This document shows, in pieces, positions 1 through 64,000 of a DNA stretch of 64,000 bases (position 1 is the stretch's first letter; every line of letters begins with the position of its first letter). Source of the DNA: an uncultured bacterium (lineage in GTDB: Bacteria > Bacillota > Clostridia > Lachnospirales > Lachnospiraceae); NCBI GenBank assembly GCA_947381965.1, contig CANCXX010000022.1, positions 1 to 64,000 of the forward strand, given 5' to 3'. Position numbers and translations under genes: made by a program. The notes under the pieces are model-generated. The model was given only the letters and a program-made list of their open reading frames with translations. It did no database searches and was not told the DNA's origin.

Positions 1-1
1 A

Positions 2-577
2 GTAAAGGATAAGCCATATTCCTATCAGGCATTTCAGATTTTATACTGGTGTGGCCTGCGTGTTGGCGAATTGCTTACCCTTTTACAGGCTGATTTTAAT
101 ACAGAGGAGAAAACGTTGTCTATCACGAAGTCATATCAAAGAATCAATGGAAGGGATGTGATTACAGAACCAAAGACAGCGAAAAGCAAAAGGGTGATTA
201 CGCTTCCGGATTTTTTGGTATTGGAATTGGAAGAATATGTGAGTAAACTGTACGGTGTGATGCCGGGCGATCGTCTGTTCTCTATTACAAAGTCATATTT
301 GGAAAAAGAAATGATCCGGGGGACAGAATTGTCAGGGGGTAAGAAAATTCGTTTGCATGACCTCAGGCATAGCCACGCTTCCCTGCTGATTTCTAAATTA
401 GGAGCGCAGCCGAATTTGGTAGCAGACCGTCTGGGACACGAAAAGATACAGACAACGCTTTCTACATATTCTCATTTATATCCGAACCAGTCTCGTGATC
501 TGGCTGACCAGTTGAATGGACTGATAGAAGAACCTGATGAAGAGGAAGGAGATAGTGATAATGCCGGGAAAACATAA
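2..577 (+). CDS. Tyrosine recombinase/integrase, C-terminal part (5' truncated by window)
   Basis: Site-specific recombinase that breaks and joins DNA through a phosphotyrosine. The frame is open from base 2, so the gene begins before the window and the first in-window start codon (TTG 71) is not the true start. Visible motifs in order: GLRVGE with the first catalytic Arg, a HDLRHSHAS block with the His-x-x-Arg pair, the LGHEKIQTT box and the nucleophile Tyr in STYSHLYP. About 191 residues of the catalytic domain are present; the N-terminal arm/core-binding domain is outside. It overlaps the next gene by 17 bp, so the two are probably cotranslated. It suggests that the genes to its right belong to an integrated element; no attachment site was recognised. 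Confidence 0.93.
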   Translation, partial: VKDKPYSYQAFQILYWCGLRVGELLTLLQADFNTEEKTLSITKSYQRINGRDVITEPKTAKSKRVITLPDFLVLELEEYVSKLYGVMPGDRLFSITKSYLEKEMIRGTELSGGKKIRLHDLRHSHASLLISKLGAQPNLVADRLGHEKIQTTLSTYSHLYPNQSRDLADQLNGLIEEPDEEEGDSDNAGKT

Positions 578-1016
578 AGAGCCTACCATAGCATTTCGTC
601 CCAGCGCATGGGCAAGGGCGATTATAGAGCAGAGAGCCACATTGAGCGGGATATATAAAAAGGATTTTATTACAAGGAGCTGCATATATTCCAATATTGT
701 CGTGGTCGGCAGGAAAGAGAATATACAGAGGATTGTAGATTCTTTACAGGAAATGCGGACAGTTATGAGAGAAATTGCCGGACAAGTCCAGTCCGGCGAT
801 TTCCCGTTATCAGAGGAAAGTTATCAGGAGCTAAAGAGGGATTATCTGGCGCTTGTGGTAACGATTGTAGATATCGTGGATGGGGCGGCATATCTGTTTG
901 ATAAAGAAGTACCGACTAAGCGGAAAAATTGGAAGGCGGAGATGGAATTAGAGCAGTTTAGAAGTGTTTTGGAGATAGAAGAAAATATAATAATAAAGGA
1001 TTATGAGAAAAATTAG
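561..1016 (+). CDS. MobC-like / ribbon-helix-helix small protein
   Basis: A 151-residue protein starting inside the end of the integrase gene. ATG 561 is chosen because an AGGAAGGAG ribosome site lies about 9 bases upstream; an in-frame ATG at 537 has none as good. The N-terminal 40 residues (TIAFRPSAWARAIIEQRATLS, followed by KKDFITRS) have the spacing of a MobC-type ribbon-helix-helix DNA-binding segment, and the rest is mostly helical. MobC proteins help a relaxase at the transfer origin, but no relaxase gene is visible here, so it may instead help the integrase or act as a regulator. Function is inferred from weak resemblance and position. Confidence 0.6.
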   Translation: MPGKHKEPTIAFRPSAWARAIIEQRATLSGIYKKDFITRSCIYSNIVVVGRKENIQRIVDSLQEMRTVMREIAGQVQSGDFPLSEESYQELKRDYLALVVTIVDIVDGAAYLFDKEVPTKRKNWKAEMELEQFRSVLEIEENIIIKDYEKN

Positions 1017-1161
1017 TACGATTTTCTATTGTTTATATTCTTGGATACCTAGCAGGTCTAAAACCTTCAATTTTTAAGTAGATATGATTTTTGAAAGATT
1101 AATGTAATATATGCCCAAAATCTAGCAGGTTTGTTGTATAATGTCATAAGGAGGGGAAGGC

Positions 1162-2238
1162 ATGAGAAAAGGCAGAATGGATATTCCTTTTTTGGAAAAA
1201 TTTATGTTGCCGCCAGATGATTATGAAATATTCAAATTTGGTGGAAATTCCTTAAAGAATGAAGAACGTGGGATTCAAAAAATGTTAAAATATTTTTCTT
1301 CCTATTTTACGGAAGAACAATTAAAAGAGAATGTGGCTCGGCATAATCTAAAGACGATGTTCGATATTGTAAAAAAATCTTTTTCAAAAGAATATGATTA
1401 TACTGGGACAGGGATCGAATTGAGTAATCTTTACCAGAATACGATCAATAGTTATATTTACAATGACAAAGTAAATCCGGCATTCGTACATATTGATGAA
1501 CTGTTTGAATCAACGGTCATGGGATTCCTGTTGGCAATGTTTAAATGGTCTAAGGATTTTGATAATCTGGAAACATATGGGGAGTGCTTTAAATATATAT
1601 TGTTCCTGATGAATGATGTGTGTATATTTGGGGAAATGCAGGGCATGGACGCAAATCATGCGCTAATGGATACAGTAAATGGAGATATTCAGATACTGCA
1701 ACTTGCCGAGGACTGCTATTGGACAATTGTAATATTTAGTTTGGCACATGAGATTGCACATGCCTATCTGGCAAGCATTGGAAAGAAATATACGGAAAAA
1801 CATCCTGAAAAGGAAGAATATGATGCAGACATGATAGCTTACCATATCGTGTTGAAGATTATTATGGAAGAAAAAAATACTGTTACGGTTCTTGAAGAAT
1901 ATACCTATCTGGCACCAATGATTTATATGGATTTTTTTGACCTTTATTATTATACAGACAGGGTATTGTATAAAACGGTCTTCCATGACTGGCAACATCC
2001 ATCACCGGTCAAACGTAAGAACAGGCTGTTTGCGATTGCTGACAAGGATGAGTATGATTTCGATACTGTTGATGGAAATCATTTATACAGCGGCTTTCTG
2101 GATGTGTATGATGAATTTAAAGACCAGCTTCTTTTGAAAATGGAAAGAGGAAAATTGGATAAGATTGTGCGGACGGAAAAAAGAGAGCTTTTGAGAGGGA
2201 GAAATGAGAATGAACAGAAAAGAAGCAGTGGAATATAA
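1162..2238 (+). CDS. HEXXH zinc metallopeptidase of unknown family
   Basis: A 358-residue protein with a clear gluzincin-type active site: HEIAH at residues 196-200 (two zinc His and the catalytic Glu) and a third-ligand Glu at 219 in EEYDADMIAYH, the pattern seen in M48 and ImmA/IrrE-like peptidases. The first 190 residues are helical and not recognised; there is no signal peptide, so it should act in the cytoplasm. The start is supported by a GGAGGGGAAGG ribosome site just upstream. The next gene starts inside its 3' end, so the pair is translationally coupled. Substrate unknown. ImmA-like peptidases on mobile elements cleave repressors, and related proteins occur in defence loci; either role would fit. 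Confidence 0.7.
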   Translation: MRKGRMDIPFLEKFMLPPDDYEIFKFGGNSLKNEERGIQKMLKYFSSYFTEEQLKENVARHNLKTMFDIVKKSFSKEYDYTGTGIELSNLYQNTINSYIYNDKVNPAFVHIDELFESTVMGFLLAMFKWSKDFDNLETYGECFKYILFLMNDVCIFGEMQGMDANHALMDTVNGDIQILQLAEDCYWTIVIFSLAHEIAHAYLASIGKKYTEKHPEKEEYDADMIAYHIVLKIIMEEKNTVTVLEEYTYLAPMIYMDFFDLYYYTDRVLYKTVFHDWQHPSPVKRKNRLFAIADKDEYDFDTVDGNHLYSGFLDVYDEFKDQLLLKMERGKLDKIVRTEKRELLRGRNENEQKRSSGI

Positions 2239-2782
2239 CGACTGCCTGAAAAAGGAATTGGAGCAGGTGGCATTAAAGTATGGATTGGAGGCGTCAACAG
2301 GCGCTTATATAGTGGATAATTATATTACTGTGTTACCCGAAGATGCAAGGAAGGGAATGATATTTTTAGGAAAAGATTCTGCATCTTATAAAGCGGGTAA
2401 TGTAAAAATTGATCTTAAGAAAGCGATTATAGCAGGATTTGAATTTGCAGCATCTATCAATAAGCCGGAGAGCATATTTAACTATATTCAGCTGGCATTT
2501 ATTTCAGCCTTTTTCGTTCAAAAATCTATCAAACAGGGACTAAGCAGGTTGGAGGCTTATGTTGTTTATCTGCTACACAAAAAGGGGGCATATGATACCG
2601 CTGGAATTGGAGAAGAATGGTTTATTAGTGAGGTGCAGGAAATGTACCAGAAGAAAGAAGGTAAGACTGTTGGAAAGGAAGAGGTTGTAAGGGCAATTAA
2701 CAATTTATATAGGATAAAAGCGGTAGACTTTGATAATGGGAATATTTATCTGAAAGAGTATGTATGGGGAACGGTGGCATAA
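2210..2782 (+). CDS. Unknown protein coupled to the metallopeptidase
   Basis: A 190-residue protein not recognised from sequence. ATG 2210 is preferred over ATG 2204 because the AGAGGGAG ribosome site lies 8 bases before 2210 but only 2 before 2204. The gene overlaps the metallopeptidase gene by 29 bp, which suggests fixed stoichiometry or a joint function. The protein is helix-rich; its last 60 residues (from about IGEEWFISEVQ to the end) resemble a winged-helix arrangement followed by a short beta pair (AVDFDNGNIYLKEY), so DNA or protein binding is possible. It could be the regulator, partner or substrate of the peptidase. No membrane segment is seen. Confidence 0.55.
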   Translation: MNRKEAVEYNDCLKKELEQVALKYGLEASTGAYIVDNYITVLPEDARKGMIFLGKDSASYKAGNVKIDLKKAIIAGFEFAASINKPESIFNYIQLAFISAFFVQKSIKQGLSRLEAYVVYLLHKKGAYDTAGIGEEWFISEVQEMYQKKEGKTVGKEEVVRAINNLYRIKAVDFDNGNIYLKEYVWGTVA

Positions 2783-2853
2783 GATAGAGATTTGTATTAT
2801 GTAGACAAAGCGTTTCATGAATAGCCAACAGTGGGAAAGTGAGGTATTTGTGA

Positions 2854-3994
2854 ATGAAATATGATTTGGGGTTGGCACAGTGGCCAGCGGTATTTGTAAG
2901 TTCAACATGTTATGATTTAAGACAGATCAGACAGGATATAAGGGATTTTGTAGAAAATGATTTAGGGTATGAAGCTGTATTATCAGAATATGATTCTTTT
3001 CCTGTTGATCCTGATATGGATACGATAAATAATTGCCTTAGAGCAGTGGAAGAACGGGCAAATATTTTGGTTCTGGTTGTTGGCGGGCGATATGGATATG
3101 TAACGGATCATGGAGAAAAGTCTGTTACAAATTTAGAATACTTGCGGGCAAAAGTGAAAGGTATCCCCATATTTGTTTTTATAGATCAAAGCATATTAAA
3201 TATATTACCGGTATGGGAAAAGAATAAAACAGCAGATTTTTCAGGGATAGTTGATTCCCCTAAAATATTTGAATTTGTTGACACTTTAAGAAATAAGGAC
3301 AGCAATTGGGTTCATGAATTTAGCAATGGAAGAGATATTATCAATTGTTTAAAAAACCAGATAGGAAAAAGTATCGCCTAAAGTACTGAAATATTCGGGG
3401 CGTGTATTTAAATTGGCTGTTGAAAAACCCGATGGGTGGGAATATCTTTTGTTTGCAGCGGTATTGAAAGATAATCTTGATAAGTTGGATGAATTGAGAT
3501 ATGACCTTAAATACGGAATTACATTTAAAAATGCAATTCTATATAATGAACCAACTGAAATAATTGATTTTGTTCAAATGAAGTGTGGGGAACTTGAAAA
3601 TAGAGTGGGCATGCTGAGTGAGATAATTAATAATGCTTTTTTGGAGGCAATAGGTAAGCCTGGAGTATCTGGAAATGCTGAATATATCATTTATGTTGCG
3701 GAAAGATTGGTTGAGGTATATAAAAGTGTTCATGAGTGGTCGTTAGAGTTTAGGAGTATCATGGTTCCGGATGAATTTGAAAAATTACTGTTATGTGTAT
3801 CACAATTTAGTCACACTGTGATTGAAGATATCGAAAATTTTATTTCAGATTATGATACGAGAATAAATGAAGCAATTCTGGGAATAGGTGAAAATTCAGA
3901 AAAGAAAACGCTATCTTTTTCACTTACGCTAAGAGCGTTTGATATGTCACAATATGAAACTGAAATTAAGAATATAAGGGATATGCTATTATGA
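2854..3994 (+). pseudogene. DUF4062 protein gene, split by a frameshift
   Basis: The first 175 codons (2854-3381) encode a DUF4062 domain: VFVSSTCYDL at residues 13-22, an acidic RAVEERANILVLVVGGRYGY strand-loop, and SVTNLEY. This TIR-like alpha/beta domain is common at the N-terminus of STAND/NTPase-like immune proteins. Reading then stops at 3379-3381, but the +1 frame is open from 3365 and continues through VSPKVLKYSGRVFKLAVEKPDGWEY to 3994; the LS/P...A-EKP-WEY segment is what normally follows DUF4062. The switch lies in or next to an A5 run at 3366-3370. A recent indel, a sequencing error or programmed +1 shifting would all give this picture. The downstream part could also start at TTG 3413. 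The joined protein would be about 380 residues. Confidence 0.72.
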
Positions 3995-4116
3995 CAAAGA
4001 GAAAAGGTAAATGCATATATAAGAATTTGATTGAGGAGACTGTCGATTTGATGTATAATGATCTAAAAGAAACGACTTTCCTTATCATAAATTGCGGAAT
4101 AAAATTGGTATATTAA
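3991..4116 (+). CDS. Possible small protein overlapping the DUF4062 gene end
   Basis: A 41-codon reading frame whose ATG overlaps the preceding stop (ATGA), an arrangement typical of coupled genes. The product (begins MTKRKGKCIYKNLIEE) is basic at its start and has a hydrophobic stretch TTFLIINCG near its end. No family recognised. It may instead be the leftover start of a longer gene whose remainder was lost when the Rpn gene next to it arrived. Confidence 0.25.
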   Translation: MTKRKGKCIYKNLIEETVDLMYNDLKETTFLIINCGIKLVY

Positions 4117-4133
4117 GGAAGGAATATAGGGGG

Positions 4134-5015
4134 ATGGCAGAAAAAGACATTGCAGAAAAGACTTTGGAGGCTTATAATGACGTATTTGCAGATATTGTCA
4201 ATGTATTGCTGTTCCAAGGCAGGCAGTTTGTGAAAGAAGATGAACTGGAAGAAGAAAGCCCGAATTCCAGTTATAAAGCGGATGGCAAATTACATGCTCA
4301 AGAACGGGATGTCGCAAAGTATTGGAAGAAGGGGCTTGTCCGTATTGCATTATATGGACTGGAAAACCAGACGGACATAGACAGTGACATGCCGCTTCGA
4401 GTGTTTTCTTATGATGGAGCCGCGTACCGGGCACAGTTTTTGACGGATAAGGAGATGAAAGAAAAAACTGGTAAAACGGCTCCGAGATATCCGGTAGTGA
4501 CATTGGTTTTATATTTTGGATATGACAGACACTGGAAGACGCCAAGGACACTTTTTGAATGTCTGAAGATACCGGAGGAAATAAAACCGTATGTGAATGA
4601 TTATCGTATGAATTTATATGAGATTGCATACCTTAGTGATGAACAGGTACAGATGTTTACCAGCGATTTTAAAATTGTAGCGGATTATTTTGTTCAGATG
4701 CGGAAAAATAAGAACTATGTAGCATCAGAAGTTACCATAAAACATGTACATGAGCTGCTTCAGTTAATGGCGGTTATGACGCAGGACAATCGTTTTGAAA
4801 ATGCATATAGCGCTGATATGGAAAGGAGAACGATGACTATGTGTGAAGTATTAGATCGTGTGGAGAACAGGGGGATTCAGAAGGGAGAAGATACTATTCT
4901 GACTTTGATGGATTATTTGTTGAGTAATGATCGAACTGAGGATGCAAAAAAAGCGACGAAGGATAAAGCATATAGAAATAAACTGCTCACGGAAGTTTTT
5001 GGAAACAAACAATAG
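4134..5015 (+). CDS. Rpn/YhgA-family PD-(D/E)XK nuclease (putative transposase)
   Basis: A 293-residue protein of the Rpn family, recombination-promoting nucleases once annotated as transposases. Visible landmarks: the N-terminal DVFADIVNVLLF helix with the family Asp, the GLENQTDID strand carrying the E-x-Q of the PD-(D/E)XK core, then PRYPVVTLVLYFGYD, and a C-terminal helical tail GIQKGEDTILTLMDYLL. Start at ATG 4134 is set by the AGGGGG site just before it; TTG 4092 in the same frame has none. E. coli RpnA-type enzymes cut DNA and raise RecA-independent recombination. A second Rpn gene, broken, lies at 26.6 kb, so the family is present more than once in this window. Confidence 0.85.
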   Translation: MAEKDIAEKTLEAYNDVFADIVNVLLFQGRQFVKEDELEEESPNSSYKADGKLHAQERDVAKYWKKGLVRIALYGLENQTDIDSDMPLRVFSYDGAAYRAQFLTDKEMKEKTGKTAPRYPVVTLVLYFGYDRHWKTPRTLFECLKIPEEIKPYVNDYRMNLYEIAYLSDEQVQMFTSDFKIVADYFVQMRKNKNYVASEVTIKHVHELLQLMAVMTQDNRFENAYSADMERRTMTMCEVLDRVENRGIQKGEDTILTLMDYLLSNDRTEDAKKATKDKAYRNKLLTEVFGNKQ

Positions 5016-6132
5016 GTTCAAAATTCTGGTTCTATGGATACCTGTTGGTTCTGCTCTGGTTCTAAAAGTAATTGAAACAACATGGAAATTGTGTATTTTG
5101 TAGATTTGAGAGATTAAAATAAGCGGAAAAAGACCAGAATATAGAGAAAAAGACTCTCATGTGAGAAGAGTTCGAATAACGGATATTGTCGTTGCGGACA
5201 CCAAATTTCCCCAATATCAAAATTTGGTTTTCGCTGCACAAGACAAGAATTGAATAAAAAAAAGCATCAGACCTTGTAAAGAAAGAGGCTTCTTCCTCTT
5301 CCCTTCCAAGGTCTTTTCTTTCCCAAAATAAAGACCATTTCTACACCAAAAAGGACAGGCCACACAACCTATCCTCTTCTTTTCCATTATCTTTCCAAAA
5401 CCCTTGAAAAAAGGACAATTCAGCAGTTTTCCTATTCTTTTTCAGAAGGGAAAAAGGGGAAGGGAAAGAGGAAGAGGGAAACAAATAAAGATATCCTCTG
5501 AAATTTCGTCATGTCTTACTCTTATTTTGGGGAAGGAGGGGAAGGGTGAAGGAAGAGAGGGGGAGAAGGTTAGAGCGAAAATGAGTTTTGCAATGACAGG
5601 ATATATTCTTGCAGACCACATTTTTGCTCCATGCAGATTATAATTTTTGCTGAGAGCGACAGAAGCAATAAGAAAAAACAGTAAAATTCAGGACCTTGTA
5701 GGATTCGTTCTTACAAGGTCCTCTTCTTTTCCCTCAACCTTCCCACAGCATAAAAAACGAAGCATTTTGGGGCACTTAAAAGGGGCAGGAGGGAAGAGGG
5801 AAGGGAAGAGTATTTCTCAAAAGTGGTGCGAGGTCGCACCAGTGGAATATAGTCCTCCTCCTTTCCTTTTATTTTTCTGATTTTTTCCTTTTTCTTATAA
5901 GACATATCTTCAGTGGGAGTGATTTTGGGTGCTGGATGTTGATGTTTTTCCATTCCTTTTCCTTTTCTTTTTGGGAAAGGTGAGGGAAGGGCGGAGGATA
6001 AATTATAATCTGCCATCGGAAAAAACTTCTTCTGCATGGACAGGATAAAATCCCGGAAATGCTGATAATTTTCCCACCCCGTGAAAAGTAACGTTATTTG
6101 GGAAAAACATAAAATCATAAGGGGAAGTTCTA
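5016..6132. other. Gene-poor stretch with purine/pyrimidine hairpins
   Basis: No convincing gene. The stretch carries alternating polypyrimidine tracts (about 5284-5315, 5370-5395, 5718-5745, 5848-5885, 5942-5970) and polypurine tracts (about 5446-5482, 5532-5570, 5785-5815, 5972-5996), arranged so that neighbours can pair as long imperfect hairpins. Cleaner stems are an ACCAAATTT pair (5200-5208 / 5220-5228), AGACCTTG/CAAGGTCT near 5270-5312, AGGACCTTGTA/TACAAGGTCCT near 5692-5724 and TGGTGCGA/TCGCACCA (5824-5841). Reading frames here translate to low-complexity K/R/E/G or F/P/S strings and are not believable proteins. Confidence 0.6.
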
Positions 6133-6161
6133 TTGACTTTCCTCTTTACACTTGTTAGAAT
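6133..6161 (+). promoter_or_regulatory. Sigma-A promoter of the type III toxin-antitoxin remnant
   Basis: TTGACT at 6133-6138, 17 bases, TAGAAT at 6156-6161. It would start a short transcript about 6168 running into the attenuator at 6226-6255 and the toxin remnant. Placement fits the promoter of a type III antitoxin RNA. Confidence 0.6.
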
Positions 6162-6164
6162 AAA

Positions 6165-6255
6165 AGCACAAGGAAAGTTTACCATTGACCGATATGTGGT
6201 ACATAAATGGTTGGGTTGAAAGTATAGTCCTTCGCCATAAGGCGGGGGACTTTTT
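6165..6255 (+). ncRNA. Putative type III antitoxin RNA remnant with attenuator terminator
   Basis: Between the promoter at 6133-6161 and the toxin remnant lies about 60 bases followed by a strong hairpin: AGTCCTTCGCC (6226-6236), loop ATAA, GGCGGGGGACT (6241-6251) and a T run. In type III systems the antitoxin is a tandem-repeat RNA placed exactly here, with a leaky terminator that sets the RNA-to-toxin ratio. No clear tandem repeat is seen in the 60 bases, so the repeat array has probably been reduced to one unit or lost. The RNA role is inferred from position; the hairpin and promoter are directly visible. Confidence 0.45.
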
Positions 6256-6274
6256 CCTTAATGTGGATAAGCGA

Positions 6275-6501
6275 ATGAAGAAAACGGGGGTGTATATTAT
6301 AAAGGATAAATTCTTTGAGGATACAAGTACAGGGACTTACTGGATGATACCTTTGTCCAGTCAAATTAGTAAATATAAGTGAGTTGTGGAAAAGAAAGAA
6401 AAGCGGGAAAGCCCTGTGCTATTATCCATATTGTAAAATTGGATAATAGCAGACAGAACGCATTTTTGATACAGGATATGTTTCCGATAACGGATGAGTG
6501 A
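6275..6501 (+). pseudogene. ToxN/AbiQ-family toxin remnant (type III toxin-antitoxin)
   Basis: The first 35 codons read MKKTGVYIIKDKFFED joined directly to TSTGTYWMIPLSS and stop at 6382. In ToxN/AbiQ/CptN-type endoribonucleases these two segments are separated by about 20 residues (the region around the G-N-K-x-N-R-P-Y/H-Y motif), so there is an internal deletion. Downstream, another frame (6448-6501) reads NAFLIQDMFPITDE, the family's next conserved block, before stopping. Thus deletion plus frameshifts have killed the toxin while the upstream control region remains. A terminator follows at 6509-6534. Family assignment rests on recognising these two blocks and the attenuator arrangement. 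Confidence 0.65.
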
Positions 6502-6508
6502 ACATACC

Positions 6509-6534
6509 ACGTGCGCCTGGCGGCGCACGTTTTT
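6509..6534 (+). terminator. Rho-independent terminator after the toxin remnant
   Basis: ACGTGCGCC (6509-6517), loop TGGC, GGCGCACGT (6522-6530) and TTTT. A perfect 9-bp stem that would end the type III locus transcript. Confidence 0.8.
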
Positions 6535-6634
6535 AGCCAGTGTAAAGAGATTTTCTTTTGCCGCTTCTTATGAGTGGGTAGGTTTATTTTTTGGATCTTA
6601 GAAGAGTGCATAGATATGGCACAATATAATATCA

Positions 6635-6851
6635 ATAGGTAATTGCGAAACTTGAAGTTATGGAAATATTCTGAAAATATATTCCACTCAAATCCTGTTG
6701 CACTGGGCATTCCATCAAGCCCAGAAGGACAGAAGACAGCCGGGGAGCGTCTCTCCTGTCTTCTATGGTCTTGATTCCATGGTGCATAAGGCTTTTCGCA
6801 AAATATATTGTCAGAATATTCAGCAGGTTTACGAGTTTCGTAATTACCTAT
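6635..6851. mobile_element. 217-bp MITE, copy 1, with 9-bp target duplication
   Basis: Non-coding element with terminal inverted repeats beginning ATAGGTAATTGCGAAACT. Both arms also share an internal AATATTCTGA(C/A)AATATATTC block, so the whole element can fold as an extended hairpin. It is bounded by exact direct repeats ATAATATCA at 6626-6634 and 6852-6860, the duplicated target. A second copy of equal length, differing at about 10 positions, lies at 59595-59811. It encodes no transposase and must move in trans. Its right end is only 28 bases before the DUF262 gene start, so it may supply or displace that gene's promoter. Confidence 0.9.
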
Positions 6852-6879
6852 ATAATATCAAAAAAGAGAGGATTAGAGT

Positions 6880-8910
6880 ATGAGTGAAATCAATGGACAT
6901 GAATATCAGTTGCTGAAAATATTTAGCTCGGATTTTGAATATCATATTCCTGCATACCAAAGACCGTATGCCTGGACGGTGGAGGAAACAGACACTCTGT
7001 TTAATGATTTGTATGGATTTTATGTTTCTGAGCAGGAAGATGAGAATTACTTTTTAGGCAGCATCGTTCTGATCAAAGAGAATACAGACAGAAAGGCGGA
7101 TGTTATTGACGGGCAGCAACGACTTACCACGTTGACCATTCTCTTTTCCGTACTTGCGGATAGCCTGAAGGATCCGGATGATAAGTCCTCATGCATGGAG
7201 ATATTGCAGGAGAAGGGAAACAAGCTTGCGGGGATTGCGAGCCAGCCACGGGTATTCTTAAGGGAATGGGATCAGCCTTTCTTTAACAAATATATTCAGA
7301 ATGTGAAGATTGATGATTTGCTCAAACAGGATCCGGCAACCCTGGATACTGAGTCCAAGAAACATATTCAGGAAAACTGCCGGTCTTTGAGAGAAAAATT
7401 TAGGGAAACATTTCAAGATGATGAGGATGAATTACTGAAGTTCAGCAATTTTCTTCTAAACCGATGTTATCTTGTTGCAGTTTCAACTCCAAGTCAGGCA
7501 TCAGCTTTTAGAGTTTTCTCTGTTATGAACAGCAGAGGGTTAAATCTGTTACCGACGGATATTATTAAGTCGGAAACAATAGGAAAGCTTCCTCCGGATC
7601 TTCAGCAGACATATACGGACAAGTGGGAGAATCTTGAAAACATGGTAGGCAGAGACGGTTTTAACGAGGTTTTCACTCATACGAGAACTATCTTTACTAT
7701 GGAAAAGGCAAAAAAGAATTTGCTGGATGAGTTTAGAACATATGTTGTTCCGGAAACAACTCCGAAGTCGCTTATTGATAATTATCTTGAGCCTTATACC
7801 ATGGCGTACATGAAGCTGAAATGTTGTGAGTACACATCGTCAAAGAATGCGGAAGAGATCAACAACTATTTATATTGGCTCAATAAAAACAATAACTATG
7901 ACTGGATGCCTCCGGCACTTCTCTTTATGACGCTTTATCCGGATAATTCAGATTATCTGTTATGGTTTATCAAAAAGCTTGAAAGATTGGCTTCTTATCT
8001 GCAAGTGACAGCGCAAGATGTTAATCACAGAATGGCCCGATATAAGTTTGTTCTGGCAGAAATGAAGGAAAGAGCCGATAGTTCATTGGGGGATCCTCTT
8101 AAGAATATTGAATTGACGGAGTGGGAAAAAGAAGAATTTCTGAATACACTTAACGGTGAAATATACACGATGCCTTCAGCCAGACGAAACTATATCATTC
8201 AGAGGCTTGATTCATTTGTCTCGGATGGTGGTGCTACATATAATGCAAAGCTGTTTACGATAGAGCATGTTTTGCCACAAAATCCGAGTGTAGGAAGCGA
8301 ATGGTTTGACATATGGTCCGAGTCAAAGGAGCGTCAATACTGGCTGAATAGAATTGCAAATCTTGTTCCGCTTACAAGGCAAAGAAACAGCGCGGCTCAG
8401 AATTATGATTTTGATACGAAGAAAACAAAATATTTTTCTACAAAAAGCGGAACATCTTCATATCAGTTGACGACTCAGGTGCTCAGTTTTGATAAATGGA
8501 CTCCTGAGATTGTTCACCAAAGACAGAAAGATTTGCTGGATATATTTACGAAGAATTGGGATCTTCAAAAGAGTGACAAGAAGAAGGAGCGTGAAGGATT
8601 TCTTCTTTTTGGAAGAGGTGGCAACGCATTTGGGTATCCACTTGATGACGACAATTTTGTTGTACTTTCTGGCAGTAGGATTTCAAGGGATGTTACGGAT
8701 GGGTTTGCTCAGGGATATTTTGACCTGAGAAATTCCCTGATTGCAGATGGTACGATTGCAGATGGCATATTTGTAAGGGACCATACATTTACAAGCTCTT
8801 CCGCCGCAGCTTCTGTTGTATTAGGCAGAGCAGCTAACGGAAGGAAGGAATGGACGCTGCTTGACGGCAGGACATATGGAAAGTATGGACAGCTGGAGAG
8901 TGAGGAATAA
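6880..8910 (+). CDS. GmrSD-like DUF262/DUF1524 restriction protein with DUF4357-type tail
   Basis: A 676-residue single-chain protein with the layout of GmrSD-type (type IV) restriction enzymes, which cut DNA carrying modified cytosines and protect against phage. The N-terminal DUF262 part shows YQRPYAW (26-32) and VIDGQQRLTTL (75-85), residues that bind and hydrolyse nucleotide in the GmrS half. The DUF1524 part carries the HNH-like nuclease motif EHVLPQ (462-467) followed by NRIANLVPL and N-x-D-F-x-x-K-K. The last 100 residues (FGRGGNAFGYPLDDDNFVVLSGS onward) look like a DUF4357 domain, often found at the end of restriction proteins. It starts 19 bases after a MITE target repeat. No partner methylase is present, as expected for type IV. 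Confidence 0.88.
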   Translation: MSEINGHEYQLLKIFSSDFEYHIPAYQRPYAWTVEETDTLFNDLYGFYVSEQEDENYFLGSIVLIKENTDRKADVIDGQQRLTTLTILFSVLADSLKDPDDKSSCMEILQEKGNKLAGIASQPRVFLREWDQPFFNKYIQNVKIDDLLKQDPATLDTESKKHIQENCRSLREKFRETFQDDEDELLKFSNFLLNRCYLVAVSTPSQASAFRVFSVMNSRGLNLLPTDIIKSETIGKLPPDLQQTYTDKWENLENMVGRDGFNEVFTHTRTIFTMEKAKKNLLDEFRTYVVPETTPKSLIDNYLEPYTMAYMKLKCCEYTSSKNAEEINNYLYWLNKNNNYDWMPPALLFMTLYPDNSDYLLWFIKKLERLASYLQVTAQDVNHRMARYKFVLAEMKERADSSLGDPLKNIELTEWEKEEFLNTLNGEIYTMPSARRNYIIQRLDSFVSDGGATYNAKLFTIEHVLPQNPSVGSEWFDIWSESKERQYWLNRIANLVPLTRQRNSAAQNYDFDTKKTKYFSTKSGTSSYQLTTQVLSFDKWTPEIVHQRQKDLLDIFTKNWDLQKSDKKKEREGFLLFGRGGNAFGYPLDDDNFVVLSGSRISRDVTDGFAQGYFDLRNSLIADGTIADGIFVRDHTFTSSSAAASVVLGRAANGRKEWTLLDGRTYGKYGQLESEE

Positions 8911-9167
8911 GTATAACGAACCGAGGATAAGCGCATAGCACTAAGCAAATCCTCTCTGTTGATTAGAAGCTATGAGAATATTTGCCGGATCCTCCGGGAT
9001 ATATACAATGGCATAAAGAATACCTTGCTGACTTGCGCAAATAATGAGCCAAGCAGCTGGAAGCTGAATGTCGGCAAGGTCTTTATGCCTTTTTATGCTT
9101 TTTTCTTTCTTGAATTTCTGAAATTCTGCAGTCACAGGTTTTCTTAAACGCGTGGGCAGCATCCTTT

Positions 9168-10352
9168 TTACAATGCCAGACGGTATATTTCTTCCATATC
9201 ATCCTGACACAGTATTTTTGCTGATCCTTTCTGCCCTCCGCAGGCCTTTGCACATCGCACAGCCATTTCGTGAATCTGTCTGTCCGTTGGTGTTACACCT
9301 AATTCTTTCATATTTACCGGCATACCAATAGAATGGTAAAATTCCTCCATTGCAGCAATCCCTTTCAGGGCAATTTCTTCGTCTGTCCCTTCCGGGTCTA
9401 CCTGCATAACATTTACCGCATAGCGGACAAACCGCGGCAAGGCATTTTTGTAGACATATTTTGCCCATGAAGGCCACACTGCTGCCAGCCCTGCGCCGTG
9501 TGTTACGTCAAACATGCCGCCGATCTCATGCTCCAGCATATGGGTGGCAAAATCGCCCCCAGCGTTTCCGCATCCGGTTAGATTGTTGTGGGCCAGAGAG
9601 CCGGCCCACATCACCTCGGCCCTTGCGTCATAATCCTGGGGATTGGCGTGCAGAATTTTTGCATTTGTCATTACCGTGCGTAGCAATCCTTCCGCAATGG
9701 AATCGGTGATTTCCATATTTCCACCGTTGGTAAAATAGCGTTCCATCGTGTGCATCATAATATCTGTACAGCCGCTTTGGGTCTGGTAATCGGAAAGCTC
9801 AATGGTCAGCGCAGGGTTCATGATTGCAAATTTAGGCCGTGCCAGATTGTCATCATAGGCCCGTTTTTCTTTTGTTTCCTCATTTGTGATCACCGCCCCC
9901 ATGCTGGTTTCGCTGCCAGCCGCTGCAATGGTCAGGACAGACGCCACAGGCAGGCATTTTTCTGCTGTGCGGGTATGTTCAAAAAGCGTCCATACATCCT
10001 TGTCCTTTTCTGCAAGGCCATAGGCAACTGCCTTTGCGGTATCAATGACAGAACCGCCGCCTACAGCCAGTATAAAATCTGCCTGCATTTTTTTCCCCAG
10101 CTCAATCCCTTCATAAACTTTGGAAAGGCGTGGATTGGGAACAACGCCCCCTAACAGTTCATAAGCCAGCTCTTCCTCTTTCATGGATGCCCTTATCTCA
10201 TCCATCAGGCCATTTTTTAAGACACGATTACTTCCGTGTATGACCAATACTTTTGTCCCGCCGTGCTTTTTGATATATTTTCCTGTTGAACACTGGGCTC
10301 CTTTTCCAAAGATTACCTCCGTAGGCGAATAAAAGTTAAAATTGTTTACCAT
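9168..10352 (-). CDS. Iron-containing (butanol-type) alcohol dehydrogenase
   Basis: A 394-residue NAD(P)H-dependent alcohol/aldehyde oxidoreductase of the YqhD/BdhA type. The coenzyme loop GGGSVIDTAK is at 98-107 and the metal ligands are in place: D197, H201, H271 and H285. The start is ATG 10350-10352 (MVNNFNFYSPTEVIFG), with AAGGAG 8 bases upstream; the frame is open further out but that extension is hydrophobic and unlike the family. It probably reduces aldehydes to alcohols in fermentation. The divergently placed AraC-type regulator is its likely controller. Confidence 0.92.
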   Translation of the reverse strand: MVNNFNFYSPTEVIFGKGAQCSTGKYIKKHGGTKVLVIHGSNRVLKNGLMDEIRASMKEEELAYELLGGVVPNPRLSKVYEGIELGKKMQADFILAVGGGSVIDTAKAVAYGLAEKDKDVWTLFEHTRTAEKCLPVASVLTIAAAGSETSMGAVITNEETKEKRAYDDNLARPKFAIMNPALTIELSDYQTQSGCTDIMMHTMERYFTNGGNMEITDSIAEGLLRTVMTNAKILHANPQDYDARAEVMWAGSLAHNNLTGCGNAGGDFATHMLEHEIGGMFDVTHGAGLAAVWPSWAKYVYKNALPRFVRYAVNVMQVDPEGTDEEIALKGIAAMEEFYHSIGMPVNMKELGVTPTDRQIHEMAVRCAKACGGQKGSAKILCQDDMEEIYRLAL

Positions 10353-10529
10353 AATAGCAGCTCCTTTTTTTGATGATAGATGGATTATATCAAAAAGAAC
10401 AGATTGAAAATATGAATTTGGAGACATATAATATAAATATAAAGACAAAATAGAGAATATTTTTATAATAAATTTGACCTTTGGGACTGCCAAAGAAGTC
10501 CTGCCATAATCCTATCGGAGGACAAACGG

Positions 10530-11414
10530 ATGAATTACTCGTTTATACAGGATGAAAACGCTGTTGAACAGATTGACGGGATTACATATGAATTCCCATA
10601 CACCATGCACGAAAGGGATTTAACCAGTTATACGATTCCCTGGCATTGGCATGAGGAACTGGAATTTAATTATGCGTATAAAGGTTCCATTATCATTGAG
10701 ACGGTAAATCGCACATATACTGTCCGGCAGAGCGAGGCTTATTTTATCAATACGAATATAATGAACACAAAACGAAAAGCAAAAGGGGCGTCTGTTGCAG
10801 TTGAACACGCCCATCTGTTTCATCCCATCCTGCTTGCAGGACATTACCGCAGTATTTTTGAAACAAAATACCTGAATCCTGTCCTTCAGAATCAATCCAT
10901 TGAGGTTATGGTCATTAAAGAAGATACGGAAAGCGGAAAGGAATTTTTGGAACTTTTACACTGCTTAACCAGGCTGCGCAAAACAGAAAATTCAGAGTTC
11001 CAGGTACGAAATCTGTTATCGCAGGCATGGCTGGTGCTGGTGAAAGAAATAGGCCTGCAGCGGCAAAAAAACAGCCTTCAGGCTGCTTATACCCATGAGC
11101 GCACCAGGGATATTTTAAGTTTTATTCACAAGCATTATCAGGACAATATAACGGTTGCCAATATCTCTGAACATGCCAACATCAGTCCCAAAGAATGTAT
11201 CCGCTCATTTAAGAATACCTTTCATCAGACTCCTATGGACTATCTCATTCATTACCGGATCGAGCAGGCAAAACGGCTTTTGCGGGAAACAGATGAATCT
11301 ATCACAAATATAGCGTTTATGACAGGCTTTCATAACAGTGCTTATTTTGGTAAAATGTTTAAAAAATTGGCTGGAATGACGCCAAGGGAATTCCGGCAGG
11401 AACATAAAAAATAA
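10530..11414 (+). CDS. AraC-family transcriptional regulator with cupin sensor
   Basis: A 294-residue regulator: an N-terminal cupin-like effector domain (IPWHWHEELEFNYAYKG) and a C-terminal double helix-turn-helix of the AraC/XylS family (residues about 190-292, with ANISPKECIRSFK and the closing GFHNSAYFGKMFKKLAGMTP signature). CGGAGG precedes ATG 10530. It is divergent from the alcohol dehydrogenase gene with 177 bases between the starts, which is the usual layout of a local activator and its target. The effector is unknown; HWH-x-E-type cupins in this family commonly bind small metabolites. Confidence 0.9.
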   Translation: MNYSFIQDENAVEQIDGITYEFPYTMHERDLTSYTIPWHWHEELEFNYAYKGSIIIETVNRTYTVRQSEAYFINTNIMNTKRKAKGASVAVEHAHLFHPILLAGHYRSIFETKYLNPVLQNQSIEVMVIKEDTESGKEFLELLHCLTRLRKTENSEFQVRNLLSQAWLVLVKEIGLQRQKNSLQAAYTHERTRDILSFIHKHYQDNITVANISEHANISPKECIRSFKNTFHQTPMDYLIHYRIEQAKRLLRETDESITNIAFMTGFHNSAYFGKMFKKLAGMTPREFRQEHKK

Positions 11415-11460
11415 TTAGGAGTATTTTATAGGCTGTATGATTAAAGGGGATTAAACTAAT

Positions 11461-11943
11461 ATGAAAAAATTAGGTGGAGAAGCTATCTTTAAAAGAACGG
11501 ATGGTAAGGATAAAGATTTTATAGAAAATTGCAGACTTCTTGATAGGGATTTAGACTTACGTGTTGGAAAAAAAATAAAAAGAGATAAATACAAAAAATA
11601 TAATCAGCTGGATGAAATTAAAGAAGCAATAGTTGTCTATGCAGATAATAAGGTGGTTGGCGGTGGAGCTATAAGAAGATATGATGATGAAAATATAGAA
11701 TTAAAACGAGTGTTTGTACATAACGAATATCAGGGACAGGGTTTAGGAAGCAGACTGGTTTCTCTGTTAATAGAGTGGGCTATGGAATTGGGATATAAAA
11801 GAATGGTTCTTGAAACTGGGGAGTTATTAGTTGAATCCTGTGCCGTATATAAAAAATTGGGTTTTAAAGAAATTCCAGGTTATGGTCCATATGCGGATAT
11901 GCCAGAATCATTATGTATGGCAAAGGATTTGAACAGCAGATAA
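11461..11943 (+). CDS. GNAT-family N-acetyltransferase
   Basis: A 160-residue GNAT enzyme that transfers an acyl group from acetyl-CoA. The core is visible: [10 protein letters not shown] strand, [21 protein letters not shown] containing the pyrophosphate-binding Q-x-x-G-x-G loop, then the [13 protein letters not shown] closing segment. Substrate cannot be read from the sequence. It follows the AraC regulator on the same strand and precedes a methyltransferase, with lower G+C than the enzyme genes around it, so it may be a recent arrival. Confidence 0.88.
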
Positions 11944-12013
11944 AATATGTTAGGAAGAGATTGGAACAGCAGATAAAGGCTGGAATACGAGTGGGGAATT
12001 GTCGGAGGTGCGC

Positions 12014-12703
12014 ATGAACTTTATCAATACAATAGAAGATTTATATAATATGCTTGACAAGTATACGGAAGGAGTTGATTGGAACACTTTTTATGCTAAG
12101 AGGGACAAACCGGCTCCTTTTTTAAAATATAATAAACTGCCAGATAAATGTGTGGTTGATTTCATAAAAGAGCATAATATCAGAAATGCCTGTGAATTTG
12201 GTTGCGGGGAGGGAAGAAATGCCATTTTTCTGGCTAAAAATAATGTGTATACAGAAGCATATGACTTATCAGAAATTGCAATAGAAAATGCAAAGAGAAT
12301 CGCAAGAGAAAGCAGGGCGGAAAAAGTTGTCTTTAAGGCAGGAAATATTTTTGAGTTGGATTTAAGGGATAAGAAGTTTGATTTGATAATAGACAGTGGT
12401 ATTTTTCATCATTTGACACCACACAGACGTTTGCAATATAGAGATATGGTATCAGAAATATTGGCAGATAATGGATATTTTATTTTGCTGTGTTTCGCGG
12501 CAGGAGAAGATGGTGCGGATGAAGTGGATGATTATGAGTTTTACAAGTGCAGACAAACAGGAACAGCATTTACCAGAGAAAGGTTGAAGGAATTTTGGAA
12601 ATTGAAATTTGACATTAAAGAACTCCGTAAGGGAGAGAATGTTGTAGAAGCCCGGATGTGGGAGAGTGAATTTTTGTACATATGTGTGTTAAAAAAGGCT
12701 TAG
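12014..12703 (+). CDS. Class I SAM-dependent methyltransferase
   Basis: A 229-residue Rossmann-fold methyltransferase. Motif I is CEFGCGEGRNAIFLAK, with an acidic end-of-strand residue in AYDLSEIAI and the motif IV strand FDLIIDSGIFHHLTP, typical of small-molecule methylases of the Methyltransf_11/25 type (related to TehB-like enzymes). ATG 12014 is preferred over the TTG at 11999 because TCGGAGG lies directly before it. The substrate is unknown. It sits between GNAT and HAD genes without an obvious pathway connection. Confidence 0.88.
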   Translation: MNFINTIEDLYNMLDKYTEGVDWNTFYAKRDKPAPFLKYNKLPDKCVVDFIKEHNIRNACEFGCGEGRNAIFLAKNNVYTEAYDLSEIAIENAKRIARESRAEKVVFKAGNIFELDLRDKKFDLIIDSGIFHHLTPHRRLQYRDMVSEILADNGYFILLCFAAGEDGADEVDDYEFYKCRQTGTAFTRERLKEFWKLKFDIKELRKGENVVEARMWESEFLYICVLKKA

Positions 12704-12739
12704 CGGCTTCCTGTTTAATGTGGCGAGAAGGAGAAGAAA

Positions 12740-13651
12740 GTGTTAATGGAAAAAATATTATATGTAACTGATTTAGATGGAACGCTGTTAAACAGAAATG
12801 ACAGGATTAATTCTGAAAGTATAAAAATTATCAATTATTTGGTGAAAAATGGGATGGTTTTTACTTATGCCACTGCAAGGTCGCTGGTATCTGCCAGTGT
12901 GGTTACAAGAGGGCTGTCACTGGACAATCCTGTTATCATCTATAACGGCGCATTTATTATCCGGCCGGATACAGGGGAGGTATTGGCAAAAGAGAGATTT
13001 GAGGAAGAAGAAATGGATCAGGTTCAATCCGTCCTTGAAAAGCAGAATATCAGTCCGTTAGTGTATTCTTTTATAAATGGTGTGGAGAAAGTATCTTGGA
13101 ATACAGAAAAAGAGAATGATGGAGTGAAGCGGTACATTGGCCTAAAAAAGGGGGACAGGCGGATGAATCCCATTAAAGGAGACACAAAAGCGCTGTACCA
13201 GGGGGATATGTTTTACTTTACCTGTATTGGTGAAAAAGAGGAACTCCTGCCGGTATACGATATTTTTTCAAAAGACAGCCGGTATCGCTGCACCATCCAG
13301 CAGGAATTGTACAGACCGGAATACTGGTGTGAAATTATGCCCGCAAAAGCCACCAAAGCAAATGCCATAGAAAAGCTAAAGGAAATGCTGGGCTGCACGA
13401 AAGTCATTTCTTTTGGGGATGCTGTTAATGATATTCCCATGTTTCAGATATCAGACGAGGCCTATGCAGTGGAAAACGCAGTGGAAGAGCTGAAGGCACA
13501 TGCAACGGGGATAATTGGCAGTAATATAAATGATGGTGTGGCAAGATGGCTGGAAGAACATGTTATTTTACATGCTGACAAAAAAGAGCGATACCAGACT
13601 GCAGAAGCTGAATCAGCTAAAAGTGAGCTGAATCAAAAAACAAAAAAATAA
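12740..13651 (+). CDS. Cof-type HAD-superfamily phosphatase
   Basis: A 303-residue haloacid-dehalogenase-type hydrolase of the Cof/YbjI subfamily (C2B cap). Motif I with the nucleophile Asp is VTDLDGTLL, the conserved Lys of motif III lies in MPAKATKANAIEKL, and motif IV is ISFGDAVNDIPMF. Such enzymes remove phosphate from sugar phosphates or cofactors. GTG 12740, six bases after AAGGAG, is taken as the start; ATG 12746 in the same frame is possible. The last 30 residues are rich in K/E/A and probably disordered. Confidence 0.9.
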   Translation: MLMEKILYVTDLDGTLLNRNDRINSESIKIINYLVKNGMVFTYATARSLVSASVVTRGLSLDNPVIIYNGAFIIRPDTGEVLAKERFEEEEMDQVQSVLEKQNISPLVYSFINGVEKVSWNTEKENDGVKRYIGLKKGDRRMNPIKGDTKALYQGDMFYFTCIGEKEELLPVYDIFSKDSRYRCTIQQELYRPEYWCEIMPAKATKANAIEKLKEMLGCTKVISFGDAVNDIPMFQISDEAYAVENAVEELKAHATGIIGSNINDGVARWLEEHVILHADKKERYQTAEAESAKSELNQKTKK

Positions 13652-13744
13652 AATTATTTTTATACGGAAGTTTACTATAAAATTGACATATATTATAATA
13701 AAGCTTCAAACGATGCAAAAGTCATTCTGTTAAGGGCGTGGAGC

Positions 13745-13922
13745 TAGAGCGTGTTTGAAAAATCATTTCCAACATCTGCACGCGGAAAACCGCGTCCCCA
13801 CATTTGCGTGATATTTGCGCCAAATTCAGGTTACATAGCCCGCTATGCGCCCTTCATTTGGCACAAATCTCCCACAAATTGTGACGCACATCTGCTGGGA
13901 AGCATTTTTCAAACACGCTCTA
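13745..13922. repeat. 178-bp palindromic element (MITE-like)
   Basis: Exact 19-bp inverted ends TAGAGCGTGTTTGAAAAAT (13745-13763 and its complement 13904-13922), with further hairpins inside: ACGCGG-AAAA-CCGCGT, and CATAGC-CC-GCTATG nested within CCAAAT...ATTTGG. GAGC occurs immediately outside both ends and may be a 4-bp target duplication. It fills the gap between the HAD gene and the transglutaminase gene and holds no believable gene. Confidence 0.75.
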
Positions 13923-13965
13923 GAGCTTGTTTTGCAGGCTGATAAACAGAAGAGGAGGAAGGAAA

Positions 13966-14775
13966 GTGGGAAAAAAGGTAAAAAGAGGTTTCGTAACAGT
14001 TTTCGCAGTCGCTGCTATTGCAGGTTCGTCACTGACGGTATATGGGGCACCGGTAGCTATGCCGGATGGAACCGTTTTCGACGCAGATTTTTATGGGGCA
14101 AGTAATCCGGATGTAGTGGCGGCTTATGGCACAGACGCAGCCGCACTTTATCAACATTATGTGGAACATGGAAGGGCGGAAGGAAGGAAACCGATGTCAG
14201 ATGCGGAGGCATCCTTAATAATTCCGACAGCAGATCGCAGCAGTCAAAAGAAAACTGGCGGAAACGTAAAGGATGTGATTAATTCTGCAGTTTTAGTGCC
14301 GGTATGGTCAGGTTCAAAGGAAGTAAACGATATAATTGAACACATATTTGCACAGATTATTACGGAAGAAATGACAACCTATGACAAAGTGAAGGCCTGC
14401 TATGACTGGCTGATTATGAATACGGAATATGGCATAAGCGACAACTGGGGCGTATGGATGTCCGGGAATATGACTTTTGAAGATTTTATGGTATATGATG
14501 TTCTGACCAGTCATTATGGTGTTTGTGATCATTATTCTGCTGCATTTGCATATATGGTGAGGGCTATAGGACTGGACTGTCGTGTGCAGGGCGGTTTGAC
14601 CCATAAAGCGGATGGAGGTTATACGCCCCATGCGTGGACTGTAATTGTGATTGATGGCGCTACATATGTGTTTGACCCACAGGTGGAAGATAATATTTCA
14701 AGGGGAGGAACAATTGGGTATTATCGTTTTGGCAAGACCTATGGGGAAGTAGCTGATAAATACATAATAGAATAA
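13966..14775 (+). CDS. Secreted transglutaminase-like protein
   Basis: A 269-residue exported protein. GTG 13966 follows AGGAGGAAGG; the N-terminus MGKKVKRGF with a hydrophobic run to about residue 28 is a signal peptide. Residues 38-75 (FDADFYGASNPDVVAAYGTD to HYVEHGRAEGRKP) are a small repeat-type domain often seen in surface proteins of gut Lachnospiraceae. The C-terminal transglutaminase/protease-like domain has the full Cys-His-Asp triad: C187 in YGVCDHYS, H222 in PHAWTV and D237 in VFDPQ. It may cross-link or cleave peptides or proteins outside the cell. It is transcribed toward the radical SAM gene and is probably not part of that cluster. Confidence 0.85.
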   Translation: MGKKVKRGFVTVFAVAAIAGSSLTVYGAPVAMPDGTVFDADFYGASNPDVVAAYGTDAAALYQHYVEHGRAEGRKPMSDAEASLIIPTADRSSQKKTGGNVKDVINSAVLVPVWSGSKEVNDIIEHIFAQIITEEMTTYDKVKACYDWLIMNTEYGISDNWGVWMSGNMTFEDFMVYDVLTSHYGVCDHYSAAFAYMVRAIGLDCRVQGGLTHKADGGYTPHAWTVIVIDGATYVFDPQVEDNISRGGTIGYYRFGKTYGEVADKYIIE

Positions 14776-14829
14776 AGAAGAATTTTGGCATTTTTGTTTG
14801 GGTAATATAAAGTTGCTTTTTCAAGGATT

Positions 14830-14869
14830 AAGGTGCAAAACTTCCAAAGGGTCATTGGGTTTGCACCTT
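14830..14869. terminator. Hairpin between convergent genes
   Basis: AAGGTGCAAA (14830-14839) and TTTGCACCTT (14860-14869) form a 10-bp stem with an inner CCAA/TTGG pair. It lies between the convergent transglutaminase and radical SAM genes; no long T run is present on either side, so termination is likely but not certain. Confidence 0.5.
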
Positions 14870-14883
14870 ATCTGACAAAAGGC

Positions 14884-16311
14884 TTATAAAGAGCCAGTTT
14901 CCATTGCATGTAAATCTCTTGCAAATTCCTGCTGATTTCTGCCAGGCATGGAAGCGGCTTTTCTCATGTAGCGCAGGCTTTCACCGGTATCTCCCAGTCG
15001 GTAAAGGGCGTGAGCGTATCCTCTTAGGGCTTCCCGGCTGTCAGCATCCAGCTGCAGGGCTTTGGCGTTGGCTTCCCTGCACAGTTCATAATTACCGCAC
15101 ATGAATTCTGCATAGCCTTTGGCAAGCAGGGCATTTATATTTTCAGGTTCCAGCCTAAGGACCTGATCCAATGCGGCGGCGGCCTCCTGATGCGCCCCCT
15201 GTCTTATCATGCTGTCTGAGAGCAGGAATAATTCCTGTGGGTCTGAGATATTTTCATACTTTTTTTTCAGATTTTTTAATTCAAGGTTATAAGCACAGTA
15301 ACGGTTTTCAGAATAAATGCTTCCCTCCATGGTAAGCCGGGTATTGGGGCATCCTCCTAGACATTTACTGCTATAAGTACAGGTACGGCAGTCGCCGGAG
15401 AGCTGGTCTTTCGTTATTTTTCTGCGCCATGAAAAGCTGTTTTCATCTTCCCAGATATCCCGAAGACTGCGCTCTCTTATACTGCCTTCAATGTAGCTTC
15501 TTTCACGGATGGAGGTGCAGCCTAAGATCTCTCCGTTATGCAAAATTCCAAAGCCTCTGATGCCTGCATTGCAGCCATCCCAGATGGAAACCATATTTGT
15601 CTGGTAAGATAATCTTTTTATGGCAAGTTCTTTTTTGGTGTAATATCCGATACAGTCTGCCGGATAAATTTTAATTCTGCCTTCCTTGGCAGTATCATAG
15701 CAAAAGTCAATAATATCTTTTACTTTTTCAGGGGCAAGGAGCCAGTCAGGTTTGTCTTTCAGGTTTCCCATGGGCAGCCCAAGCTGTACCTGCCATGTGC
15801 TGACACCGATGCGTATCAGTTCTTCTTTTAATTCGTTTAGTATATGTACATTCTGGTTGGTAATTGTTGTTACCGCACCTGTTTTTATTCCCAGGCTTTT
15901 AAGCGTCAAAAAGGCTTTTTCGGCATGTTCAAAGGCGCCTTCTTTTCGGATCATGTTGTGGATCTCCCTGGTGCCGTCTATACTGATGGCCGCTGTGGAA
16001 ATACCGCTGTCTTTAAGAGCTTTTGCCATATTCTCATCCAGGAGCCAACCGTTTGTAATAATATTTACAGCAACCCCCTGACTGGTCAGGCGCTTTACCA
16101 GCATGGCAATGTCTTTTCTGGTTAGGGGCTCCCCGCCGGAGAGCGTAACCCACTTAAGTTTTAAGTCTGCAATCTGGTCACACAGATTCAGCGCCTCCTC
16201 GGTGGTAAGTTCGTCTGGCAGAGGCGTTTCACAGGAAGAACCACAATGGCCGCATCTCATATTACAGCCCATAGTCACTTCCCAGACGCAGGTAATTGGT
16301 TGATATTTCAT
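14884..16311 (-). CDS. Radical SAM/SPASM enzyme with C-terminal TPR, likely peptide maturase
   Basis: A 475-residue enzyme. C16, C20 and C23 (CNMRCGHC) bind the SAM-cleaving 4Fe-4S cluster, and LSGGEPL is the GGE motif that holds SAM. A SPASM region follows around residues 255-345 with the Cys series GC...DCRTC...KCLGGC...YC for auxiliary clusters, as in peptide-modifying maturases (for example ranthipeptide and sactipeptide enzymes). The last 120 residues form tetratricopeptide repeats (QEAAAALDQVLRLEPENINALLAKGYAEF and so on), probably for holding the substrate. Its partner should be the repeat protein encoded just upstream on the same strand. Ribosome site TAGGAG precedes ATG 16309-16311. 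Confidence 0.88.
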   Translation of the reverse strand: MKYQPITCVWEVTMGCNMRCGHCGSSCETPLPDELTTEEALNLCDQIADLKLKWVTLSGGEPLTRKDIAMLVKRLTSQGVAVNIITNGWLLDENMAKALKDSGISTAAISIDGTREIHNMIRKEGAFEHAEKAFLTLKSLGIKTGAVTTITNQNVHILNELKEELIRIGVSTWQVQLGLPMGNLKDKPDWLLAPEKVKDIIDFCYDTAKEGRIKIYPADCIGYYTKKELAIKRLSYQTNMVSIWDGCNAGIRGFGILHNGEILGCTSIRERSYIEGSIRERSLRDIWEDENSFSWRRKITKDQLSGDCRTCTYSSKCLGGCPNTRLTMEGSIYSENRYCAYNLELKNLKKKYENISDPQELFLLSDSMIRQGAHQEAAAALDQVLRLEPENINALLAKGYAEFMCGNYELCREANAKALQLDADSREALRGYAHALYRLGDTGESLRYMRKAASMPGRNQQEFARDLHAMETGSL

Positions 16312-16469
16312 ATATTCTCCTATTTAAAATTCCAGTTTCGCCTACACCCAGGCAGGCCGTCAAGCCATCCACAAAAAATGCCGTCGGTAAAATTGCCGGA
16401 TTTCTATGAGAGGCCTGTCTAGGCGGGGCTGTTTCAGGCTTCTGTTTATTCCCGCCAGCAACGGGGCTT

Positions 16470-17324
16470 TTATTTAGTCATTGGAAAAGCATATAAACGG
16501 GCCTCCTGGCCAGTGTATACCATACCATATGGACGGCTGTCCATGGTATAATCTGCGCAGGCGTTATTGGAATATACAAGTCCGTAGGGCATTGCCGCAA
16601 GGTCAGCAGCATAAGGAAGACCATATTCCATAACCGGATATCCATATTTAAGGGAGGCGTCATTTACACCGCAGGGGTATCCATATGCAAGTCTTGTATC
16701 GTTTACACCACAGGAGTACCCGTACTTAAGGTTCGCGTCGTTTACGCCGCAGGGATATCCATACTTAAGATTGGCATCATTTACGCCGCAAGGGTACCCA
16801 TATTTAAAGGCAGTATTTGTACTGCAGTCATTTTTGTGTATAAATGGAGTATTCTCCGGGCCCCAGGAATTGCGTCTTATGAAAGGGGTATTATCCACAC
16901 AGGGATATCCATATTTGAAAAGGGCGGCATTGTCACTGCATACAGGTGCCTGGTCCCCTGCATAGGTAATACCATATATGACTCCGGGAGCCGGGCCGTT
17001 TTCACTATAAGATACAAATTCATCTGAATTGCTGGGGACAATTTGGATTTCAGCCTTAAATTCGTCAGATACATCTGAAACATTTGACAGGCAGGCTAGT
17101 ACAAAATCAACCTCCACATTGATAGTTTCCGCTGACACAACTGAAAAATAAAAGCGCTGCAACATGGGAGAGATTCCCGGTCTTGTGTGGGTGTTCTGGG
17201 TCCCTGTAAGAAGAAGTTCCGCCGGCATGGATTTAAGACACCAGCCATAATTGGTAGACCCCAGCATTGACTGGAGCTCCACATAAAAAGATTTTCCCTG
17301 TAAAACAACTAATTTGTTACTCAT
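16470..17324 (-). CDS. Chagasin-like protein with C-x3-D repeats, candidate modified-peptide precursor
   Basis: A 284-residue protein with no signal peptide. Residues 1-98 look like a chagasin/I42-type beta domain (LGSTNYGW at 21-28 in place of NPTTGYxW). Residues 129-284 are repetitive. Four units of 13 residues carry C-G-V-N-D with Cys at 179, 192, 205 and 218 and Asp at 183, 196, 209 and 222, each preceded by a Y-G-Y-P/S; degenerate units hold C129, C142 and C167, and Y-G-L/M variants follow. C-x3-D is the spacing cross-linked by the radical SAM enzyme PapB in freyrasin. Next to a radical SAM/SPASM gene on the same strand, this suggests a precursor with a folded leader and many cores. A non-modified surface or scaffold protein is the alternative. 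AGAAAGGAG precedes the start. Confidence 0.7.
   Translation of the reverse strand: MSNKLVVLQGKSFYVELQSMLGSTNYGWCLKSMPAELLLTGTQNTHTRPGISPMLQRFYFSVVSAETINVEVDFVLACLSNVSDVSDEFKAEIQIVPSNSDEFVSYSENGPAPGVIYGITYAGDQAPVCSDNAALFKYGYPCVDNTPFIRRNSWGPENTPFIHKNDCSTNTAFKYGYPCGVNDANLKYGYPCGVNDANLKYGYSCGVNDTRLAYGYPCGVNDASLKYGYPVMEYGLPYAADLAAMPYGLVYSNNACADYTMDSRPYGMVYTGQEARLYAFPMTK
16680..16835 (-). repeat. 39-bp coding repeats of the C-x3-D protein
   Basis: Tandem 39-bp (13-codon) units within the precursor-like gene, nearly identical on the DNA level in the central copies (GGTGTAAATGATGCCAA and neighbours on the minus strand). The close identity of adjacent units suggests recent expansion by slippage or unequal recombination. 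Confidence 0.7.
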
Positions 17325-17354
17325 TTGTATGCTCCTTTCTGATTATGTTGTTTT

Positions 17355-17383
17355 TTTATATTTTTCAGACGGCTCTGGGACAA
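17355..17383 (-). promoter_or_regulatory. Promoter of the repeat-protein/radical SAM transcript
   Basis: On the minus strand TTGTCC (17378-17383), 17 bases, TATAAA (17355-17360), about 30 bases before the gene start. It probably drives both the repeat protein and the radical SAM enzyme. Confidence 0.55.
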
Positions 17384-17421
17384 GCGCCTGAATTCCATAT
17401 AAAATGTGTCTGTTACTATGC

Positions 17422-17471
17422 TACCATTTATGGCAGGATTTTCCATATTTTGACATCTAAACATACCATTT
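17422..17471. promoter_or_regulatory. Direct repeats, possible LytTR operator
   Basis: TACCATTT occurs at 17422-17429 and 17464-17471, 42 bases apart (four helical turns), 39 and 81 bases upstream of the minus-strand -35 box. LytTR regulators bind paired direct repeats upstream of target promoters, and the divergent gene encodes one. The link is inferred. Confidence 0.35.
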
Positions 17472-17483
17472 TGGCCGCCAATA

Positions 17484-17512
17484 TTGAAAATCGTTTTTTA
17501 AGGAATTATAAT
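17484..17512 (+). promoter_or_regulatory. Promoter of the LytTR/GHKL operon
   Basis: TTGAAA (17484-17489), 17 bases, TATAAT (17507-17512), about 40 bases before the regulator start. Divergent to the repeat-protein promoter. Confidence 0.65.
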
Positions 17513-17550
17513 GATTCATTACATTTTAGTACCAGGTGAGAGCGTTTTTT

Positions 17551-18297
17551 ATGAAGATAGCAATTGTTGAAGATTTAACAAAAGACAGTGACATTATAAC
17601 CGCACATTTAAACACTTATTTTTTAAACACATATGTGGGGGAGTTGCCGCTTATATATAATTTTAACAGTGGGGAAGAGTTTCTTCTCACATTTGCAAAA
17701 GATTCGTATGACATTATTTTTATTGACTATTACTTAAAATCTTTATCAGGGATGGATACGGCTTATTCCATCAGAAAAAAGGATCCTTTGGCTGTCATTG
17801 TGTTTGCCACTGCCAGCCGGGATTATGCGGTGGAGGGGTATAAGGTACAGGCGTCTGGGTATCTTGTAAAACCCATTTCTTATGAAGATATTGCAGAGTT
17901 TATGTCTGCTATTAACCTGAAAAAATTAAAAAAGCGACGTTTTATAGAAATTACAAGTGGCTATCAGACAATAAAAATTCCTTTGAGAGATATCGTATAT
18001 TGTGATATTTCCGGTCATTATGTACAAATACATACCAACACTTTCGGAATGCAGCGTTCCCGGATGTCGTTTTCGGAATTGAATCAGATGCTTGCTCCAT
18101 ATCCTGAATTTCTAATGTGTTACAGGGGCTGCATGATTAATATGAACCATGTGGAGCATATGAGCGACCTGACTTTTTTTATGGATTGTGGAGAGCGTAT
18201 TCCTTTTAGAAAGAAGGATCATAACGAGATTCTAAAGGTGTATTCGGAATTTTTGTTTCACAAGGTCAGGGAGGCGCCTGTGCGGAAAAGCAGGTAA
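17551..18297 (+). CDS. LytTR-family response regulator
   Basis: A 248-residue AgrA/VirR-type response regulator. Receiver domain: acidic pocket in IAIVEDLT, phosphoacceptor Asp in IIFIDYYLKSLSGMD, Thr/Ser switch FATAS and Lys in YLVKPIS. The C-terminal LytTR DNA-binding domain runs from about residue 130 (KRRFIEITSGYQTIKIPLRDIVYCDISGH) to 240. ATG 17551, ten bases after AGGTGAG, is chosen; GTG 17536 in frame is less likely. It is cotranscribed with the GHKL kinase 14 bases downstream and is divergent from the repeat-protein gene, so that gene is its probable target, as in Agr-type control of bacteriocins. Confidence 0.92.
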   Translation: MKIAIVEDLTKDSDIITAHLNTYFLNTYVGELPLIYNFNSGEEFLLTFAKDSYDIIFIDYYLKSLSGMDTAYSIRKKDPLAVIVFATASRDYAVEGYKVQASGYLVKPISYEDIAEFMSAINLKKLKKRRFIEITSGYQTIKIPLRDIVYCDISGHYVQIHTNTFGMQRSRMSFSELNQMLAPYPEFLMCYRGCMINMNHVEHMSDLTFFMDCGERIPFRKKDHNEILKVYSEFLFHKVREAPVRKSR

Positions 18298-18311
18298 ATG
18301 GGACAGGGAAC

Positions 18312-19637
18312 ATGGACTTTTTTCGGATAATGGAAATTATGCTTTATGTTTTAGTGGATTTATTCCCCAATCTGATTCTTGCAGTTGCTCCTTTCAGGGA
18401 CTCCCTGCGTTTTTCTGAAAAAACGACTGTGGCAGCTGCCATAGCGCTTTATATTTTTATGGTGTTAAGCCGTATTGTGGCTTTAAGAGGACTTTCCACT
18501 GCTGCATTTTTATCTATATTGTGGATAGCGCTTTATCTTGGCTATTATGTTATTTTTATCAAAGCGGAGTTAGCAAAACTTCTTTTTGTCCTTCTGACCA
18601 TTTTAAATTATGGAAGTTTTACAACAATTGTATTTAATTATTTTACTTGCCGTATATTTCCGCAGGCAGCGGAACGCCCATATTCTTTGTATATTTCCGC
18701 TGCCCTGATAATTGATTATCTGATCAGTTATCCGTTTGTTTACCGGATGCTTGGAAGGAAGCTGAGAAGTCTTATAGCTTTTCCTGAAAATAGCAGATAT
18801 TGGAGATTTCTATGGCTGGTACCGGCCACTTTCTGCCTTTCCTATTACTACAGTATGTATGCAAGCGGCGGAGTTATGTCGTTTTCCGTTAGCCGGAGCA
18901 ATATGCTTTTTGCAGTATTTTTTAATCTGGGAGCCCTTTTTGTTACCTATCTGGTGATGCACCTTTTGGAGGAAAGCAATGCAAGCATGAGACTAAAAGC
19001 AGAGAATTATCAGTTGGGAATGCAGTCAGTCCGATATGAAAATCTGAAAAAGCGTATGGATGACGCCAGAAGGGCAAAGCATGATTTAAGGCAGACGCTT
19101 GCCGTTATACAGGCATATGTGCAGCAGGATGATAAAGAAGCTCTGTTAAGCTACATGCAGAGCTATATTACTTCCCTGCCCCCGGATCTTCCCATTTCTT
19201 ATTGTGAAAATCAGGCGGTAAACGCCCTGATTGTTTACTATGGGGAGCTTGCCGGGGAGAACAATATTTCCTTTGAGGTTTGGGTGGAATATCCGGAAAA
19301 AATTGCAATTGCTGATGCGGACGCAGTAGTATTAATAGGAAATCTGCTGGAAAATGCGTTGGAGGCCTGTCAAAGAAAAGAAAAAGGCAAAGGCTTTATT
19401 GTTCTTCGTATACAGCCTGTGCAGGGAAGGCTTATTATTGTCATGGATAATTCCTGTTCCGGTCTGGTTCAGAAGAAAGGGGGAACATTTATCTCAGCCA
19501 AAACAGGACAGGAGGGCATTGGACTTTCTTCTGTCAGAAGAATTGCAGATAAATATCATGGCGTATTGACATTAGCATGTGAGGAAGAGGTGTTTCATGT
19601 GTCTGTAGGATTGGAAGGCGGCAGCGCGGAAAAGTAA
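18312..19637 (+). CDS. GHKL sensor histidine kinase (AgrC-like)
   Basis: A 441-residue membrane kinase. The first 220 residues hold about six hydrophobic segments, the sensor type that recognises peptides in Agr systems. A short coiled region then leads to the phosphoacceptor H257 in AKHDLRQ, and the ATP-binding domain has the N box NLLENALEAC and the glycine box GIGLSSV. It should phosphorylate the LytTR regulator encoded directly upstream. Nothing here encodes an obvious AgrD/AgrB pair, so the signal could be a peptide from the adjacent cluster or an outside ligand. Confidence 0.92.
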   Translation: MDFFRIMEIMLYVLVDLFPNLILAVAPFRDSLRFSEKTTVAAAIALYIFMVLSRIVALRGLSTAAFLSILWIALYLGYYVIFIKAELAKLLFVLLTILNYGSFTTIVFNYFTCRIFPQAAERPYSLYISAALIIDYLISYPFVYRMLGRKLRSLIAFPENSRYWRFLWLVPATFCLSYYYSMYASGGVMSFSVSRSNMLFAVFFNLGALFVTYLVMHLLEESNASMRLKAENYQLGMQSVRYENLKKRMDDARRAKHDLRQTLAVIQAYVQQDDKEALLSYMQSYITSLPPDLPISYCENQAVNALIVYYGELAGENNISFEVWVEYPEKIAIADADAVVLIGNLLENALEACQRKEKGKGFIVLRIQPVQGRLIIVMDNSCSGLVQKKGGTFISAKTGQEGIGLSSVRRIADKYHGVLTLACEEEVFHVSVGLEGGSAEK

Positions 19638-19680
19638 AAAATTGTATTGGTTGGACAGGGACTAAAACGGAGAGGTGAAT

Positions 19681-20592
19681 ATGAAAAAAGGTGATATTAT
19701 TATTTTTAAGGCAGAGGATTGCTGGTTTAGCAGGGCCATTGCCGTATTGTCGCATTCGGATGTGTGTCATGCGGCTATGGTGTATACGGAAGATTCTATT
19801 ACGGAAAATCTTGCCGATGGCGTTCAGGTAAACAGGGTTTCGGTTTCAGAGGGAGATGACGTTTATGTTCTGCGCCTTGCATCAGAACCGGACGCAGGCC
19901 CCTTGCTGTGTTGTGCGGACGCTTATTTGCAGAATAAAAACAAATATGATTTTCCAGGTCTGGTACTTTTGGGAGGCTTGCTGATTTACCGGTATATTGT
20001 GCCAACCCCAAAGATTCTAAAGATTGCGGATCATATCATTGACGCAGCTTGTCTGCAGCTGGATTTGATGATTCAGAATGCGCTGCATTATAAGGGAAGG
20101 GCAATGGTGTGCTCTCAGTATATTTATCAGATTTTTTATGATTGTGGAGAAGAATATAGAATTAATATTGCGGATGGTTGTCTGTGGAATGACGCCAATA
20201 GGACTCTTGAAGAAAATGCTTCGGGCAATATATGCCTGGCCCATTACCAGAAGGAAAATAGGAACATCTGCAATAGCTTTAGCAGTTTTTCGAACTGCCT
20301 TAAGGAAGGGGAAGAAGAAGCGCTTTATAAGGAATTGTGTATGGCGTTTTTAGAGGCAGAAGAAAATGGGCAGCAGGAAAACTGTCTAAAGGAGACGGAT
20401 GAGGATAAGGTGCAGAAACAGATCGCATCTGCAGCACAGAAGGCAGAGGGATTTTGCTCCCGTCTGAAGCATTTCCTGGAACTGATGAACTGTGATATGC
20501 CAGTGGATGCCATGTTTGTGACGCCTGGTGATATTTTAAATCATTCTACTAATTTAAAAAGAGTGGGGACGGTTTCCTTAAAGAGGGTTTAG
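19681..20592 (+). CDS. YiiX/NlpC-P60-like papain-fold hydrolase
   Basis: A 303-residue protein whose first 180 residues match the permuted papain-like YiiX/DUF830 fold: KKGDIIIFKAED at the start, H30 in SDVCHAAMVY as the catalytic His and C144 in AMVCSQYIYQIF as the nucleophile, the reverse His-then-Cys order of that fold. The remaining 120 residues are acidic and helical. ATG 19681 is preferred over GTG 19675 because of spacing to GGAGAGG. It lies 43 bases after the kinase gene and is probably in the same operon. It might process the repeat protein, or act on lipid or peptidoglycan amide bonds; the substrate is unknown. Confidence 0.75.
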   Translation: MKKGDIIIFKAEDCWFSRAIAVLSHSDVCHAAMVYTEDSITENLADGVQVNRVSVSEGDDVYVLRLASEPDAGPLLCCADAYLQNKNKYDFPGLVLLGGLLIYRYIVPTPKILKIADHIIDAACLQLDLMIQNALHYKGRAMVCSQYIYQIFYDCGEEYRINIADGCLWNDANRTLEENASGNICLAHYQKENRNICNSFSSFSNCLKEGEEEALYKELCMAFLEAEENGQQENCLKETDEDKVQKQIASAAQKAEGFCSRLKHFLELMNCDMPVDAMFVTPGDILNHSTNLKRVGTVSLKRV

Positions 20593-20734
20593 ATAACCAT
20601 AATTATATTTGGGCGATTAAACTGTTTTTATTACTATAAGAAAGGCATATTTAATATTTTCCTCTGAAAACAAAAGCACCGCCCAAGCTTTTATGTCATG
20701 TAAAAAACTCCTGTTAAGAAATGCAGGCTTAAAA

Positions 20735-20880
20735 GTTACTATTCACGGGTCAGGAATGCGCACTTGTTGCGCATTCCGTGAGAACATGATGCAGGAGTGA
20801 GGGGCGATTTTTGCGAAGCAAAACTTGGAATATCGCTCCGAATTGTTATTATGAGCGGCTCCCAGGCCGTGAATAGTAAC
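20735..20880. mobile_element. 146-bp MITE with 9-bp target duplication
   Basis: Terminal inverted repeats GTTACTATTCACGG (20735-20748) and its complement (20867-20880). GGCTTAAAA lies immediately outside both ends (20726-20734 and 20881-20889), an exact 9-bp target duplication. Inside is another hairpin (GGAATGCGCA...TGCGCATTCC). No coding capacity. A family different from the 217-bp element but with the same duplication length. Confidence 0.88.
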
Positions 20881-20918
20881 GGCTTAAAAACATTACTGAA
20901 ACGATAAAAGTGAAAAAC

Positions 20919-20947
20919 TTGACAAATAAACTTTTTAAGGCAATAAT
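20919..20947 (+). promoter_or_regulatory. Promoter of the Y RNA
   Basis: TTGACA (20919-20924), 17 bases, AATAAT (20942-20947). Predicted start near 20955, at the base of the Y RNA stem. Confidence 0.65.
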
Positions 20948-20955
20948 ATAGAGTA

Positions 20956-21102
20956 AATACCCCGATGCGCAGGGGACGGTTACTTCGACTATAGGATCGC
21001 GTTGTTGTGGGTTCGAGTCCCATCTGCCGCGGCTTGATGCGGCAGTAGCTCAATGGGTAGAGCACGATATATACCGTTTCCGCTTTTTCTTGGGGTATTT
21101 TT
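20956..21102 (+). ncRNA. YrlA-type Y RNA with tRNA-like module
   Basis: A stable stem joins the ends: AATACCCC (20956-20963) with GGGGTATT (21092-21099) followed by T's, then GGGGACGGT (20972-20980) with ACCGTTTCC (21073-21081). Inside is a tRNA-like module in changed order: T arm GTGGG-TTCGAGT-CCCAT (21007-21023), acceptor strand CTGCCGC (21024-21030), an 8-base loop, the other acceptor strand GCGGCAG (21039-21045), then the D arm GCTC-AATGGGTA-GAGC (21048-21063). This is the architecture of bacterial YrlA Y RNAs, which bind Ro60/Rsr through the end stem and mimic tRNA with the module. The Rsr gene follows on the same strand. A real tRNA is excluded: no anticodon loop, and the 3' half precedes the 5' half. 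Confidence 0.85.
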
Positions 21103-21130
21103 AGTACGTAAAGCAATCATGAACGTTTTC

Positions 21131-21291
21131 TTAAGGAATAGTCGCAAAATAACTTGTGCAGATGACGCTGGATAAATTTCCATAGGCCAGGCGGAAGAAG
21201 GAGCCGTAGTGGGCTACGGAGACTGATGACAACAACGGCTATGGAAATTTAGACAAGTCAGATACACAAGTTATTTCAAGACTGTTCCTAA
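21131..21291. repeat. About 160-bp inverted-repeat element between Y RNA and rsr
   Basis: Imperfect terminal inverted repeats of about 53 bp: the left end starts TTAAGGAATAGTC and the right end's complement TTAGGAACAGTC; both share AAATAACTTGTG and end in TAAATTTCCATAG. No target duplication was seen. It is MITE-like, contains no gene, and ends six bases before the rsr ribosome site, so it separates the Y RNA from rsr. Confidence 0.7.
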
Positions 21292-21309
21292 CAGGTGGAG
21301 GCGATAAAA

Positions 21310-22944
21310 TTGAGCCGTTTTCGGGATGTACTGGATTATGCCGGAAAGAGTGATATAGTAATGAACTTTATGGGCGGTGAATCCTATCAGATAGGACCGC
21401 TTCAAACGCTTAAAATGATTACAGCATCTTCTATATTTGGAGAACCTTCCTATTACCGCAGCGGCGGGCTGGGAGGAAGAACGAAAGACGCCAGGTATCA
21501 AAGCTGCAGGCTGCTGGATGGCTGCCTGCTTTTTGCGGACGAATGGGATGGGCGCACCACCACTGAAATTATGGAAGCGGCTATAGATGAGGCGCTTTTA
21601 GCAGACTTTGAGGGAACGTTAAATTGGGCAGTTACGCTCAGACAGGATTTTTTAATGCGTCTGAATCCTCAGGTAATTATGGTAAGGGCGGCGCTGCATC
21701 CTGACAGGGAAATATTTACCCGGAAAAATCCGGGGATGTTTGGCAAAATCCAGCAGCAGGTTATGATAAGGGGGGATGATGCCTTATCGCAGCTGGCTTA
21801 TTTTTTGTATATTAATCATGGAAAACAGAATATGCCCAGCATATTGAAACGCTCTCTTGCAAGAGCGCTGGAGGGGCTGGATGCTTATGAAGCCGCCAAG
21901 TATAAAAATGCGGAAATAGGTCTTAGGGACGCAGTACGCATTACCCATGCCCATTCGCCTGTTATTGATGAATTTATGGGGGCAGAGGGTATTTGTCTGC
22001 CAGATGCAAAGAAAACATGGGAGAATCTTCGTTCAGAAGGAATGAAATGGAAGGACATTTTTTACCAGATTCCTATGGGGCATATGGCGCTTCTGAGAAA
22101 TATCCGGGGAGTGTTTAGCGAAAAGGGAGAGGTCAGGTTTGCAAAAGACTATCTGGACAGGTTAAAAGGCGGGGTGGCGAAGGGCAGGCAGTTTCCCTTC
22201 CGTTATTACAGCGCTTACCAGATGGTGGAAAAAAGTGAATGCGCCCATAAGCCCTGGATTTTAGATACGCTGGAAGAGTGCATGGATTTGTCTATGAAGA
22301 ACCTGCCCAGGTTTAAAGGAAAAACTATGTGCTTATCGGATAATTCCGGTTCAGCGTGGGGAACAGTCCCATCAGAATACGGAACGGTCCGGGTGGCGGA
22401 AATTGATAATCTATCTTCTGTAATTGGCGCAGCCGCATCGGAAGAAGGATACGTGGGAAAGTTTGGCGACCGGTTAAAAGTGTTCCCTGTCTCCAGCCGG
22501 GGGCAGATTTTGCGTCAATGCAGGGAGATAAGCCAAAATGGACATGCAGATGTAGGGGGAGCGACAGAAGGCGGTATTTGGGAGTTCTTTTATCATGCAA
22601 TTGAAAAGAAGGAGCGCTGGGACCAGATTTTCATTTATTCTGACCAGCAGGCAGGACACGGCGGACTATATGGAACCAGCGAACAGCAGAAAAAATATCA
22701 GGCGCTGGGGTTTTGCTGTGCACCCGGTAAACGGGGCAGGGGTACATACATTAATGTTTTTGATTTGATACTTGCATACAGGCGGCAGGTCAATCCGGAC
22801 GTAAATGTCTTTTCCATACAGACAGCAGGCTACAATAATGTCTGCATCCCGGAATATGCTTATCGTACCTGTATTTTGTATGGATGGACAGGAAGGGAGC
22901 TATCATTTGCCAGGCAGATGATTGATTTGTGGGATAAAATGTAG
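21310..22944 (+). CDS. rsr: Bacterial Ro60 orthologue (TROVE + von Willebrand A)
   Basis: A 544-residue ring-shaped RNA-binding protein. The TROVE part (about 1-335) has the HEAT-like helical pattern with MALLRNIRGV near 259-268. The von Willebrand A part (about 338-540) has a full metal site: D344-x-S346-x-S348, T419 and D445. Ro60 binds misfolded RNA ends in its central hole and Y RNAs on its outside; in bacteria Rsr works with exoribonucleases such as PNPase in rRNA and tRNA quality control. TTG 21310 is chosen: GGAGG is 8 bases upstream, while GTG 21295 overlaps that site. The Y RNA at 20956-21102 is its natural partner. Confidence 0.92.
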   Translation: MSRFRDVLDYAGKSDIVMNFMGGESYQIGPLQTLKMITASSIFGEPSYYRSGGLGGRTKDARYQSCRLLDGCLLFADEWDGRTTTEIMEAAIDEALLADFEGTLNWAVTLRQDFLMRLNPQVIMVRAALHPDREIFTRKNPGMFGKIQQQVMIRGDDALSQLAYFLYINHGKQNMPSILKRSLARALEGLDAYEAAKYKNAEIGLRDAVRITHAHSPVIDEFMGAEGICLPDAKKTWENLRSEGMKWKDIFYQIPMGHMALLRNIRGVFSEKGEVRFAKDYLDRLKGGVAKGRQFPFRYYSAYQMVEKSECAHKPWILDTLEECMDLSMKNLPRFKGKTMCLSDNSGSAWGTVPSEYGTVRVAEIDNLSSVIGAAASEEGYVGKFGDRLKVFPVSSRGQILRQCREISQNGHADVGGATEGGIWEFFYHAIEKKERWDQIFIYSDQQAGHGGLYGTSEQQKKYQALGFCCAPGKRGRGTYINVFDLILAYRRQVNPDVNVFSIQTAGYNNVCIPEYAYRTCILYGWTGRELSFARQMIDLWDKM

Positions 22945-23015
22945 GTGCATGGAAATCAACTTTCAAAGATAACTGAGAGATATTTTAAAGGAAGGACGCA
23001 CAGGAGACTGTGGAA

Positions 23016-23044
23016 TTGCAAACCCAGGTATTTTAATTTATAAT
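23016..23044 (+). promoter_or_regulatory. Promoter of the aconitase-family hydratase gene
   Basis: TTGCAA (23016-23021), 17 bases, TATAAT (23039-23044), 46 bases before the start codon. Confidence 0.6.
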
Positions 23045-23089
23045 AGAGATTACAGTGTTGAAAATATACCCCATGAGGAGGAAAGTTAT

Positions 23090-25378
23090 ATGATATCAGT
23101 GTTTGAAGGCGGCGCTTATCTGGTAAACGGCACAGAAGTTATTCCGGAGGGCGGGCAGGCTCTTGCAGAAGTAGGGGCTAAAACGGGAAAAGAGATTACA
23201 AAGGAAGAGGCCCGGCAGCAGACAATTGCCTATAATATTTTAAAGGAACATAATACATCAGGCAGCATGGACAAGCTGAAAATCAAGTTTGACAAGCTGA
23301 CTTCCCATGATATTACTTTTGTGGGCATTATTCAGACAGCAAGGGCGTCCGGACTGGAAAAATTCCCAGTGCCTTATGTGCTGACCAACTGTCATAATTC
23401 TTTGTGTGCAGTAGGTGGAACCATTAATGAAGATGACCATATGTTTGGTCTGTCCTGTGCGAAAAGATATGGCGGTGTTTATGTACCCCCTCACCAGGCG
23501 GTTATCCATCAGTTTGCAAGGGAAATGCTTGCAGGAGGCGGGAAAATGATTTTAGGCTCTGATTCCCATACCCGTTATGGCGCTCTTGGCACTATGGCCA
23601 TGGGTGAGGGAGGCCCGGAGCTGGTAAAACAGCTGTTAAACCAGACTTATGATATTAATATGCCCGGTGTGGTTGGCGTATATCTGACCGGGGAGCCGGT
23701 AAAAGGCGTAGGGCCTCAGGACGTTGCCCTTGCCATAATCGGAGAAGTTTTTGCCAGTGGATATGTAAAAAATAAAGTGATGGAATTTGTAGGTCCCGGT
23801 GTGTCTGCTTTAAGCGCCGACTTTAGAATTGGGATTGATGTTATGACTACAGAAACCACCTGTTTATCTTCTATCTGGCGGACGGATGATGTAATTAAAG
23901 AATTTTATGATATTCATGGAAGAAAAGAAGAATATAAGGAATTGAACCCAGGGCAGGCTGCTTACTATGATGGTATGATTACCATAGACCTGGGCGCCAT
24001 TAAACCTATGATTGCCATGCCGTTCCATCCAAGCAATACTTATACCATTGATGAACTGAATGCAAACCTGATGGATATTCTGGATGATGTGGAGAAAAAG
24101 GCGGCAGTTTCTTTAGACGGGGCAGTGGACTTTACCCTGAAAAACAAGGTGAAGAATGGCAAGCTTTTGGTGGATCAGGGAATTATTGCAGGCTGTGCGG
24201 GAGGCGGATTTGAAAATATCTGTGCGGCAGCGGATATTATGAAAGGAACTTATATTGGTTCAGACGGTTTTACCTTAAGCGTATATCCGGCCTCCATGCC
24301 TGTTTATATGGAACTGATTAAAAACGGCTGTGCGGCAACGCTGCTTGAAACGGGGGCTGTTATGAAAACAGCATTCTGCGGCCCATGCTTTGGGGCGGGA
24401 GATACGCCGGCAAACAATGCGTTCAGTATCCGCCACTCCACCAGAAATTTCCCTAACAGGGAAGGATCCAAACTGCAAAATGGACAAATTTCTTCTGTTG
24501 CCCTTATGGACGCTCGTTCTATTGCGGCAACTGCGGCCAACAAAGGCGTGCTTACTGCCGCTACGGAGTTTGATGGGCCGGTGAACAAATACCAGTATCA
24601 TTTTGATGCCAATATTTATGCAAACAGGGTGTTTGACGCCAAAGGGGTGGCAGATCCTGCTGTAGAAATCCAGTTTGGCCCCAATATTAAGGACTGGCCG
24701 GCAATGACAGCGTTGCCGGAGAATCTGGTTCTGCGTGTTGTGTCGGAAATCCACGACCCGGTAACAACTACCGACGAACTGATCCCTTCCGGTGAAACAT
24801 CCTCTTACCGTTCCAATCCGCTGGGACTTGCTGAGTTTACTTTATCCAGAAAGGACCCTGCTTATGTGGGACTTGCCAAGGACATTCAGGCTGCCCAGAA
24901 AGCAATAATGGAAGGAAAATGTCCTGTGGAAGAAAAACCGGAGCTGAAGCCGGTGATGGATGTGATTAAAGAGAGCTATCCGGAAACAGGAAAAGGAAAT
25001 GTGGGATTTGGATCCACTATCTTTGCGGTAAAGCCTGGCGATGGCTCTGCAAGAGAACAGGCCGCGTCCTGTCAGAAAGTGTTGGGCGGATGGGCAAATA
25101 TTGCAAATGAATATGCAACCAAGAGATACCGTTCCAACCTGATTAACTGGGGGATGCTTCCATTTTTAATTGAGGAAGGGGAGCTTCCATTTAAAAACAA
25201 AGATTATCTTTTCCTGCCCGGAATCCGAAAAGCGGTGGAAGAGAAATCGGATGTAATTAAAGCATATAAGGTAGGGGAAAAGGAACTTACGGAATTTACC
25301 CTGCGGCTGGGAGAGATGACAGACGAGGAAAGGCAGATTATATTAAAAGGATGTCTGATCAACTATAACAGAGTATAA
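23090..25378 (+). CDS. Aconitase-family hydratase (YbhJ-like)
   Basis: A 762-residue 4Fe-4S (de)hydratase. Aconitase landmarks: [37 protein letters not shown], the [10 protein letters not shown] segment and the [14 protein letters not shown] cluster loop, followed by the swivel domain with [15 protein letters not shown] and ATAANKG. It is closest in layout to the YbhJ-type hydratase branch rather than to AcnA or AcnB. It may serve as this organism's aconitase or hydrate a related di/tricarboxylate; no TCA or leucine-pathway genes adjoin it. A single-gene transcript is bounded by its promoter and the strong terminator at 25388. Confidence 0.9.
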
Positions 25379-25387
25379 AATGACTTT

Positions 25388-25414
25388 AAGGCTGGCGGTG
25401 CGCCAGCCTTTTTT
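25388..25414 (+). terminator. Terminator after the hydratase gene
   Basis: AAGGCTGGCG (25388-25397), loop GTG, CGCCAGCCTT (25401-25410) and a T run: a perfect 10-bp stem. Confidence 0.9.
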
Positions 25415-25502
25415 CTTCGGCGGAAGGGAGGGCGAAGCCTTTTTCCGGCAGATAATTGGAAAGGCGGACTGGACGCGAAGCCTCCTTTTGCAGCGCAGAA
25501 AA

Positions 25503-26348
25503 TTATACAGCCACACTTGCATTCCAGCGTTCCATAACTGTAGCGGAAAAGATGCCGGCGGCAAGGAAAAAAATGTTCAGCATACAGGAATAGGTGGAAA
25601 CATTAAAACTCTGAAAGGGAATAATCATAATGGTGGCTGCAATGACAATTCCCACAATGGCATGAAAGGCCAGGGAATAGTATTTGTCAAACAGATTATT
25701 GACTGCTTTTGAGAGAAAGAGGATGGTAATCAGTGCTCCTATGCCGGCAGGTATAAGAACTTCCGATGATAAATGCCCGATACCGTCCACAAATGGAGTG
25801 TAAAGACCCAAAGGCATCAGCAGGGTGGAAAAGCTCATTCCAGGTGCAATAATGCTAAGAGCAAGGCAGAAACCGCAAAACAGGTACCACAGGAAATTAG
25901 GGGTAATGGTTACGGAAGCTGCACGCAGGCCGAGAAGCAGGGTAAAAACTGCAAACATAGCCAATAACATGGCTATAAAAGAATTTTTAGTGCGTCCAAA
26001 CAGACCGGCTTCCTGCCATAGGGAAGGAAGCATTCCGGCAATCAGACCTACGAACAGGCAGATGGAAGGAGCGGGATAATTTTCAAGCACAAATGCCAAT
26101 AGCCCTGCTATTCCCATAAATCCCAGAACTTCCCCTATAATATAAGGAAATAGTCTGGGAATATGGGTTCTGAAATTGCGGAAAGGATTTGAGAGAAGTT
26201 CCATAATTGGTTTGTAAACGCCAAACACCACACTAAGGACTCCGCCGCTTATGCCGGGAAGAACAGCCCCCAGCCCAATCAGAGCTCCCTGCAGCATTTG
26301 GAGAAGAAATTTAAAAAAGAATTGGCTGCCAGTATGCTTTTTTCTCAT
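25503..26348 (-). CDS. DUF368 membrane protein, probable C55-phosphate flippase (PopT type)
   Basis: A 281-residue protein with about eight hydrophobic segments. DUF368 markers are the N-terminal GALIGLGAVLPGISGGVL and its second-half counterpart ALSIIAPGMSFSTLLMPLG, an internal duplication. DUF368 proteins (PopT) return undecaprenyl phosphate to the inner leaflet for another round of wall synthesis. It is a single gene on the minus strand between the hydratase and the broken Rpn gene. The start (MRKKHTGS) is the first Met of the frame. Confidence 0.88.
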   Translation of the reverse strand: MRKKHTGSQFFFKFLLQMLQGALIGLGAVLPGISGGVLSVVFGVYKPIMELLSNPFRNFRTHIPRLFPYIIGEVLGFMGIAGLLAFVLENYPAPSICLFVGLIAGMLPSLWQEAGLFGRTKNSFIAMLLAMFAVFTLLLGLRAASVTITPNFLWYLFCGFCLALSIIAPGMSFSTLLMPLGLYTPFVDGIGHLSSEVLIPAGIGALITILFLSKAVNNLFDKYYSLAFHAIVGIVIAATIMIIPFQSFNVSTYSCMLNIFFLAAGIFSATVMERWNASVAV

Positions 26349-26570
26349 ATGACCTCACTGCTGTAAATTGGAATTATTTATAATAAAGGATATGACATGG
26401 GAAGACATTTTTATTCATGAAACGGGAGATGAAAAATTATTTATAGCCGTTATGAAATAATGAATGCAATATTGTTGTATTATACTAAAGATAATGGTAA
26501 TCTATAATTAGATTATAAATAGTGGAACTATAAAAATTAAAACATCTGTCTGCATATGTGGGGGATAAAA

Positions 26571-27613
26571 ATGAGGTTGGTTAACACACCATATGATGAT
26601 GTGTTTCGCACATTATTAAACGATTGCAGTGTTCTCATTCTACCAGTTATAAATGAAATGTTTGGAGAACATTATATTGGAAAAGAAAAAATTGTGTTTT
26701 CGATTAATGAGCATTTTTTAAACAGCCAGGATGGGAACGAAACAGAGCGTATTACGGATACAAGTTTTACAGTGATTGGTACAGAAGTGAAAAAATACCA
26801 TTGGGAATGTCAGAGTAGTCCGGACAGCAGTATGTTAGTCAGATTTTTTGAGTATGATACACAGATAGCGTTGGACGAGGGAAAAATAGAGGGGAACATG
26901 CTTAGCGTAACGTTTCCTCACTCCGCAGCATTGTTTCTTCGGCATCATGAGTCAACGCCGGATAAATTGAAAACGGAAATTATTACACCAGGGGGAAGTG
27001 TCAGATATATATTCCTATAATGAAGCTCCAGTTTTATAAAATTGATGAAATTTTTAAAAAGAAACTGTTATTTTTGATTCCTTTTTATATTTTTTCATAT
27101 GAAAAGCATTTTGAAGAGTATAACAACGACAAACAGAAATTGGAACTTCTTATGAAGGAGTATGAGAAAATAAAAAACAGGCTTGAGGAATTGGTAAATG
27201 CAGGGGATGTTAATGAATATACAAAATGTACCATAATTGATATGTCAAATAAGGTATTAGAACATATTGCGATGAAATACAATGATCTCAGGGAAGGAGT
27301 GAAGTCGGTAATGGGAGGAAAAGTTCTTGAATATGAGGCAAAAAGCATAAGAAATGAAGGAATACAGGAAGGCCTGCAGAGGGGAATACAAAAAGGAATG
27401 CAAAAAGGAATACAACAGGGAATGCAAAAAGGAATACAACAGGGAATGCAAAAAGGAATACAACAGGGAAGAGGAGAAGGCGTTCAGGTAGGAAGGCTTG
27501 AAATGTTGTTTGATCTTGTGCGTGATAATCTTCTGCCTGTGAAAGATGCTGCTTATAAGGCCGGACTTTCAGAGGAGGACTTCAGAGAGAAAATGCAGAC
27601 ACATACCAGGTAG
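26571..27613 (+). pseudogene. Rpn-family nuclease/transposase, broken by one missing base
   Basis: The first part (26571-27020) carries MRLVNTPYDDVFRTLLND, the nuclease strand HWECQSSPDSSMLVRFFEYD and IITPGGSVRY, then stops. The second part in another frame (open from 27002, ATG at 27020) continues IPIMKLQFYKIDEIFKKKLLFLIPFYIF, the usual next block. Family members read S-V-x-Y-D-I-P-V/I here: inserting one G after 27008 (TAT-GAT-ATT-CCT) restores both the Asp and the frame. The stop and the second ATG overlap (TAATG), so a two-piece product is conceivable. The tail has a 24-bp tandem repeat encoding GIQQGMQK units. Alternatives are sequencing error or phase variation. Confidence 0.8.
27395..27466 (+). 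repeat. Three tandem 24-bp units in the Rpn gene tail
   Basis: Unit GGAATGCAAAAAGGAATACA+ACAG repeated at 27395, 27419 and 27443, with partial units before. It encodes alternating G-M-Q-K and G-I-Q-Q. The unit keeps frame, so copy-number change would only alter the length of the helical tail. Confidence 0.9.
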
Positions 27614-27619
27614 GAAGAC

Positions 27620-27640
27620 AGGAGGGGCGATGCCCCTCCT
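27620..27640 (+). terminator. Hairpin after the Rpn pseudogene
   Basis: AGGAGGGGC (27620-27628), loop GAT, GCCCCTCCT (27632-27640). A strong stem, but the downstream sequence ATTATATC has few T's. Confidence 0.65.
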
Positions 27641-27958
27641 ATTATATCAGTTAACATGTTTCAGAGAAGAGCTATTTTTTTAATCCGTATGGCTCTATGG
27701 GGTTATCTTTATATCAAATTTAAATTGTTTCGTTACATAGTATCTGGTAAAAATTTTCTCTTGCCTAAATATATTATTCAACCGGCCGATAAATATATTG
27801 CAGGTGTTCATGGCCAGGATACCAGCACAAAATATTGATTTAGTCGCCACGGATGGTATGCCTCAGGGAAACGGACAGCCCTTTTGTGTATCATTTTTGC
27901 GTTTTTTCAATCACGGAGGAGAGAAAAGAGGCAAGGGACTTAAAGAGAAGGAGGAAGA

Positions 27959-29161
27959 ATGCGAGTAGATTCCGCTGCAATAGGAATGGAGTCCGACAGA
28001 CGCTACACTTCCATTTCCGGGAGGGTGAGCAGATTAACTATTACGACTGGGAGACAGAGCCTTAAGGATGGAACCGGCGCTCTGTTTGGAAACTTATCGG
28101 ATGGTGATGTGGAACAGGAAGGGAAACAGACGGAAGGAAAACGAAACCCGGAAGAATCCTTAAAGTCTGCATTTGACGAATTCCGGGCAAAGACGAAGGC
28201 GCTTGGTTCGGGAAATGTCAGGGATGCAGATGTGGCATCCATCCATAAACAGCTGATGGAAATCAGACAGCAGTGCTTAAACTATCTGATGGATATTCTT
28301 TTCCCTCACAGAAGGGGATTATCGGCAGATGCAGGAGCAGGGGTAAGTCAGGATGCAGGTGAAACTGTGTCCACGGCGGATACGCTTGCGTCCACGGCAG
28401 GGCTGGGGGTCAAGACATATACTTACAGCACCCAGTATTACCGGCAGGAGACGGAAACTGCAAGATATTCCACTACAGGGACTGTAAAATGTGCGGACGG
28501 AAGAGAAATCAGCTTTAATCTCAATCTGGAAATGAGCCGTAGTTTTCAGGAATATTATGAGGAAAAAGTAACTTCCACCCACGTAAATATGTGTGATCCG
28601 CTGGTAATTAACCTAAACGGAAACATAGCTGATTTATCTGACCAGACTTTTCTGTTTGATATTGACGGGGATGGGAAAGAAGATGAGATCAACCGCCTTG
28701 GAGCGGGCAGCGGTTATCTGGCACTGGACAAAAATGGCGACGGAGTCATAAATGACGGCACGGAGCTTTTTGGAACAAAGTCAGGTAATGGATTTGCCGA
28801 TCTTGCAGCTTATGATACGGACCATAATGGCTTTATTGATGAAGGCGATGAAATTTGGGAAAAGCTGAAAATCTGGGTAATGGACGAAAACGGGAACCAG
28901 CAGCTCTATTCTCTGGCAGAAAAAGGAGTGGGAGCCATCTGTCTTCAAAATTCCGCTACCGATTATGCCATCACGGATGAAAATAATCAGGCCAAAGGAA
29001 TGATCCGCAACACAGGCGTTTTCCTGTACGAAAATGGAAATGTAGGTACCGTCCAGCATGTGGATTTGGTTCTTCATGAGCAGAAGACACAGGCGGAGCA
29101 GGAAAGGGTTAGAAAAAAGCAGAGCAAATATGAAAAGTGGCTGTATGACATGGCAATGTAA
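27959..29161 (+). CDS. Protein with EF-hand-like calcium-binding repeats
   Basis: A 400-residue protein without signal peptide. The first 150 residues are low-complexity and helical. After a beta-rich part (TYTYSTQYYRQETETARY) comes DPLVINLNG and a chain of dockerin/EF-hand-type loops: DIDGDGKED (234-242), DKNGDGVINDGTE (257-269) and DTDHNGFIDEGDE (286-298), ending with a charged helix. The same arrangement occurs in VCBS/FG-GAP-like surface or flagellum-associated proteins of Clostridia. AAGGAGGAAG precedes ATG 27959. Calcium binding is likely from the D-x-D/N-x-D/N-G pattern; the role is unknown. Confidence 0.75.
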   Translation: MRVDSAAIGMESDRRYTSISGRVSRLTITTGRQSLKDGTGALFGNLSDGDVEQEGKQTEGKRNPEESLKSAFDEFRAKTKALGSGNVRDADVASIHKQLMEIRQQCLNYLMDILFPHRRGLSADAGAGVSQDAGETVSTADTLASTAGLGVKTYTYSTQYYRQETETARYSTTGTVKCADGREISFNLNLEMSRSFQEYYEEKVTSTHVNMCDPLVINLNGNIADLSDQTFLFDIDGDGKEDEINRLGAGSGYLALDKNGDGVINDGTELFGTKSGNGFADLAAYDTDHNGFIDEGDEIWEKLKIWVMDENGNQQLYSLAEKGVGAICLQNSATDYAITDENNQAKGMIRNTGVFLYENGNVGTVQHVDLVLHEQKTQAEQERVRKKQSKYEKWLYDMAM

Positions 29162-29267
29162 CAGGCAGAAAATCTATTGACAGTATAGCCCGAAAGGGGC
29201 AAAGCGGTTAATAGGAAAAAGGTATAAAAGAGGGGCGCTTTCGCATAAAATAGCCTGGAGGTGTCCT

Positions 29268-30272
29268 ATGAAAAAACTTAGAGTCTTTCAAACTGTCAAA
29301 ATAAAAAGAATCGTACCCGGATTTCTTTCAGGAAATTTGGGGACGGTTCTTTTGTTTTTGCTGTTAGTTCCTTATTTGGTGACGTTTTTATTCGGTAATT
29401 TGAAGGAAGGAACAGGAAGCGGGGAAACATATGCAAAAAAAGAAGGCAGCACAGAGGAGGGACGTTTTTTTATTAATAACAGGACCCTGCTGGGAACTGA
29501 AAGAATTCCGCTGGAAAGCTATGTGGCGGACAAACTGGCCAGAAGTATGGATGGGGATTATGAAATAGAAACCTTAAAGGCACAGGCAGTGTTGATACGG
29601 TCCGGGCTTTTAAGGCAGATTGCGGATGCAGGCGGAAATGAAATTTATGTGGAGGATACAGGCTATGGAAGCATTCCGGCCACGGAAAAAATCTATACAG
29701 CAGTATCGCAGACAGAAGGCGTGTGTCTGATTTATGAAAACAAACCCATAAACGGCGCTTATTTTCTGGTCAGCAATGGGGCTACAAGAAATGCAGGGGA
29801 GCTGCTTTCGGAAGAATACCCCTATTTAAAAAGTGTGCTTTGCAGCAGGGATTTTTTATCGGAGGATTATGCGGGTCTGGCCTATTATGAAGAAAATGAA
29901 TTTGAAAGGCTTTGGCAGCAGACACCCTCTTTTCCTGCCACAGAGGAAAAAATTATGGAGAACGATAAGGTCACTGTTGAAATGGAGGCAGGTGACTATC
30001 AAATATACAGGGACAGTGTGGGGTATGTTCTGTATCTGGAGCGGGATGGAAAATTTGTTACAGGTGAGCAGTTCCGGGAGAGCCTGCGTATTCCATCTGC
30101 CAGTTTTCATTTAAATAAGGAAGAAAATAAAATACTTATTACGTCCAAAGGTGTGGGACACGGATTGGGAATGAGTCAGTTTGGGGCCAATGAAATGGCA
30201 AAGGAGGGAAAGGATTATGTGAAAATCCTGAATTATTTTTTTCAGGATGTAACAATTACAAAATCTGAATAA
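29268..30272 (+). CDS. spoIID: Stage II sporulation protein D (SpoIID)
   Basis: A 334-residue lytic transglycosylase anchored by one N-terminal membrane helix (residues about 25-45, GTVLLFLLLVPYLVTFLF). The SpoIID/LytB core runs from PLESYVADKLARSM to the closing GVGHGLGMSQFGANEMAKEGKDY block. In sporulating Firmicutes SpoIID cuts denuded glycan during engulfment together with SpoIIP and SpoIIM. The SpoIIQ-like gene follows 79 bases downstream, the usual neighbourhood, so both are probably made in the mother cell/forespore programme. Length fits the family. Confidence 0.9.
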   Translation: MKKLRVFQTVKIKRIVPGFLSGNLGTVLLFLLLVPYLVTFLFGNLKEGTGSGETYAKKEGSTEEGRFFINNRTLLGTERIPLESYVADKLARSMDGDYEIETLKAQAVLIRSGLLRQIADAGGNEIYVEDTGYGSIPATEKIYTAVSQTEGVCLIYENKPINGAYFLVSNGATRNAGELLSEEYPYLKSVLCSRDFLSEDYAGLAYYEENEFERLWQQTPSFPATEEKIMENDKVTVEMEAGDYQIYRDSVGYVLYLERDGKFVTGEQFRESLRIPSASFHLNKEENKILITSKGVGHGLGMSQFGANEMAKEGKDYVKILNYFFQDVTITKSE

Positions 30273-30351
30273 AGAAGGAAAAAAGGGTAAAACTAACCAT
30301 AAGAACAAATCATGTATATACATGGCATAACAGGTTCCAGGAGGAAGAGAT

Positions 30352-31281
30352 ATGAGAAGTAGAAGAAGAAAAGGACTTGCCAGAGAACGGTTTCTTATGG
30401 TTGCTTCAGCAGTACTGGTTTTAGGCTCTCTGACAGCTACCGGGTTGTGGCTGGGAAGGGATAAAAGCAGTCAGGACGAGGGGTATGTGGTAGATTTAAG
30501 CACCATTGAAAATAACACGGCGGCAGGTCTGGCAGAAGGAAACGGGGTAAACCCTGCGGAAAATGTGACCCAGGGAGTGGTTCCGGCGGACGATCTGGAC
30601 TATGACCCCTATTTTCAGGAAACAAATTCTCAGAGGATTGAAAACCCGGACCAGTCAGACAGCGACAGCATGTCAGATGGTGCAGAGTCAGAAGAAACAA
30701 AAGACAAATCTGCTTTAAATAAAGATAAAAAAGAGGAGGAGACAAAGGAAGAAGAAACAAAATCAAAAACACAGCCCCAGATGGAGGCGAAGGAACAGAC
30801 AAAGGCGGATACAGACGAGGGGGAAGGAACCCCGGCCCTGTCTACAGCGATGCAGCCAGCCCTGACCTTTGGCGATTCAGACACACTGGTATGGCCTATA
30901 GTGGGAAATATACTTGTAAATTACAGTATGGACAAGACCGTATATTTTTCCACGCTGCAGCAGTATAAATACAATCCTGCCATTGTCATACAGGCAAATG
31001 TGGGTGATTTAATTACTGCAGCGTCAGCAGGGAAAGTAATTTCCGTTTTTAACGATCCGCAAATTGGAGATGCAATAACCATGGAGCTTGGCGGCGGCTA
31101 TGAAGTTACCTATGGGCAGCTGACTAATATTTTGGTATCAGAAGGGAGCTTTGTGGCGGCGGGAGACGTGATAGCAGAGGTATCAGCGCCCACCAAATAT
31201 TACAGCGTGGAAGGCCCAAATGTTTACTTTAAGCTTACCAAAAATGGCGAACCGGTTAATCCAATGGGGAAATTAAGCTAA
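30352..31281 (+). CDS. SpoIIQ-like LytM/M23-fold protein
   Basis: A 309-residue protein with an N-terminal membrane helix (about 15-35), a long acidic E/K/D/T-rich linker (about 85-165) and a C-terminal LytM/M23 fold (WPIVGNILVNYS ... GDAITMELGGGYEVTYGQL ... VEGPNVYFKLTKNGEPVNP). Active M23 enzymes have H-x-H in the last strand (GPHLHFE); here it is GPNVYFK, so zinc binding and catalysis should be lost, as in B. subtilis SpoIIQ, which works as a binding partner of SpoIIIAH across the intermembrane space. Position after spoIID supports a role in engulfment. Confidence 0.75.
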   Translation: MRSRRRKGLARERFLMVASAVLVLGSLTATGLWLGRDKSSQDEGYVVDLSTIENNTAAGLAEGNGVNPAENVTQGVVPADDLDYDPYFQETNSQRIENPDQSDSDSMSDGAESEETKDKSALNKDKKEEETKEEETKSKTQPQMEAKEQTKADTDEGEGTPALSTAMQPALTFGDSDTLVWPIVGNILVNYSMDKTVYFSTLQQYKYNPAIVIQANVGDLITAASAGKVISVFNDPQIGDAITMELGGGYEVTYGQLTNILVSEGSFVAAGDVIAEVSAPTKYYSVEGPNVYFKLTKNGEPVNPMGKLS

Positions 31282-31293
31282 GGAAGATGGGTT

Positions 31294-32496
31294 ATGTTAT
31301 ATATTATTGGCGGTAAAATCCTGACTATGACAGGTGATATCTGGGAAAAAGGATATATATGTATTGAGGATGGAAAAATAAGGGAACTGGGGCCTATGAA
31401 AGATGGAGCCCCTTTTCCCCTGCCAGAGGGAGATAAGGTGCAGGTTATCAATGCGCTTGGATATCTGGTGATGCCAGGTCTGATAGAAGCACACTGCCAT
31501 ATGGGAATCACGGAAGAAAAAAAGGGAATGGAAGGGGATGACTGTAATGAAACGGTTGACCCCATTACCCCTTATCTCCGTTCCATTGATGCAATTAATC
31601 CTATGGACGCGGCTTTTGACGATGCCTTAAGAGCGGGCATTACATCTGCTATGATTGGTCCGGGAAGCGCGAATGTGGTGGGAGGTACATTTTCCTTTGT
31701 AAAGACATGCGGCAGGAGCATTGATGAGCTTGCGGTACTGGCTCCCGCAGCCATGAAGGTTGCCTTTGGGGAAAATCCCAAGGTAAATTACTCCGGGCAG
31801 GGAAAATCGCCTGCCACAAGAATGGCAATTGCGGCAATGCTGCGGGAAGAACTATTTAAGGCACAGCGTTATTATGAAAAAAAATGTGCAGGCATGAAAC
31901 GGGAGGAAGAAGATTTCCGTTATGAATGCTGGCTTCCGGTATTTGAAGGAAAAATTCCCTTAAAAGCCCATGTGCACCGGGCGGATGATATTCAGACGGC
32001 TATCCGTATTGCAAAAGAATTTCATCTGGATATGACCCTGGATCACTGCAGCGAAGGCCATCTGATTGCGGAAGAAATCAGAAAGTCAGGGTTTCCGGCC
32101 ATTGTAGGACCGGACCTTGCAAGCCGAAATAAAATTGAAGTTCAGAACATGGCGTTTAAAACCATAGGGATATTGAACAAAGAAGGAATCCCAACGGCAA
32201 TTACCACAGACCATCCTGTATCCTTAATCCAGTCCCTTCCCATCTGTGCAGGTCTTGCAGTGAAGGCCGGACTTGACGAAATGGAAGCGCTGAAATCCAT
32301 CACCATTTATCCGGCAAAAATCTGCAGGGTAGACCACCGGGTAGGATCTCTTGCGCCGGGAAAGGATGCGGATATTGCAATTTTTGATTATCTCCCTACA
32401 AAGGTGGAGGCAAAAACCTTATGTACCATAATAGAAGGCCGGATTGTTTATGCGGACCAAACCTTTCCTTTACCTGAAAAGAAAAAAAATGTATAA
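31294..32496 (+). CDS. Amidohydrolase (imidazolonepropionase-like)
   Basis: A 400-residue metal-dependent hydrolase with the amidohydrolase barrel and flanking beta domain. Metal-binding residues are visible: H-x-H in PGLIEAHCHMG, His in KAHVHRADDI, His in LDHCSEGH and Asp in AITTDHPVS; the closing GSLAPGKDADIAIFD is characteristic. The substrate is not evident; the family includes imidazolonepropionase and cyclic-imide or peptide hydrolases. It starts 12 bases after the SpoIIQ-like gene, so it may be read through from that promoter. Confidence 0.88.
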   Translation: MLYIIGGKILTMTGDIWEKGYICIEDGKIRELGPMKDGAPFPLPEGDKVQVINALGYLVMPGLIEAHCHMGITEEKKGMEGDDCNETVDPITPYLRSIDAINPMDAAFDDALRAGITSAMIGPGSANVVGGTFSFVKTCGRSIDELAVLAPAAMKVAFGENPKVNYSGQGKSPATRMAIAAMLREELFKAQRYYEKKCAGMKREEEDFRYECWLPVFEGKIPLKAHVHRADDIQTAIRIAKEFHLDMTLDHCSEGHLIAEEIRKSGFPAIVGPDLASRNKIEVQNMAFKTIGILNKEGIPTAITTDHPVSLIQSLPICAGLAVKAGLDEMEALKSITIYPAKICRVDHRVGSLAPGKDADIAIFDYLPTKVEAKTLCTIIEGRIVYADQTFPLPEKKKNV

Positions 32497-32511
32497 TTAC
32501 AGACGAAAGGG

Positions 32512-32620
32512 TATAATGCCAAAGCGCTGGAATATAATGTATTGTTTATCCTGACCTGATTAAATTCAGGGTACAAACAGGGAAAATGGCATTTTTTGCA
32601 AAGCGCGGGGCATTATATTC
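32512..32620 (+). promoter_or_regulatory. Structured region upstream of ddl with alternative stems
   Basis: TATAATGCC (32512-32520) and GAATATAATG (32530-32539) can each pair with the same right arm GGCATTATATTC (32609-32620), and AATGCC can also pair with GGCATT (32588-32593), which is followed by TTTT. Mutually exclusive hairpins suggest an attenuator-like leader or a small mobile repeat. No known riboswitch was recognised. Confidence 0.4.
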
Positions 32621-32707
32621 TCTTTTGATATGTAAGGCATTGGTGTAAAGTGGGCCATAAAGCAGTCCATGGAAGGTTTGCAGAATATATAGTTTGGGAG
32701 GTATGGC

Positions 32708-33757
32708 ATGAAGGTTGTTGTGCTGGCGGGTGGCATCAGTACGGAAAGGGATGTATCTTTAAGTTCCGGGAAAATGATTTACCAGGCATTGCGGGAGCGG
32801 GGATATCAGGCAGTTCTTCTGGATGTTTATCTTGGATTTGAGTGGGAGGCAAAAGAAGAGAGGCAGAATATTGCCGGAATATTTGAAATGGAAAAAGACT
32901 GGGCCGGAGAGCTTGGGACGATTACAGAGAAAAACCCAGACATCCGGCAGATTAAAGCCATGAGAGCAGATGGAGATAAAAATTTTTTTGGCCCCAATGT
33001 TATATCCATTTGCCAGGCGGCGGATGTGGTATTTATGGCGTTGCACGGTGAAAATGGCGAAAACGGGAAGATACAGGCATGTTTTGACCTGATGGGTATT
33101 ACATATACAGGCACGGACTATGTAAGTTCGGCCATTGCAATGAACAAGGGAATTTCCAAGGAACTTTTTGCCTGCCATGGGATTCCGACGCCCTTTGGTA
33201 TACGGGTGAAAAAGGGGCAGAAACAGGAAGAGAGAATTCCCTTTCCCTGTGTTGTAAAAGCCTGCTGCGGCGGTTCCAGTGTGGGGGTTGGCATAGCCCT
33301 GTCGGAGGAGTCCTATGAAAAGGCGCTGGAAGAAGCGTTTTTATACGACGATGAAGCGATAGTGGAGCAGTATATTGAGGGCAGAGAGTTTTCTGTGGGA
33401 GTGATGGAAGGAAAAGCGCTTCCGGTAATAGAAATTGCGCCCATTAAAGGATTTTATGATTATAAAAATAAGTATCAGCCCGGAACAACAGTGGAAACCT
33501 GTCCGGCAGAAATATCCCCTGAAAAAACAAGGGAGATTCAGGGATATGCGGAAAAGGTGTTTTGGGCCCTTCGGATGAATAACTATGCCCGGATGGATTT
33601 TATGATGAACGGCAGGGGAGAGGTTTTTTGTCTGGAAGCCAATACTCTGCCTGGCATGACGCCTACCTCCCTTTTGCCCCAGGAGGCGGCGGCAGTAGGG
33701 TTAAGCTTTGGGGAGTTATGTGAGAAAATTCTTTCCTGTGCACTGAAAGGGGCGTAA
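32708..33757 (+). CDS. ddl: D-alanine--D-alanine ligase
   Basis: A 349-residue ATP-grasp ligase joining two D-Ala for the peptidoglycan stem peptide. Landmarks: VVLAGGISTERDVSLSSG at the start, ALHGENGENGKIQ, the ATP-grasp VVKACCGGSSVGV loop, EQYIEGREFSVGV, the catalytic YDYKNKYQPG and the Mg-binding EANTLPGMTPTSLLP. There are about 30 extra residues in the N-terminal domain between FEWEA and FFGPNV. GGGAGG precedes ATG 32708. murF follows 35 bases on, so precursor dipeptide and its attachment are made together. Confidence 0.95.
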   Translation: MKVVVLAGGISTERDVSLSSGKMIYQALRERGYQAVLLDVYLGFEWEAKEERQNIAGIFEMEKDWAGELGTITEKNPDIRQIKAMRADGDKNFFGPNVISICQAADVVFMALHGENGENGKIQACFDLMGITYTGTDYVSSAIAMNKGISKELFACHGIPTPFGIRVKKGQKQEERIPFPCVVKACCGGSSVGVGIALSEESYEKALEEAFLYDDEAIVEQYIEGREFSVGVMEGKALPVIEIAPIKGFYDYKNKYQPGTTVETCPAEISPEKTREIQGYAEKVFWALRMNNYARMDFMMNGRGEVFCLEANTLPGMTPTSLLPQEAAAVGLSFGELCEKILSCALKGA

Positions 33758-33792
33758 AAGGGCGGATAAAAGACGGAACATGTGGAGGAAAC

Positions 33793-35199
33793 ATGATGAA
33801 AAATATGACTTTGCAGGATATTGCACAGGCGTGTAATGGAAGTTTATGCCTGCCAGAAGGAACATGGGACAGGAAGAGAGAGGCTTCCTGTGTTGTAATC
33901 GATTCCCGCAAGATAGAGCCTGGGGGAGTTTTTATAGCTACAAAAGGGGAAAAAGCAGATGGGCATCAATTTATACCGGATGTAGCGGCAAAGGGGGCAA
34001 TGGGAGCTGTCTGTGAAAAACTGCCCAAAGAGTATGATATTCCCTGTATTTTGGTGCAGGATTCTTTTAAAGCCCTTAAGGATATTGCGGAATATTACAG
34101 GAAACAGCTTGACATTTGGGTAGTGGGAATTACAGGGAGCGTTGGAAAAACCAGCACAAAAGAGTTTATTGCCTCTGTCCTTTCCGTAAAATATAAGGTT
34201 TTAAAGACCCAGGGAAACTTTAATAATGAAATTGGCCTGCCCCTTACGGTGCTGTCCATAAGACCGGAGCATCAGGCGGCGGTGCTTGAGATGGGTATCA
34301 GCGATTTTGGGGAGATGCACCGTCTAAGCAAGATTGCAAGGCCTGACATATGCGTCATGACGAATATAGGTCAGAGCCATCTGGAAAATTTGGGAAGCCG
34401 GCAGGGAATTTTGCGGGCCAAGTCAGAAATATTTGATTTTATGAACCCTGATGGTTATGTGTTTGTGAACGGAGATGATGACCTGCTTGCTCAGATAGAG
34501 CAAAAGGGAAACCACAAACCCATTCATTTTGGAATGAATATTTCCAACGATATTTATGCCTCTGATGTGATGAGCCAGGGGCTTTTGGGGACTCATGCGG
34601 TCATCCATGGACAGATGAAGGTTTTTCCGGTAGAAATTCCCCTTCCAGGGCCGCATATGGTTTTGAATGCTTTAGCGGCTGCGGGAGTAGGTATGAAGGC
34701 CGGATTATCGGGGGAAGAAATCCGTCAGGGGATTGCCGGTGTGGAAACTGTAAACGGAAGGAGCCATGTGATTTCCCTTCCGGATTATACGCTGATAGAC
34801 GACTGTTATAATGCTAATCCTGCATCCATGCGCGCTGCCATAGATCTGCTTGCCATGGCCCAGGGCCGGAAGGTGGCGGTTCTTGGGGACATGTTTGAAC
34901 TTGGAGAGAGGAAGGAAGCGCTGCATGGCGAAGTAGGGGAATATGCGGCAAAAAAAGTGGATGTTTTAATCTGCACAGGTCCCCTTTCCCGGCATATGTA
35001 TGAAAAAGCAAGGAAAAGCCAGGAGCTTTCCGGCAGTGAGAACAAAGGGGAAGTTTATTATTTTGCGGACAGGGATGAGATGATGGGGGAGCTGCCCGGA
35101 ATTTTGAAAAAGGGTGATACCATACTGGTAAAGGCTTCTCACGGAATGGAGTTTGAAAAGGTGGCGCAGGTGTTATATGGACATTTCAGGCTTTTTTAA
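33793..35199 (+). CDS. murF: UDP-MurNAc-tripeptide--D-Ala-D-Ala ligase
   Basis: A 468-residue Mur ligase that adds D-Ala-D-Ala to UDP-MurNAc-tripeptide in the cytoplasm. The N-terminal UDP domain (VVIDSRKIEPGGVFIATKG) is followed by the ATP loop GITGSVGKTST, the NNEIGLPLTVL and EMGISDFGEMHRL region, and the C-terminal NGRSHVI ... DDCYNANPASMRAAI and AVLGDMFELGE blocks that are typical for MurF. TGTGGAGG precedes ATG 33793. It forms a two-gene unit with ddl. Confidence 0.95.
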   Translation: MMKNMTLQDIAQACNGSLCLPEGTWDRKREASCVVIDSRKIEPGGVFIATKGEKADGHQFIPDVAAKGAMGAVCEKLPKEYDIPCILVQDSFKALKDIAEYYRKQLDIWVVGITGSVGKTSTKEFIASVLSVKYKVLKTQGNFNNEIGLPLTVLSIRPEHQAAVLEMGISDFGEMHRLSKIARPDICVMTNIGQSHLENLGSRQGILRAKSEIFDFMNPDGYVFVNGDDDLLAQIEQKGNHKPIHFGMNISNDIYASDVMSQGLLGTHAVIHGQMKVFPVEIPLPGPHMVLNALAAAGVGMKAGLSGEEIRQGIAGVETVNGRSHVISLPDYTLIDDCYNANPASMRAAIDLLAMAQGRKVAVLGDMFELGERKEALHGEVGEYAAKKVDVLICTGPLSRHMYEKARKSQELSGSENKGEVYYFADRDEMMGELPGILKKGDTILVKASHGMEFEKVAQVLYGHFRLF

Positions 35200-35277
35200 G
35201 TATAATGTGAAAAAAGATCTGACCCGCTGCAAAATAAGGGTAAGCGCGCTCAGAGAAAGGCATGGTTGGTGATAGAT

Positions 35278-36408
35278 ATGGAAGTAGTATTGGAGAATCT
35301 GACAAAAAAGTTTCCGGCCCGTGGCAGGAAGAGTCAGGGGGAAGTAACGGCCGTCAATAATTTTACATTTAAGGCGCCGGACGGTAAGCTGATTGGTCTG
35401 CTGGGACCTTCCGGGTGCGGTAAAAGTACCACCCTTCATTTGATAAGCGGTCTGTTAAAGCCTACCAGCGGAAGAGTGTTTTTTGGAAGTGATGATGTCA
35501 CCAGCCTTGCGCCGGAACATCGTGGAATTGGGCTGGTTTTTCAGAATTATGCGCTTTATCCCCATTTGACGGTGAGGCAGAATATTTTATTCCCGTTGCA
35601 GAACTTAAAGGGAAAGGACAAGCTTTCCAGGCCGCAGATGGAAAAGGCGGCACAGGAGGCGGCGCAGCTTGTGCAGATTGACGGGCTGATGGACCGCAAG
35701 CCGGGGGAGCTTTCCGGGGGACAGCAGCAGCGGGTGGCAATTGCCCGCGCCCTTGTAAAGATGCCAAAGGTGCTTTTGCTGGACGAGCCTTTATCCAATC
35801 TGGACGCACGTCTGCGGCTGCAGACAAGGGAGGAGATCAGAAGAATCCAGAGACAGACCGGAATTACCACGATTTTTGTAACCCATGACCAGGAAGAGGC
35901 CATGAGTATTTCCGATTTGATTGTTGTGATGAAGGATGGGATTGTGCAGCAGACTGGCAGGCCCCAGGAGGTATATGACAGCCCTGTGAATTTGTTTGTA
36001 GCCAGATTTCTTGGAACGCCTCCCATTAATGTTTTTAATGGAAGGGTGGAAAACAGTAAATTATATATTGATAATACAGAAGTAATGGGGGAAGTGATGG
36101 CAAAGGACCAGGAGGTTTATGTGGGAATCCGGCCGGAAGGTTTTCTGCTTGAAGAAGAAGGTCCCCTGGGCTGTCAGTTAAGAAGCGTGGAGACGATGGG
36201 ACGAGATGAGAGCGTGGTGGCAACCCACAAGGAAGCGCTAAGTCCCGCCATACGCGCAATTATCGGGGTAAAGGAGGAGCTTTCTTTAAAAGAAAAGCAG
36301 CTGCAGGAGGGGGCGGAGGTAAGATTTTCCCTAATACCCCGGAAGGTATTTCTTTTTAATAAAGAGACGGAAGAAAGAATTTACTTTCAGAAAGGAAGGA
36401 CATCATGA
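35278..36408 (+). CDS. Sugar-type ABC importer ATPase (UgpC/MsmK-like)
   Basis: A 376-residue ATPase: Walker A GPSGCGKST, Q loop FQNYALYPH, signature LSGGQQQRVAIARAL, Walker B VLLLDEPLSNLDA, H loop THDQEEA, then a C-terminal OB/TOBE regulatory domain (about 240-376). These are CUT1-class carbohydrate importer subunits. Frame-compatible GTG 35269 and TTG 35266 exist, but ATG 35278 gives the normal family N-terminus. It overlaps the first permease by 4 bp. Unusually for this class, the ATPase gene is the first of the importer operon. Confidence 0.92.
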   Translation: MEVVLENLTKKFPARGRKSQGEVTAVNNFTFKAPDGKLIGLLGPSGCGKSTTLHLISGLLKPTSGRVFFGSDDVTSLAPEHRGIGLVFQNYALYPHLTVRQNILFPLQNLKGKDKLSRPQMEKAAQEAAQLVQIDGLMDRKPGELSGGQQQRVAIARALVKMPKVLLLDEPLSNLDARLRLQTREEIRRIQRQTGITTIFVTHDQEEAMSISDLIVVMKDGIVQQTGRPQEVYDSPVNLFVARFLGTPPINVFNGRVENSKLYIDNTEVMGEVMAKDQEVYVGIRPEGFLLEEEGPLGCQLRSVETMGRDESVVATHKEALSPAIRAIIGVKEELSLKEKQLQEGAEVRFSLIPRKVFLFNKETEERIYFQKGRTS

Positions 36409-37310
36409 GGGAACAGGCAGGCAGTGGCAGGTTCAAAGGTTTGCTTTATCTTTTACCCGCGCTTCTTTTTCTGGGAGTATTTATGGTATACCCTTTGATT
36501 GACGTTTTTATCTATTCTTTTGAGGAAGGATATAATTCTGCTTCACAGACCTATTATGGCGTTGGTACATATAACTATTCTTATGTCCTGCATGATCCTT
36601 ATTTTCTGCAGGCAGTAAAAAATACGTTTATACTGGTGGTGATTACGGTTCCGCTTTCCACAGGCATTGCCCTGCTTATTTCTGTGGGGCTTAACGCAAT
36701 AAAGCCTCTTCGGAACCTGTTTCAGACGATCTATTTTCTCCCCTATGTGACAAATACACTGGCGGTAGGGCTTGTTTTTATGATTTTGTTTAAAAAGACG
36801 GCTTATTCGGACGGGCTTATTAATCTGCTGATTGGATGGTTTGGAGCAGGTCCGGTGGATTTTATTGATGGTCCGTATTGGGCGAAAATGACGGTACTGT
36901 GCTTTTATACGATCTGGGTGGTAATGCCTTTTAAAATATTAATACTGACCAGCGCCCTTGCATCGGTGAACCCGGATTATTATAAGGCGGCGAAAGTAGA
37001 CGGTACTTCCGGTTTTCGGATTTTTATGCGGATTACGCTTCCAATGATTTCTCCTATGCTTTTTTATCTGGTGATTACAGGCTTTATTGGCGCTTTTAAA
37101 GCATACAGTGATGTGGTGGCGTTATTTGGAACCAACTTAAACGCGGCGGAAATGAACACCATTGTCGGCTATGTTTATGATATGCTTTATGGTGACAGCG
37201 GCGGATATCCTTCTTACGCGTCAGCGGCAGCAATTATATTGTTTGCCATTGTGCTTACGATTACCTGTATTAATCTGTTAATTGGCAGCAGACGCCGTCT
37301 GACTTCGTAA
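36405..37310 (+). CDS. ABC importer permease, MalF/UgpA type
   Basis: A 301-residue inner-membrane permease with six predicted helices and the BPD_transp_1 EAA-type loop YYKAAKVDGTSGFRIFMRITLPMISP, which docks to the ATPase. It overlaps the ATPase gene by 4 bp (ATGA) and is followed 58 bases later by its partner permease. The substrate is probably a sugar or sugar-like compound, judged by class only. Confidence 0.92.
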   Translation: MREQAGSGRFKGLLYLLPALLFLGVFMVYPLIDVFIYSFEEGYNSASQTYYGVGTYNYSYVLHDPYFLQAVKNTFILVVITVPLSTGIALLISVGLNAIKPLRNLFQTIYFLPYVTNTLAVGLVFMILFKKTAYSDGLINLLIGWFGAGPVDFIDGPYWAKMTVLCFYTIWVVMPFKILILTSALASVNPDYYKAAKVDGTSGFRIFMRITLPMISPMLFYLVITGFIGAFKAYSDVVALFGTNLNAAEMNTIVGYVYDMLYGDSGGYPSYASAAAIILFAIVLTITCINLLIGSRRRLTS

Positions 37311-37368
37311 ATAATGTGAGAGAATTTTACGGTCTGGCCTGTAAAAGGGTCTGGCCTGGAGGAACATC

Positions 37369-38244
37369 ATGGAAAATAGAACTGATTATAATAAAATGGA
37401 GCAGACGGCTCAGGTTAAAAGAAAAGCGGTAAAGACAGTTACCTATTTATTTCTGACGCTGTGGGGACTCGTAGTGCTGTTCCCCTTTTACTGGATGATG
37501 CTGACATCTGTAAAAAGTTATGGCGCATACAGTTCAGAGTATATTCCCAAGTTTTTTACGTTATCTCCTACTTTGCAGAATTATGGGGATGCCTTTACTG
37601 CGGTGCCTCTTGGCAGGTACCTTGCCAACACGGTAATATTTACGCTAACCACCACTGCGCTTATGCTGTTTGTAATAACCCTGGCGGCATTTGCCTTTGC
37701 AAGGCTTGATTTTCCCGGAAAAAATATTTTGTTTGTGGGATTTCTTTCTCTGATGATGATACCAAATGAACTGGTGGTGATTACCAACTTTGTGACAATC
37801 ACTAATCTGGATATGCGCAACACGTTTCAGGGGCTGATCTTACCCTCTGTGACGTCCGTTTTTTACATTTATCTGCTAAAGGAAAATTTTGAACTGATAC
37901 CGGACAGTCTGTATTACGCTGCCAAAGTGGACGGCACCTCTGATCTGAAATACCTCTTAAGAGTAATGATTCCCATATCAAAGCCCACGCTGATAACAAT
38001 AACTATATTGAAGGTGATTGAATGCTGGAATTCTTACGTATGGCCAAGGCTGATAACAGATAATGAAAACTATTTTCTTGTGTCCAATGGCATTCAGGAG
38101 ATACGGGAAAATGGATTTGGCCGGGAAAATATTCCGGCTATGATGGCGGCAGTGGTGGTAATATCGATTCCTCTTATTGTTTTGTTTTTAATATTCAGGA
38201 AACAGATTATGGATGGCGTTTCAAGAGGAGGGACAAAGGGATGA
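37369..38244 (+). CDS. ABC importer permease, MalG/UgpE type
   Basis: A 291-residue permease with six hydrophobic segments and the EAA-type loop YYAAKVDGTSDLKYLLRVMIPISKP. It is the second half of the transmembrane pair, with a GGAGG site before ATG 37369. It overlaps the binding-protein gene by 4 bp, so all four importer genes are tightly coupled. Confidence 0.92.
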   Translation: MENRTDYNKMEQTAQVKRKAVKTVTYLFLTLWGLVVLFPFYWMMLTSVKSYGAYSSEYIPKFFTLSPTLQNYGDAFTAVPLGRYLANTVIFTLTTTALMLFVITLAAFAFARLDFPGKNILFVGFLSLMMIPNELVVITNFVTITNLDMRNTFQGLILPSVTSVFYIYLLKENFELIPDSLYYAAKVDGTSDLKYLLRVMIPISKPTLITITILKVIECWNSYVWPRLITDNENYFLVSNGIQEIRENGFGRENIPAMMAAVVVISIPLIVLFLIFRKQIMDGVSRGGTKG

Positions 38245-39866
38245 TGGGACAAAAGGGAGTCGGAAGCAGGATTCTTTTTGGGGGAGCCATTATGGGCGCG
38301 CTGCTGTCAGTTACCGGGTGCCATGGGCAGCAGCAGAAAGCGGCCGCCTTTGAGATCCCGAAGGAATTTGATGAATCCAGGGCATATGAAATAACTTTCT
38401 GGGCCAAAAATGACACAAACAAGACCCAGACTGCCATATATGAACAGGCAATCAGGGATTTTGAAAATCTTTATCCCAATATTACGGTTAATTTACGGCT
38501 TTATACGGACTATGGGAAAATATATAATGACGTGATTACCAATATCGCCACAGACACAACGCCCAATGTGTGTATTACTTATCCGGACCATATTGCCACT
38601 TACCTGTCCGGAACCAATCTTGTGGTCCCTTTGGAAGATTTGTTTGAAGATGAAGCCTATGGTCTTGGCGGAAGCAGGGTGCGCTTTGACGCTCCGAAGA
38701 AAGAGGAAATTATCCCTAAGTTTCTGGAGGAATGCGCATTTGGCGGTCATTATTATGCCATTCCATATATGCGATCCACAGAGGCATGTTACATCAATAA
38801 AACCTATGTGGAGGCTTTGGGATACAAGCTGCCGGAGACGCTTACCTGGGATTTTGTGTGGGAGGTATCAGAGGCGGCCATGGCTATGGACGGGGAAGAA
38901 AACTTTCAGGTAAACGGACAAAAGGTTCTGATACCATTTATCTATAAATCCACTGACAATATGATGATACAAATGCTAAAGCAAAAGGAGGCCGGGTATT
39001 CCACAGATGCCGGAGAAATTCTGCTTTTTAATGATACAACGAAAGAGCTGCTTAATACCATAGGAAACCATGGGGGGACCAGAGCCTTTTCTACTTTTAA
39101 AATTTCCGGTTATCCGGCTAATTTTTTGAATGCCGGACAGTGTATTTTTGCAGTGGATTCCACAGCGGGCGCCACATGGATGGGAACGGATGCGCCTCTT
39201 ACAGATATTAGCGAAGATAAACTGGTGGAGTTTGAAACAGAAGTAATGACCATTCCCCAGTTTGACCCGGAAAATCCCCGGATGATTTCCCAGGGGCCTT
39301 CTGTGTGTATTTTTAATAAACCTGATTCCCAGGAAGTTTTAGCGTCCTGGCTGTTCGCTCAGTATCTGCTGACAAATGAGGTGCAGACAGCCTATTCGGA
39401 GACGGAAGGGTATGTGCCGGTGACATCAAAGGCGCAGCAGTCACCTGAATATCAGGATTATCTGTCAAGAGGCGGTGAAGATAATTCCATGTATTATGAA
39501 GTGAAGCTGAAAGCGGCCCATCTGCTTCTTGATAATATTGATAACACATTTGTCACACCTGTATTTAACGGTTCCGCTTCCCTGCGGGACGCGGCCGGAC
39601 AGCTTATTGAAAGTACGGTGAAATCAGTCAGAAGAGGGCAGGATATCGGCGGCGGATATATGGACCAGCTTTATGATGACACCAGCTCCTTATACCGGCT
39701 GGACCAGTCAGGAGGTCCGGGAGCGCTGGCCGCATCCGGTAAAAAGGATTTGGGAAAACTTGCCCCCATTGCAGTAATATTGCTGGCATCTTTAGCCGGG
39801 GCATGGGCGTTTATTATTTTATATGTTGGATTTTGCGCCTTAAAAAGGAAAAGAATTAAGCAATAA
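38241..39866 (+). CDS. ABC importer binding protein with lipobox and C-terminal membrane helix
   Basis: A 541-residue extracellular binding protein of the sugar cluster-1 type (ITFWAKNDTNKTQTAIYEQAIRDFENLYPNITV start, family fold through about 460). It has a lipobox LLSVTGC at residues about 21-27 for a lipid anchor and, unusually, a second hydrophobic helix at the C-terminus (APIAVILLASLAGAWAFIILYVGF) followed by KRKRIKQ. Two anchors would keep it fixed to the membrane, and the linker before the last helix is Gly/Ser-rich. Most relatives have only the lipid. The ligand is unknown. Confidence 0.88.
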   Translation: MMGQKGVGSRILFGGAIMGALLSVTGCHGQQQKAAAFEIPKEFDESRAYEITFWAKNDTNKTQTAIYEQAIRDFENLYPNITVNLRLYTDYGKIYNDVITNIATDTTPNVCITYPDHIATYLSGTNLVVPLEDLFEDEAYGLGGSRVRFDAPKKEEIIPKFLEECAFGGHYYAIPYMRSTEACYINKTYVEALGYKLPETLTWDFVWEVSEAAMAMDGEENFQVNGQKVLIPFIYKSTDNMMIQMLKQKEAGYSTDAGEILLFNDTTKELLNTIGNHGGTRAFSTFKISGYPANFLNAGQCIFAVDSTAGATWMGTDAPLTDISEDKLVEFETEVMTIPQFDPENPRMISQGPSVCIFNKPDSQEVLASWLFAQYLLTNEVQTAYSETEGYVPVTSKAQQSPEYQDYLSRGGEDNSMYYEVKLKAAHLLLDNIDNTFVTPVFNGSASLRDAAGQLIESTVKSVRRGQDIGGGYMDQLYDDTSSLYRLDQSGGPGALAASGKKDLGKLAPIAVILLASLAGAWAFIILYVGFCALKRKRIKQ

Positions 39867-39871
39867 TACTA

Positions 39872-39899
39872 TTGATTTATCAGTAAATTAGGGTATAAT
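39872..39899 (+). promoter_or_regulatory. Promoter of the lipoprotein gene
   Basis: TTGATT (39872-39877), 16 bases, TATAAT (39894-39899). It lies directly after the importer operon stop codon, so the lipoprotein is transcribed on its own. Confidence 0.65.
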
Positions 39900-39944
39900 T
39901 ATTTCGATGTTATAGTAAATATGATATCAGGATGGAGGATGAAA

Positions 39945-40832
39945 ATGAAAAAGATTATTGCATTACTTATGGCTGTGACTCTTGTAGCAGCCTGCGTGGG
40001 CTGTGGTTCCGATAACAAGGACAGCAGTGCAGGAACAGAAGCGGCTCCTGCAGAAACAGAAACAGGAACGGAAGCTGATGCCGGACAGACAGAGGATGAG
40101 TCTGAAAATCAGGAAGATACACAAAAAGAGCAGGAAGCTCCGGCAGAAGATGAGCCAGCGGCTGATACGGAGGATGTAAAATCCGAAGGGGTTATGACAT
40201 ATGAAGAATATGCTGCTGCAGAGATTGAAACAGAAGTAGTTATTGAGGCATATGTGCAGGCAAAACAGTCCTGGTGGGAGGACAAGGCTACTGTATATGC
40301 CCAGGATAAGGATGGCGCTTATTTCCTGTACAATATGGCCTGCTCAGAGGAAGATTACGAAAAACTGACTCCCGGAACCAAAATAAAGGTTACAGGCTTT
40401 AAGGCAGAGTGGTCCGGTGAAGTTGAAATTATTGACGCAACATTTGAAATTGAAGAGGGAAATTATATTGCGGAAGCCGAAGATGTTACTGCGCTTCTTG
40501 GAAAAGACGAGCTGATTGACCATCAGAATAAATTTGTATCCTTTAAGGGAATGACTGTGGAAGCGGCAGGACAGGATGCAGAGGGCAATGATGTGGCATT
40601 TCTTTACAGCTATGATGGTTCCGGTCAGGAAGGCGACGACCTGTACTTTAATGTTTCCCTTGATGGAAATACCTACACCTTTACGATTGAGTCCTATTTG
40701 TGCGATAAGTCAACAGATGTATATGCTGCAGTAAAGGCGCTTAATATTGGGGATGTGATTGATATGGAAGGATTCCTGTACTGGTATGAAGGCGTAAATC
40801 CCCATATTACCTCTGTTAAGCCCGCAAACTAA
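39945..40832 (+). CDS. Lipoprotein with tandem OB-like domains
   Basis: A 295-residue surface lipoprotein: a signal MKKIIALLMAVTLVAAC with lipobox Cys, then an acidic Thr/Glu/Ala-rich spacer (about 25-85), then two beta-rich segments (EVVIEAYVQAKQSWWEDKATVYAQ and KFVSFKGMTVEAAG) that look like OB-fold repeats of a type common in gut Clostridia. ATG 39945, seven bases after GGAGG, is chosen over ATG 39921 and 39939. Function unknown; ligand binding outside the cell is the simple guess. Confidence 0.75.
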   Translation: MKKIIALLMAVTLVAACVGCGSDNKDSSAGTEAAPAETETGTEADAGQTEDESENQEDTQKEQEAPAEDEPAADTEDVKSEGVMTYEEYAAAEIETEVVIEAYVQAKQSWWEDKATVYAQDKDGAYFLYNMACSEEDYEKLTPGTKIKVTGFKAEWSGEVEIIDATFEIEEGNYIAEAEDVTALLGKDELIDHQNKFVSFKGMTVEAAGQDAEGNDVAFLYSYDGSGQEGDDLYFNVSLDGNTYTFTIESYLCDKSTDVYAAVKALNIGDVIDMEGFLYWYEGVNPHITSVKPAN

Positions 40833-40889
40833 AGCGCAGGGGACAAAAAATGTTTTTTAAGGCTCTTAAATAAATTATGTAAAAACAGT

Positions 40890-40933
40890 AAACACCGTCC
40901 GTACATAGCTTCCCATGAACAGGCGGTGTTTTT
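40890..40933 (+). terminator. Terminator after the lipoprotein gene
   Basis: AAACACCG (40890-40897) and CGGTGTTT (40924-40931) with a T run; loop of 26 bases. Confidence 0.7.
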
Positions 40934-40998
40934 ATTCTCACAAACCAACGAACTTTGACCTTACCACTTTACCGTGTGCAATCTGTGAAGGTATAGGG

Positions 40999-41820
40999 TT
41001 AGGTGGTAGGATTTCTTAGCGGACACTCTGACATGCTGATTCTGCTTTTTAATACATGAAGTCCGCAGTCGGTCAGGAAATCCTGTAAAATAGGCAGGGA
41101 CTGCGGGGAGGTAGGACCAATGATAATTTCGCCGACCAAATCGGACAAGTGCATATTCAGCCGGCCGCACATCCGGTTAAGATCTAAGGGATAGTACTTT
41201 TTTATCCTGTCCACAGAAACATAATATTTAGGCTCCACAGCAAACTCGTTGGAAAGAAAAGGGGAAACCACCAGACGGAATTCTGTTTCGCTGGCAAAGG
41301 AAGGATGTTTGAAGGCAGCCGACTGTACCCAGGCATCATTCATCAGCTCCTGAAGCGCAGGCAGCTGTTCGGAAAAATCCTCTGACTCTTGTATCATTTT
41401 GTGAAAGGCCTCTACCAGACGGTGTTCACGCATATCCTTTTGATAATATACCTTCTGGAGAGAGATGGCGCCGCCTACCATTTTCTGCATCAGATGTTCG
41501 TGGAAGGCAATACACACGCCCTGGCCAAAATGTCCATATCTTTCCCACTGGGCAGCATCATCCCTATATTTGGAAAAACATGCGGCGTAAGCGGAATAAC
41601 GGAAAGCCTCTTCCTGCTCTTTCTGGAAAAAGGCTCTGGTTTTGCGGATTTTATCTTCATCCCCGTCTGCGCTTAATTTTTCGACTACGGCTTTGCAGAT
41701 ACCGTTCATAAACAGTCTCATTTCAGAGGAGTCGTTCATGTTCAGGATATTATTGAGCCTAAGCTCGGCACACCGTATAATGCCGTCAAAGGCTTTAAAG
41801 TCAGTATAATGATAAAGCAT
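40999..41820 (-). CDS. DUF2971 protein
   Basis: A 273-residue cytoplasmic protein of the DUF2971 family: MLYHYTDFKAFDGIIRCAELRLNN at the start, NMNDSSEM, then ACFSKYRDDAAQWERYGHFGQGVCIAF. The family is widespread and of unknown biochemistry; its H-Y-T start, N-D-x-x-E motif and W-x-x-Y-G resemble ADP-ribosyltransferase-like folds, but this is an impression only. Members are sometimes found with defence genes; here it stands alone before plsC. Confidence 0.8.
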   Translation of the reverse strand: MLYHYTDFKAFDGIIRCAELRLNNILNMNDSSEMRLFMNGICKAVVEKLSADGDEDKIRKTRAFFQKEQEEAFRYSAYAACFSKYRDDAAQWERYGHFGQGVCIAFHEHLMQKMVGGAISLQKVYYQKDMREHRLVEAFHKMIQESEDFSEQLPALQELMNDAWVQSAAFKHPSFASETEFRLVVSPFLSNEFAVEPKYYVSVDRIKKYYPLDLNRMCGRLNMHLSDLVGEIIIGPTSPQSLPILQDFLTDCGLHVLKSRISMSECPLRNPTT

Positions 41821-41854
41821 AAAAGACCTCCGGAAGGGGCGGATGATAAGTTAT

Positions 41855-42610
41855 TTAATTATTGGATATTTGTAAGGATGCTTCTTCTTTGATTTTAAAG
41901 TAGGTTTCCTCTATAATGCCTTTGGTATAAGCGCCGATTTTTTTCTGGTTTTCCTTAGAAAGCTCTTTCATATAGATGGGTTTCCCGTATTCTAAAATTA
42001 CATTTGTCTTTTTAATTTTCGGCAGATGATCTTCGAAAATATCGGCGGAGTTATAAATCGTCATTGGAATAATGGGACACCCTGTTTTGGCGGCAATTTT
42101 GAAGCTTCCGTCATGAAATTCCATAAAGGTATGGTTCACCTTATTCCGCGTTCCTTCCGGGAAAATGCAGATAGAAACCCCTGATTTTACTTCATCAATG
42201 GCAGCTAATATAATTTTAAGTCCCTGTTTGATATCGTTTCTGTCCAGAAACAGGCAGTGGAGGTTCCGCATCCAGTTGACCAAAAGAGGCCACTTAAGCA
42301 TTTCTCTTTTGGCAATGTAGCCGGTGGGACGGGGAACACGGACGTAGGTAATCAAAATGTCAAAGTAGCTTCTGTGGTTTCCTATGTACAGGACAGGTAC
42401 GTCTCTGGGAACATTTTCTTCCCCTCTTACAATCACATTGGTGCCTGCAAGAAAAAGACAAACCCGGAAAGCCCAGTTTACAATGGCAAGAGAGCTTTTG
42501 TTTTTCAGGTCCATATTGTATTTCCCGATAATCCACTCGGCAATCAGCAAAGGGATGCTGAATACCAGAAATAAAACAACAAATAAAGCGACTAACGCAA
42601 TCCGAATCAT
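41855..42610 (-). CDS. plsC: 1-acyl-sn-glycerol-3-phosphate acyltransferase
   Basis: A 251-residue membrane-attached acyltransferase making phosphatidic acid from lysophosphatidic acid. Motif I NHRSYFD (78-84) has the catalytic His and Asp, motif III is IFPEGTRNK near 150, and PIIPMTIYN is motif IV. An N-terminal hydrophobic helix (about 3-27) anchors it. The length is typical. It is transcribed away from the glycosyltransferase gene with 222 bases between them. Confidence 0.92.
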   Translation of the reverse strand: MIRIALVALFVVLFLVFSIPLLIAEWIIGKYNMDLKNKSSLAIVNWAFRVCLFLAGTNVIVRGEENVPRDVPVLYIGNHRSYFDILITYVRVPRPTGYIAKREMLKWPLLVNWMRNLHCLFLDRNDIKQGLKIILAAIDEVKSGVSICIFPEGTRNKVNHTFMEFHDGSFKIAAKTGCPIIPMTIYNSADIFEDHLPKIKKTNVILEYGKPIYMKELSKENQKKIGAYTKGIIEETYFKIKEEASLQISNN

Positions 42611-42773
42611 AATGTGACGCCCTTTCTTTTTAGGTTTTTATTTCACATACCTATATATCATAAGGGATAGCAGGGGTTTTGGCAATAGCGGATTTATGCG
42701 TATTAAACCTTGGAAATCCATAGATATTGGAAATTGAATTCCACGGCATAAAACTGGACTTCCGGTTAAAACT

Positions 42774-42802
42774 TTGATAAAATGGTAAAATATAGTTAGT
42801 AT
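42774..42802 (+). promoter_or_regulatory. Promoter of the glycosyltransferase/membrane-protein operon
   Basis: TTGATA (42774-42779), 17 bases, TAGTAT (42797-42802), 31 bases before the start codon. Confidence 0.55.
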
Positions 42803-42832
42803 ACGATATGAGGGAGAAAAGGAAGCATTCAG

Positions 42833-43792
42833 ATGGATAAAGTTGCTGTATTAATTCCATGTTATAATGAAGAAAAAACCATTGCCAAGGTAATCCGGGA
42901 CGCAAAGCAATCCTTGCCGGAGGCGGTAATTTATGTATATGATAATAACTCTACAGACCGTACGGCCGAAATTGCCTTAGCGGAGGGAGCCGTACTGCGT
43001 CATGAATATATGCAGGGGAAGGGAAATGTAATCAGACGGATGTTCAGGGAGATTGAAGCCCGATGCTATATTATGGTGGATGGGGATGACACCTATCCGA
43101 TGGAGTTTGCACCGGAGATGGTGGACAAGGTGTTAAATCATAATGCAGATATGGTGGTGGGAGACAGGCTTTCGTCCACCTATTTTGAGGAAAATAAACG
43201 TCCTTTCCACAATATGGGCAATTCTCTGGTCCGGGCAAGTATTAATCATTTATTCGGCTGCAAGGTTAAGGACATTATGACAGGATTCCGGGCCTTTAGT
43301 TATGGTTTTGTAAAGACATTTCCGGTTTTGTCCAAAGGGTTTGAGATTGAAACGGAGATGACCATACACGCAGTTTATAACCATATGCAGATTGACAATG
43401 TAATTGTGGAGTACAGGGACCGGCCGGAGGGAAGCGTTTCCAAGTTGAACACCTATTCAGACGGTTTCCGGGTGCTTGGCACAATTTTCAGGCTCTACCG
43501 GGATTATAAGCCTTTTGGCTTTTTTTCCATCCTTTCCGTAGTGCTTGCGGTAATGGCGATTCTGTTCTTTATACCTGTTTTGGTGGAATTTCTGGGAACG
43601 GGACTGGTACTTAAATTTCCCACACTGATTGTGTGCGGTTTTGTAATGATGGCGGCAATCCAGTCTTTTTTTGCAGGACTTATTTTGTCTAACATGGCTA
43701 TGAAAAACAGACGGGATTTTGAATATCGTTTTACCCAGGTCTGTGAAAGGGAAAAACGCCAGAGAGAGGGAAATAAGGGGGAGGAACAGTGA
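42833..43792 (+). CDS. Family 2 glycosyltransferase with membrane tail (polyprenyl-phosphate type)
   Basis: A 319-residue enzyme: GT-A domain (VAVLIPCYNEEKTIAKVI, YVYDNNSTDRT, the metal-binding DGDD, MTGFRAFS) and two C-terminal membrane helices (about 228-300). It resembles dolichol/undecaprenyl-phosphate sugar transferases such as GtrB or DPM-like enzymes, which load a sugar onto the lipid carrier. It overlaps the next gene by 4 bp (GTGA), so a joint role with that membrane protein in surface glycan assembly is likely. Confidence 0.9.
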   Translation: MDKVAVLIPCYNEEKTIAKVIRDAKQSLPEAVIYVYDNNSTDRTAEIALAEGAVLRHEYMQGKGNVIRRMFREIEARCYIMVDGDDTYPMEFAPEMVDKVLNHNADMVVGDRLSSTYFEENKRPFHNMGNSLVRASINHLFGCKVKDIMTGFRAFSYGFVKTFPVLSKGFEIETEMTIHAVYNHMQIDNVIVEYRDRPEGSVSKLNTYSDGFRVLGTIFRLYRDYKPFGFFSILSVVLAVMAILFFIPVLVEFLGTGLVLKFPTLIVCGFVMMAAIQSFFAGLILSNMAMKNRRDFEYRFTQVCEREKRQREGNKGEEQ

Positions 43793-45528
43793 AAAAGCTG
43801 ATTTCACGCTGGTATTTGTTTATAGTGGCCGGTTTTTTTGTGTTTGCAGGGCTGGTATTTATTTTGTGTGGTGAAAGCAGCATTATTGCGGTCCATGACA
43901 ATCTGGACCTTTTTATTCCACAGTTCCAGATGATGAAAAATACGGGCACTTTCTGGGCACATGGGGTTGATGTGCCCTTTTTGGGAGGTATCAGCAGAGA
44001 CACCCTTCCGGCGGAATTTTCCGTTTATACAATGTTGTATATGATTCTTCCGGCTTATCCGGCTTACATTGCAGGCTATTTTCTGAAAATAGTTATCGCT
44101 TTGTTTTCCTGTATTCTTCTTGCAAAAGATTTATATGGAGAAAGATTTGAAGCCTATAAGCCGTTGGTCTGGCTTCTTGGGTTTGCATATGGGCTTCTCA
44201 ATGTATTTCCGGCATTTGGGATTCCCTTTGCTTCTATACCGCTGGTGATTTTTCTTGTGCGCAGGGTTTACAGGGAACCTTCTGTCAAATGGTATGGAGC
44301 TTTATTTTTGTATCCTCTGCTTTCTTATTTTTCCTATTTTGGTCTTTTTATACTGGCATATATGGCAGTTTCTCTTATTTGGCTGTGGATAAAGGATAAG
44401 CGGTTTCCTTTAAGGATTTTTCTGGCGGTGTGCGTGCTCTCAGCAGGCTGCATTGCCTGTGAGTACCGGCTGTTTGGAACCATGTTGTTGTCAGATGAAG
44501 TGACAATTCGTTCCACCATGGAGGCAGGCAGCTTTACGGCCGCAGAGATTGCAAAGACCATAAAAGAAGTATTTGCCAAAGGAATGTTCCATGCGGAAAG
44601 TGTGCATACGGTATTGGTTTTGCCGGTATGTATGATTTATTTTTTATGGCGGAATGTTTCCTATAAAAAAAATAAAAATTTAAAGGGAATAGTTAATGAT
44701 TTATATAATCTTTTAATGTTGGTGATTGTTTTTAACAGTGTGGTTTATGGACTCTATTATTGGGAAGGCTTCCGGGGGCTGGTGGAGGCCCTCTGTCCGC
44801 CGCTTACGGGATGGCAGTTTAACCGGACCGTATTTTTCAGCCCATTTCTCTGGTATGCGGCATTTTTTCTTGTGCTCAAAGGGATATATGACAGCAAAAG
44901 ACGGGGGGCAAAGGCAGCTGCAGAACTGATGGCCTTTGCAGCGGTAATGATTATTGTGCTTTCCGGCACCAGATACAATGATTTGTACCACACCTGTCTG
45001 GACCAGACATACCAGATAGTAAAGGGAAGACAGACAGACCAGATGTCCTTTGGAGAATTTTATTCGGCGGAGCTGTTCGAAAACGCAAAAGAGGATATTG
45101 GATATCAGGGAGAGTGGTCTGCGGCTTATGGTTTTTATCCGGCTGTTTTGGAGTATAATGGGATTGCCACACTGGATGGTTATCTGGGGTTTTATTCCCA
45201 GGAATACAAAGAAGCTTTCAGGAAGGTGATTGCACCGGCTCTTTTGCGGGTGCCGGAAAGCCGTGATTATTTTGACAGCTGGGGAGCCAGGGCGTATCTG
45301 TATTCGGGAACAGATATTTCTATTGTAAACGCTTCACGGAATTATCAGATAACAGAACAGGATATTTACATTGATCTCGATGCGTTTAAGGCGCTGGGGG
45401 GCCGTTATATTTTTTCACGGATGGCTTTAACCAATGCAGAAGAAGCAGGGCTTACGGAGGCAGGGGTTTATACACATGAGGATTCCACCTATACTTTGTA
45501 CGTTTATGAGACTGCAGGGGAGTCATGA
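43789..45528 (+). CDS. Large multi-pass membrane protein (DUF6044/YfhO-like)
   Basis: A 579-residue protein with about ten hydrophobic helices in the first 400 residues and a soluble C-terminal domain. The loop IIAVHDNLDLFIPQFQMMKNTGTFWAHG after helix 1, with its Asp residues, is where GT-C-type glycosyltransferases keep catalytic acids. YfhO/DUF6044-like proteins add sugars to teichoic acids using lipid-linked donors made by an upstream GT2 enzyme, exactly the pairing here. Start GTG 43789 overlaps the preceding stop. Function inferred from topology and context. Confidence 0.75.
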   Translation: MKKLISRWYLFIVAGFFVFAGLVFILCGESSIIAVHDNLDLFIPQFQMMKNTGTFWAHGVDVPFLGGISRDTLPAEFSVYTMLYMILPAYPAYIAGYFLKIVIALFSCILLAKDLYGERFEAYKPLVWLLGFAYGLLNVFPAFGIPFASIPLVIFLVRRVYREPSVKWYGALFLYPLLSYFSYFGLFILAYMAVSLIWLWIKDKRFPLRIFLAVCVLSAGCIACEYRLFGTMLLSDEVTIRSTMEAGSFTAAEIAKTIKEVFAKGMFHAESVHTVLVLPVCMIYFLWRNVSYKKNKNLKGIVNDLYNLLMLVIVFNSVVYGLYYWEGFRGLVEALCPPLTGWQFNRTVFFSPFLWYAAFFLVLKGIYDSKRRGAKAAAELMAFAAVMIIVLSGTRYNDLYHTCLDQTYQIVKGRQTDQMSFGEFYSAELFENAKEDIGYQGEWSAAYGFYPAVLEYNGIATLDGYLGFYSQEYKEAFRKVIAPALLRVPESRDYFDSWGARAYLYSGTDISIVNASRNYQITEQDIYIDLDAFKALGGRYIFSRMALTNAEEAGLTEAGVYTHEDSTYTLYVYETAGES

Positions 45529-45619
45529 AAAACGGGAAGATCAGGCAGCAGAAGTCGGAATATTGAGAATTGACTTAGGATAATTTGGAAGAAAGGAATT
45601 TTTGCAATAAAGGAACTAA

Positions 45620-46894
45620 GTGAGGCAGAATGGCATGTGTGGACTATGGAAGGACGCTGCTTGGGATAAGCGCGGGAAAGCCTCAGGGGATAAGAGGCTG
45701 AAATATTTTTACGGTCATTGGGGGAACAAAAGGCAGTTGAAAGAATGCCTGCAGATGATTGTAAATAAACCGGCAACGATGGCCGGCACAAAAGCGCTGC
45801 TGATTATTCTTATGGCAGGTATCTGCCTGTTTACCTTTAACGGAAGGATACCGCCAGACATAAGTCTTGCAGCGGAAAATCCGAAAAATGGGGAAAGGGC
45901 AGCAGAGACGGAAAATTCCGGTTTTTACGGAGAAGAGATTTTGGCTGTAGAGATAAAGGGGACAGATAAGCTGGTGATGGAAGAGGAGAAAGGAGAATTG
46001 TCCAATCCCCCGGTCCGGGAGGGCGACATGCTGGTACTGGACTTAAATTTTGACGGTTGGGATGATTTGTGCTATAGGGACGGAAATGCCAGTGGCCTCA
46101 ACATTCCATATTATTGTATGCTTTGGAACCAGCAAACCCGCAGGTATGAATACAGCGTCATGCTGTATAATGTGGAGACGGACAGTGAAAACCAGTGGAT
46201 ATCCTGTCAGGTAAGGGAAGGAGAGGGAAGGTATTGCACAACTTTTTACCGCTATGATGCTGATAACCGGCTGCACATGGTAAGGTATAAGGAGGAATAT
46301 CTTTTTGGAGATAAGCTGGTCAATCAACTGGATCTTACCTATGTGGATGATAACGGCATCTATACATTACCTGCAATTGTGGATGAAGAAAATCTGTACC
46401 TTAAAATGATTGCCATGGCCAGAGAGACTCTTTCGGAAATTAACAACTGGACAGGCAGTGAAGTGGATACTGCCTGCTTTCAGGTGACAAATATGGGAAG
46501 CGTACTTTTAGCTTTATCTGCGGAGGATATGGAACATTCCAGAGTATTTGGAAGCAGATCTTTTGGAGCAGATACAGAATATAATATAAGCGGTTATGAA
46601 AAAAGTATTTCCTCCATTGGCGTGGCATCAGGAAGAAATGTATGGTTTTCTCCAATCCTGTGGAAGTTCTTGCCTGAAAACATGGACCGCATGACAGACG
46701 AAGAGGTAATTACCTGGTATTTTGAGAGACTTCCTATAGAAAATGCGGGCAAGGTAAAAACCATAACCCAGCGTCAGGAGGATATGTGGACGATCCAAAC
46801 CAGAGAAGGCAAATGGTTTGAGGTGGTATACAGCCCGACGTTACGGGAGATATATGATGTTGTCGGGCCATATCCTTCTTATCCGGAGCATTAA
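45620..46894 (+). CDS. Membrane-anchored protein of unknown function
   Basis: A 424-residue protein. About 50 charged residues precede one membrane helix (about 54-72, TKALLIILMAGICLFTF), so the larger C-terminal part should be outside. It holds LVLDLNFDGWDDLCYRDG, an FG-GAP/XAC2610-like strand-loop, followed by YYCMLWNQQTRRYEYS, which matches the pattern of proteins that describe a repeated beta structure. GTG 45620 is used, with AAGGA five bases before; ATG 45755 is a possible later start but has no ribosome site. It is convergent with the ABC exporter. Confidence 0.6.
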   Translation: MRQNGMCGLWKDAAWDKRGKASGDKRLKYFYGHWGNKRQLKECLQMIVNKPATMAGTKALLIILMAGICLFTFNGRIPPDISLAAENPKNGERAAETENSGFYGEEILAVEIKGTDKLVMEEEKGELSNPPVREGDMLVLDLNFDGWDDLCYRDGNASGLNIPYYCMLWNQQTRRYEYSVMLYNVETDSENQWISCQVREGEGRYCTTFYRYDADNRLHMVRYKEEYLFGDKLVNQLDLTYVDDNGIYTLPAIVDEENLYLKMIAMARETLSEINNWTGSEVDTACFQVTNMGSVLLALSAEDMEHSRVFGSRSFGADTEYNISGYEKSISSIGVASGRNVWFSPILWKFLPENMDRMTDEEVITWYFERLPIENAGKVKTITQRQEDMWTIQTREGKWFEVVYSPTLREIYDVVGPYPSYPEH

Positions 46895-46897
46895 GTG

Positions 46898-48877
46898 TTA
46901 AGCCTGTTCCACCAGCTGTAATTCGTACAGACGTTTATACAGCCCGTCCTTTGCAAGCAGTTCCTGGTGGGAGCCGGACTCATGGATCCGTCCTTTGTTC
47001 ATAACGATTATCTTGTCGGCATGCTGGATAGTGGAAAGACGGTGGGCTACCATAATTGTAGTGCGCCCTTTCATCAGATTTTCCAGTGCATGGGTAATCA
47101 GGCTTTCTGTTTCCGTATCAATGTTGGCAGTGGCCTCGTCCAGCACTAAGATAGCAGGCTTATAGGCAAGGGTGCGGGCAAAGGAAAGGAGCTGTCTTTG
47201 TCCGGCGGATAAGGTGCTGCCACGCTCTGTTACGGGGGCATTATACTTCCCAGGCAGCTTTTCAATGAAAGTATCTGCGTGGACGGTCCGGGCGGCCTGT
47301 CTGATTTCTTCGTCTGTGATGGAGTCATTGCCAAGGGATATATTGCTTTTGATATCTCCCGTAAAAAGGAATACATCCTGCTGTACCTGACCAATAGCGC
47401 CCCGCAGCACATCTGTGTCAATATCCCGGATATTGACGCCATCAATAAGGATTTCCCCTTTTTGGATATCATAGTAGCGTCCGATCAAATTCAAAATAGA
47501 AGTTTTCCCCGCACCGGTGGCGCCTACAAAGGCGGCCTTTTCTCCGGGGCGGATAACAAAACTTACGTCTTTTAAAATATAATCTTCTTTTTCATAGGCA
47601 AACCATACATGTTTAAATTCAATCCGTCCCTGAATCTGTACATCTATGGGGGCGGCAGGGTTTGTAATCTGCGGTTTTTCATCCAGAATGGAAAAAACCT
47701 TCTGAGCGGAGGCAAGAGAGGATTGGAGCGTGCCAAATTGTTCCGCTAATTCCTGGATTGGTTCAAAAAAGCTTCCAATATATGTAATAAAAATAAACAG
47801 TGTGCCAAGGGACAGGGTTCCATTTAACACAGACTGGCTGCCAGTGCCGATTACCAGCAGCATGGCAAGGATGGAAACCATATAAATGGACGGGCGAAAA
47901 ATGGCAAAGGTCATTGTTTCCCGCCAGTTAGCCTCATAAAGTTCCTTGGATTTCTGGCAGAAAGCCTTATATTTGGTATCTTCTCTTGCAAAAATCTGAA
48001 TAAGGCGCATACCGGAAATGTGCTCGGAAAGGAAAGTATTAATTTCCGTAATTTTATTTCGGGTAAGCTGATAGGCCTTCCGGGAAAGATACCGGAAGAA
48101 AAAAGTAAGGACAGTTACTACGGGAAGCAGGGCAAAAGACACCAGGGCCATAGAAGCATTGATGGAAACCATCACGACTCCATAGCCAATAATTTTCACC
48201 ACATTTTTAAACAGCCTTACCAATATGGAGGAAAACAGCTCATTGACGGCCTCTGTATCATTGGAAACACGAGTCACCAGCTTGCCTACTGGTGTGGCGT
48301 TAAAAAAGCTTAAGGACAGGCTGTGAATATGGCCAAATACTTCCTTTCTCATATCAAAAATAATTTTTTGTCCCATTTTTTGGAGCATCCAGGTATCCAG
48401 GGCATTTAAGGCAAACCCCAGCAGCAGCATACACAGATAGGCAAGCGCAGCGGTGAGAATACCTGTAAAATCGTAACGGCGCAGGGCGGCCAGATCTTTT
48501 TTGTCCAAAAGAAGGGCGCCTTTTTGCACATAGGCTTCCAATTGGGACAAAGAGGCATCCTCCAGCAGCTCGCATTCCTTTGCGCTTAAGCCCTCTGCCA
48601 TGTAATAGTGGTCCTGATAAAGAAAAATCTGGTAAAATTCCTGTACGCTTCCGGCGTCAAATTTCCGGGTCAGCCATAAATCATGATAGGGAACGCTTCC
48701 GGGACTGTCTTTTCCGGCTGCTGCATATGGATGATAATAGCCATTAATATAATTGTCAATTGCATTGCCGATAATAATCGGCCGGTATAGTTCAACCACA
48801 ATGATAAACAGCACCAGAATGGTTGCAGCTGTCATAACCTTTGCATGGGGTTTTAAATATGTAAGCAGTCGTTTCAT
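46898..48877 (-). CDS. Heterodimeric ABC exporter half, BmrD/LmrD-like
   Basis: A 659-residue half transporter with six helices and an ATPase domain. The canonical catalytic Glu is in LVLDEATANID, after LSAGQRQLLSFART. Between helices 1 and 2 there is an extra segment of about 100 residues (from NYINGYYHPY to LDKKDLAALRRYDFTG), the extracellular domain position known from BmrD. The partner gene upstream lacks the Glu, as expected for an asymmetric pair. Probably exports drugs or lipids. The start overlaps the partner's stop by 4 bp. Confidence 0.88.
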   Translation of the reverse strand: MKRLLTYLKPHAKVMTAATILVLFIIVVELYRPIIIGNAIDNYINGYYHPYAAAGKDSPGSVPYHDLWLTRKFDAGSVQEFYQIFLYQDHYYMAEGLSAKECELLEDASLSQLEAYVQKGALLLDKKDLAALRRYDFTGILTAALAYLCMLLLGFALNALDTWMLQKMGQKIIFDMRKEVFGHIHSLSLSFFNATPVGKLVTRVSNDTEAVNELFSSILVRLFKNVVKIIGYGVVMVSINASMALVSFALLPVVTVLTFFFRYLSRKAYQLTRNKITEINTFLSEHISGMRLIQIFAREDTKYKAFCQKSKELYEANWRETMTFAIFRPSIYMVSILAMLLVIGTGSQSVLNGTLSLGTLFIFITYIGSFFEPIQELAEQFGTLQSSLASAQKVFSILDEKPQITNPAAPIDVQIQGRIEFKHVWFAYEKEDYILKDVSFVIRPGEKAAFVGATGAGKTSILNLIGRYYDIQKGEILIDGVNIRDIDTDVLRGAIGQVQQDVFLFTGDIKSNISLGNDSITDEEIRQAARTVHADTFIEKLPGKYNAPVTERGSTLSAGQRQLLSFARTLAYKPAILVLDEATANIDTETESLITHALENLMKGRTTIMVAHRLSTIQHADKIIVMNKGRIHESGSHQELLAKDGLYKRLYELQLVEQA

Positions 48878-50676
48878 GACAAATTACCTCCCTGGGATTT
48901 GTTGCTGGCAAAGGAGATGCCGCCGATGGCTGCTTCCAGCTGCTGCTTATCAAACATACTTTTGTATATGCCGTCTTTTGCCATCAATTCTGCATGGTTG
49001 CCGATTTCCTTTGCCATACCCTCTTCCAGAACCATAATAATGTCAGCATTTTGAATCGTGGAAATACGGTGGGCAATTAAAATTGTGGTTTTCCCACGAC
49101 GGTCCTCTTTAAGGTTTTTAAGGATCTGCTCTTCCGTATCAGTGTCCACAGCAGAGAGGGCGTCATCCAGAATCAGTATGGGGGCGTCTTTTATCAGAGC
49201 GCGGGCAATAGAGCTGCGCTGTTTTTGTCCCCCCGACAGGGTAACACCTCTCTCCCCCACAATGGTTTCGTAGCCCTCAGGGAAGGAAACAATGTTTTCA
49301 TGGATGCAGGAAGCTTTGGCGGCACGGATTACGGCGTCCATATCCACTGTCTGTGCGCCAAAGGAAATGTTTGCGCTTAAGGTATCCGAAAAAAGAAAAT
49401 TGTCCTGGGGAACATAGGCAATATGCTCCCGCAGGTCTTTTAAGGGTATAGTATTAATGTCCCTTCCGTCAATTAAAAGCATACCAGGACGGGCATTATA
49501 AAGCCGCAGCAGCAGGTTTACCAGAGTGGATTTTCCGTTTCCCGTTCGGCCGATTATCGCAAGGGTAGTACCCGCTTCTATTTCCAGGCTTATATCTTTT
49601 AGAGTAGGTTCCGTATGCCCTTTATGGGTGAAGGTCAGGTGGGAGAAGGTAATATCTCCTTTGATTTTGGGAGTGGAAAGGGCCTTGTCGTCATCAAGGA
49701 CCTCCGGTTCTTCCTCAAAGATTTCCTGCACACGGCGGATGGACGCGCTGCCTTGTGAAAACATATTAATGGCATCCCCACAGGCCAACATAGGCCATAC
49801 CAGCATATTAATGTACTGATTAAAGGCAACAAACCGACCCAGGGTGATTTCACCGGTAAGGGCAAGATAACCGCCGTAAATCAGAGTGATCAGACTGCTT
49901 AAGCCGATGATTACATCCAAAAGAGGCATGACAATGGCCTGAAGCCGTACTACATTTAAGTTTTTGTCCATGGTATAGCGGTTTGCCTTCAAAAAACCAT
50001 ACATCTGGGCGCGCTCCTGCACAAAGGCTTTAATGACCCGTACACCGGAGAAGCTTTCCTGCACATAATCCGTCAGATTGGAAACCGCCTCCTGCCGTTC
50101 CTTATATTTAGGGTGCATGATTTTTCCGTAACAGATCTCTCCAATACAGATAATAAGCATGGGAATAAGGGCCAGAAGGGTCAGACGGACATTTACATAA
50201 ACCATCATCTGGCCGATTACCATCACAGTCATCACAGTTGCGTCAAAGACACAGATAACTGCAGGGCCAATGGCCATACGTATCATATTTAAGTCGCTGG
50301 TAAACCGGGTCATCAGGTCGCCGGTTTTGTGTTCATTATAGTATTCAACACCCAGCTGCTCCAGATGGGCAAACATATCATCCCGCAAATTCCGCTCAAT
50401 GCCTCTGGCGGAACCAAACAGGAAGAAACGCCAGAAAAAGCGTCCCAGCGCAAGAGCGGCGCCTAACAGGAAAAGCGCCGTAAGATGCCATTTGATATCT
50501 TCCATATCCATGGCGGAGGCTGTCAGGCCGTCGGTAATGGCGCCTGTAAGCTTGGGAATGAAAATGTTGAAAAAGTCTACCAAAAACAAAGTGATGATGC
50601 CGGCAATATACCGGACTTTGTAACGCCGGATGTACTGCCATATAAATTGAAAAGAGTTCATTTTCCAATGCTCCAT
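48874..50676 (-). CDS. Heterodimeric ABC exporter half, BmrC/LmrC-like (degenerate site)
   Basis: A 600-residue half transporter: membrane domain (MNSFQFIWQYIRRYKVRYIAG onward) and ATPase domain with Walker A GRTGNGKST, signature LSGGQKQRSSIARAL and Walker B ILILDDALSAVD, where Asp replaces the catalytic Glu. That replacement marks the non-catalytic half of heterodimeric exporters such as BmrCD. It is the first gene of the pair. No regulator is adjacent. Confidence 0.88.
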   Translation of the reverse strand: MEHWKMNSFQFIWQYIRRYKVRYIAGIITLFLVDFFNIFIPKLTGAITDGLTASAMDMEDIKWHLTALFLLGAALALGRFFWRFFLFGSARGIERNLRDDMFAHLEQLGVEYYNEHKTGDLMTRFTSDLNMIRMAIGPAVICVFDATVMTVMVIGQMMVYVNVRLTLLALIPMLIICIGEICYGKIMHPKYKERQEAVSNLTDYVQESFSGVRVIKAFVQERAQMYGFLKANRYTMDKNLNVVRLQAIVMPLLDVIIGLSSLITLIYGGYLALTGEITLGRFVAFNQYINMLVWPMLACGDAINMFSQGSASIRRVQEIFEEEPEVLDDDKALSTPKIKGDITFSHLTFTHKGHTEPTLKDISLEIEAGTTLAIIGRTGNGKSTLVNLLLRLYNARPGMLLIDGRDINTIPLKDLREHIAYVPQDNFLFSDTLSANISFGAQTVDMDAVIRAAKASCIHENIVSFPEGYETIVGERGVTLSGGQKQRSSIARALIKDAPILILDDALSAVDTDTEEQILKNLKEDRRGKTTILIAHRISTIQNADIIMVLEEGMAKEIGNHAELMAKDGIYKSMFDKQQLEAAIGGISFASNKSQGGNLS

Positions 50677-50721
50677 ATAAGTGATAAATTACTGTCCGTT
50701 TCCAGTCCGGTAACAATTTAA

Positions 50722-50747
50722 ATACCCCGCCGCATGTGACGGGGTAT
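50722..50747 (-). terminator. Hairpin between prs and the ABC exporter genes
   Basis: ATACCCCG (50722-50729) and CGGGGTAT (50740-50747), an 8-bp stem. On the minus strand it follows the prs stop codon and is trailed by TTAAATTG, a weak T run. Confidence 0.55.
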
Positions 50748-50804
50748 AAATGTAAAGTTTTAGTACGGATAACAGCGGGGCTATCTGCTTATCTGACGGT
50801 AATG

Positions 50805-51995
50805 TCAGTTAATGGTGATTCCGTTCTTATATTTGGTGACAACACTCTGGATACGTTCATTGGGATTAAGCAGGTCGCTGATAGAGGCATCATGATTTAA
50901 AGTGTCAATCAGGTATGCAATGTACTTGCTCATATCACAGTCAATATACCATTCCCGTTCCAGCAGTTCCGGCGTCTGATAAATCAGGTTGGTGGTAAGC
51001 ACCCGGTCAATCAGACCGCTCTCATAGATTTTGTCAAATCGTTCCAGTCCGTTAGTAAACAATCCGAAGGTAGCGCAGATAAATATTTTGCGAGCCTTCC
51101 GTTCTTTCAGAGCGGTGGCTACTTCCAGAACACTTTCACCGGAGGAAATCATATCGTCGATAATGACCATATCCTTCCCTTCCACAGAAGAACCGAGAAA
51201 TTCATGGGCTACAATAGGGTTGCGTCCATTTACCACACGGGTGTAATCCCTTCTTTTATAGAACATGCCCATGTCAAGGCCAAGTACGTTTGCCATATAG
51301 ATGGCACGTGACATGCCGCCTTCGTCCGGGCTGATTATCATCATGTGGTCAGAGTCAATCTGAAGGTCGGGAACATGCTTTAACAGACCTTTAATAAACT
51401 GGTAGGTGGGCTGTACCGTCTCAAAACCGTGGAGAGGAATGGCGTTTTGCACTCTGGGGTCGTGAGCGTCAAAGGTGATAATATTATCTACGCCCATGCG
51501 TACCATTTCCTGCAGGGCAAGGGCACAATCCAGGGATTCCCTTGCGGTTCTTTTATGCTGGCGGCTTTCATACAAAAAAGGCATAATAACAGTAATGCGC
51601 CTTGCCTTCCCTCCCACTGCCGCAATGATTCTCTTTAAATCCTGATAATGATCGTCAGGGGACATATGGTTTTCGTGTCCGCACAGGGAATAGGTAAGAC
51701 TGTAGTTGGCAACATCAACAAGAAGGTATAAATCGCTTCCTCTGACAGACTCTAAAATCATTCCTTTGGCTTCGCCTGAACCAAAGCGGGGAACCTTGGC
51801 TTTCAGAATATAGGAATCCCGCTGATAGCCGGCAAAAGCAAGGCTTGTTTTGTGTTCGCTTTCCCGGACAGTACGCCATTTGACAAGGTAATCATCAACC
51901 TTCTGACCAAGAGATTTGCATCCTTCCAAAGGGATAATGCCGAGAGATCCGACAGGTATAGTCTCTAAGTTTCTTGTTTCTTCACGCTGGGACAT
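50805..51995 (-). CDS. prs: Ribose-phosphate pyrophosphokinase (PRPP synthetase)
   Basis: A 396-residue enzyme making PRPP from ribose 5-phosphate and ATP for nucleotide, His and Trp synthesis. ITFDAHDPRVQNAIPLHG is the ribose-phosphate region, VIIDDMISSGES the PRPP-binding loop, and ARRITVIMPFLYESRQHKRTARES the ATP-binding flexible part. It is about 80 residues longer than the common 315-residue form, mostly at the N-terminus and C-terminus, a long version seen in Clostridia. Nine bases separate it from dnaC upstream, so it is in the murC-dnaD-dnaC region but may have its own expression. Confidence 0.92.
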   Translation of the reverse strand: MSQREETRNLETIPVGSLGIIPLEGCKSLGQKVDDYLVKWRTVRESEHKTSLAFAGYQRDSYILKAKVPRFGSGEAKGMILESVRGSDLYLLVDVANYSLTYSLCGHENHMSPDDHYQDLKRIIAAVGGKARRITVIMPFLYESRQHKRTARESLDCALALQEMVRMGVDNIITFDAHDPRVQNAIPLHGFETVQPTYQFIKGLLKHVPDLQIDSDHMMIISPDEGGMSRAIYMANVLGLDMGMFYKRRDYTRVVNGRNPIVAHEFLGSSVEGKDMVIIDDMISSGESVLEVATALKERKARKIFICATFGLFTNGLERFDKIYESGLIDRVLTTNLIYQTPELLEREWYIDCDMSKYIAYLIDTLNHDASISDLLNPNERIQSVVTKYKNGITIN

Positions 51996-52004
51996 GAGGG
52001 TACC

Positions 52005-52976
52005 TCACTTTCTGTTTTGAAGTCTTTTTTTAAGCATCCGAATGTCTGGACCTGTAAATTTACAAATAAAATATTGATTCGTAATGCGGGAAAAAACCCG
52101 GTCTGAATATCGGTTTCTTACATCCTCCAGAGATAGATTGGTAGAAATAATTGTGGACTTTTTGTTAAGGTGGCGCTGGTTTAAAAGGGAAAATAACATG
52201 GACGGTGCAACATTTTTCGTATATTCGGTTCCCAAATCATCAATGATAAGTAAATCGCAGGTTTCTAAATCCTCATGAAAACTAAGGACGTCATCCTTAT
52301 TCTTATAATCAAACATATTTCTTGACATGGTTTCAAAGAGTCCGGCGGCGCTGAAGTAAATAACGGAGTGGCCGGTTTCTATCAGCTCTCTGGCAATGCA
52401 GCCGGATAAAAAAGATTTGCCTGTACCCACTGTACCATAAAAAAATAAATTATGGTAGTCCGAATCAAAAGATTTTATAAATTTTCTGCCTTCATCCACA
52501 GCCTTTTCAAAGCGGGTAAGATCCTCTCCCTGATAGTATTCGTAAGAAAGCGTATAAAAGTTTTCCTTCTCAAGCAGTTCCCGGATGCCGGACTGCTCAT
52601 ACAGAAGGTCAATGACAGCCTGTTTAAAACAATGACACTTGGCGCCGTCAATATAGCCAGTGTCGTGGCAGCTGGGGCAATCGTACACTGGCGACAGGTA
52701 ATCGGCAGGGTAGCCCTGCCCGGTAAGGAGCTGTTCTTTCATGGAAGAAAGGCTGCGGATAGATGCTTTCAGGTCTTCCAGGGCATGTTCGTCTCCTTCC
52801 AGAAGCTTTTTTCCCTGGGAAACGGAAATGGCGGCGATGGATTCCGCTATTTCTCTGTATCCTTCCACTTGTCGGTAAATCTCTGCGGTACGTTCTTCCA
52901 GCAGATGCCTGTTTCTGGTCTGCCTGTTTTCGTATTCCCGCATAATGGTTTCATACTGCGAGTTGGTTAGTGCCAC
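52005..52976 (-). CDS. dnaC: DnaC/DnaI-type helicase loader ATPase
   Basis: A 323-residue AAA+ protein that loads the replicative helicase. A zinc-finger-like CPSCHDTGYIDGAKCHCF lies near residue 99, the Walker A loop is FYGTVGTGKSFLSG, Walker B LLIIDDLGTEYT, and an arginine finger is in the RITNQY region. The N-terminal 90 residues are helical, as in loaders that contact helicase. It follows dnaD by 63 bases on the same strand, forming a primosome pair. Confidence 0.9.
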   Translation of the reverse strand: MALTNSQYETIMREYENRQTRNRHLLEERTAEIYRQVEGYREIAESIAAISVSQGKKLLEGDEHALEDLKASIRSLSSMKEQLLTGQGYPADYLSPVYDCPSCHDTGYIDGAKCHCFKQAVIDLLYEQSGIRELLEKENFYTLSYEYYQGEDLTRFEKAVDEGRKFIKSFDSDYHNLFFYGTVGTGKSFLSGCIARELIETGHSVIYFSAAGLFETMSRNMFDYKNKDDVLSFHEDLETCDLLIIDDLGTEYTKNVAPSMLFSLLNQRHLNKKSTIISTNLSLEDVRNRYSDRVFSRITNQYFICKFTGPDIRMLKKRLQNRK

Positions 52977-53039
52977 GGCGGTTCTCCTTTGCTTTCTGAA
53001 TGAAAAGTTGTAGGGGAGCTTATCTTATGAAGAAGGTTT

Positions 53040-54113
53040 TTAGTTGCTTAGTATCTCCCGTTCCAATGCGTCAAAATCATAATCAGTGTGCATAAACTGA
53101 TTGAACTGACCGTTTGGAGCGGCTGACTTTACGGAAGGCTTCTGGCTGATGGAGCGGTTACGGGTGTAAGCCTCATCCAGTTCCTTAATATCAGCTTTAT
53201 GATGAACCTTCTTCTTATACCAGCTGGTTAAAATACTGTCTGCATATTCAAAACGGTGCTTGTCCGTAGCCATCACCGTCCGGTGACAGGCTTCCAGAAC
53301 AATATCAGGCGTAAAACCGTATTCCCTTGCCCATTTCAGCGCATAATCCGCTTCGGCGCTAGTTGGCGTGCCGGACTTCCCAAGGGCTTTCATAACGTCA
53401 TATACGGTTTTATCATATTTAGAGGCAAACTTTGCGGCCTGGGCAGGGGTGGTAATTCCCTCCTGGGCCCAGCTGATGGCCACTTTTTCTATGTAGCGGA
53501 AATCTTTTTTTCCTTTGTCCACACAATACTGAATCAGGTGATCGATTAAATCCTCGGAAAATCCAAGCCTGTCTGAAAAGAACAGAATGGTTTTGATTTC
53601 AGAAGGACTTAAGGGCTTTCCGATATACTGCTCCGCAACAAAAAGAAGCTGGGAGGTTTCTTCGTTATCTTTAAATTCCTTCAGCTGGTCAAGACTGTAA
53701 GAGGGCTTGGTAAATTCCTGCTTTTGAGGGGCAGCGTCTATCCGCTGGGTGGAGATCTGGGTTTTGGCAGGAAGCATTACTACAGGCGCTAAAGGGACAG
53801 TATCTTCACAGGAGCTTTTGTCAATATTTAAAAGAAGAATGCCGGTAAGGTTTTTGGAATCATCATATTCCAGGGAAAGAAGACGCATCTTTTCCCAATA
53901 TTTTAACGCCCGCAGCACATCCTTTTCCGTATGGTTGAACTGGTCTGCAATGTCGGAAATGCTGGTGGATAAGCCTGCGTTTAGCTGGCGGAGAAGGTAT
54001 AAATATACCTTCAGCTGGGCATCGTTGGCATCCTTCATATAATTATCTATGAATAAATTAGAGATTACGGTTACATCTGTAAGGTTTTCCTGATAAATTT
54101 TAATATGTCCCAT
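53040..54113 (-). CDS. dnaD: DnaD-domain replication initiation protein
   Basis: A 357-residue protein: an N-terminal winged-helix part (ISDIADQFNHTEKDVLRALKYWEKMRLL) and two DnaD/DnaB_2 domains (about 185-255 and 260-340, with a W-x-x-x-x-I/A-type element in YIEKVAISWAQEGITTPAQA and ILTSWYKKKVH). It helps DnaA-dependent helicase loading with DnaC/DnaI. ATG 54111-54113 (MGHIKIYQENL) is chosen; the longer open frame upstream has no family resemblance. DnaA boxes lie 180-340 bases before its start. Confidence 0.88.
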   Translation of the reverse strand: MGHIKIYQENLTDVTVISNLFIDNYMKDANDAQLKVYLYLLRQLNAGLSTSISDIADQFNHTEKDVLRALKYWEKMRLLSLEYDDSKNLTGILLLNIDKSSCEDTVPLAPVVMLPAKTQISTQRIDAAPQKQEFTKPSYSLDQLKEFKDNEETSQLLFVAEQYIGKPLSPSEIKTILFFSDRLGFSEDLIDHLIQYCVDKGKKDFRYIEKVAISWAQEGITTPAQAAKFASKYDKTVYDVMKALGKSGTPTSAEADYALKWAREYGFTPDIVLEACHRTVMATDKHRFEYADSILTSWYKKKVHHKADIKELDEAYTRNRSISQKPSVKSAAPNGQFNQFMHTDYDFDALEREILSN

Positions 54114-54292
54114 GAAGCGTTTACCTGCCTTTATGTATTTACACGCAGCGGCAAAACTTTGTTTTGGGCTGCATATGCCAGTTACTGCTGTGTGATATGA
54201 ATTAAAAGCAAAATGAATTATAGCATAAGCTTTTCCAAATGGAAATAGGCAAAATCCCGAAAAATTCAGCATTTCCAAGGCATTACGGAAAT

Positions 54293-54452
54293 TGTGGATA
54301 ATGTGGAAATTGTGGATATAAGAAGCCCCTTTTTAAAGTGCGGCGGGAATCTTCTTAGAAAATGCGCAAAGGAAGGACTTTTCTTCGGATAAAAAATATC
54401 CACATATTCCGGCCCTGCAAAAAGCGCCCCAATATGTGGATAATGTGGATAA
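54293..54452. promoter_or_regulatory. DnaA-box cluster upstream of dnaD
   Basis: Consensus 9-mers (TGTGGATAA, complement of TTATCCACA) at 54293-54301, 54435-54443 and 54444-54452 (the last two in tandem), with one-mismatch copies at 54311-54319 (TGTGGATAT) and 54396-54404 (ATATCCACA). Five sites in 160 bases with A+T-rich sequence between them. It sits between murC and dnaD and could make dnaD-dnaC expression DnaA-responsive, or titrate DnaA. It is not a full oriC: dnaA/dnaN are absent. Confidence 0.7.
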
Positions 54453-55832
54453 TTATTGTTTTAACAGATTATCTCCAATGTTTCCAATGTCTCCGGCGCC
54501 CATAGTTATCAACAAGTCTCCGGCTGTACAATTTTCCAGAAGAAATTTTTCTATCTCTTCAAAGGAGGGAAAATAACTGCATTTTTTCCCAAGGGCTTCC
54601 ACTTCTTTTTGAAGGTCTTTGGCGCTGATACCAAGGGTATCCGTTTCCCTTGCAGGATAAATATCAGCCAGCACTACATGGTCCGCATGGGAAAGGGCTT
54701 TGGCAAACTCCTTCATAAATGTCTTAGTCCGGGAAAATGTATGGGGTTGGAACAGACACCACAGAGATTTATGGGGATAATTTGCGGCTGCACGTAAAGT
54801 TGCAGTAATTTCTGTGGGATGATGTGCATAATCATCTATTATAACCGTTCCGTTTACAGTTCCCTTGTACTCAAAGCGGCGGTCGGTTCCGCAAAAACCG
54901 GATAAGGCTTCTGAAACCCTGGAAAAGTCAACAGAAAGCAGGTCAGAAAGGGCAATGGCGGAAAGAGCATTATAAACATTGTGTTCGCCGGGAACCCCTA
55001 AGGAAATGGGTTGGGCAGAGCCGTCCTTTCTTATTAAAAGAAAGCTGGCGCATCCTTTGTCATCATAGCGGATCTGCTCCGGGTGGTAGTCGTATTCCCC
55101 GGTGCTTCCATAAGTGATGACATGGCAGGCAAGACCTTCGGTAATTGTGTCTATTTCCGGAATTTCGCCGTTAATGATGAGAGCGCCGTCAGAGGGCAGA
55201 AGAAGGGCAAACTGATGGAAGGAATTACGGATATCACTGATATCCTTAAAAAAGTCCAGATGGTCCTCCTCTACATTAAGAATAATGCCTATTTTGGGGA
55301 AAAAGCTTAAAAAGCTGTTGGTATACTCACAGGCTTCCGTTACAAATAAGCCAGAATGTCCAATACGGAAATTCCCGTTGATGGATTTTAAGATTCCGCC
55401 AACAGAAAGCGTCGGGTCGGCCTCTGCCTTTAACAGGATCTCGGATACCATGGAAGTGGTGGTGGTTTTGCCATGGGTGCCTGCAATGGCAACAGGCGTT
55501 TCGTAATTTTTCATCATCTGGCCAAGAAGCTGCGCGCGGGTAAGGGAGGGAAGGCCTTTTTGACGCATGGCGGCAAATTCAGGGTTGTCGGGATGGATGG
55601 CGCTGGTGTAAACGACCAGGTCAATCCCTTCTATTAAATTTTCAGCCCGCTGACCATAAAAAATAATGGCTCCTTTTTTAACAAGAGCCTGGGTAAGGGG
55701 AGATTCCCTGGCATCGGAACCGGAAACGGTAAACCCTTCATTAAGGAGAATTTCGGCAAGGCCGCTCATACTGATTCCGCCAATTCCAATAAAATGTATG
55801 TGAATAGGGTGATTGAAGTCTAACTGATACAT
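54453..55832 (-). CDS. murC: UDP-N-acetylmuramate--L-alanine ligase
   Basis: A 459-residue Mur ligase adding L-Ala to UDP-MurNAc, the first amino acid of the stem peptide. The UDP-binding start HFIGIGGISMSGLAEIL, ATP loop AGTHGKTTTTSM, TEACEYTNSFLSF and the C-terminal FQPHTFSRTKTF and DIYPARETD identify MurC. Its stop codon touches the DnaA-box cluster. ATG 55830-55832 with a preceding GGAGGAC site (complement of GTCCTCC). Confidence 0.95.
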   Translation of the reverse strand: MYQLDFNHPIHIHFIGIGGISMSGLAEILLNEGFTVSGSDARESPLTQALVKKGAIIFYGQRAENLIEGIDLVVYTSAIHPDNPEFAAMRQKGLPSLTRAQLLGQMMKNYETPVAIAGTHGKTTTTSMVSEILLKAEADPTLSVGGILKSINGNFRIGHSGLFVTEACEYTNSFLSFFPKIGIILNVEEDHLDFFKDISDIRNSFHQFALLLPSDGALIINGEIPEIDTITEGLACHVITYGSTGEYDYHPEQIRYDDKGCASFLLIRKDGSAQPISLGVPGEHNVYNALSAIALSDLLSVDFSRVSEALSGFCGTDRRFEYKGTVNGTVIIDDYAHHPTEITATLRAAANYPHKSLWCLFQPHTFSRTKTFMKEFAKALSHADHVVLADIYPARETDTLGISAKDLQKEVEALGKKCSYFPSFEEIEKFLLENCTAGDLLITMGAGDIGNIGDNLLKQ

Positions 55833-56008
55833 AAAAAGTCCTCCGTCCGTAATAGTCTTGACCTAATTATATATAATTACACAATAAAAACCAATGTTTT
55901 TTTTATGAGCAGGCGGCACTGGCGTTTCATTTTTCTATGGAATTAAAAAAATATTGTTGAATATAGACATAAAAACCATATTTTATCCGAATTATTTTGT
56001 AAATAATA

Positions 56009-56037
56009 TTCACTTTAAAATAAATCTATGATATACT
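56009..56037 (+). promoter_or_regulatory. Promoter of the glgCD operon
   Basis: TTCACT (56009-56014), 17 bases, TATACT (56032-56037), 70 bases before glgC. Confidence 0.5.
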
Positions 56038-56107
56038 ATTCATACATTTTATAAATGGTACCTAAAAAGAGGTGCGGCAACTAAAATTACTTGTAAGAGG
56101 TGATGAC

Positions 56108-57382
56108 ATGATTAAAAAAGAAATGATTGCCATGTTATTAGCGGGCGGTCAGGGGAGCCGGTTGGGAGTGCTGACATCAAAAGTGGCCAAGCCAGCGGTA
56201 TCTTTTGGAGGAAAATACCGCATTATCGACTTTCCCTTAAGCAATTGCATTAATTCAGGGGTAGACACTGTTGGCGTTTTGACACAGTACCAGCCGCTGC
56301 GGCTGAATACACATATTGGAATAGGTATTCCGTGGGATTTAGACAGGAACATAGGAGGCGTGACGGTTCTTCCGCCTTATGAAAAGAGTTCAAACAGTGA
56401 GTGGTACACAGGCACTGCGAATGCAATTTATCAGAACCTGGATTATATGGAGAGCTTTAATCCGGAATATGTCCTGATACTTTCCGGAGATCACATATAT
56501 AAAATGGATTACGAGGTTATGCTGGATTTCCATAAAGAAAAAGGGGCTGACGTGACGATTGCGGTTATGCCTGTTCCCATGGAAGAAGCCAAACGTTTTG
56601 GCATTATGATTACGGACGGGGAAAGAAGAATTACGGACTTTGAGGAAAAGCCGGAAAATCCCAGAAGTAATTTAGCATCTATGGGAATTTATATTTTTAA
56701 CTGGAAAACGCTGAAAGAAGCGCTTCTTGCCAACTCTGAGCAGCCAAGACTGGATTTTGGAAAGCATATCATTCCCTACTGTCATGAGGCAGGAAATCCT
56801 CTTTATGCCTACGAGTTTAACGGGTATTGGAAGGATGTGGGCACACTGCATTCTTATTGGGAAGCTAACATGGAGCTGATAGATATTGTACCGGAGTTTA
56901 ACTTGTATGAGGAATACTGGAAGATATACACCAGAAGTGAAATTCTGCCGCCTCAGTTCCTTTCAGATGAAGCAGTGGTGGAACGGAGCATTATTGGAGA
57001 GGGAGCGGATATTTACGGTAAGGTATATAATTCCGTAATCGGCTGCGGTGTGACGATTGGAAAAGATACAGTTGTCCGTGACTCCATCATTATGAACAAC
57101 ACAGTAATTGGCGATGGATGCGAACTGAATAAAGCGATTGTGGCAGAGAATGTTACGATCAAAGATCATGTAAAACTGGGCGTTGGGGAAGAAGTGCCCA
57201 ACGAGACAGACCCGCAGATTTACAGTAATGGAATTGTCACCATAGGTGAAAAGAGCGTTATACCGGAGGGTATTTCGGTGGGGAAAAATACCTGCATTTT
57301 TGGAGTAACCACCAAAGAAGATTATACAGATAACTGGCATGCAGGCGGAAAAACTTTGATTAAGGCGGGTGATGAACATTGA
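56108..57382 (+). CDS. glgC: Glucose-1-phosphate adenylyltransferase
   Basis: A 424-residue ADP-glucose synthase for glycogen. The pyrophosphorylase loop [45 protein letters not shown] and [10 protein letters not shown] are intact, followed by a left-handed beta-helix (about 290-410). ATG 56108 with AGAGGTGATG upstream. It overlaps glgD by 4 bp. In Firmicutes GlgC is the catalytic and GlgD the modulating subunit. Confidence 0.95.
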
Positions 57383-58497
57383 GAGCGATTGGTATAATAT
57401 TAGCAGGTGGAAACAGTTACAGGATGAAAGAACTCTCACGCAAGAGAGCCGTATGCGCGATGCCTATTGCAGGCAGTTACCGCAGCATTGACTTTGCGCT
57501 CAGCAACATGACAAATTCCCATATCCAGAAGGTGGCAGTGTTTACACAGTATAATGCAAGGAGCTTAAATGAACACTTAAATTCCTCTAAATGGTGGGAT
57601 TTTGGCCGGAAGCAGGGAGGATTGTACGTGTTTACTCCGGCGGTGACTGCCGAGAGTAATTTCTGGTACAGGGGAACCGCAGACGCCATTGCCCAAAATC
57701 TTTCGTTCCTTAAGAACAGCCACGAACCTTATGTGGTAATTGCATCCGGTGATGGTATTTACAAACTGGATTTTAATAAAGTTCTGGAATACCATATTGA
57801 AAAGAAGGCGGATATCACTGTTGTATGCAAAGACATGGGCGAGGATATAAATGTGGAACGGTTCGGCACCATTAAGATGAACGAGGAAAGCCGGATTGAA
57901 GAATTTGAGGAAAAGCCTGTAGTGGCGAAGTCTAATACGATATCCTGCGGTATCTATGTTGTCAGAAGACGGATGCTGATAGAAATGATAGAAAAGTGCG
58001 CGGAAGAAGACAGATATGATTTTGTCAAAGACATTCTTATCCGTTACAAAAATATGAAAAGAATCTATGGCTATAAGATTAAGGAATACTGGAGAAATAT
58101 AGCCACAGTGGAAGATTATTTCAGTACTAACATGGACTTTTTGAAAGCGGAAACAAGGGATTATTTCTTCCGTCAGTACCCGGATATCTATTCAAAGGTG
58201 GATGACTTGCCGCCTGCCAAGTATAATCCGGGTTCCCAGGTTAGAAACAGCCTGATTTCCAGCGGATGTATTATTAATGGTACAGTGGAGAACTCTGTCA
58301 TTTTTAAGAAGGCGTATGTGGGAAATAATTGTTATATCAAAAACTCCATCATTTTGAATGATGTATATATTGACGATAACACACACATTGAAAACTGCAT
58401 TGTGGAAAGTCGTGATACGATAAGGGCAAATTCTTATTATGCAGGAACAGATGGAATTAAAATAGTAGTAGAAAGAAATGACAGGTATGTCATCTGA
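57379..58497 (+). CDS. glgD: Glucose-1-phosphate adenylyltransferase, GlgD subunit
   Basis: A 372-residue paralogue of GlgC that starts TTG 57379 inside the glgC stop codon region. The loop reads [14 protein letters not shown] and lacks the normal G-x-G-T/S-R, and the body is shorter, as expected for GlgD, which forms a hetero-oligomer with GlgC and raises its activity. C-terminal hexapeptide repeats ([19 protein letters not shown] and so on) remain. Confidence 0.93.
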
Positions 58498-58505
58498 TGA
58501 GATGG

Positions 58506-58555
58506 CACGAAATGACGCTGTATCACGGCTTGTCTGAGCCGGAGGGTATTTCGTG
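58506..58555 (+). promoter_or_regulatory. Structured leader before spoVG
   Basis: CACGAAAT (58506-58513) pairs with ATTTCGTG (58548-58555) around an inner hairpin CGGCT-tgtctg-AGCCG (58526-58541). It sits 45 bases before the spoVG start and has no T run, so it looks like a leader RNA structure and not a terminator. Confidence 0.4.
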
Positions 58556-58600
58556 AAGAGTCTCAACGTAAGTGAGAGGTCGTACTAAGGGGGAAGAGAA

Positions 58601-58876
58601 ATGCAAATTACAGATGTACGGGTAAGGAAGATTACCAAGGAGGGCAAGATGCGCGCCATCGTTTCCATTACCATTGATGAAGAGTTTGTGATCCATGATA
58701 TCAAGGTAATTGAGGGCGACAAAGGATTGTTTATCGCAATGCCCAGCAAAAAGGCCACGGATGGTGAATACAGAGACATCGCCCATCCCATAAACTCATC
58801 TACGAGGGAACGAATACAAACGATTATCCTTGAAAGGTACCAGCAGACAGCACTGGAACCGGTAGAGGAAGAATAA
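58601..58876 (+). CDS. spoVG: Regulatory RNA/DNA-binding protein SpoVG
   Basis: A 91-residue protein matching Spo[13 protein letters not shown], then [35 protein letters not shown] and the terminal [17 protein letters not shown] helix. SpoVG is a broad regulator tied to cell division, virulence and sporulation and binds nucleic acids. GGGGGAAG precedes ATG. Its own terminator follows at 58886. Confidence 0.95.
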
Positions 58877-58885
58877 AACAGAAAA

Positions 58886-58936
58886 AGGCTGCGGCACAGG
58901 CAATTGGAAAATTGTGAGTGCAGCAGCCTCTTTTTT
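58886..58936 (+). terminator. Terminator after spoVG
   Basis: AGGCTGC (58886-58892) with GCAGCCT (58923-58929), inner GCAC/GTGC and CAATT/AATTG pairs, and T6. Confidence 0.85.
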
Positions 58937-59008
58937 GTGGTAAAATATTATGAAAATTTCAGCCTATTATTTCCCCAGGCAAATAATCGAACTTAGAAAG
59001 GAAGAAAA

Positions 59009-59587
59009 ATGTTTATAATTGCAGGACTTGGAAACCCAAAAAAGGAATATGATAATACCAGACATAATATTGGATTTACTATGATTGATATATTGTCAGA
59101 TAAATATGATATTTCGGTGATGAATATCAAACACAGGGCCATGACCGGAAAAGGAATAATAAATGGTCAGAAGGTCATTTTGGCAAAACCGCTGACCTTT
59201 ATGAATGCCAGTGGAGAGAGCATAGGGCTGTTAACTGATTATTATAAAATAGATTTTGAGACAGAGCTGATAGTGGTTTCGGATGATATTACACTGCCGC
59301 CGGGACAGATAAGGATAAGAAAAAAAGGAAGCGCGGGAGGGCATAATGGATTAAAAAACATTATTGGTCATCTTGGCAGCGAGAACTTTCACAGAATACG
59401 CATAGGCGTAGGGGAAAAGCCTAAAGGATATGACTTGGCGGACTATGTGCTGGGACATTTTTCAGAAGGGGAAAAGACCCTGATGGAAGAGGGCACTATT
59501 AAGGCCATCAGAGCGGTGGAAATGATGGTGGCAGGAGAAACTGACCGGGCTATGAATGAATTTAACAGAAAGGTTTTGACAGAATAA
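59009..59587 (+). CDS. pth: Peptidyl-tRNA hydrolase
   Basis: A 192-residue Pth that frees tRNA from prematurely released peptidyl-tRNA. The core is present: GLGNPKKEYDNTRHNIGF (catalytic His and Asn), KPLTFMNASGES, DDITLPPGQIRIRKKGSAGGHNGLKNI. Its stop codon (59585-59587) overlaps the target duplication of the MITE that follows, so the insertion touched the end of the gene without altering the product. Confidence 0.95.
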   Translation: MFIIAGLGNPKKEYDNTRHNIGFTMIDILSDKYDISVMNIKHRAMTGKGIINGQKVILAKPLTFMNASGESIGLLTDYYKIDFETELIVVSDDITLPPGQIRIRKKGSAGGHNGLKNIIGHLGSENFHRIRIGVGEKPKGYDLADYVLGHFSEGEKTLMEEGTIKAIRAVEMMVAGETDRAMNEFNRKVLTE

Positions 59588-59594
59588 TAAAACA

Positions 59595-59811
59595 ATAGGT
59601 AATTGCGAAACTTGAAGTTATGGAAATATTCTGACAATATATTCCACTCAAATCCTGTTGCACCGGGCATTCCATCAAGCCCAGCAGGACAGAAGACAGT
59701 CGGGGAGCATCCCTCCTGCCTTCTATGGTCTTGATTCCATGGTGCATAAGGCTTTTCGCAGAATATATTGTCAGAATATTCAGCAAGTTTACGAGTTTCG
59801 CAATTACCTAT
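59595..59811. mobile_element. 217-bp MITE, copy 2, with 9-bp target duplication
   Basis: The same length as copy 1 (6635-6851) and about 95% identical by eye, with ends ATAGGTAATTGCGAAACT inverted. AATAAAACA is duplicated exactly at 59586-59594 and 59812-59820. Being placed between pth and mfd, it separates two housekeeping genes without breaking either; mfd's ribosome site lies just after the right duplication. Confidence 0.92.
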
Positions 59812-59840
59812 AATAAAACAAAACTGTGAGGGTGGACAAC

Positions 59841-62800
59841 ATGAGGGTATTGACGGCGCCTTTGGAAGAACTGGGAGAATTTGAAGAGATTAAGAGAATG
59901 TTGAAAGAGGATGGAAGCTGTATTGCGCTTACCGGCTGTATGGAATCCCAAAAGCTTCATATGATAAATGGACTTGGCGGCGGGTTTAAGAATCGGCTTA
60001 TCGTTACTTTCAGCGATTTAAGGGTAAAAGAGCTACTGGAAGACTACCGTTTTTATGATAAAAATGCAGCTGTATATCCTGCCAGGGATTTGATTTTCTA
60101 TCAGGCGGACATTCATGGAAACCAGTTGGTAACAGAGAGAATAAAATGCTTAAGGCGTATGCTGGAAGGAAAGCCGGTCACAGTAATTACTACCTTCAGC
60201 AGCCTGATGGCACCTCAAATCCCTTTTTTTATATGGAAAGAATATCTTTTAAAAATTGACGGTAAGGGGCAGATTGACCCCAAAAAGCTGTCAAAGCAGC
60301 TTGTGGAGATGGGATACGAGAAAAATTATCAGGTAGAAGCGCCCGGACAGTTCAGCATCAGAGGCGGAATTATAGATATTTTCGATTTGACAGAAGAAAA
60401 TCCCTACCGCATTGAACTTTGGGGGGATGAGGTGGATTCTATCAGAAGCTTTGACGTTTTAAGTCAGCGTTCCATTGAAAGGCTTTCCGGTATTACGGTT
60501 TATCCTGCCGTTGAGATGCTTCTCTCCGGACGAGAGCTTGAAGCGGGGATGGGAAGAATTGAAAAGGAAGGTAAAAGCTTTTCAAAGAAATTCAGGGAAG
60601 ATATGCACACAGAGGAAGCCCATCGGATAGAAACCCAGATAAAGGAACTGAAGGAGCAGGTGTTTGAGTTTCGGAATCTGGTGAATTTAGACGCCTATAT
60701 TCACTATTTTTATGAGGATACGGTGTCATTTCTGGAGCTGTTTGATTTAAAGCAGACTTGTATTTTTGTGGACGAACCAGCGCGGGTTATGGAACATGCG
60801 AAAGCGGTGGAGCTGGAGTTCAGGGAAAGCATGCTGCACCGTCTGGAAAAGGGATATCTCCTTCCGGGACAGATGAAGCTTTTGTATTCTGTGGAGGAAG
60901 TGGCGGCGAAAATGGGGAAGGGACGCATTGCCACATTAGCGGCGCTGGAACTGAAAAATTCTCTTTTTAAGGCTGATAAAAAGGTGGATGTTCCGGTTAA
61001 AAGTATTTCTTCCTATAATAATAGTTTTGAAGCTTTGGTACAGGATTTAAAACGTTACAAAAAAAATGGCTATCGGGTTTTGCTTTTATCGGGTTCCAGA
61101 ACCAGAGCTACCAGACTGGCAGAGGATTTAAGGGAACAGGATCTTTTGGCCTTTTATACGGAGGACCCGGATCGGGAACTGCAGCCTGGGGAGATAATGA
61201 CTTTTTATGGCAGAGTCTTAAAGGGATTTGAATATCCGCTGCTTAAGTTTGCCGTTATTTCAGAAAGTGATATTTTTGGTTCGGACAAAAAGAAGAGAAA
61301 AAAGAAAAAAACTTATGAAGGACAAAAAATCAATGACTTTAATGAACTGAAAATTGGAGATTATGTGGTACATGAAAATCATGGCCTTGGAGTTTATAAG
61401 GGGATTGAAAAGGTTGAGGTTGAAAAGGTCGTAAAGGATTACATTAAAATTGAATACCGGGATGGGGGGAATCTCTATGTACTCGCCACCGGGCTTGATG
61501 TAATCCAAAAATATGCTTCTGCCGATGCAAAACGGCCCAAATTAAACAAGCTGGGGACCCAGGAGTGGAACCGGACCAAAAGCAAGGTGCGGGAAGCAGC
61601 CGGGGAGGTCGCAAAAGATTTAGTGGAGCTTTATGCAGTACGCCAGCAGAAAAACGGATTCCAGTATGGAAAGGATACTGTCTGGCAGAGGGAATTTGAG
61701 GAAATGTTTCCTTTTGAAGAGACGGAAGACCAGCTTAGCGCCATTGCTGCCACCAAGGAGGACATGGAGAGTACCAGAATCATGGACCGTCTGATTTGCG
61801 GGGATGTAGGCTATGGAAAGACAGAAATAGCCATCCGTGCGGCATTTAAGGCAGTACAGGAAGGAAAACAGGTGGTATATCTGGTGCCAACCACTATATT
61901 GGCCCAGCAGCACTATAATACTTTCGTCCAGCGAATGAAGGAATATCCGGTGCGGATAGATCTGCTTTCCCGGTTCAGAACCAGTAAAGAGCAGAAAAAG
62001 ACGGTGGAAGACCTGAAAAAAGGTCTTGTGGATATTGTGATTGGCACCCACCGGGTATTATCCGCTGATGTTGTTTATAAGGATTTGGGGCTATTGGTTA
62101 TTGACGAGGAACAACGGTTTGGCGTCACCCACAAGGAAAAGATTAAGAAGATGAAAGAAAATGTGGATGTTCTTACGCTGACAGCAACACCTATACCCCG
62201 GACACTGCATATGAGCCTTATTGGTATTCGTGATATGAGTGTTTTGGAGGAGGCTCCTGGGGACCGAATGCCAATCCAGACTTATGTTTTGGAATATAAT
62301 GAAGAAATGATAAGAGAAGCCATTGTCAGGGAGCTTTCCAGGGATGGACAGGTTTACTATGTGTATAACAGAGTAAATAACATTGCGGATATTGCGGCCA
62401 CTATCCAGGGACTGGTGCCGGAGGCTGTTGTGTCCTTTGCCCATGGACAGATGCAGGAGCGGGAGCTGGAACGGATTATGTACGATTTCATTAACGGTGA
62501 AATTGATGTTCTTGTGTCCACTACCATTATTGAAACGGGACTTGATATCTCTAATGTAAATACCATGATTATTCATGATGCCGATAATATGGGACTTTCC
62601 CAGCTCTATCAGCTAAGAGGAAGAGTAGGAAGAAGTAACCGTACAGCTTATGCGTTTTTAATGTATAAGCGGGATAAGATGCTAAAAGAAGTGGCGGAAA
62701 AACGTTTAGCAGCTATCAGGGAATTTACAGACTTAGGAAGCGGATTTAAAATTGCCATGCGGGATTTGGAAATCCGGGGAGCAGGAAATCTTCTGGGGGC

Positions 62801-63371
62801 AAGACAGCATGGGCATATGCAGGCGGTAGGATATGATATGTACTGCAAAATGCTGGGGGAGGCGGTGAAAAGCCTAAAGGGAATCCCTATGGTGGAGGAT
62901 TTTAATACTTCGGTGGATTTGGATGTGGACGCCTTTATTCCTCCGGCCTATATTGTCAATGAGGTACAGAAGTTGGATATTTACAAGAGAATTGCTGGAA
63001 TTGAAAATCAGGCAGAATGCGATGACATGAAGGAGGAACTTTTGGACCGGTTTGGGCAGATACCTGTGGCGGTGGAAAATCTGTTTCGTATTTCTATGAT
63101 ACGGGTCAGCGCCCATATGCTTTATATTACAGAAGTAAAGGGAAGAAACGGTGAAATTAAGTTTACTTTGAAACCGGATGCGGACATTGCGGCAGAGAGA
63201 ATCCCGTTATTGCTTAAGATATATGATAAACTTTCTTATAACCATAAGGGACTTTTCTTTTTGTTCCGCTATAAAAAATGCGGTATGGTGGAACGGGATG
63301 CGCAAATGCTTCTTAGTTTTACGGAGCAGCTGCTCTTTTCCATGCAAAAGGAGCTTATAAGAGAGCCTTAG
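59841..63371 (+). CDS. mfd: Transcription-repair coupling factor
   Basis: A 1176-residue ATPase that removes stalled RNA polymerase and recruits UvrA. Domains in order: the UvrB-like N-terminal region (1-about 400), the RNA polymerase-interaction domain (GDYVVHENHGLGVYKGIE near 507), helicase motor with CGDVGYGKTEIAIRAAF and the DEEQRFG box, TATPIPRTLHMS, the RGRVGRSNRTAYAF motif, and the C-terminal TRCF domain. ATG 59841 is used with GAGGGTGG before it. Full length. Confidence 0.96.
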   Translation: MRVLTAPLEELGEFEEIKRMLKEDGSCIALTGCMESQKLHMINGLGGGFKNRLIVTFSDLRVKELLEDYRFYDKNAAVYPARDLIFYQADIHGNQLVTERIKCLRRMLEGKPVTVITTFSSLMAPQIPFFIWKEYLLKIDGKGQIDPKKLSKQLVEMGYEKNYQVEAPGQFSIRGGIIDIFDLTEENPYRIELWGDEVDSIRSFDVLSQRSIERLSGITVYPAVEMLLSGRELEAGMGRIEKEGKSFSKKFREDMHTEEAHRIETQIKELKEQVFEFRNLVNLDAYIHYFYEDTVSFLELFDLKQTCIFVDEPARVMEHAKAVELEFRESMLHRLEKGYLLPGQMKLLYSVEEVAAKMGKGRIATLAALELKNSLFKADKKVDVPVKSISSYNNSFEALVQDLKRYKKNGYRVLLLSGSRTRATRLAEDLREQDLLAFYTEDPDRELQPGEIMTFYGRVLKGFEYPLLKFAVISESDIFGSDKKKRKKKKTYEGQKINDFNELKIGDYVVHENHGLGVYKGIEKVEVEKVVKDYIKIEYRDGGNLYVLATGLDVIQKYASADAKRPKLNKLGTQEWNRTKSKVREAAGEVAKDLVELYAVRQQKNGFQYGKDTVWQREFEEMFPFEETEDQLSAIAATKEDMESTRIMDRLICGDVGYGKTEIAIRAAFKAVQEGKQVVYLVPTTILAQQHYNTFVQRMKEYPVRIDLLSRFRTSKEQKKTVEDLKKGLVDIVIGTHRVLSADVVYKDLGLLVIDEEQRFGVTHKEKIKKMKENVDVLTLTATPIPRTLHMSLIGIRDMSVLEEAPGDRMPIQTYVLEYNEEMIREAIVRELSRDGQVYYVYNRVNNIADIAATIQGLVPEAVVSFAHGQMQERELERIMYDFINGEIDVLVSTTIIETGLDISNVNTMIIHDADNMGLSQLYQLRGRVGRSNRTAYAFLMYKRDKMLKEVAEKRLAAIREFTDLGSGFKIAMRDLEIRGAGNLLGARQHGHMQAVGYDMYCKMLGEAVKSLKGIPMVEDFNTSVDLDVDAFIPPAYIVNEVQKLDIYKRIAGIENQAECDDMKEELLDRFGQIPVAVENLFRISMIRVSAHMLYITEVKGRNGEIKFTLKPDADIAAERIPLLLKIYDKLSYNHKGLFFLFRYKKCGMVERDAQMLLSFTEQLLFSMQKELIREP

Positions 63372-63407
63372 AAAAAGGAAGCGGAACAAATCTCCGCTTC
63401 CTTTTTT
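63372..63407. terminator. Bidirectional terminator between mfd and the kinase
   Basis: GGAAGCGGA (63377-63385), 7-base loop, TCCGCTTCC (63393-63401), with AAAAA before and TTTTTT after. It works for both converging genes. Confidence 0.9.
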
Positions 63408-63413
63408 AGGTTT

Positions 63414-64000
63414 TTAGTTATTAGGGATGGAAACATACTTTTCGACAATGGCAGCCATTTCTTTCCATTTGGCTTCCATATCTGCCACCAGCTTAAACTG
63501 AGTTCTTGCGCGGTCTAAGTTATGTCCTTCCCGATGAATTTTAAAGTAAACATCTCCCTCAAGGAAGTCTGCCAGAAAACGGATGCCGCATTCGTAAGTC
63601 ATTAATTTTGCGCCCATTGGCAGCATTTCGATTTCCTTATCGGTAAGACTTCCTCCGCAGCCTTCAATAAATCCTTTGGTAAAGGCTTCAAACAAAGATA
63701 AATCAAGGGATATTTTGCTTAAGTCCTTTTCATCCTCTGCCCCGGTGCTTGCCCCAAAACGGATGGAATCCCCATAATCATAGAGGGAAAGTCCGGGCAT
63801 CACAGTGTCCAGGTCAATGACGCAGAGCGCCTTTTTGGTATCGGCGTCAAATAAAATATTGTTCAGCTTGGTGTCATTATGGGTAACGCGAAGAGGCAGT
63901 TCCCCCTTTTCCAATAATTCGGTGAGAGCAGAAGCTTCCCCTTCCCTGGAAAGGGCAAAGGCAATTTCCTTTTCTGCCAGTTTTGCTCTGCCCATTACAT
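63414..64000 (-). CDS. Phosphotransferase, APH/N-acetylhexosamine kinase-like (5' truncated by window)
   Basis: The last 195 residues or so of a protein-kinase-like small-molecule kinase. RVTHNDTKLNNILFD is the catalytic H-x-D-x-x-x-x-N loop and VIDLDTVMPGLSLYDYGDSIRFG the metal-binding DLD motif. The pattern and the LSLYDYGDSIRFGAS block are those of NahK/LnpB-type N-acetylhexosamine 1-kinases, which act with lacto-N-biose phosphorylase in gut bacteria. The frame remains open to the window edge, so the true start lies outside. Confidence 0.82.
   Translation of the reverse strand, partial: VMGRAKLAEKEIAFALSREGEASALTELLEKGELPLRVTHNDTKLNNILFDADTKKALCVIDLDTVMPGLSLYDYGDSIRFGASTGAEDEKDLSKISLDLSLFEAFTKGFIEGCGGSLTDKEIEMLPMGAKLMTYECGIRFLADFLEGDVYFKIHREGHNLDRARTQFKLVADMEAKWKEMAAIVEKYVSIPNN

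Follow-up and report, generated by a model that had tools for sequence, protein, structure and literature searches.

A candidate two-gene protein-splicing module with a chagasin-like, X-Y-G-rich substrate protein in a Lachnospiraceae bacterium

The window, the 64,000-nucleotide stretch of DNA analysed here, comes from a gut-type bacterium and contains a gene pair that probably forms a protein-splicing module. It consists of a 284-residue precursor or substrate protein (16470..17324, minus strand), with a chagasin-like N-terminal domain and a tail carrying ten X-Y-G sites, and a 475-residue splicease-like radical SAM/SPASM/TPR enzyme (14884..16311, minus strand), recognized by domain and family-model matches. 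The precursor gene lies directly upstream of the enzyme gene on the same strand, with a gap of approximately 160 bp. Judging from the sequences, we give splicing at the tail X-Y-G sites a probability of roughly two in three. The best reading of the pair is that a chagasin-like protein would be modified, at up to ten sites, by a splicease-like enzyme that is PlpY-less and TPR-fused. The gene order given in the initial annotation, with the enzyme beside a 284-residue protein of four repeat units, is real, and the pair is kept in relatives.

The ten tail sites lie within 16524..16979 (minus strand), with tyrosines at residues 117, 138, 175, 188, 201, 214, 227, 234, 247, and 266. The X residue is Lys at five sites, Pro at two, and Ile, Ala, and Glu at one each, and five of the ten sites read K-Y-G-Y. 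Of the precursor's 11 Tyr-Gly pairs, all but one lie in the tail. The mean in shuffled sequences is 2.2, and none of 20,000 shuffles reached 11. Four 13-residue units of the form [KA]-Y-G-Y-[PS]-C-G-V-N-D-x-x-x (16650..16805, minus strand) constitute the C-x3-D repeats described earlier, and they are confirmed, with CGVND at residues 179, 192, 205, and 218, each 13 apart. Four C-x3-D motifs were reached in 18 of 20,000 shuffles. The Tyr-Gly enrichment, the stronger of the two signals, was absent from the initial annotation.

Across related proteins, we counted 352 Tyr-Gly tail units, present in 37 of 41 precursors, a set that includes near-copies and one sequence with a run of unknown residues, counted unchanged (near-copy loci are L015/L017, L026/L028, L046/L058, and L042/L044). 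The family consensus of the tail is X-Y-G-(Y/F)-P, with Lys at position -1 in 68% of the units, Tyr or Phe at +2 in 80%, and Pro at +3 in 72%. Spacing of the units is irregular in many relatives. An in-register C-x3-D occurs in 111 of the 352 units, with at least one in 27 of the 41 precursors. No unit of L038, L042, L046, or L058 has one in register, and L038 has a single one out of register. The counts over the 41 precursors rule out C-x3-D as the defining motif; the four units in the window are real but a side feature. Position +4 is Cys in 202 of the 352 units (57%), which splicing alone leaves unaccounted for.

The pairing of this enzyme with a protein combining a chagasin-like domain and an X-Y-G tail recurs in many genomes. 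The refuting condition set in the initial annotation, homologues of the repeat protein regularly lacking a radical SAM gene, did not arise: the enzyme adjoins the protein in all six genomes with a strong match, although five strong precursor-led matches are apparently the loci L028, L031, L038, L049, and L086 and so are independent in search direction only. Marginal matches in two other genomes (G147 and G522) have no adjoining enzyme. When 80 enzyme loci were classified by eye, with 1.5-3.5 kb beside the enzyme covered, 40 contained a chagasin-type precursor, 33 another X-Y-G or X-Y-A candidate, and one (L078) a candidate with PLYDIPP; no candidate precursor was seen near the enzyme in the remaining six (L020, L054, L059, L081, L082, and L092). 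One YG within a short ORF may arise by chance. By a fixed criterion, 53 of 1420 nearby same-strand ORFs were YG-rich, in 51 of the 80 loci, compared with 2 of 1943 opposite-strand and 1 of 912 distant control ORFs. Removal of three non-precursors, namely a TetR-like ORF (L018), the second of two overlapping pieces (L022), and an out-of-frame overlap (L062), left 50 ORFs in 50 loci. Together with the shuffles, the opposite-strand and distant controls rule out chance as the source of the enrichment. Short GG-leader or NHLP-like peptides with an X-Y-G motif adjoin the family's more distant enzymes, and short precursors such as LTDEELMEMTGG...PLYGIDPIAQPLYG adjoin relatives at 42-47% enzyme identity. 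The Gly of the motif varies, being replaced in three Desulfobacterales precursors (KYAAP or KYATP) and in Anaerobacterium (KYMAP).

In a domain profile search, the enzyme matched Radical_SAM (7e-26) and SPASM (5e-8), and its TPR matches fall between residues 359 and 455. Its top NCBIfam match is TIGR04103, which we take to be IPR026482, at 221.8 bits, below the cut-off of 725, and the second is TIGR03913 at 203 bits. Among nine family enzymes scanned, the best model was TIGR04103 in seven and TIGR03913 in two. The PapB model NF047865 gave 68.1 bits (E 7e-19), below its cut-off of 340. The enzyme is 34% identical to a Nostoc nif11-class enzyme, which is itself nearer to the GDL-peptide maturases (48% identity). 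On a tree of 82 rows made by a quick method (L087, L089, and L092 omitted as too short, L044 by choice), the window enzyme falls on a branch separate from the Nostoc and GDL enzymes, and enzymes with chagasin-type precursors appear in at least three places with short-X-Y-G branches in between. The position of L020 is a long-branch artefact. Genome G189 has a further radical SAM gene, L100, which was rejected as a member, as it sits on a long branch outside the family. The sole precursor candidate of a short Agathobacter/Blautia branch (L103 and L084) is one of MYGTG type.

The closest known systems are the spliceotides, in which PlpXY of Pleurocapsa performs tyramine splicing at X-Y-G with a loss of 135.08 Da per site. 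Shared features are an X-Y-G-hydrophobic-P core, several sites, an adjacent gene pair, and a radical SAM/SPASM enzyme with TIGR04103 as best NCBIfam match; PlpX is assigned IPR026482 (PMC11002830). Published splice tags (PIRPGYGLPI and similar) carry the same Y-G-hydrophobic-P and are modified at some insertion sites only (PMC10533398), so not every X-Y-G in the window need react. The Nostoc Nif11 precursor, whose last residues are ALYGLPPELF, shares this pattern, and the neighboring enzyme carries the annotation nif11-class maturase 3, the name of TIGR04103. Unlike the spliceotide systems, the window has a chagasin-like domain as carrier instead of a Nif11/NHLP leader, a tail in which X is Lys at half of the ten sites, an enzyme that has a C-terminal TPR region and scores below the TIGR04103 cut-off, and a divergent LytTR/GHKL pair. 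No PlpY-like gene adjoins the enzyme, and a search of the 80 loci with a 71-residue PlpY-like ORF of Nostoc gave no significant match (best E 1.2). The GDL-motif (DUF1843) peptides and their TIGR03913 maturases represent the second-best enzyme family. The similarity extends to the six GDL-motif peptides that were read, which have YG, YA, or YM near the start, but these peptides are short and carry a GDL motif.

The chagasin-like (I42-type) domain spans residues 1-109 (16998..17324, minus strand) and was assigned by profile match. The initial annotation had described the leader as a folded chagasin-type domain. The chagasin type shows up through relatives only: of 36 N-terminal domains aligned, 14 gave a PF09394 (Inhibitor_I42) match at E up to 1 (the best at 1e-14), but the window's own copy gave none. 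The full-length relatives L053, L055, and L062 exceed the Pfam cut-off, whereas L079 falls short of it. A PF09394 search of the window's whole assembly gave no match, and the N-terminal domain profile showed no direct link to solved structures at E up to 1. The domain retains GST-x-YGW, which, with an RPW-like loop, we take to represent the inhibitory loops of chagasin. True chagasins have an RPW-type loop. In this family the RPW-like loop is confined to deeper branches and is degraded in the window's branch. The domain shares its profile family with the I42 inhibitors in those 14 relatives and differs from them in lying below detection in the window copy, in the lost RPW-type loop, and in its long X-Y-G tail.

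The initial annotation proposed that the enzyme links Cys and Asp at a spacing of three, the bond made by PapB in freyrasin, which would yield four thioether rings. Cys and Asp three apart, regularly repeated in the four window units and in register at least once in 27 of the 41 precursors, the frequent Cys at +4, the radical SAM/SPASM architecture, and the PapB match are what such a ranthipeptide system would share with the window. We nevertheless regard it as very improbable. Most tail units lack an in-register C-x3-D, and those of L038, L042, and L046 all do although their enzymes are 56%, 54%, and 52% identical to that of the window; short precursors beside related enzymes are Cys-free by eye (e.g., L061, L066, and L091); the carrier is protein-sized; and the PapB score, far below its cut-off, compares with 222 bits for TIGR04103, itself sub-cut-off. 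A different radical reaction on the Tyr of X-Y-G, for example cyclophane formation or crosslinking of the Tyr to Lys, Pro, or Cys, is less improbable but still doubtful. The separate branch of the window enzyme, the relatives with Ala or Met in place of Gly, and the Cys at +4 would suit it, whereas the closeness of X-Y-G-hydrophobic-P to known splice sites and the top match to TIGR04103 favor splicing. Weighing against splicing are the sub-cut-off TIGR04103 score, the 34% identity to the Nostoc enzyme, the missing PlpY-like partner, the variable Gly, the six loci with no candidate precursor seen, the degraded RPW-type loop, the lack of a C1 papain-type peptidase in the assembly, and the Cys at +4.

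A further reading is about what becomes of the product and can hold alongside splicing: the modified tail units would be excised as small keto-peptides by a papain-fold hydrolase or another protease, the chagasin domain serving as a mere leader. The candidate is a permuted papain-fold (YaeF-like) hydrolase (19681..20592, plus strand). Its fold, as initially annotated, is supported by a weak match to the YaeF model NF008552 (29.3 bits, cut-off 279) and by H30, E42, and C144, invariant in 10 aligned hydrolases (the window's and 9 of 10 relatives); Pfam gave no match. The near-regular 13-residue units of the window and hydrolase homologues in the same divergent order in 10 of the 80 loci would agree with such release. 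The irregular spacing in relatives argues against it, as does the lack of a hydrolase homologue in 25 of the 35 chagasin-type loci covering 5 kb upstream of the enzyme, a count that also leaves the earlier idea of the system's own protease unproven. Moreover, the flanks of the chagasin loci contain no 700-residue ABC transporter, unlike those of the short-precursor loci L061, L063, and L091. We consider release of keto-peptides unlikely.

The divergent pair reported initially gave clear domain matches: an AgrA-like response regulator (Response_reg and LytTR; 17551..18297, plus strand) and an AgrC-like GHKL sensor kinase (18312..19637, plus strand). Regulator homologues (40-62% identity) occupy the same place and divergent order in 12 of the 80 loci, and kinase homologues (39-58% identity) keep that order in 13. 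With the hydrolase homologues, these recurrences agree with the earlier description of a regulated, multi-site radical SAM system with a chagasin-type carrier. A candidate LytTR operator, GYCRNA-N15-GYCR (17451..17475, minus strand), starts 151 bp ahead of the precursor gene and has half-sites 21 bp apart. All 13 homologous divergent intergenic regions contain the pattern, compared with a shuffled mean of 0.05 regions and a maximum of 1; these 13 regions are also the ones from which it was derived. A -10-like TA-x-x-[AT]-T box lies exactly 27 bp past the operator in 12 of the 13 regions and reads TATAAT in nine. The LytTR/GHKL pair likely controls the module via this operator. No structured RNA was detected within 10,000-24,000 at gathering scores.

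The GHKL/LytTR pair would switch the module on from the conserved operator. If splicing is the reaction, the radical enzyme would cut tyrosine pieces from up to ten precursor sites. The resulting protein would carry as many as ten ketoamide groups on a protease-inhibitor-like domain. A Lys side chain would lie N-terminal to half of these groups (68% family-wide), and the Pro sites, two in number, are the least certain. The modified protein may stay in the cell, because inspection by eye showed no signal peptide on the precursor and the flanks covered lack a recurring gene for a large peptidase-transporter. The reactive keto groups left behind could block proteases, making the protein a putative inhibitor of serine or cysteine proteases that acts through several sites; a later paper than the 2022 review cited below calls spliceotides protease inhibitors (PMC11117315). 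More tentatively, and at well under even odds, the module may make a natural beta-amino-acid protein on demand by a dedicated two-component system, namely a chagasin-type inhibitor fitted post-translationally with ketoamide warheads, ten at most and many of them Lys-flanked.

Such a product, if real, would supply a biological role for spliceotides, and, through the relatives, the reaction would also cover X-Y-A and X-Y-M sites as well as S-layer (SLH) and dockerin proteins. A 2022 review states that spliceotides had not yet been isolated from nature and had no known biological role (PMC8868522). The inhibitor-like domain, the many predicted ketoamide sites, and the module's own switch and operator make that role directly testable. 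Spliced proteins, beyond peptides, are suggested for gut and rumen bacteria, and the chagasin-type precursor form may already be in print. A C1 papain-type peptidase was considered as a target within the same assembly and rejected, none being found at E 0.001; the assembly encodes one C11 peptidase.

The precursor encoded in the window, a repeat protein of 284 residues (16470-17324, minus strand), lies upstream of the radical SAM/SPASM/TPR enzyme of 475 residues (14884-16311, minus strand), which follows approximately 160 bp after it. The LytTR regulator (17551-18297), the GHKL kinase (18312-19637), and a predicted papain-fold hydrolase (19681-20592) are on the plus strand, divergent from both. 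Roughly 109 N-terminal residues of the repeat protein form a domain, and the other 175 form a tail, which contains the four 13-residue C-x3-D units reported in the initial annotation as well as ten X-Tyr-Gly sites, where X is Lys in 5, Pro in 2, and Ile, Ala, and Glu in 1 each.

Scanning the enzyme alignment against the genome collection returned 92 encoded relatives, the best 80 of which were used as the locus set. A profile of the N-terminal domain matched a partner protein in 40 of these best 80 of 92 loci. The partner is on the same strand with its start 0.5-1.35 kb upstream of the enzyme in 36 of the 40; it lies 2-3 kb upstream in L042 and L044, and just downstream in L046 and L058. We also examined whether the repeat protein occurs without a radical SAM gene, which the initial annotation had named as evidence against its proposal. 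Searches led by the repeat protein, covering 299 family genomes and 391 class genomes, gave strong matches in six different genomes including its own, and the enzyme adjoins in all six; two marginal matches (genome G147, E 2e-4; genome G522, E 7e-4) are in genomes without the enzyme. The five relatives with strong matches appear to be records already among the enzyme-led loci. The system is rare, at approximately 0.5-1% of the genomes searched. A transglutaminase-core protein with a signal-peptide-like start adjoins the window cluster (13951-14775, plus strand); a conserved association was not found across the 80 loci, which gave one short weak match.

The tails of 41 precursors contain 352 Tyr-Gly units, with Lys before Tyr in 68%, Tyr or Phe after Gly in 80%, and then Pro in 72%. 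Cys comes next in 202 units. The C-x3-D spacing, previously taken as the defining unit by analogy with freyrasin, is in register in only 111 of the 352 units and 27 of the 41 precursors. The Tyr-centred motif is therefore the family signature and Cys-Asp a local elaboration. Of 1420 nearby ORFs on the same strand, a YG-rich criterion selected 53, which lie in 51 of the best 80 of 92 loci (50 ORFs in 50 loci after dropping three non-precursor ORFs). As controls, 1943 ORFs on the opposite strand gave 2 and 912 distant ones gave 1. Four of the 41 precursors have tails without YG, three from Desulfobacterales (KYAAP or KYATP) and one from Anaerobacterium (KYMAP). Ala or Met replaces Gly (KYAAP, KYMAP, MMYAVRPP) in L055, L056, and L057 (Desulfoluna and a Desulfobacterales MAG), L062, L076, and L080, where enzymes of the same family adjoin; the X-Y-G rule thus has natural variants. 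Another motif of the tails, [EQT]-P-F-[ILFV], has 19 copies in 11 of the 41 precursors (0.22 expected from shuffles), including residues 145-165 of the window protein, L031 (QPFLRN six times), L014, L019, and L090.

The X-Y-G motif is also that of PlpXY-type spliceases, which excise tyramine and leave a ketoamide. The top curated match of the window enzyme is TIGR04103, which we take to be the same entry as IPR026482; it scores 222 bits where the cut-off is 725, and TIGR03913, the GDL family, is second at 203 bits. Among nine family enzymes scanned, TIGR04103 ranked first in seven and TIGR03913 in two. PlpX is assigned to IPR026482 in PMC11002830. Published splice tags (PMC10533398) hold GYGLPI or LYGLPI, and not every insertion site of these tags was spliced, only some. 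In Nostoc, an enzyme whose annotation, nif11-class peptide radical SAM maturase 3, is also the name of TIGR04103 is flanked by a Nif11 precursor ending in ALYGLPPELF and by an ORF of 71 residues at the position of PlpY, the small partner of PlpX. Enzymes 42-47% identical adjoin short peptides whose leaders are of the GG or NHLP type and whose cores read PLYGI, AYGVRPP, or MYAVRPP. On a tree built from 82 enzymes by a quick search with SH-aLRT support only, the chagasin-type state must change four times; well-supported branches force three of these changes, and short-peptide systems lie in between. This interleaving argues for one chemistry. Since the Nostoc enzyme is more similar to GDL-peptide maturases (48% identity) than to the window enzyme (34%), we infer that the window system works like a splicease and do not claim membership of the PlpXY subgroup.

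The similarity of the N-terminal domain to chagasin inhibitors shows in relatives: of 36 domains aligned, 14 are matched by PF09394 at E up to 1, and the same search gave no match for the window's own domain. A GST-x-YGW loop is retained, and an RPW-like loop can be made out only in deeper branches, e.g., L062 and L053; both stretches presumably correspond to the named chagasin loops. In three related loci the predicted substrates have other carriers, all with YGFP motifs: SLH (L041:4198-4983, L043:4032-4976) or dockerin domains (L045:4406-5005), which suggests that cell-surface proteins may be spliced. By eye, the L041 predicted substrate has a signal-peptide-like N-terminus, and none was seen in the window protein.

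The product would most likely be a protein with several alpha-ketoamides, many beside Lys-type side chains. PMC11117315 describes spliceotides as protease inhibitors, and the most economical idea would be an inhibitor with several active sites joined to an inhibitor-like domain. The predicted papain-fold hydrolase could be the processing enzyme, the target, or neither. Searches of the window's own assembly gave one C11 peptidase and, at E 0.001, no C1 peptidase. ABC proteins some 725 residues long that carry a DCGAAC motif near the N-terminus, presumably akin to C39-peptidase transporters, adjoin short precursors (e.g., L061, L063, and L091); none of that size was found in the flanks of chagasin loci. 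The literature searched, outside which Morinaka 2018, Scott 2022, and Richter 2024 fall, yielded no report linking chagasin with radical SAM and RiPP. Papers there that pair chagasin with 'ripp' concern parasites. Since the title of Scott 2022 names proteins as well as peptides, that paper may already list chagasin-type precursors.

Homologues of the regulator (40-62% identity), kinase (39-58%), and hydrolase (36-49%) occur in the same divergent order in 12, 13, and 10 of the best 80 of 92 loci, respectively, leaving out weaker regulator or kinase matches (22-27%) in L038 and L085. Among the 35 chagasin loci covering 5 kb upstream, the numbers are 11, 12, and 10. All 13 divergent intergenic regions, including that of the window, contain GYCRNA-N15-GYCR with half-sites 21 bp apart, a pattern derived from the same 13 regions; 300 rounds of dinucleotide shuffling gave a mean of 0.05 regions and a maximum of 1. 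A TA-x-x-[AT]-T box begins exactly 27 bp past the second half-site in 12 of the 13 (TATAAT in nine, TAGCAT in the window). Given this fixed distance, the pattern is probably an activator site adjoining the promoter of the precursor.

Two further loci, L104 and L105, have GDL-motif (DUF1843) peptides with YG, YA, or YM near their start, adjoining radical SAM enzymes 48% identical to the Nostoc maturase; this Tyr motif may also be a target of the GDL maturases. Genome G189 has a second radical SAM gene (L100:6085-7823, minus strand), which adjoins a small protein that contains VYAGP motifs and whose end is zinc-ribbon-like; the two may form another Tyr-motif system.
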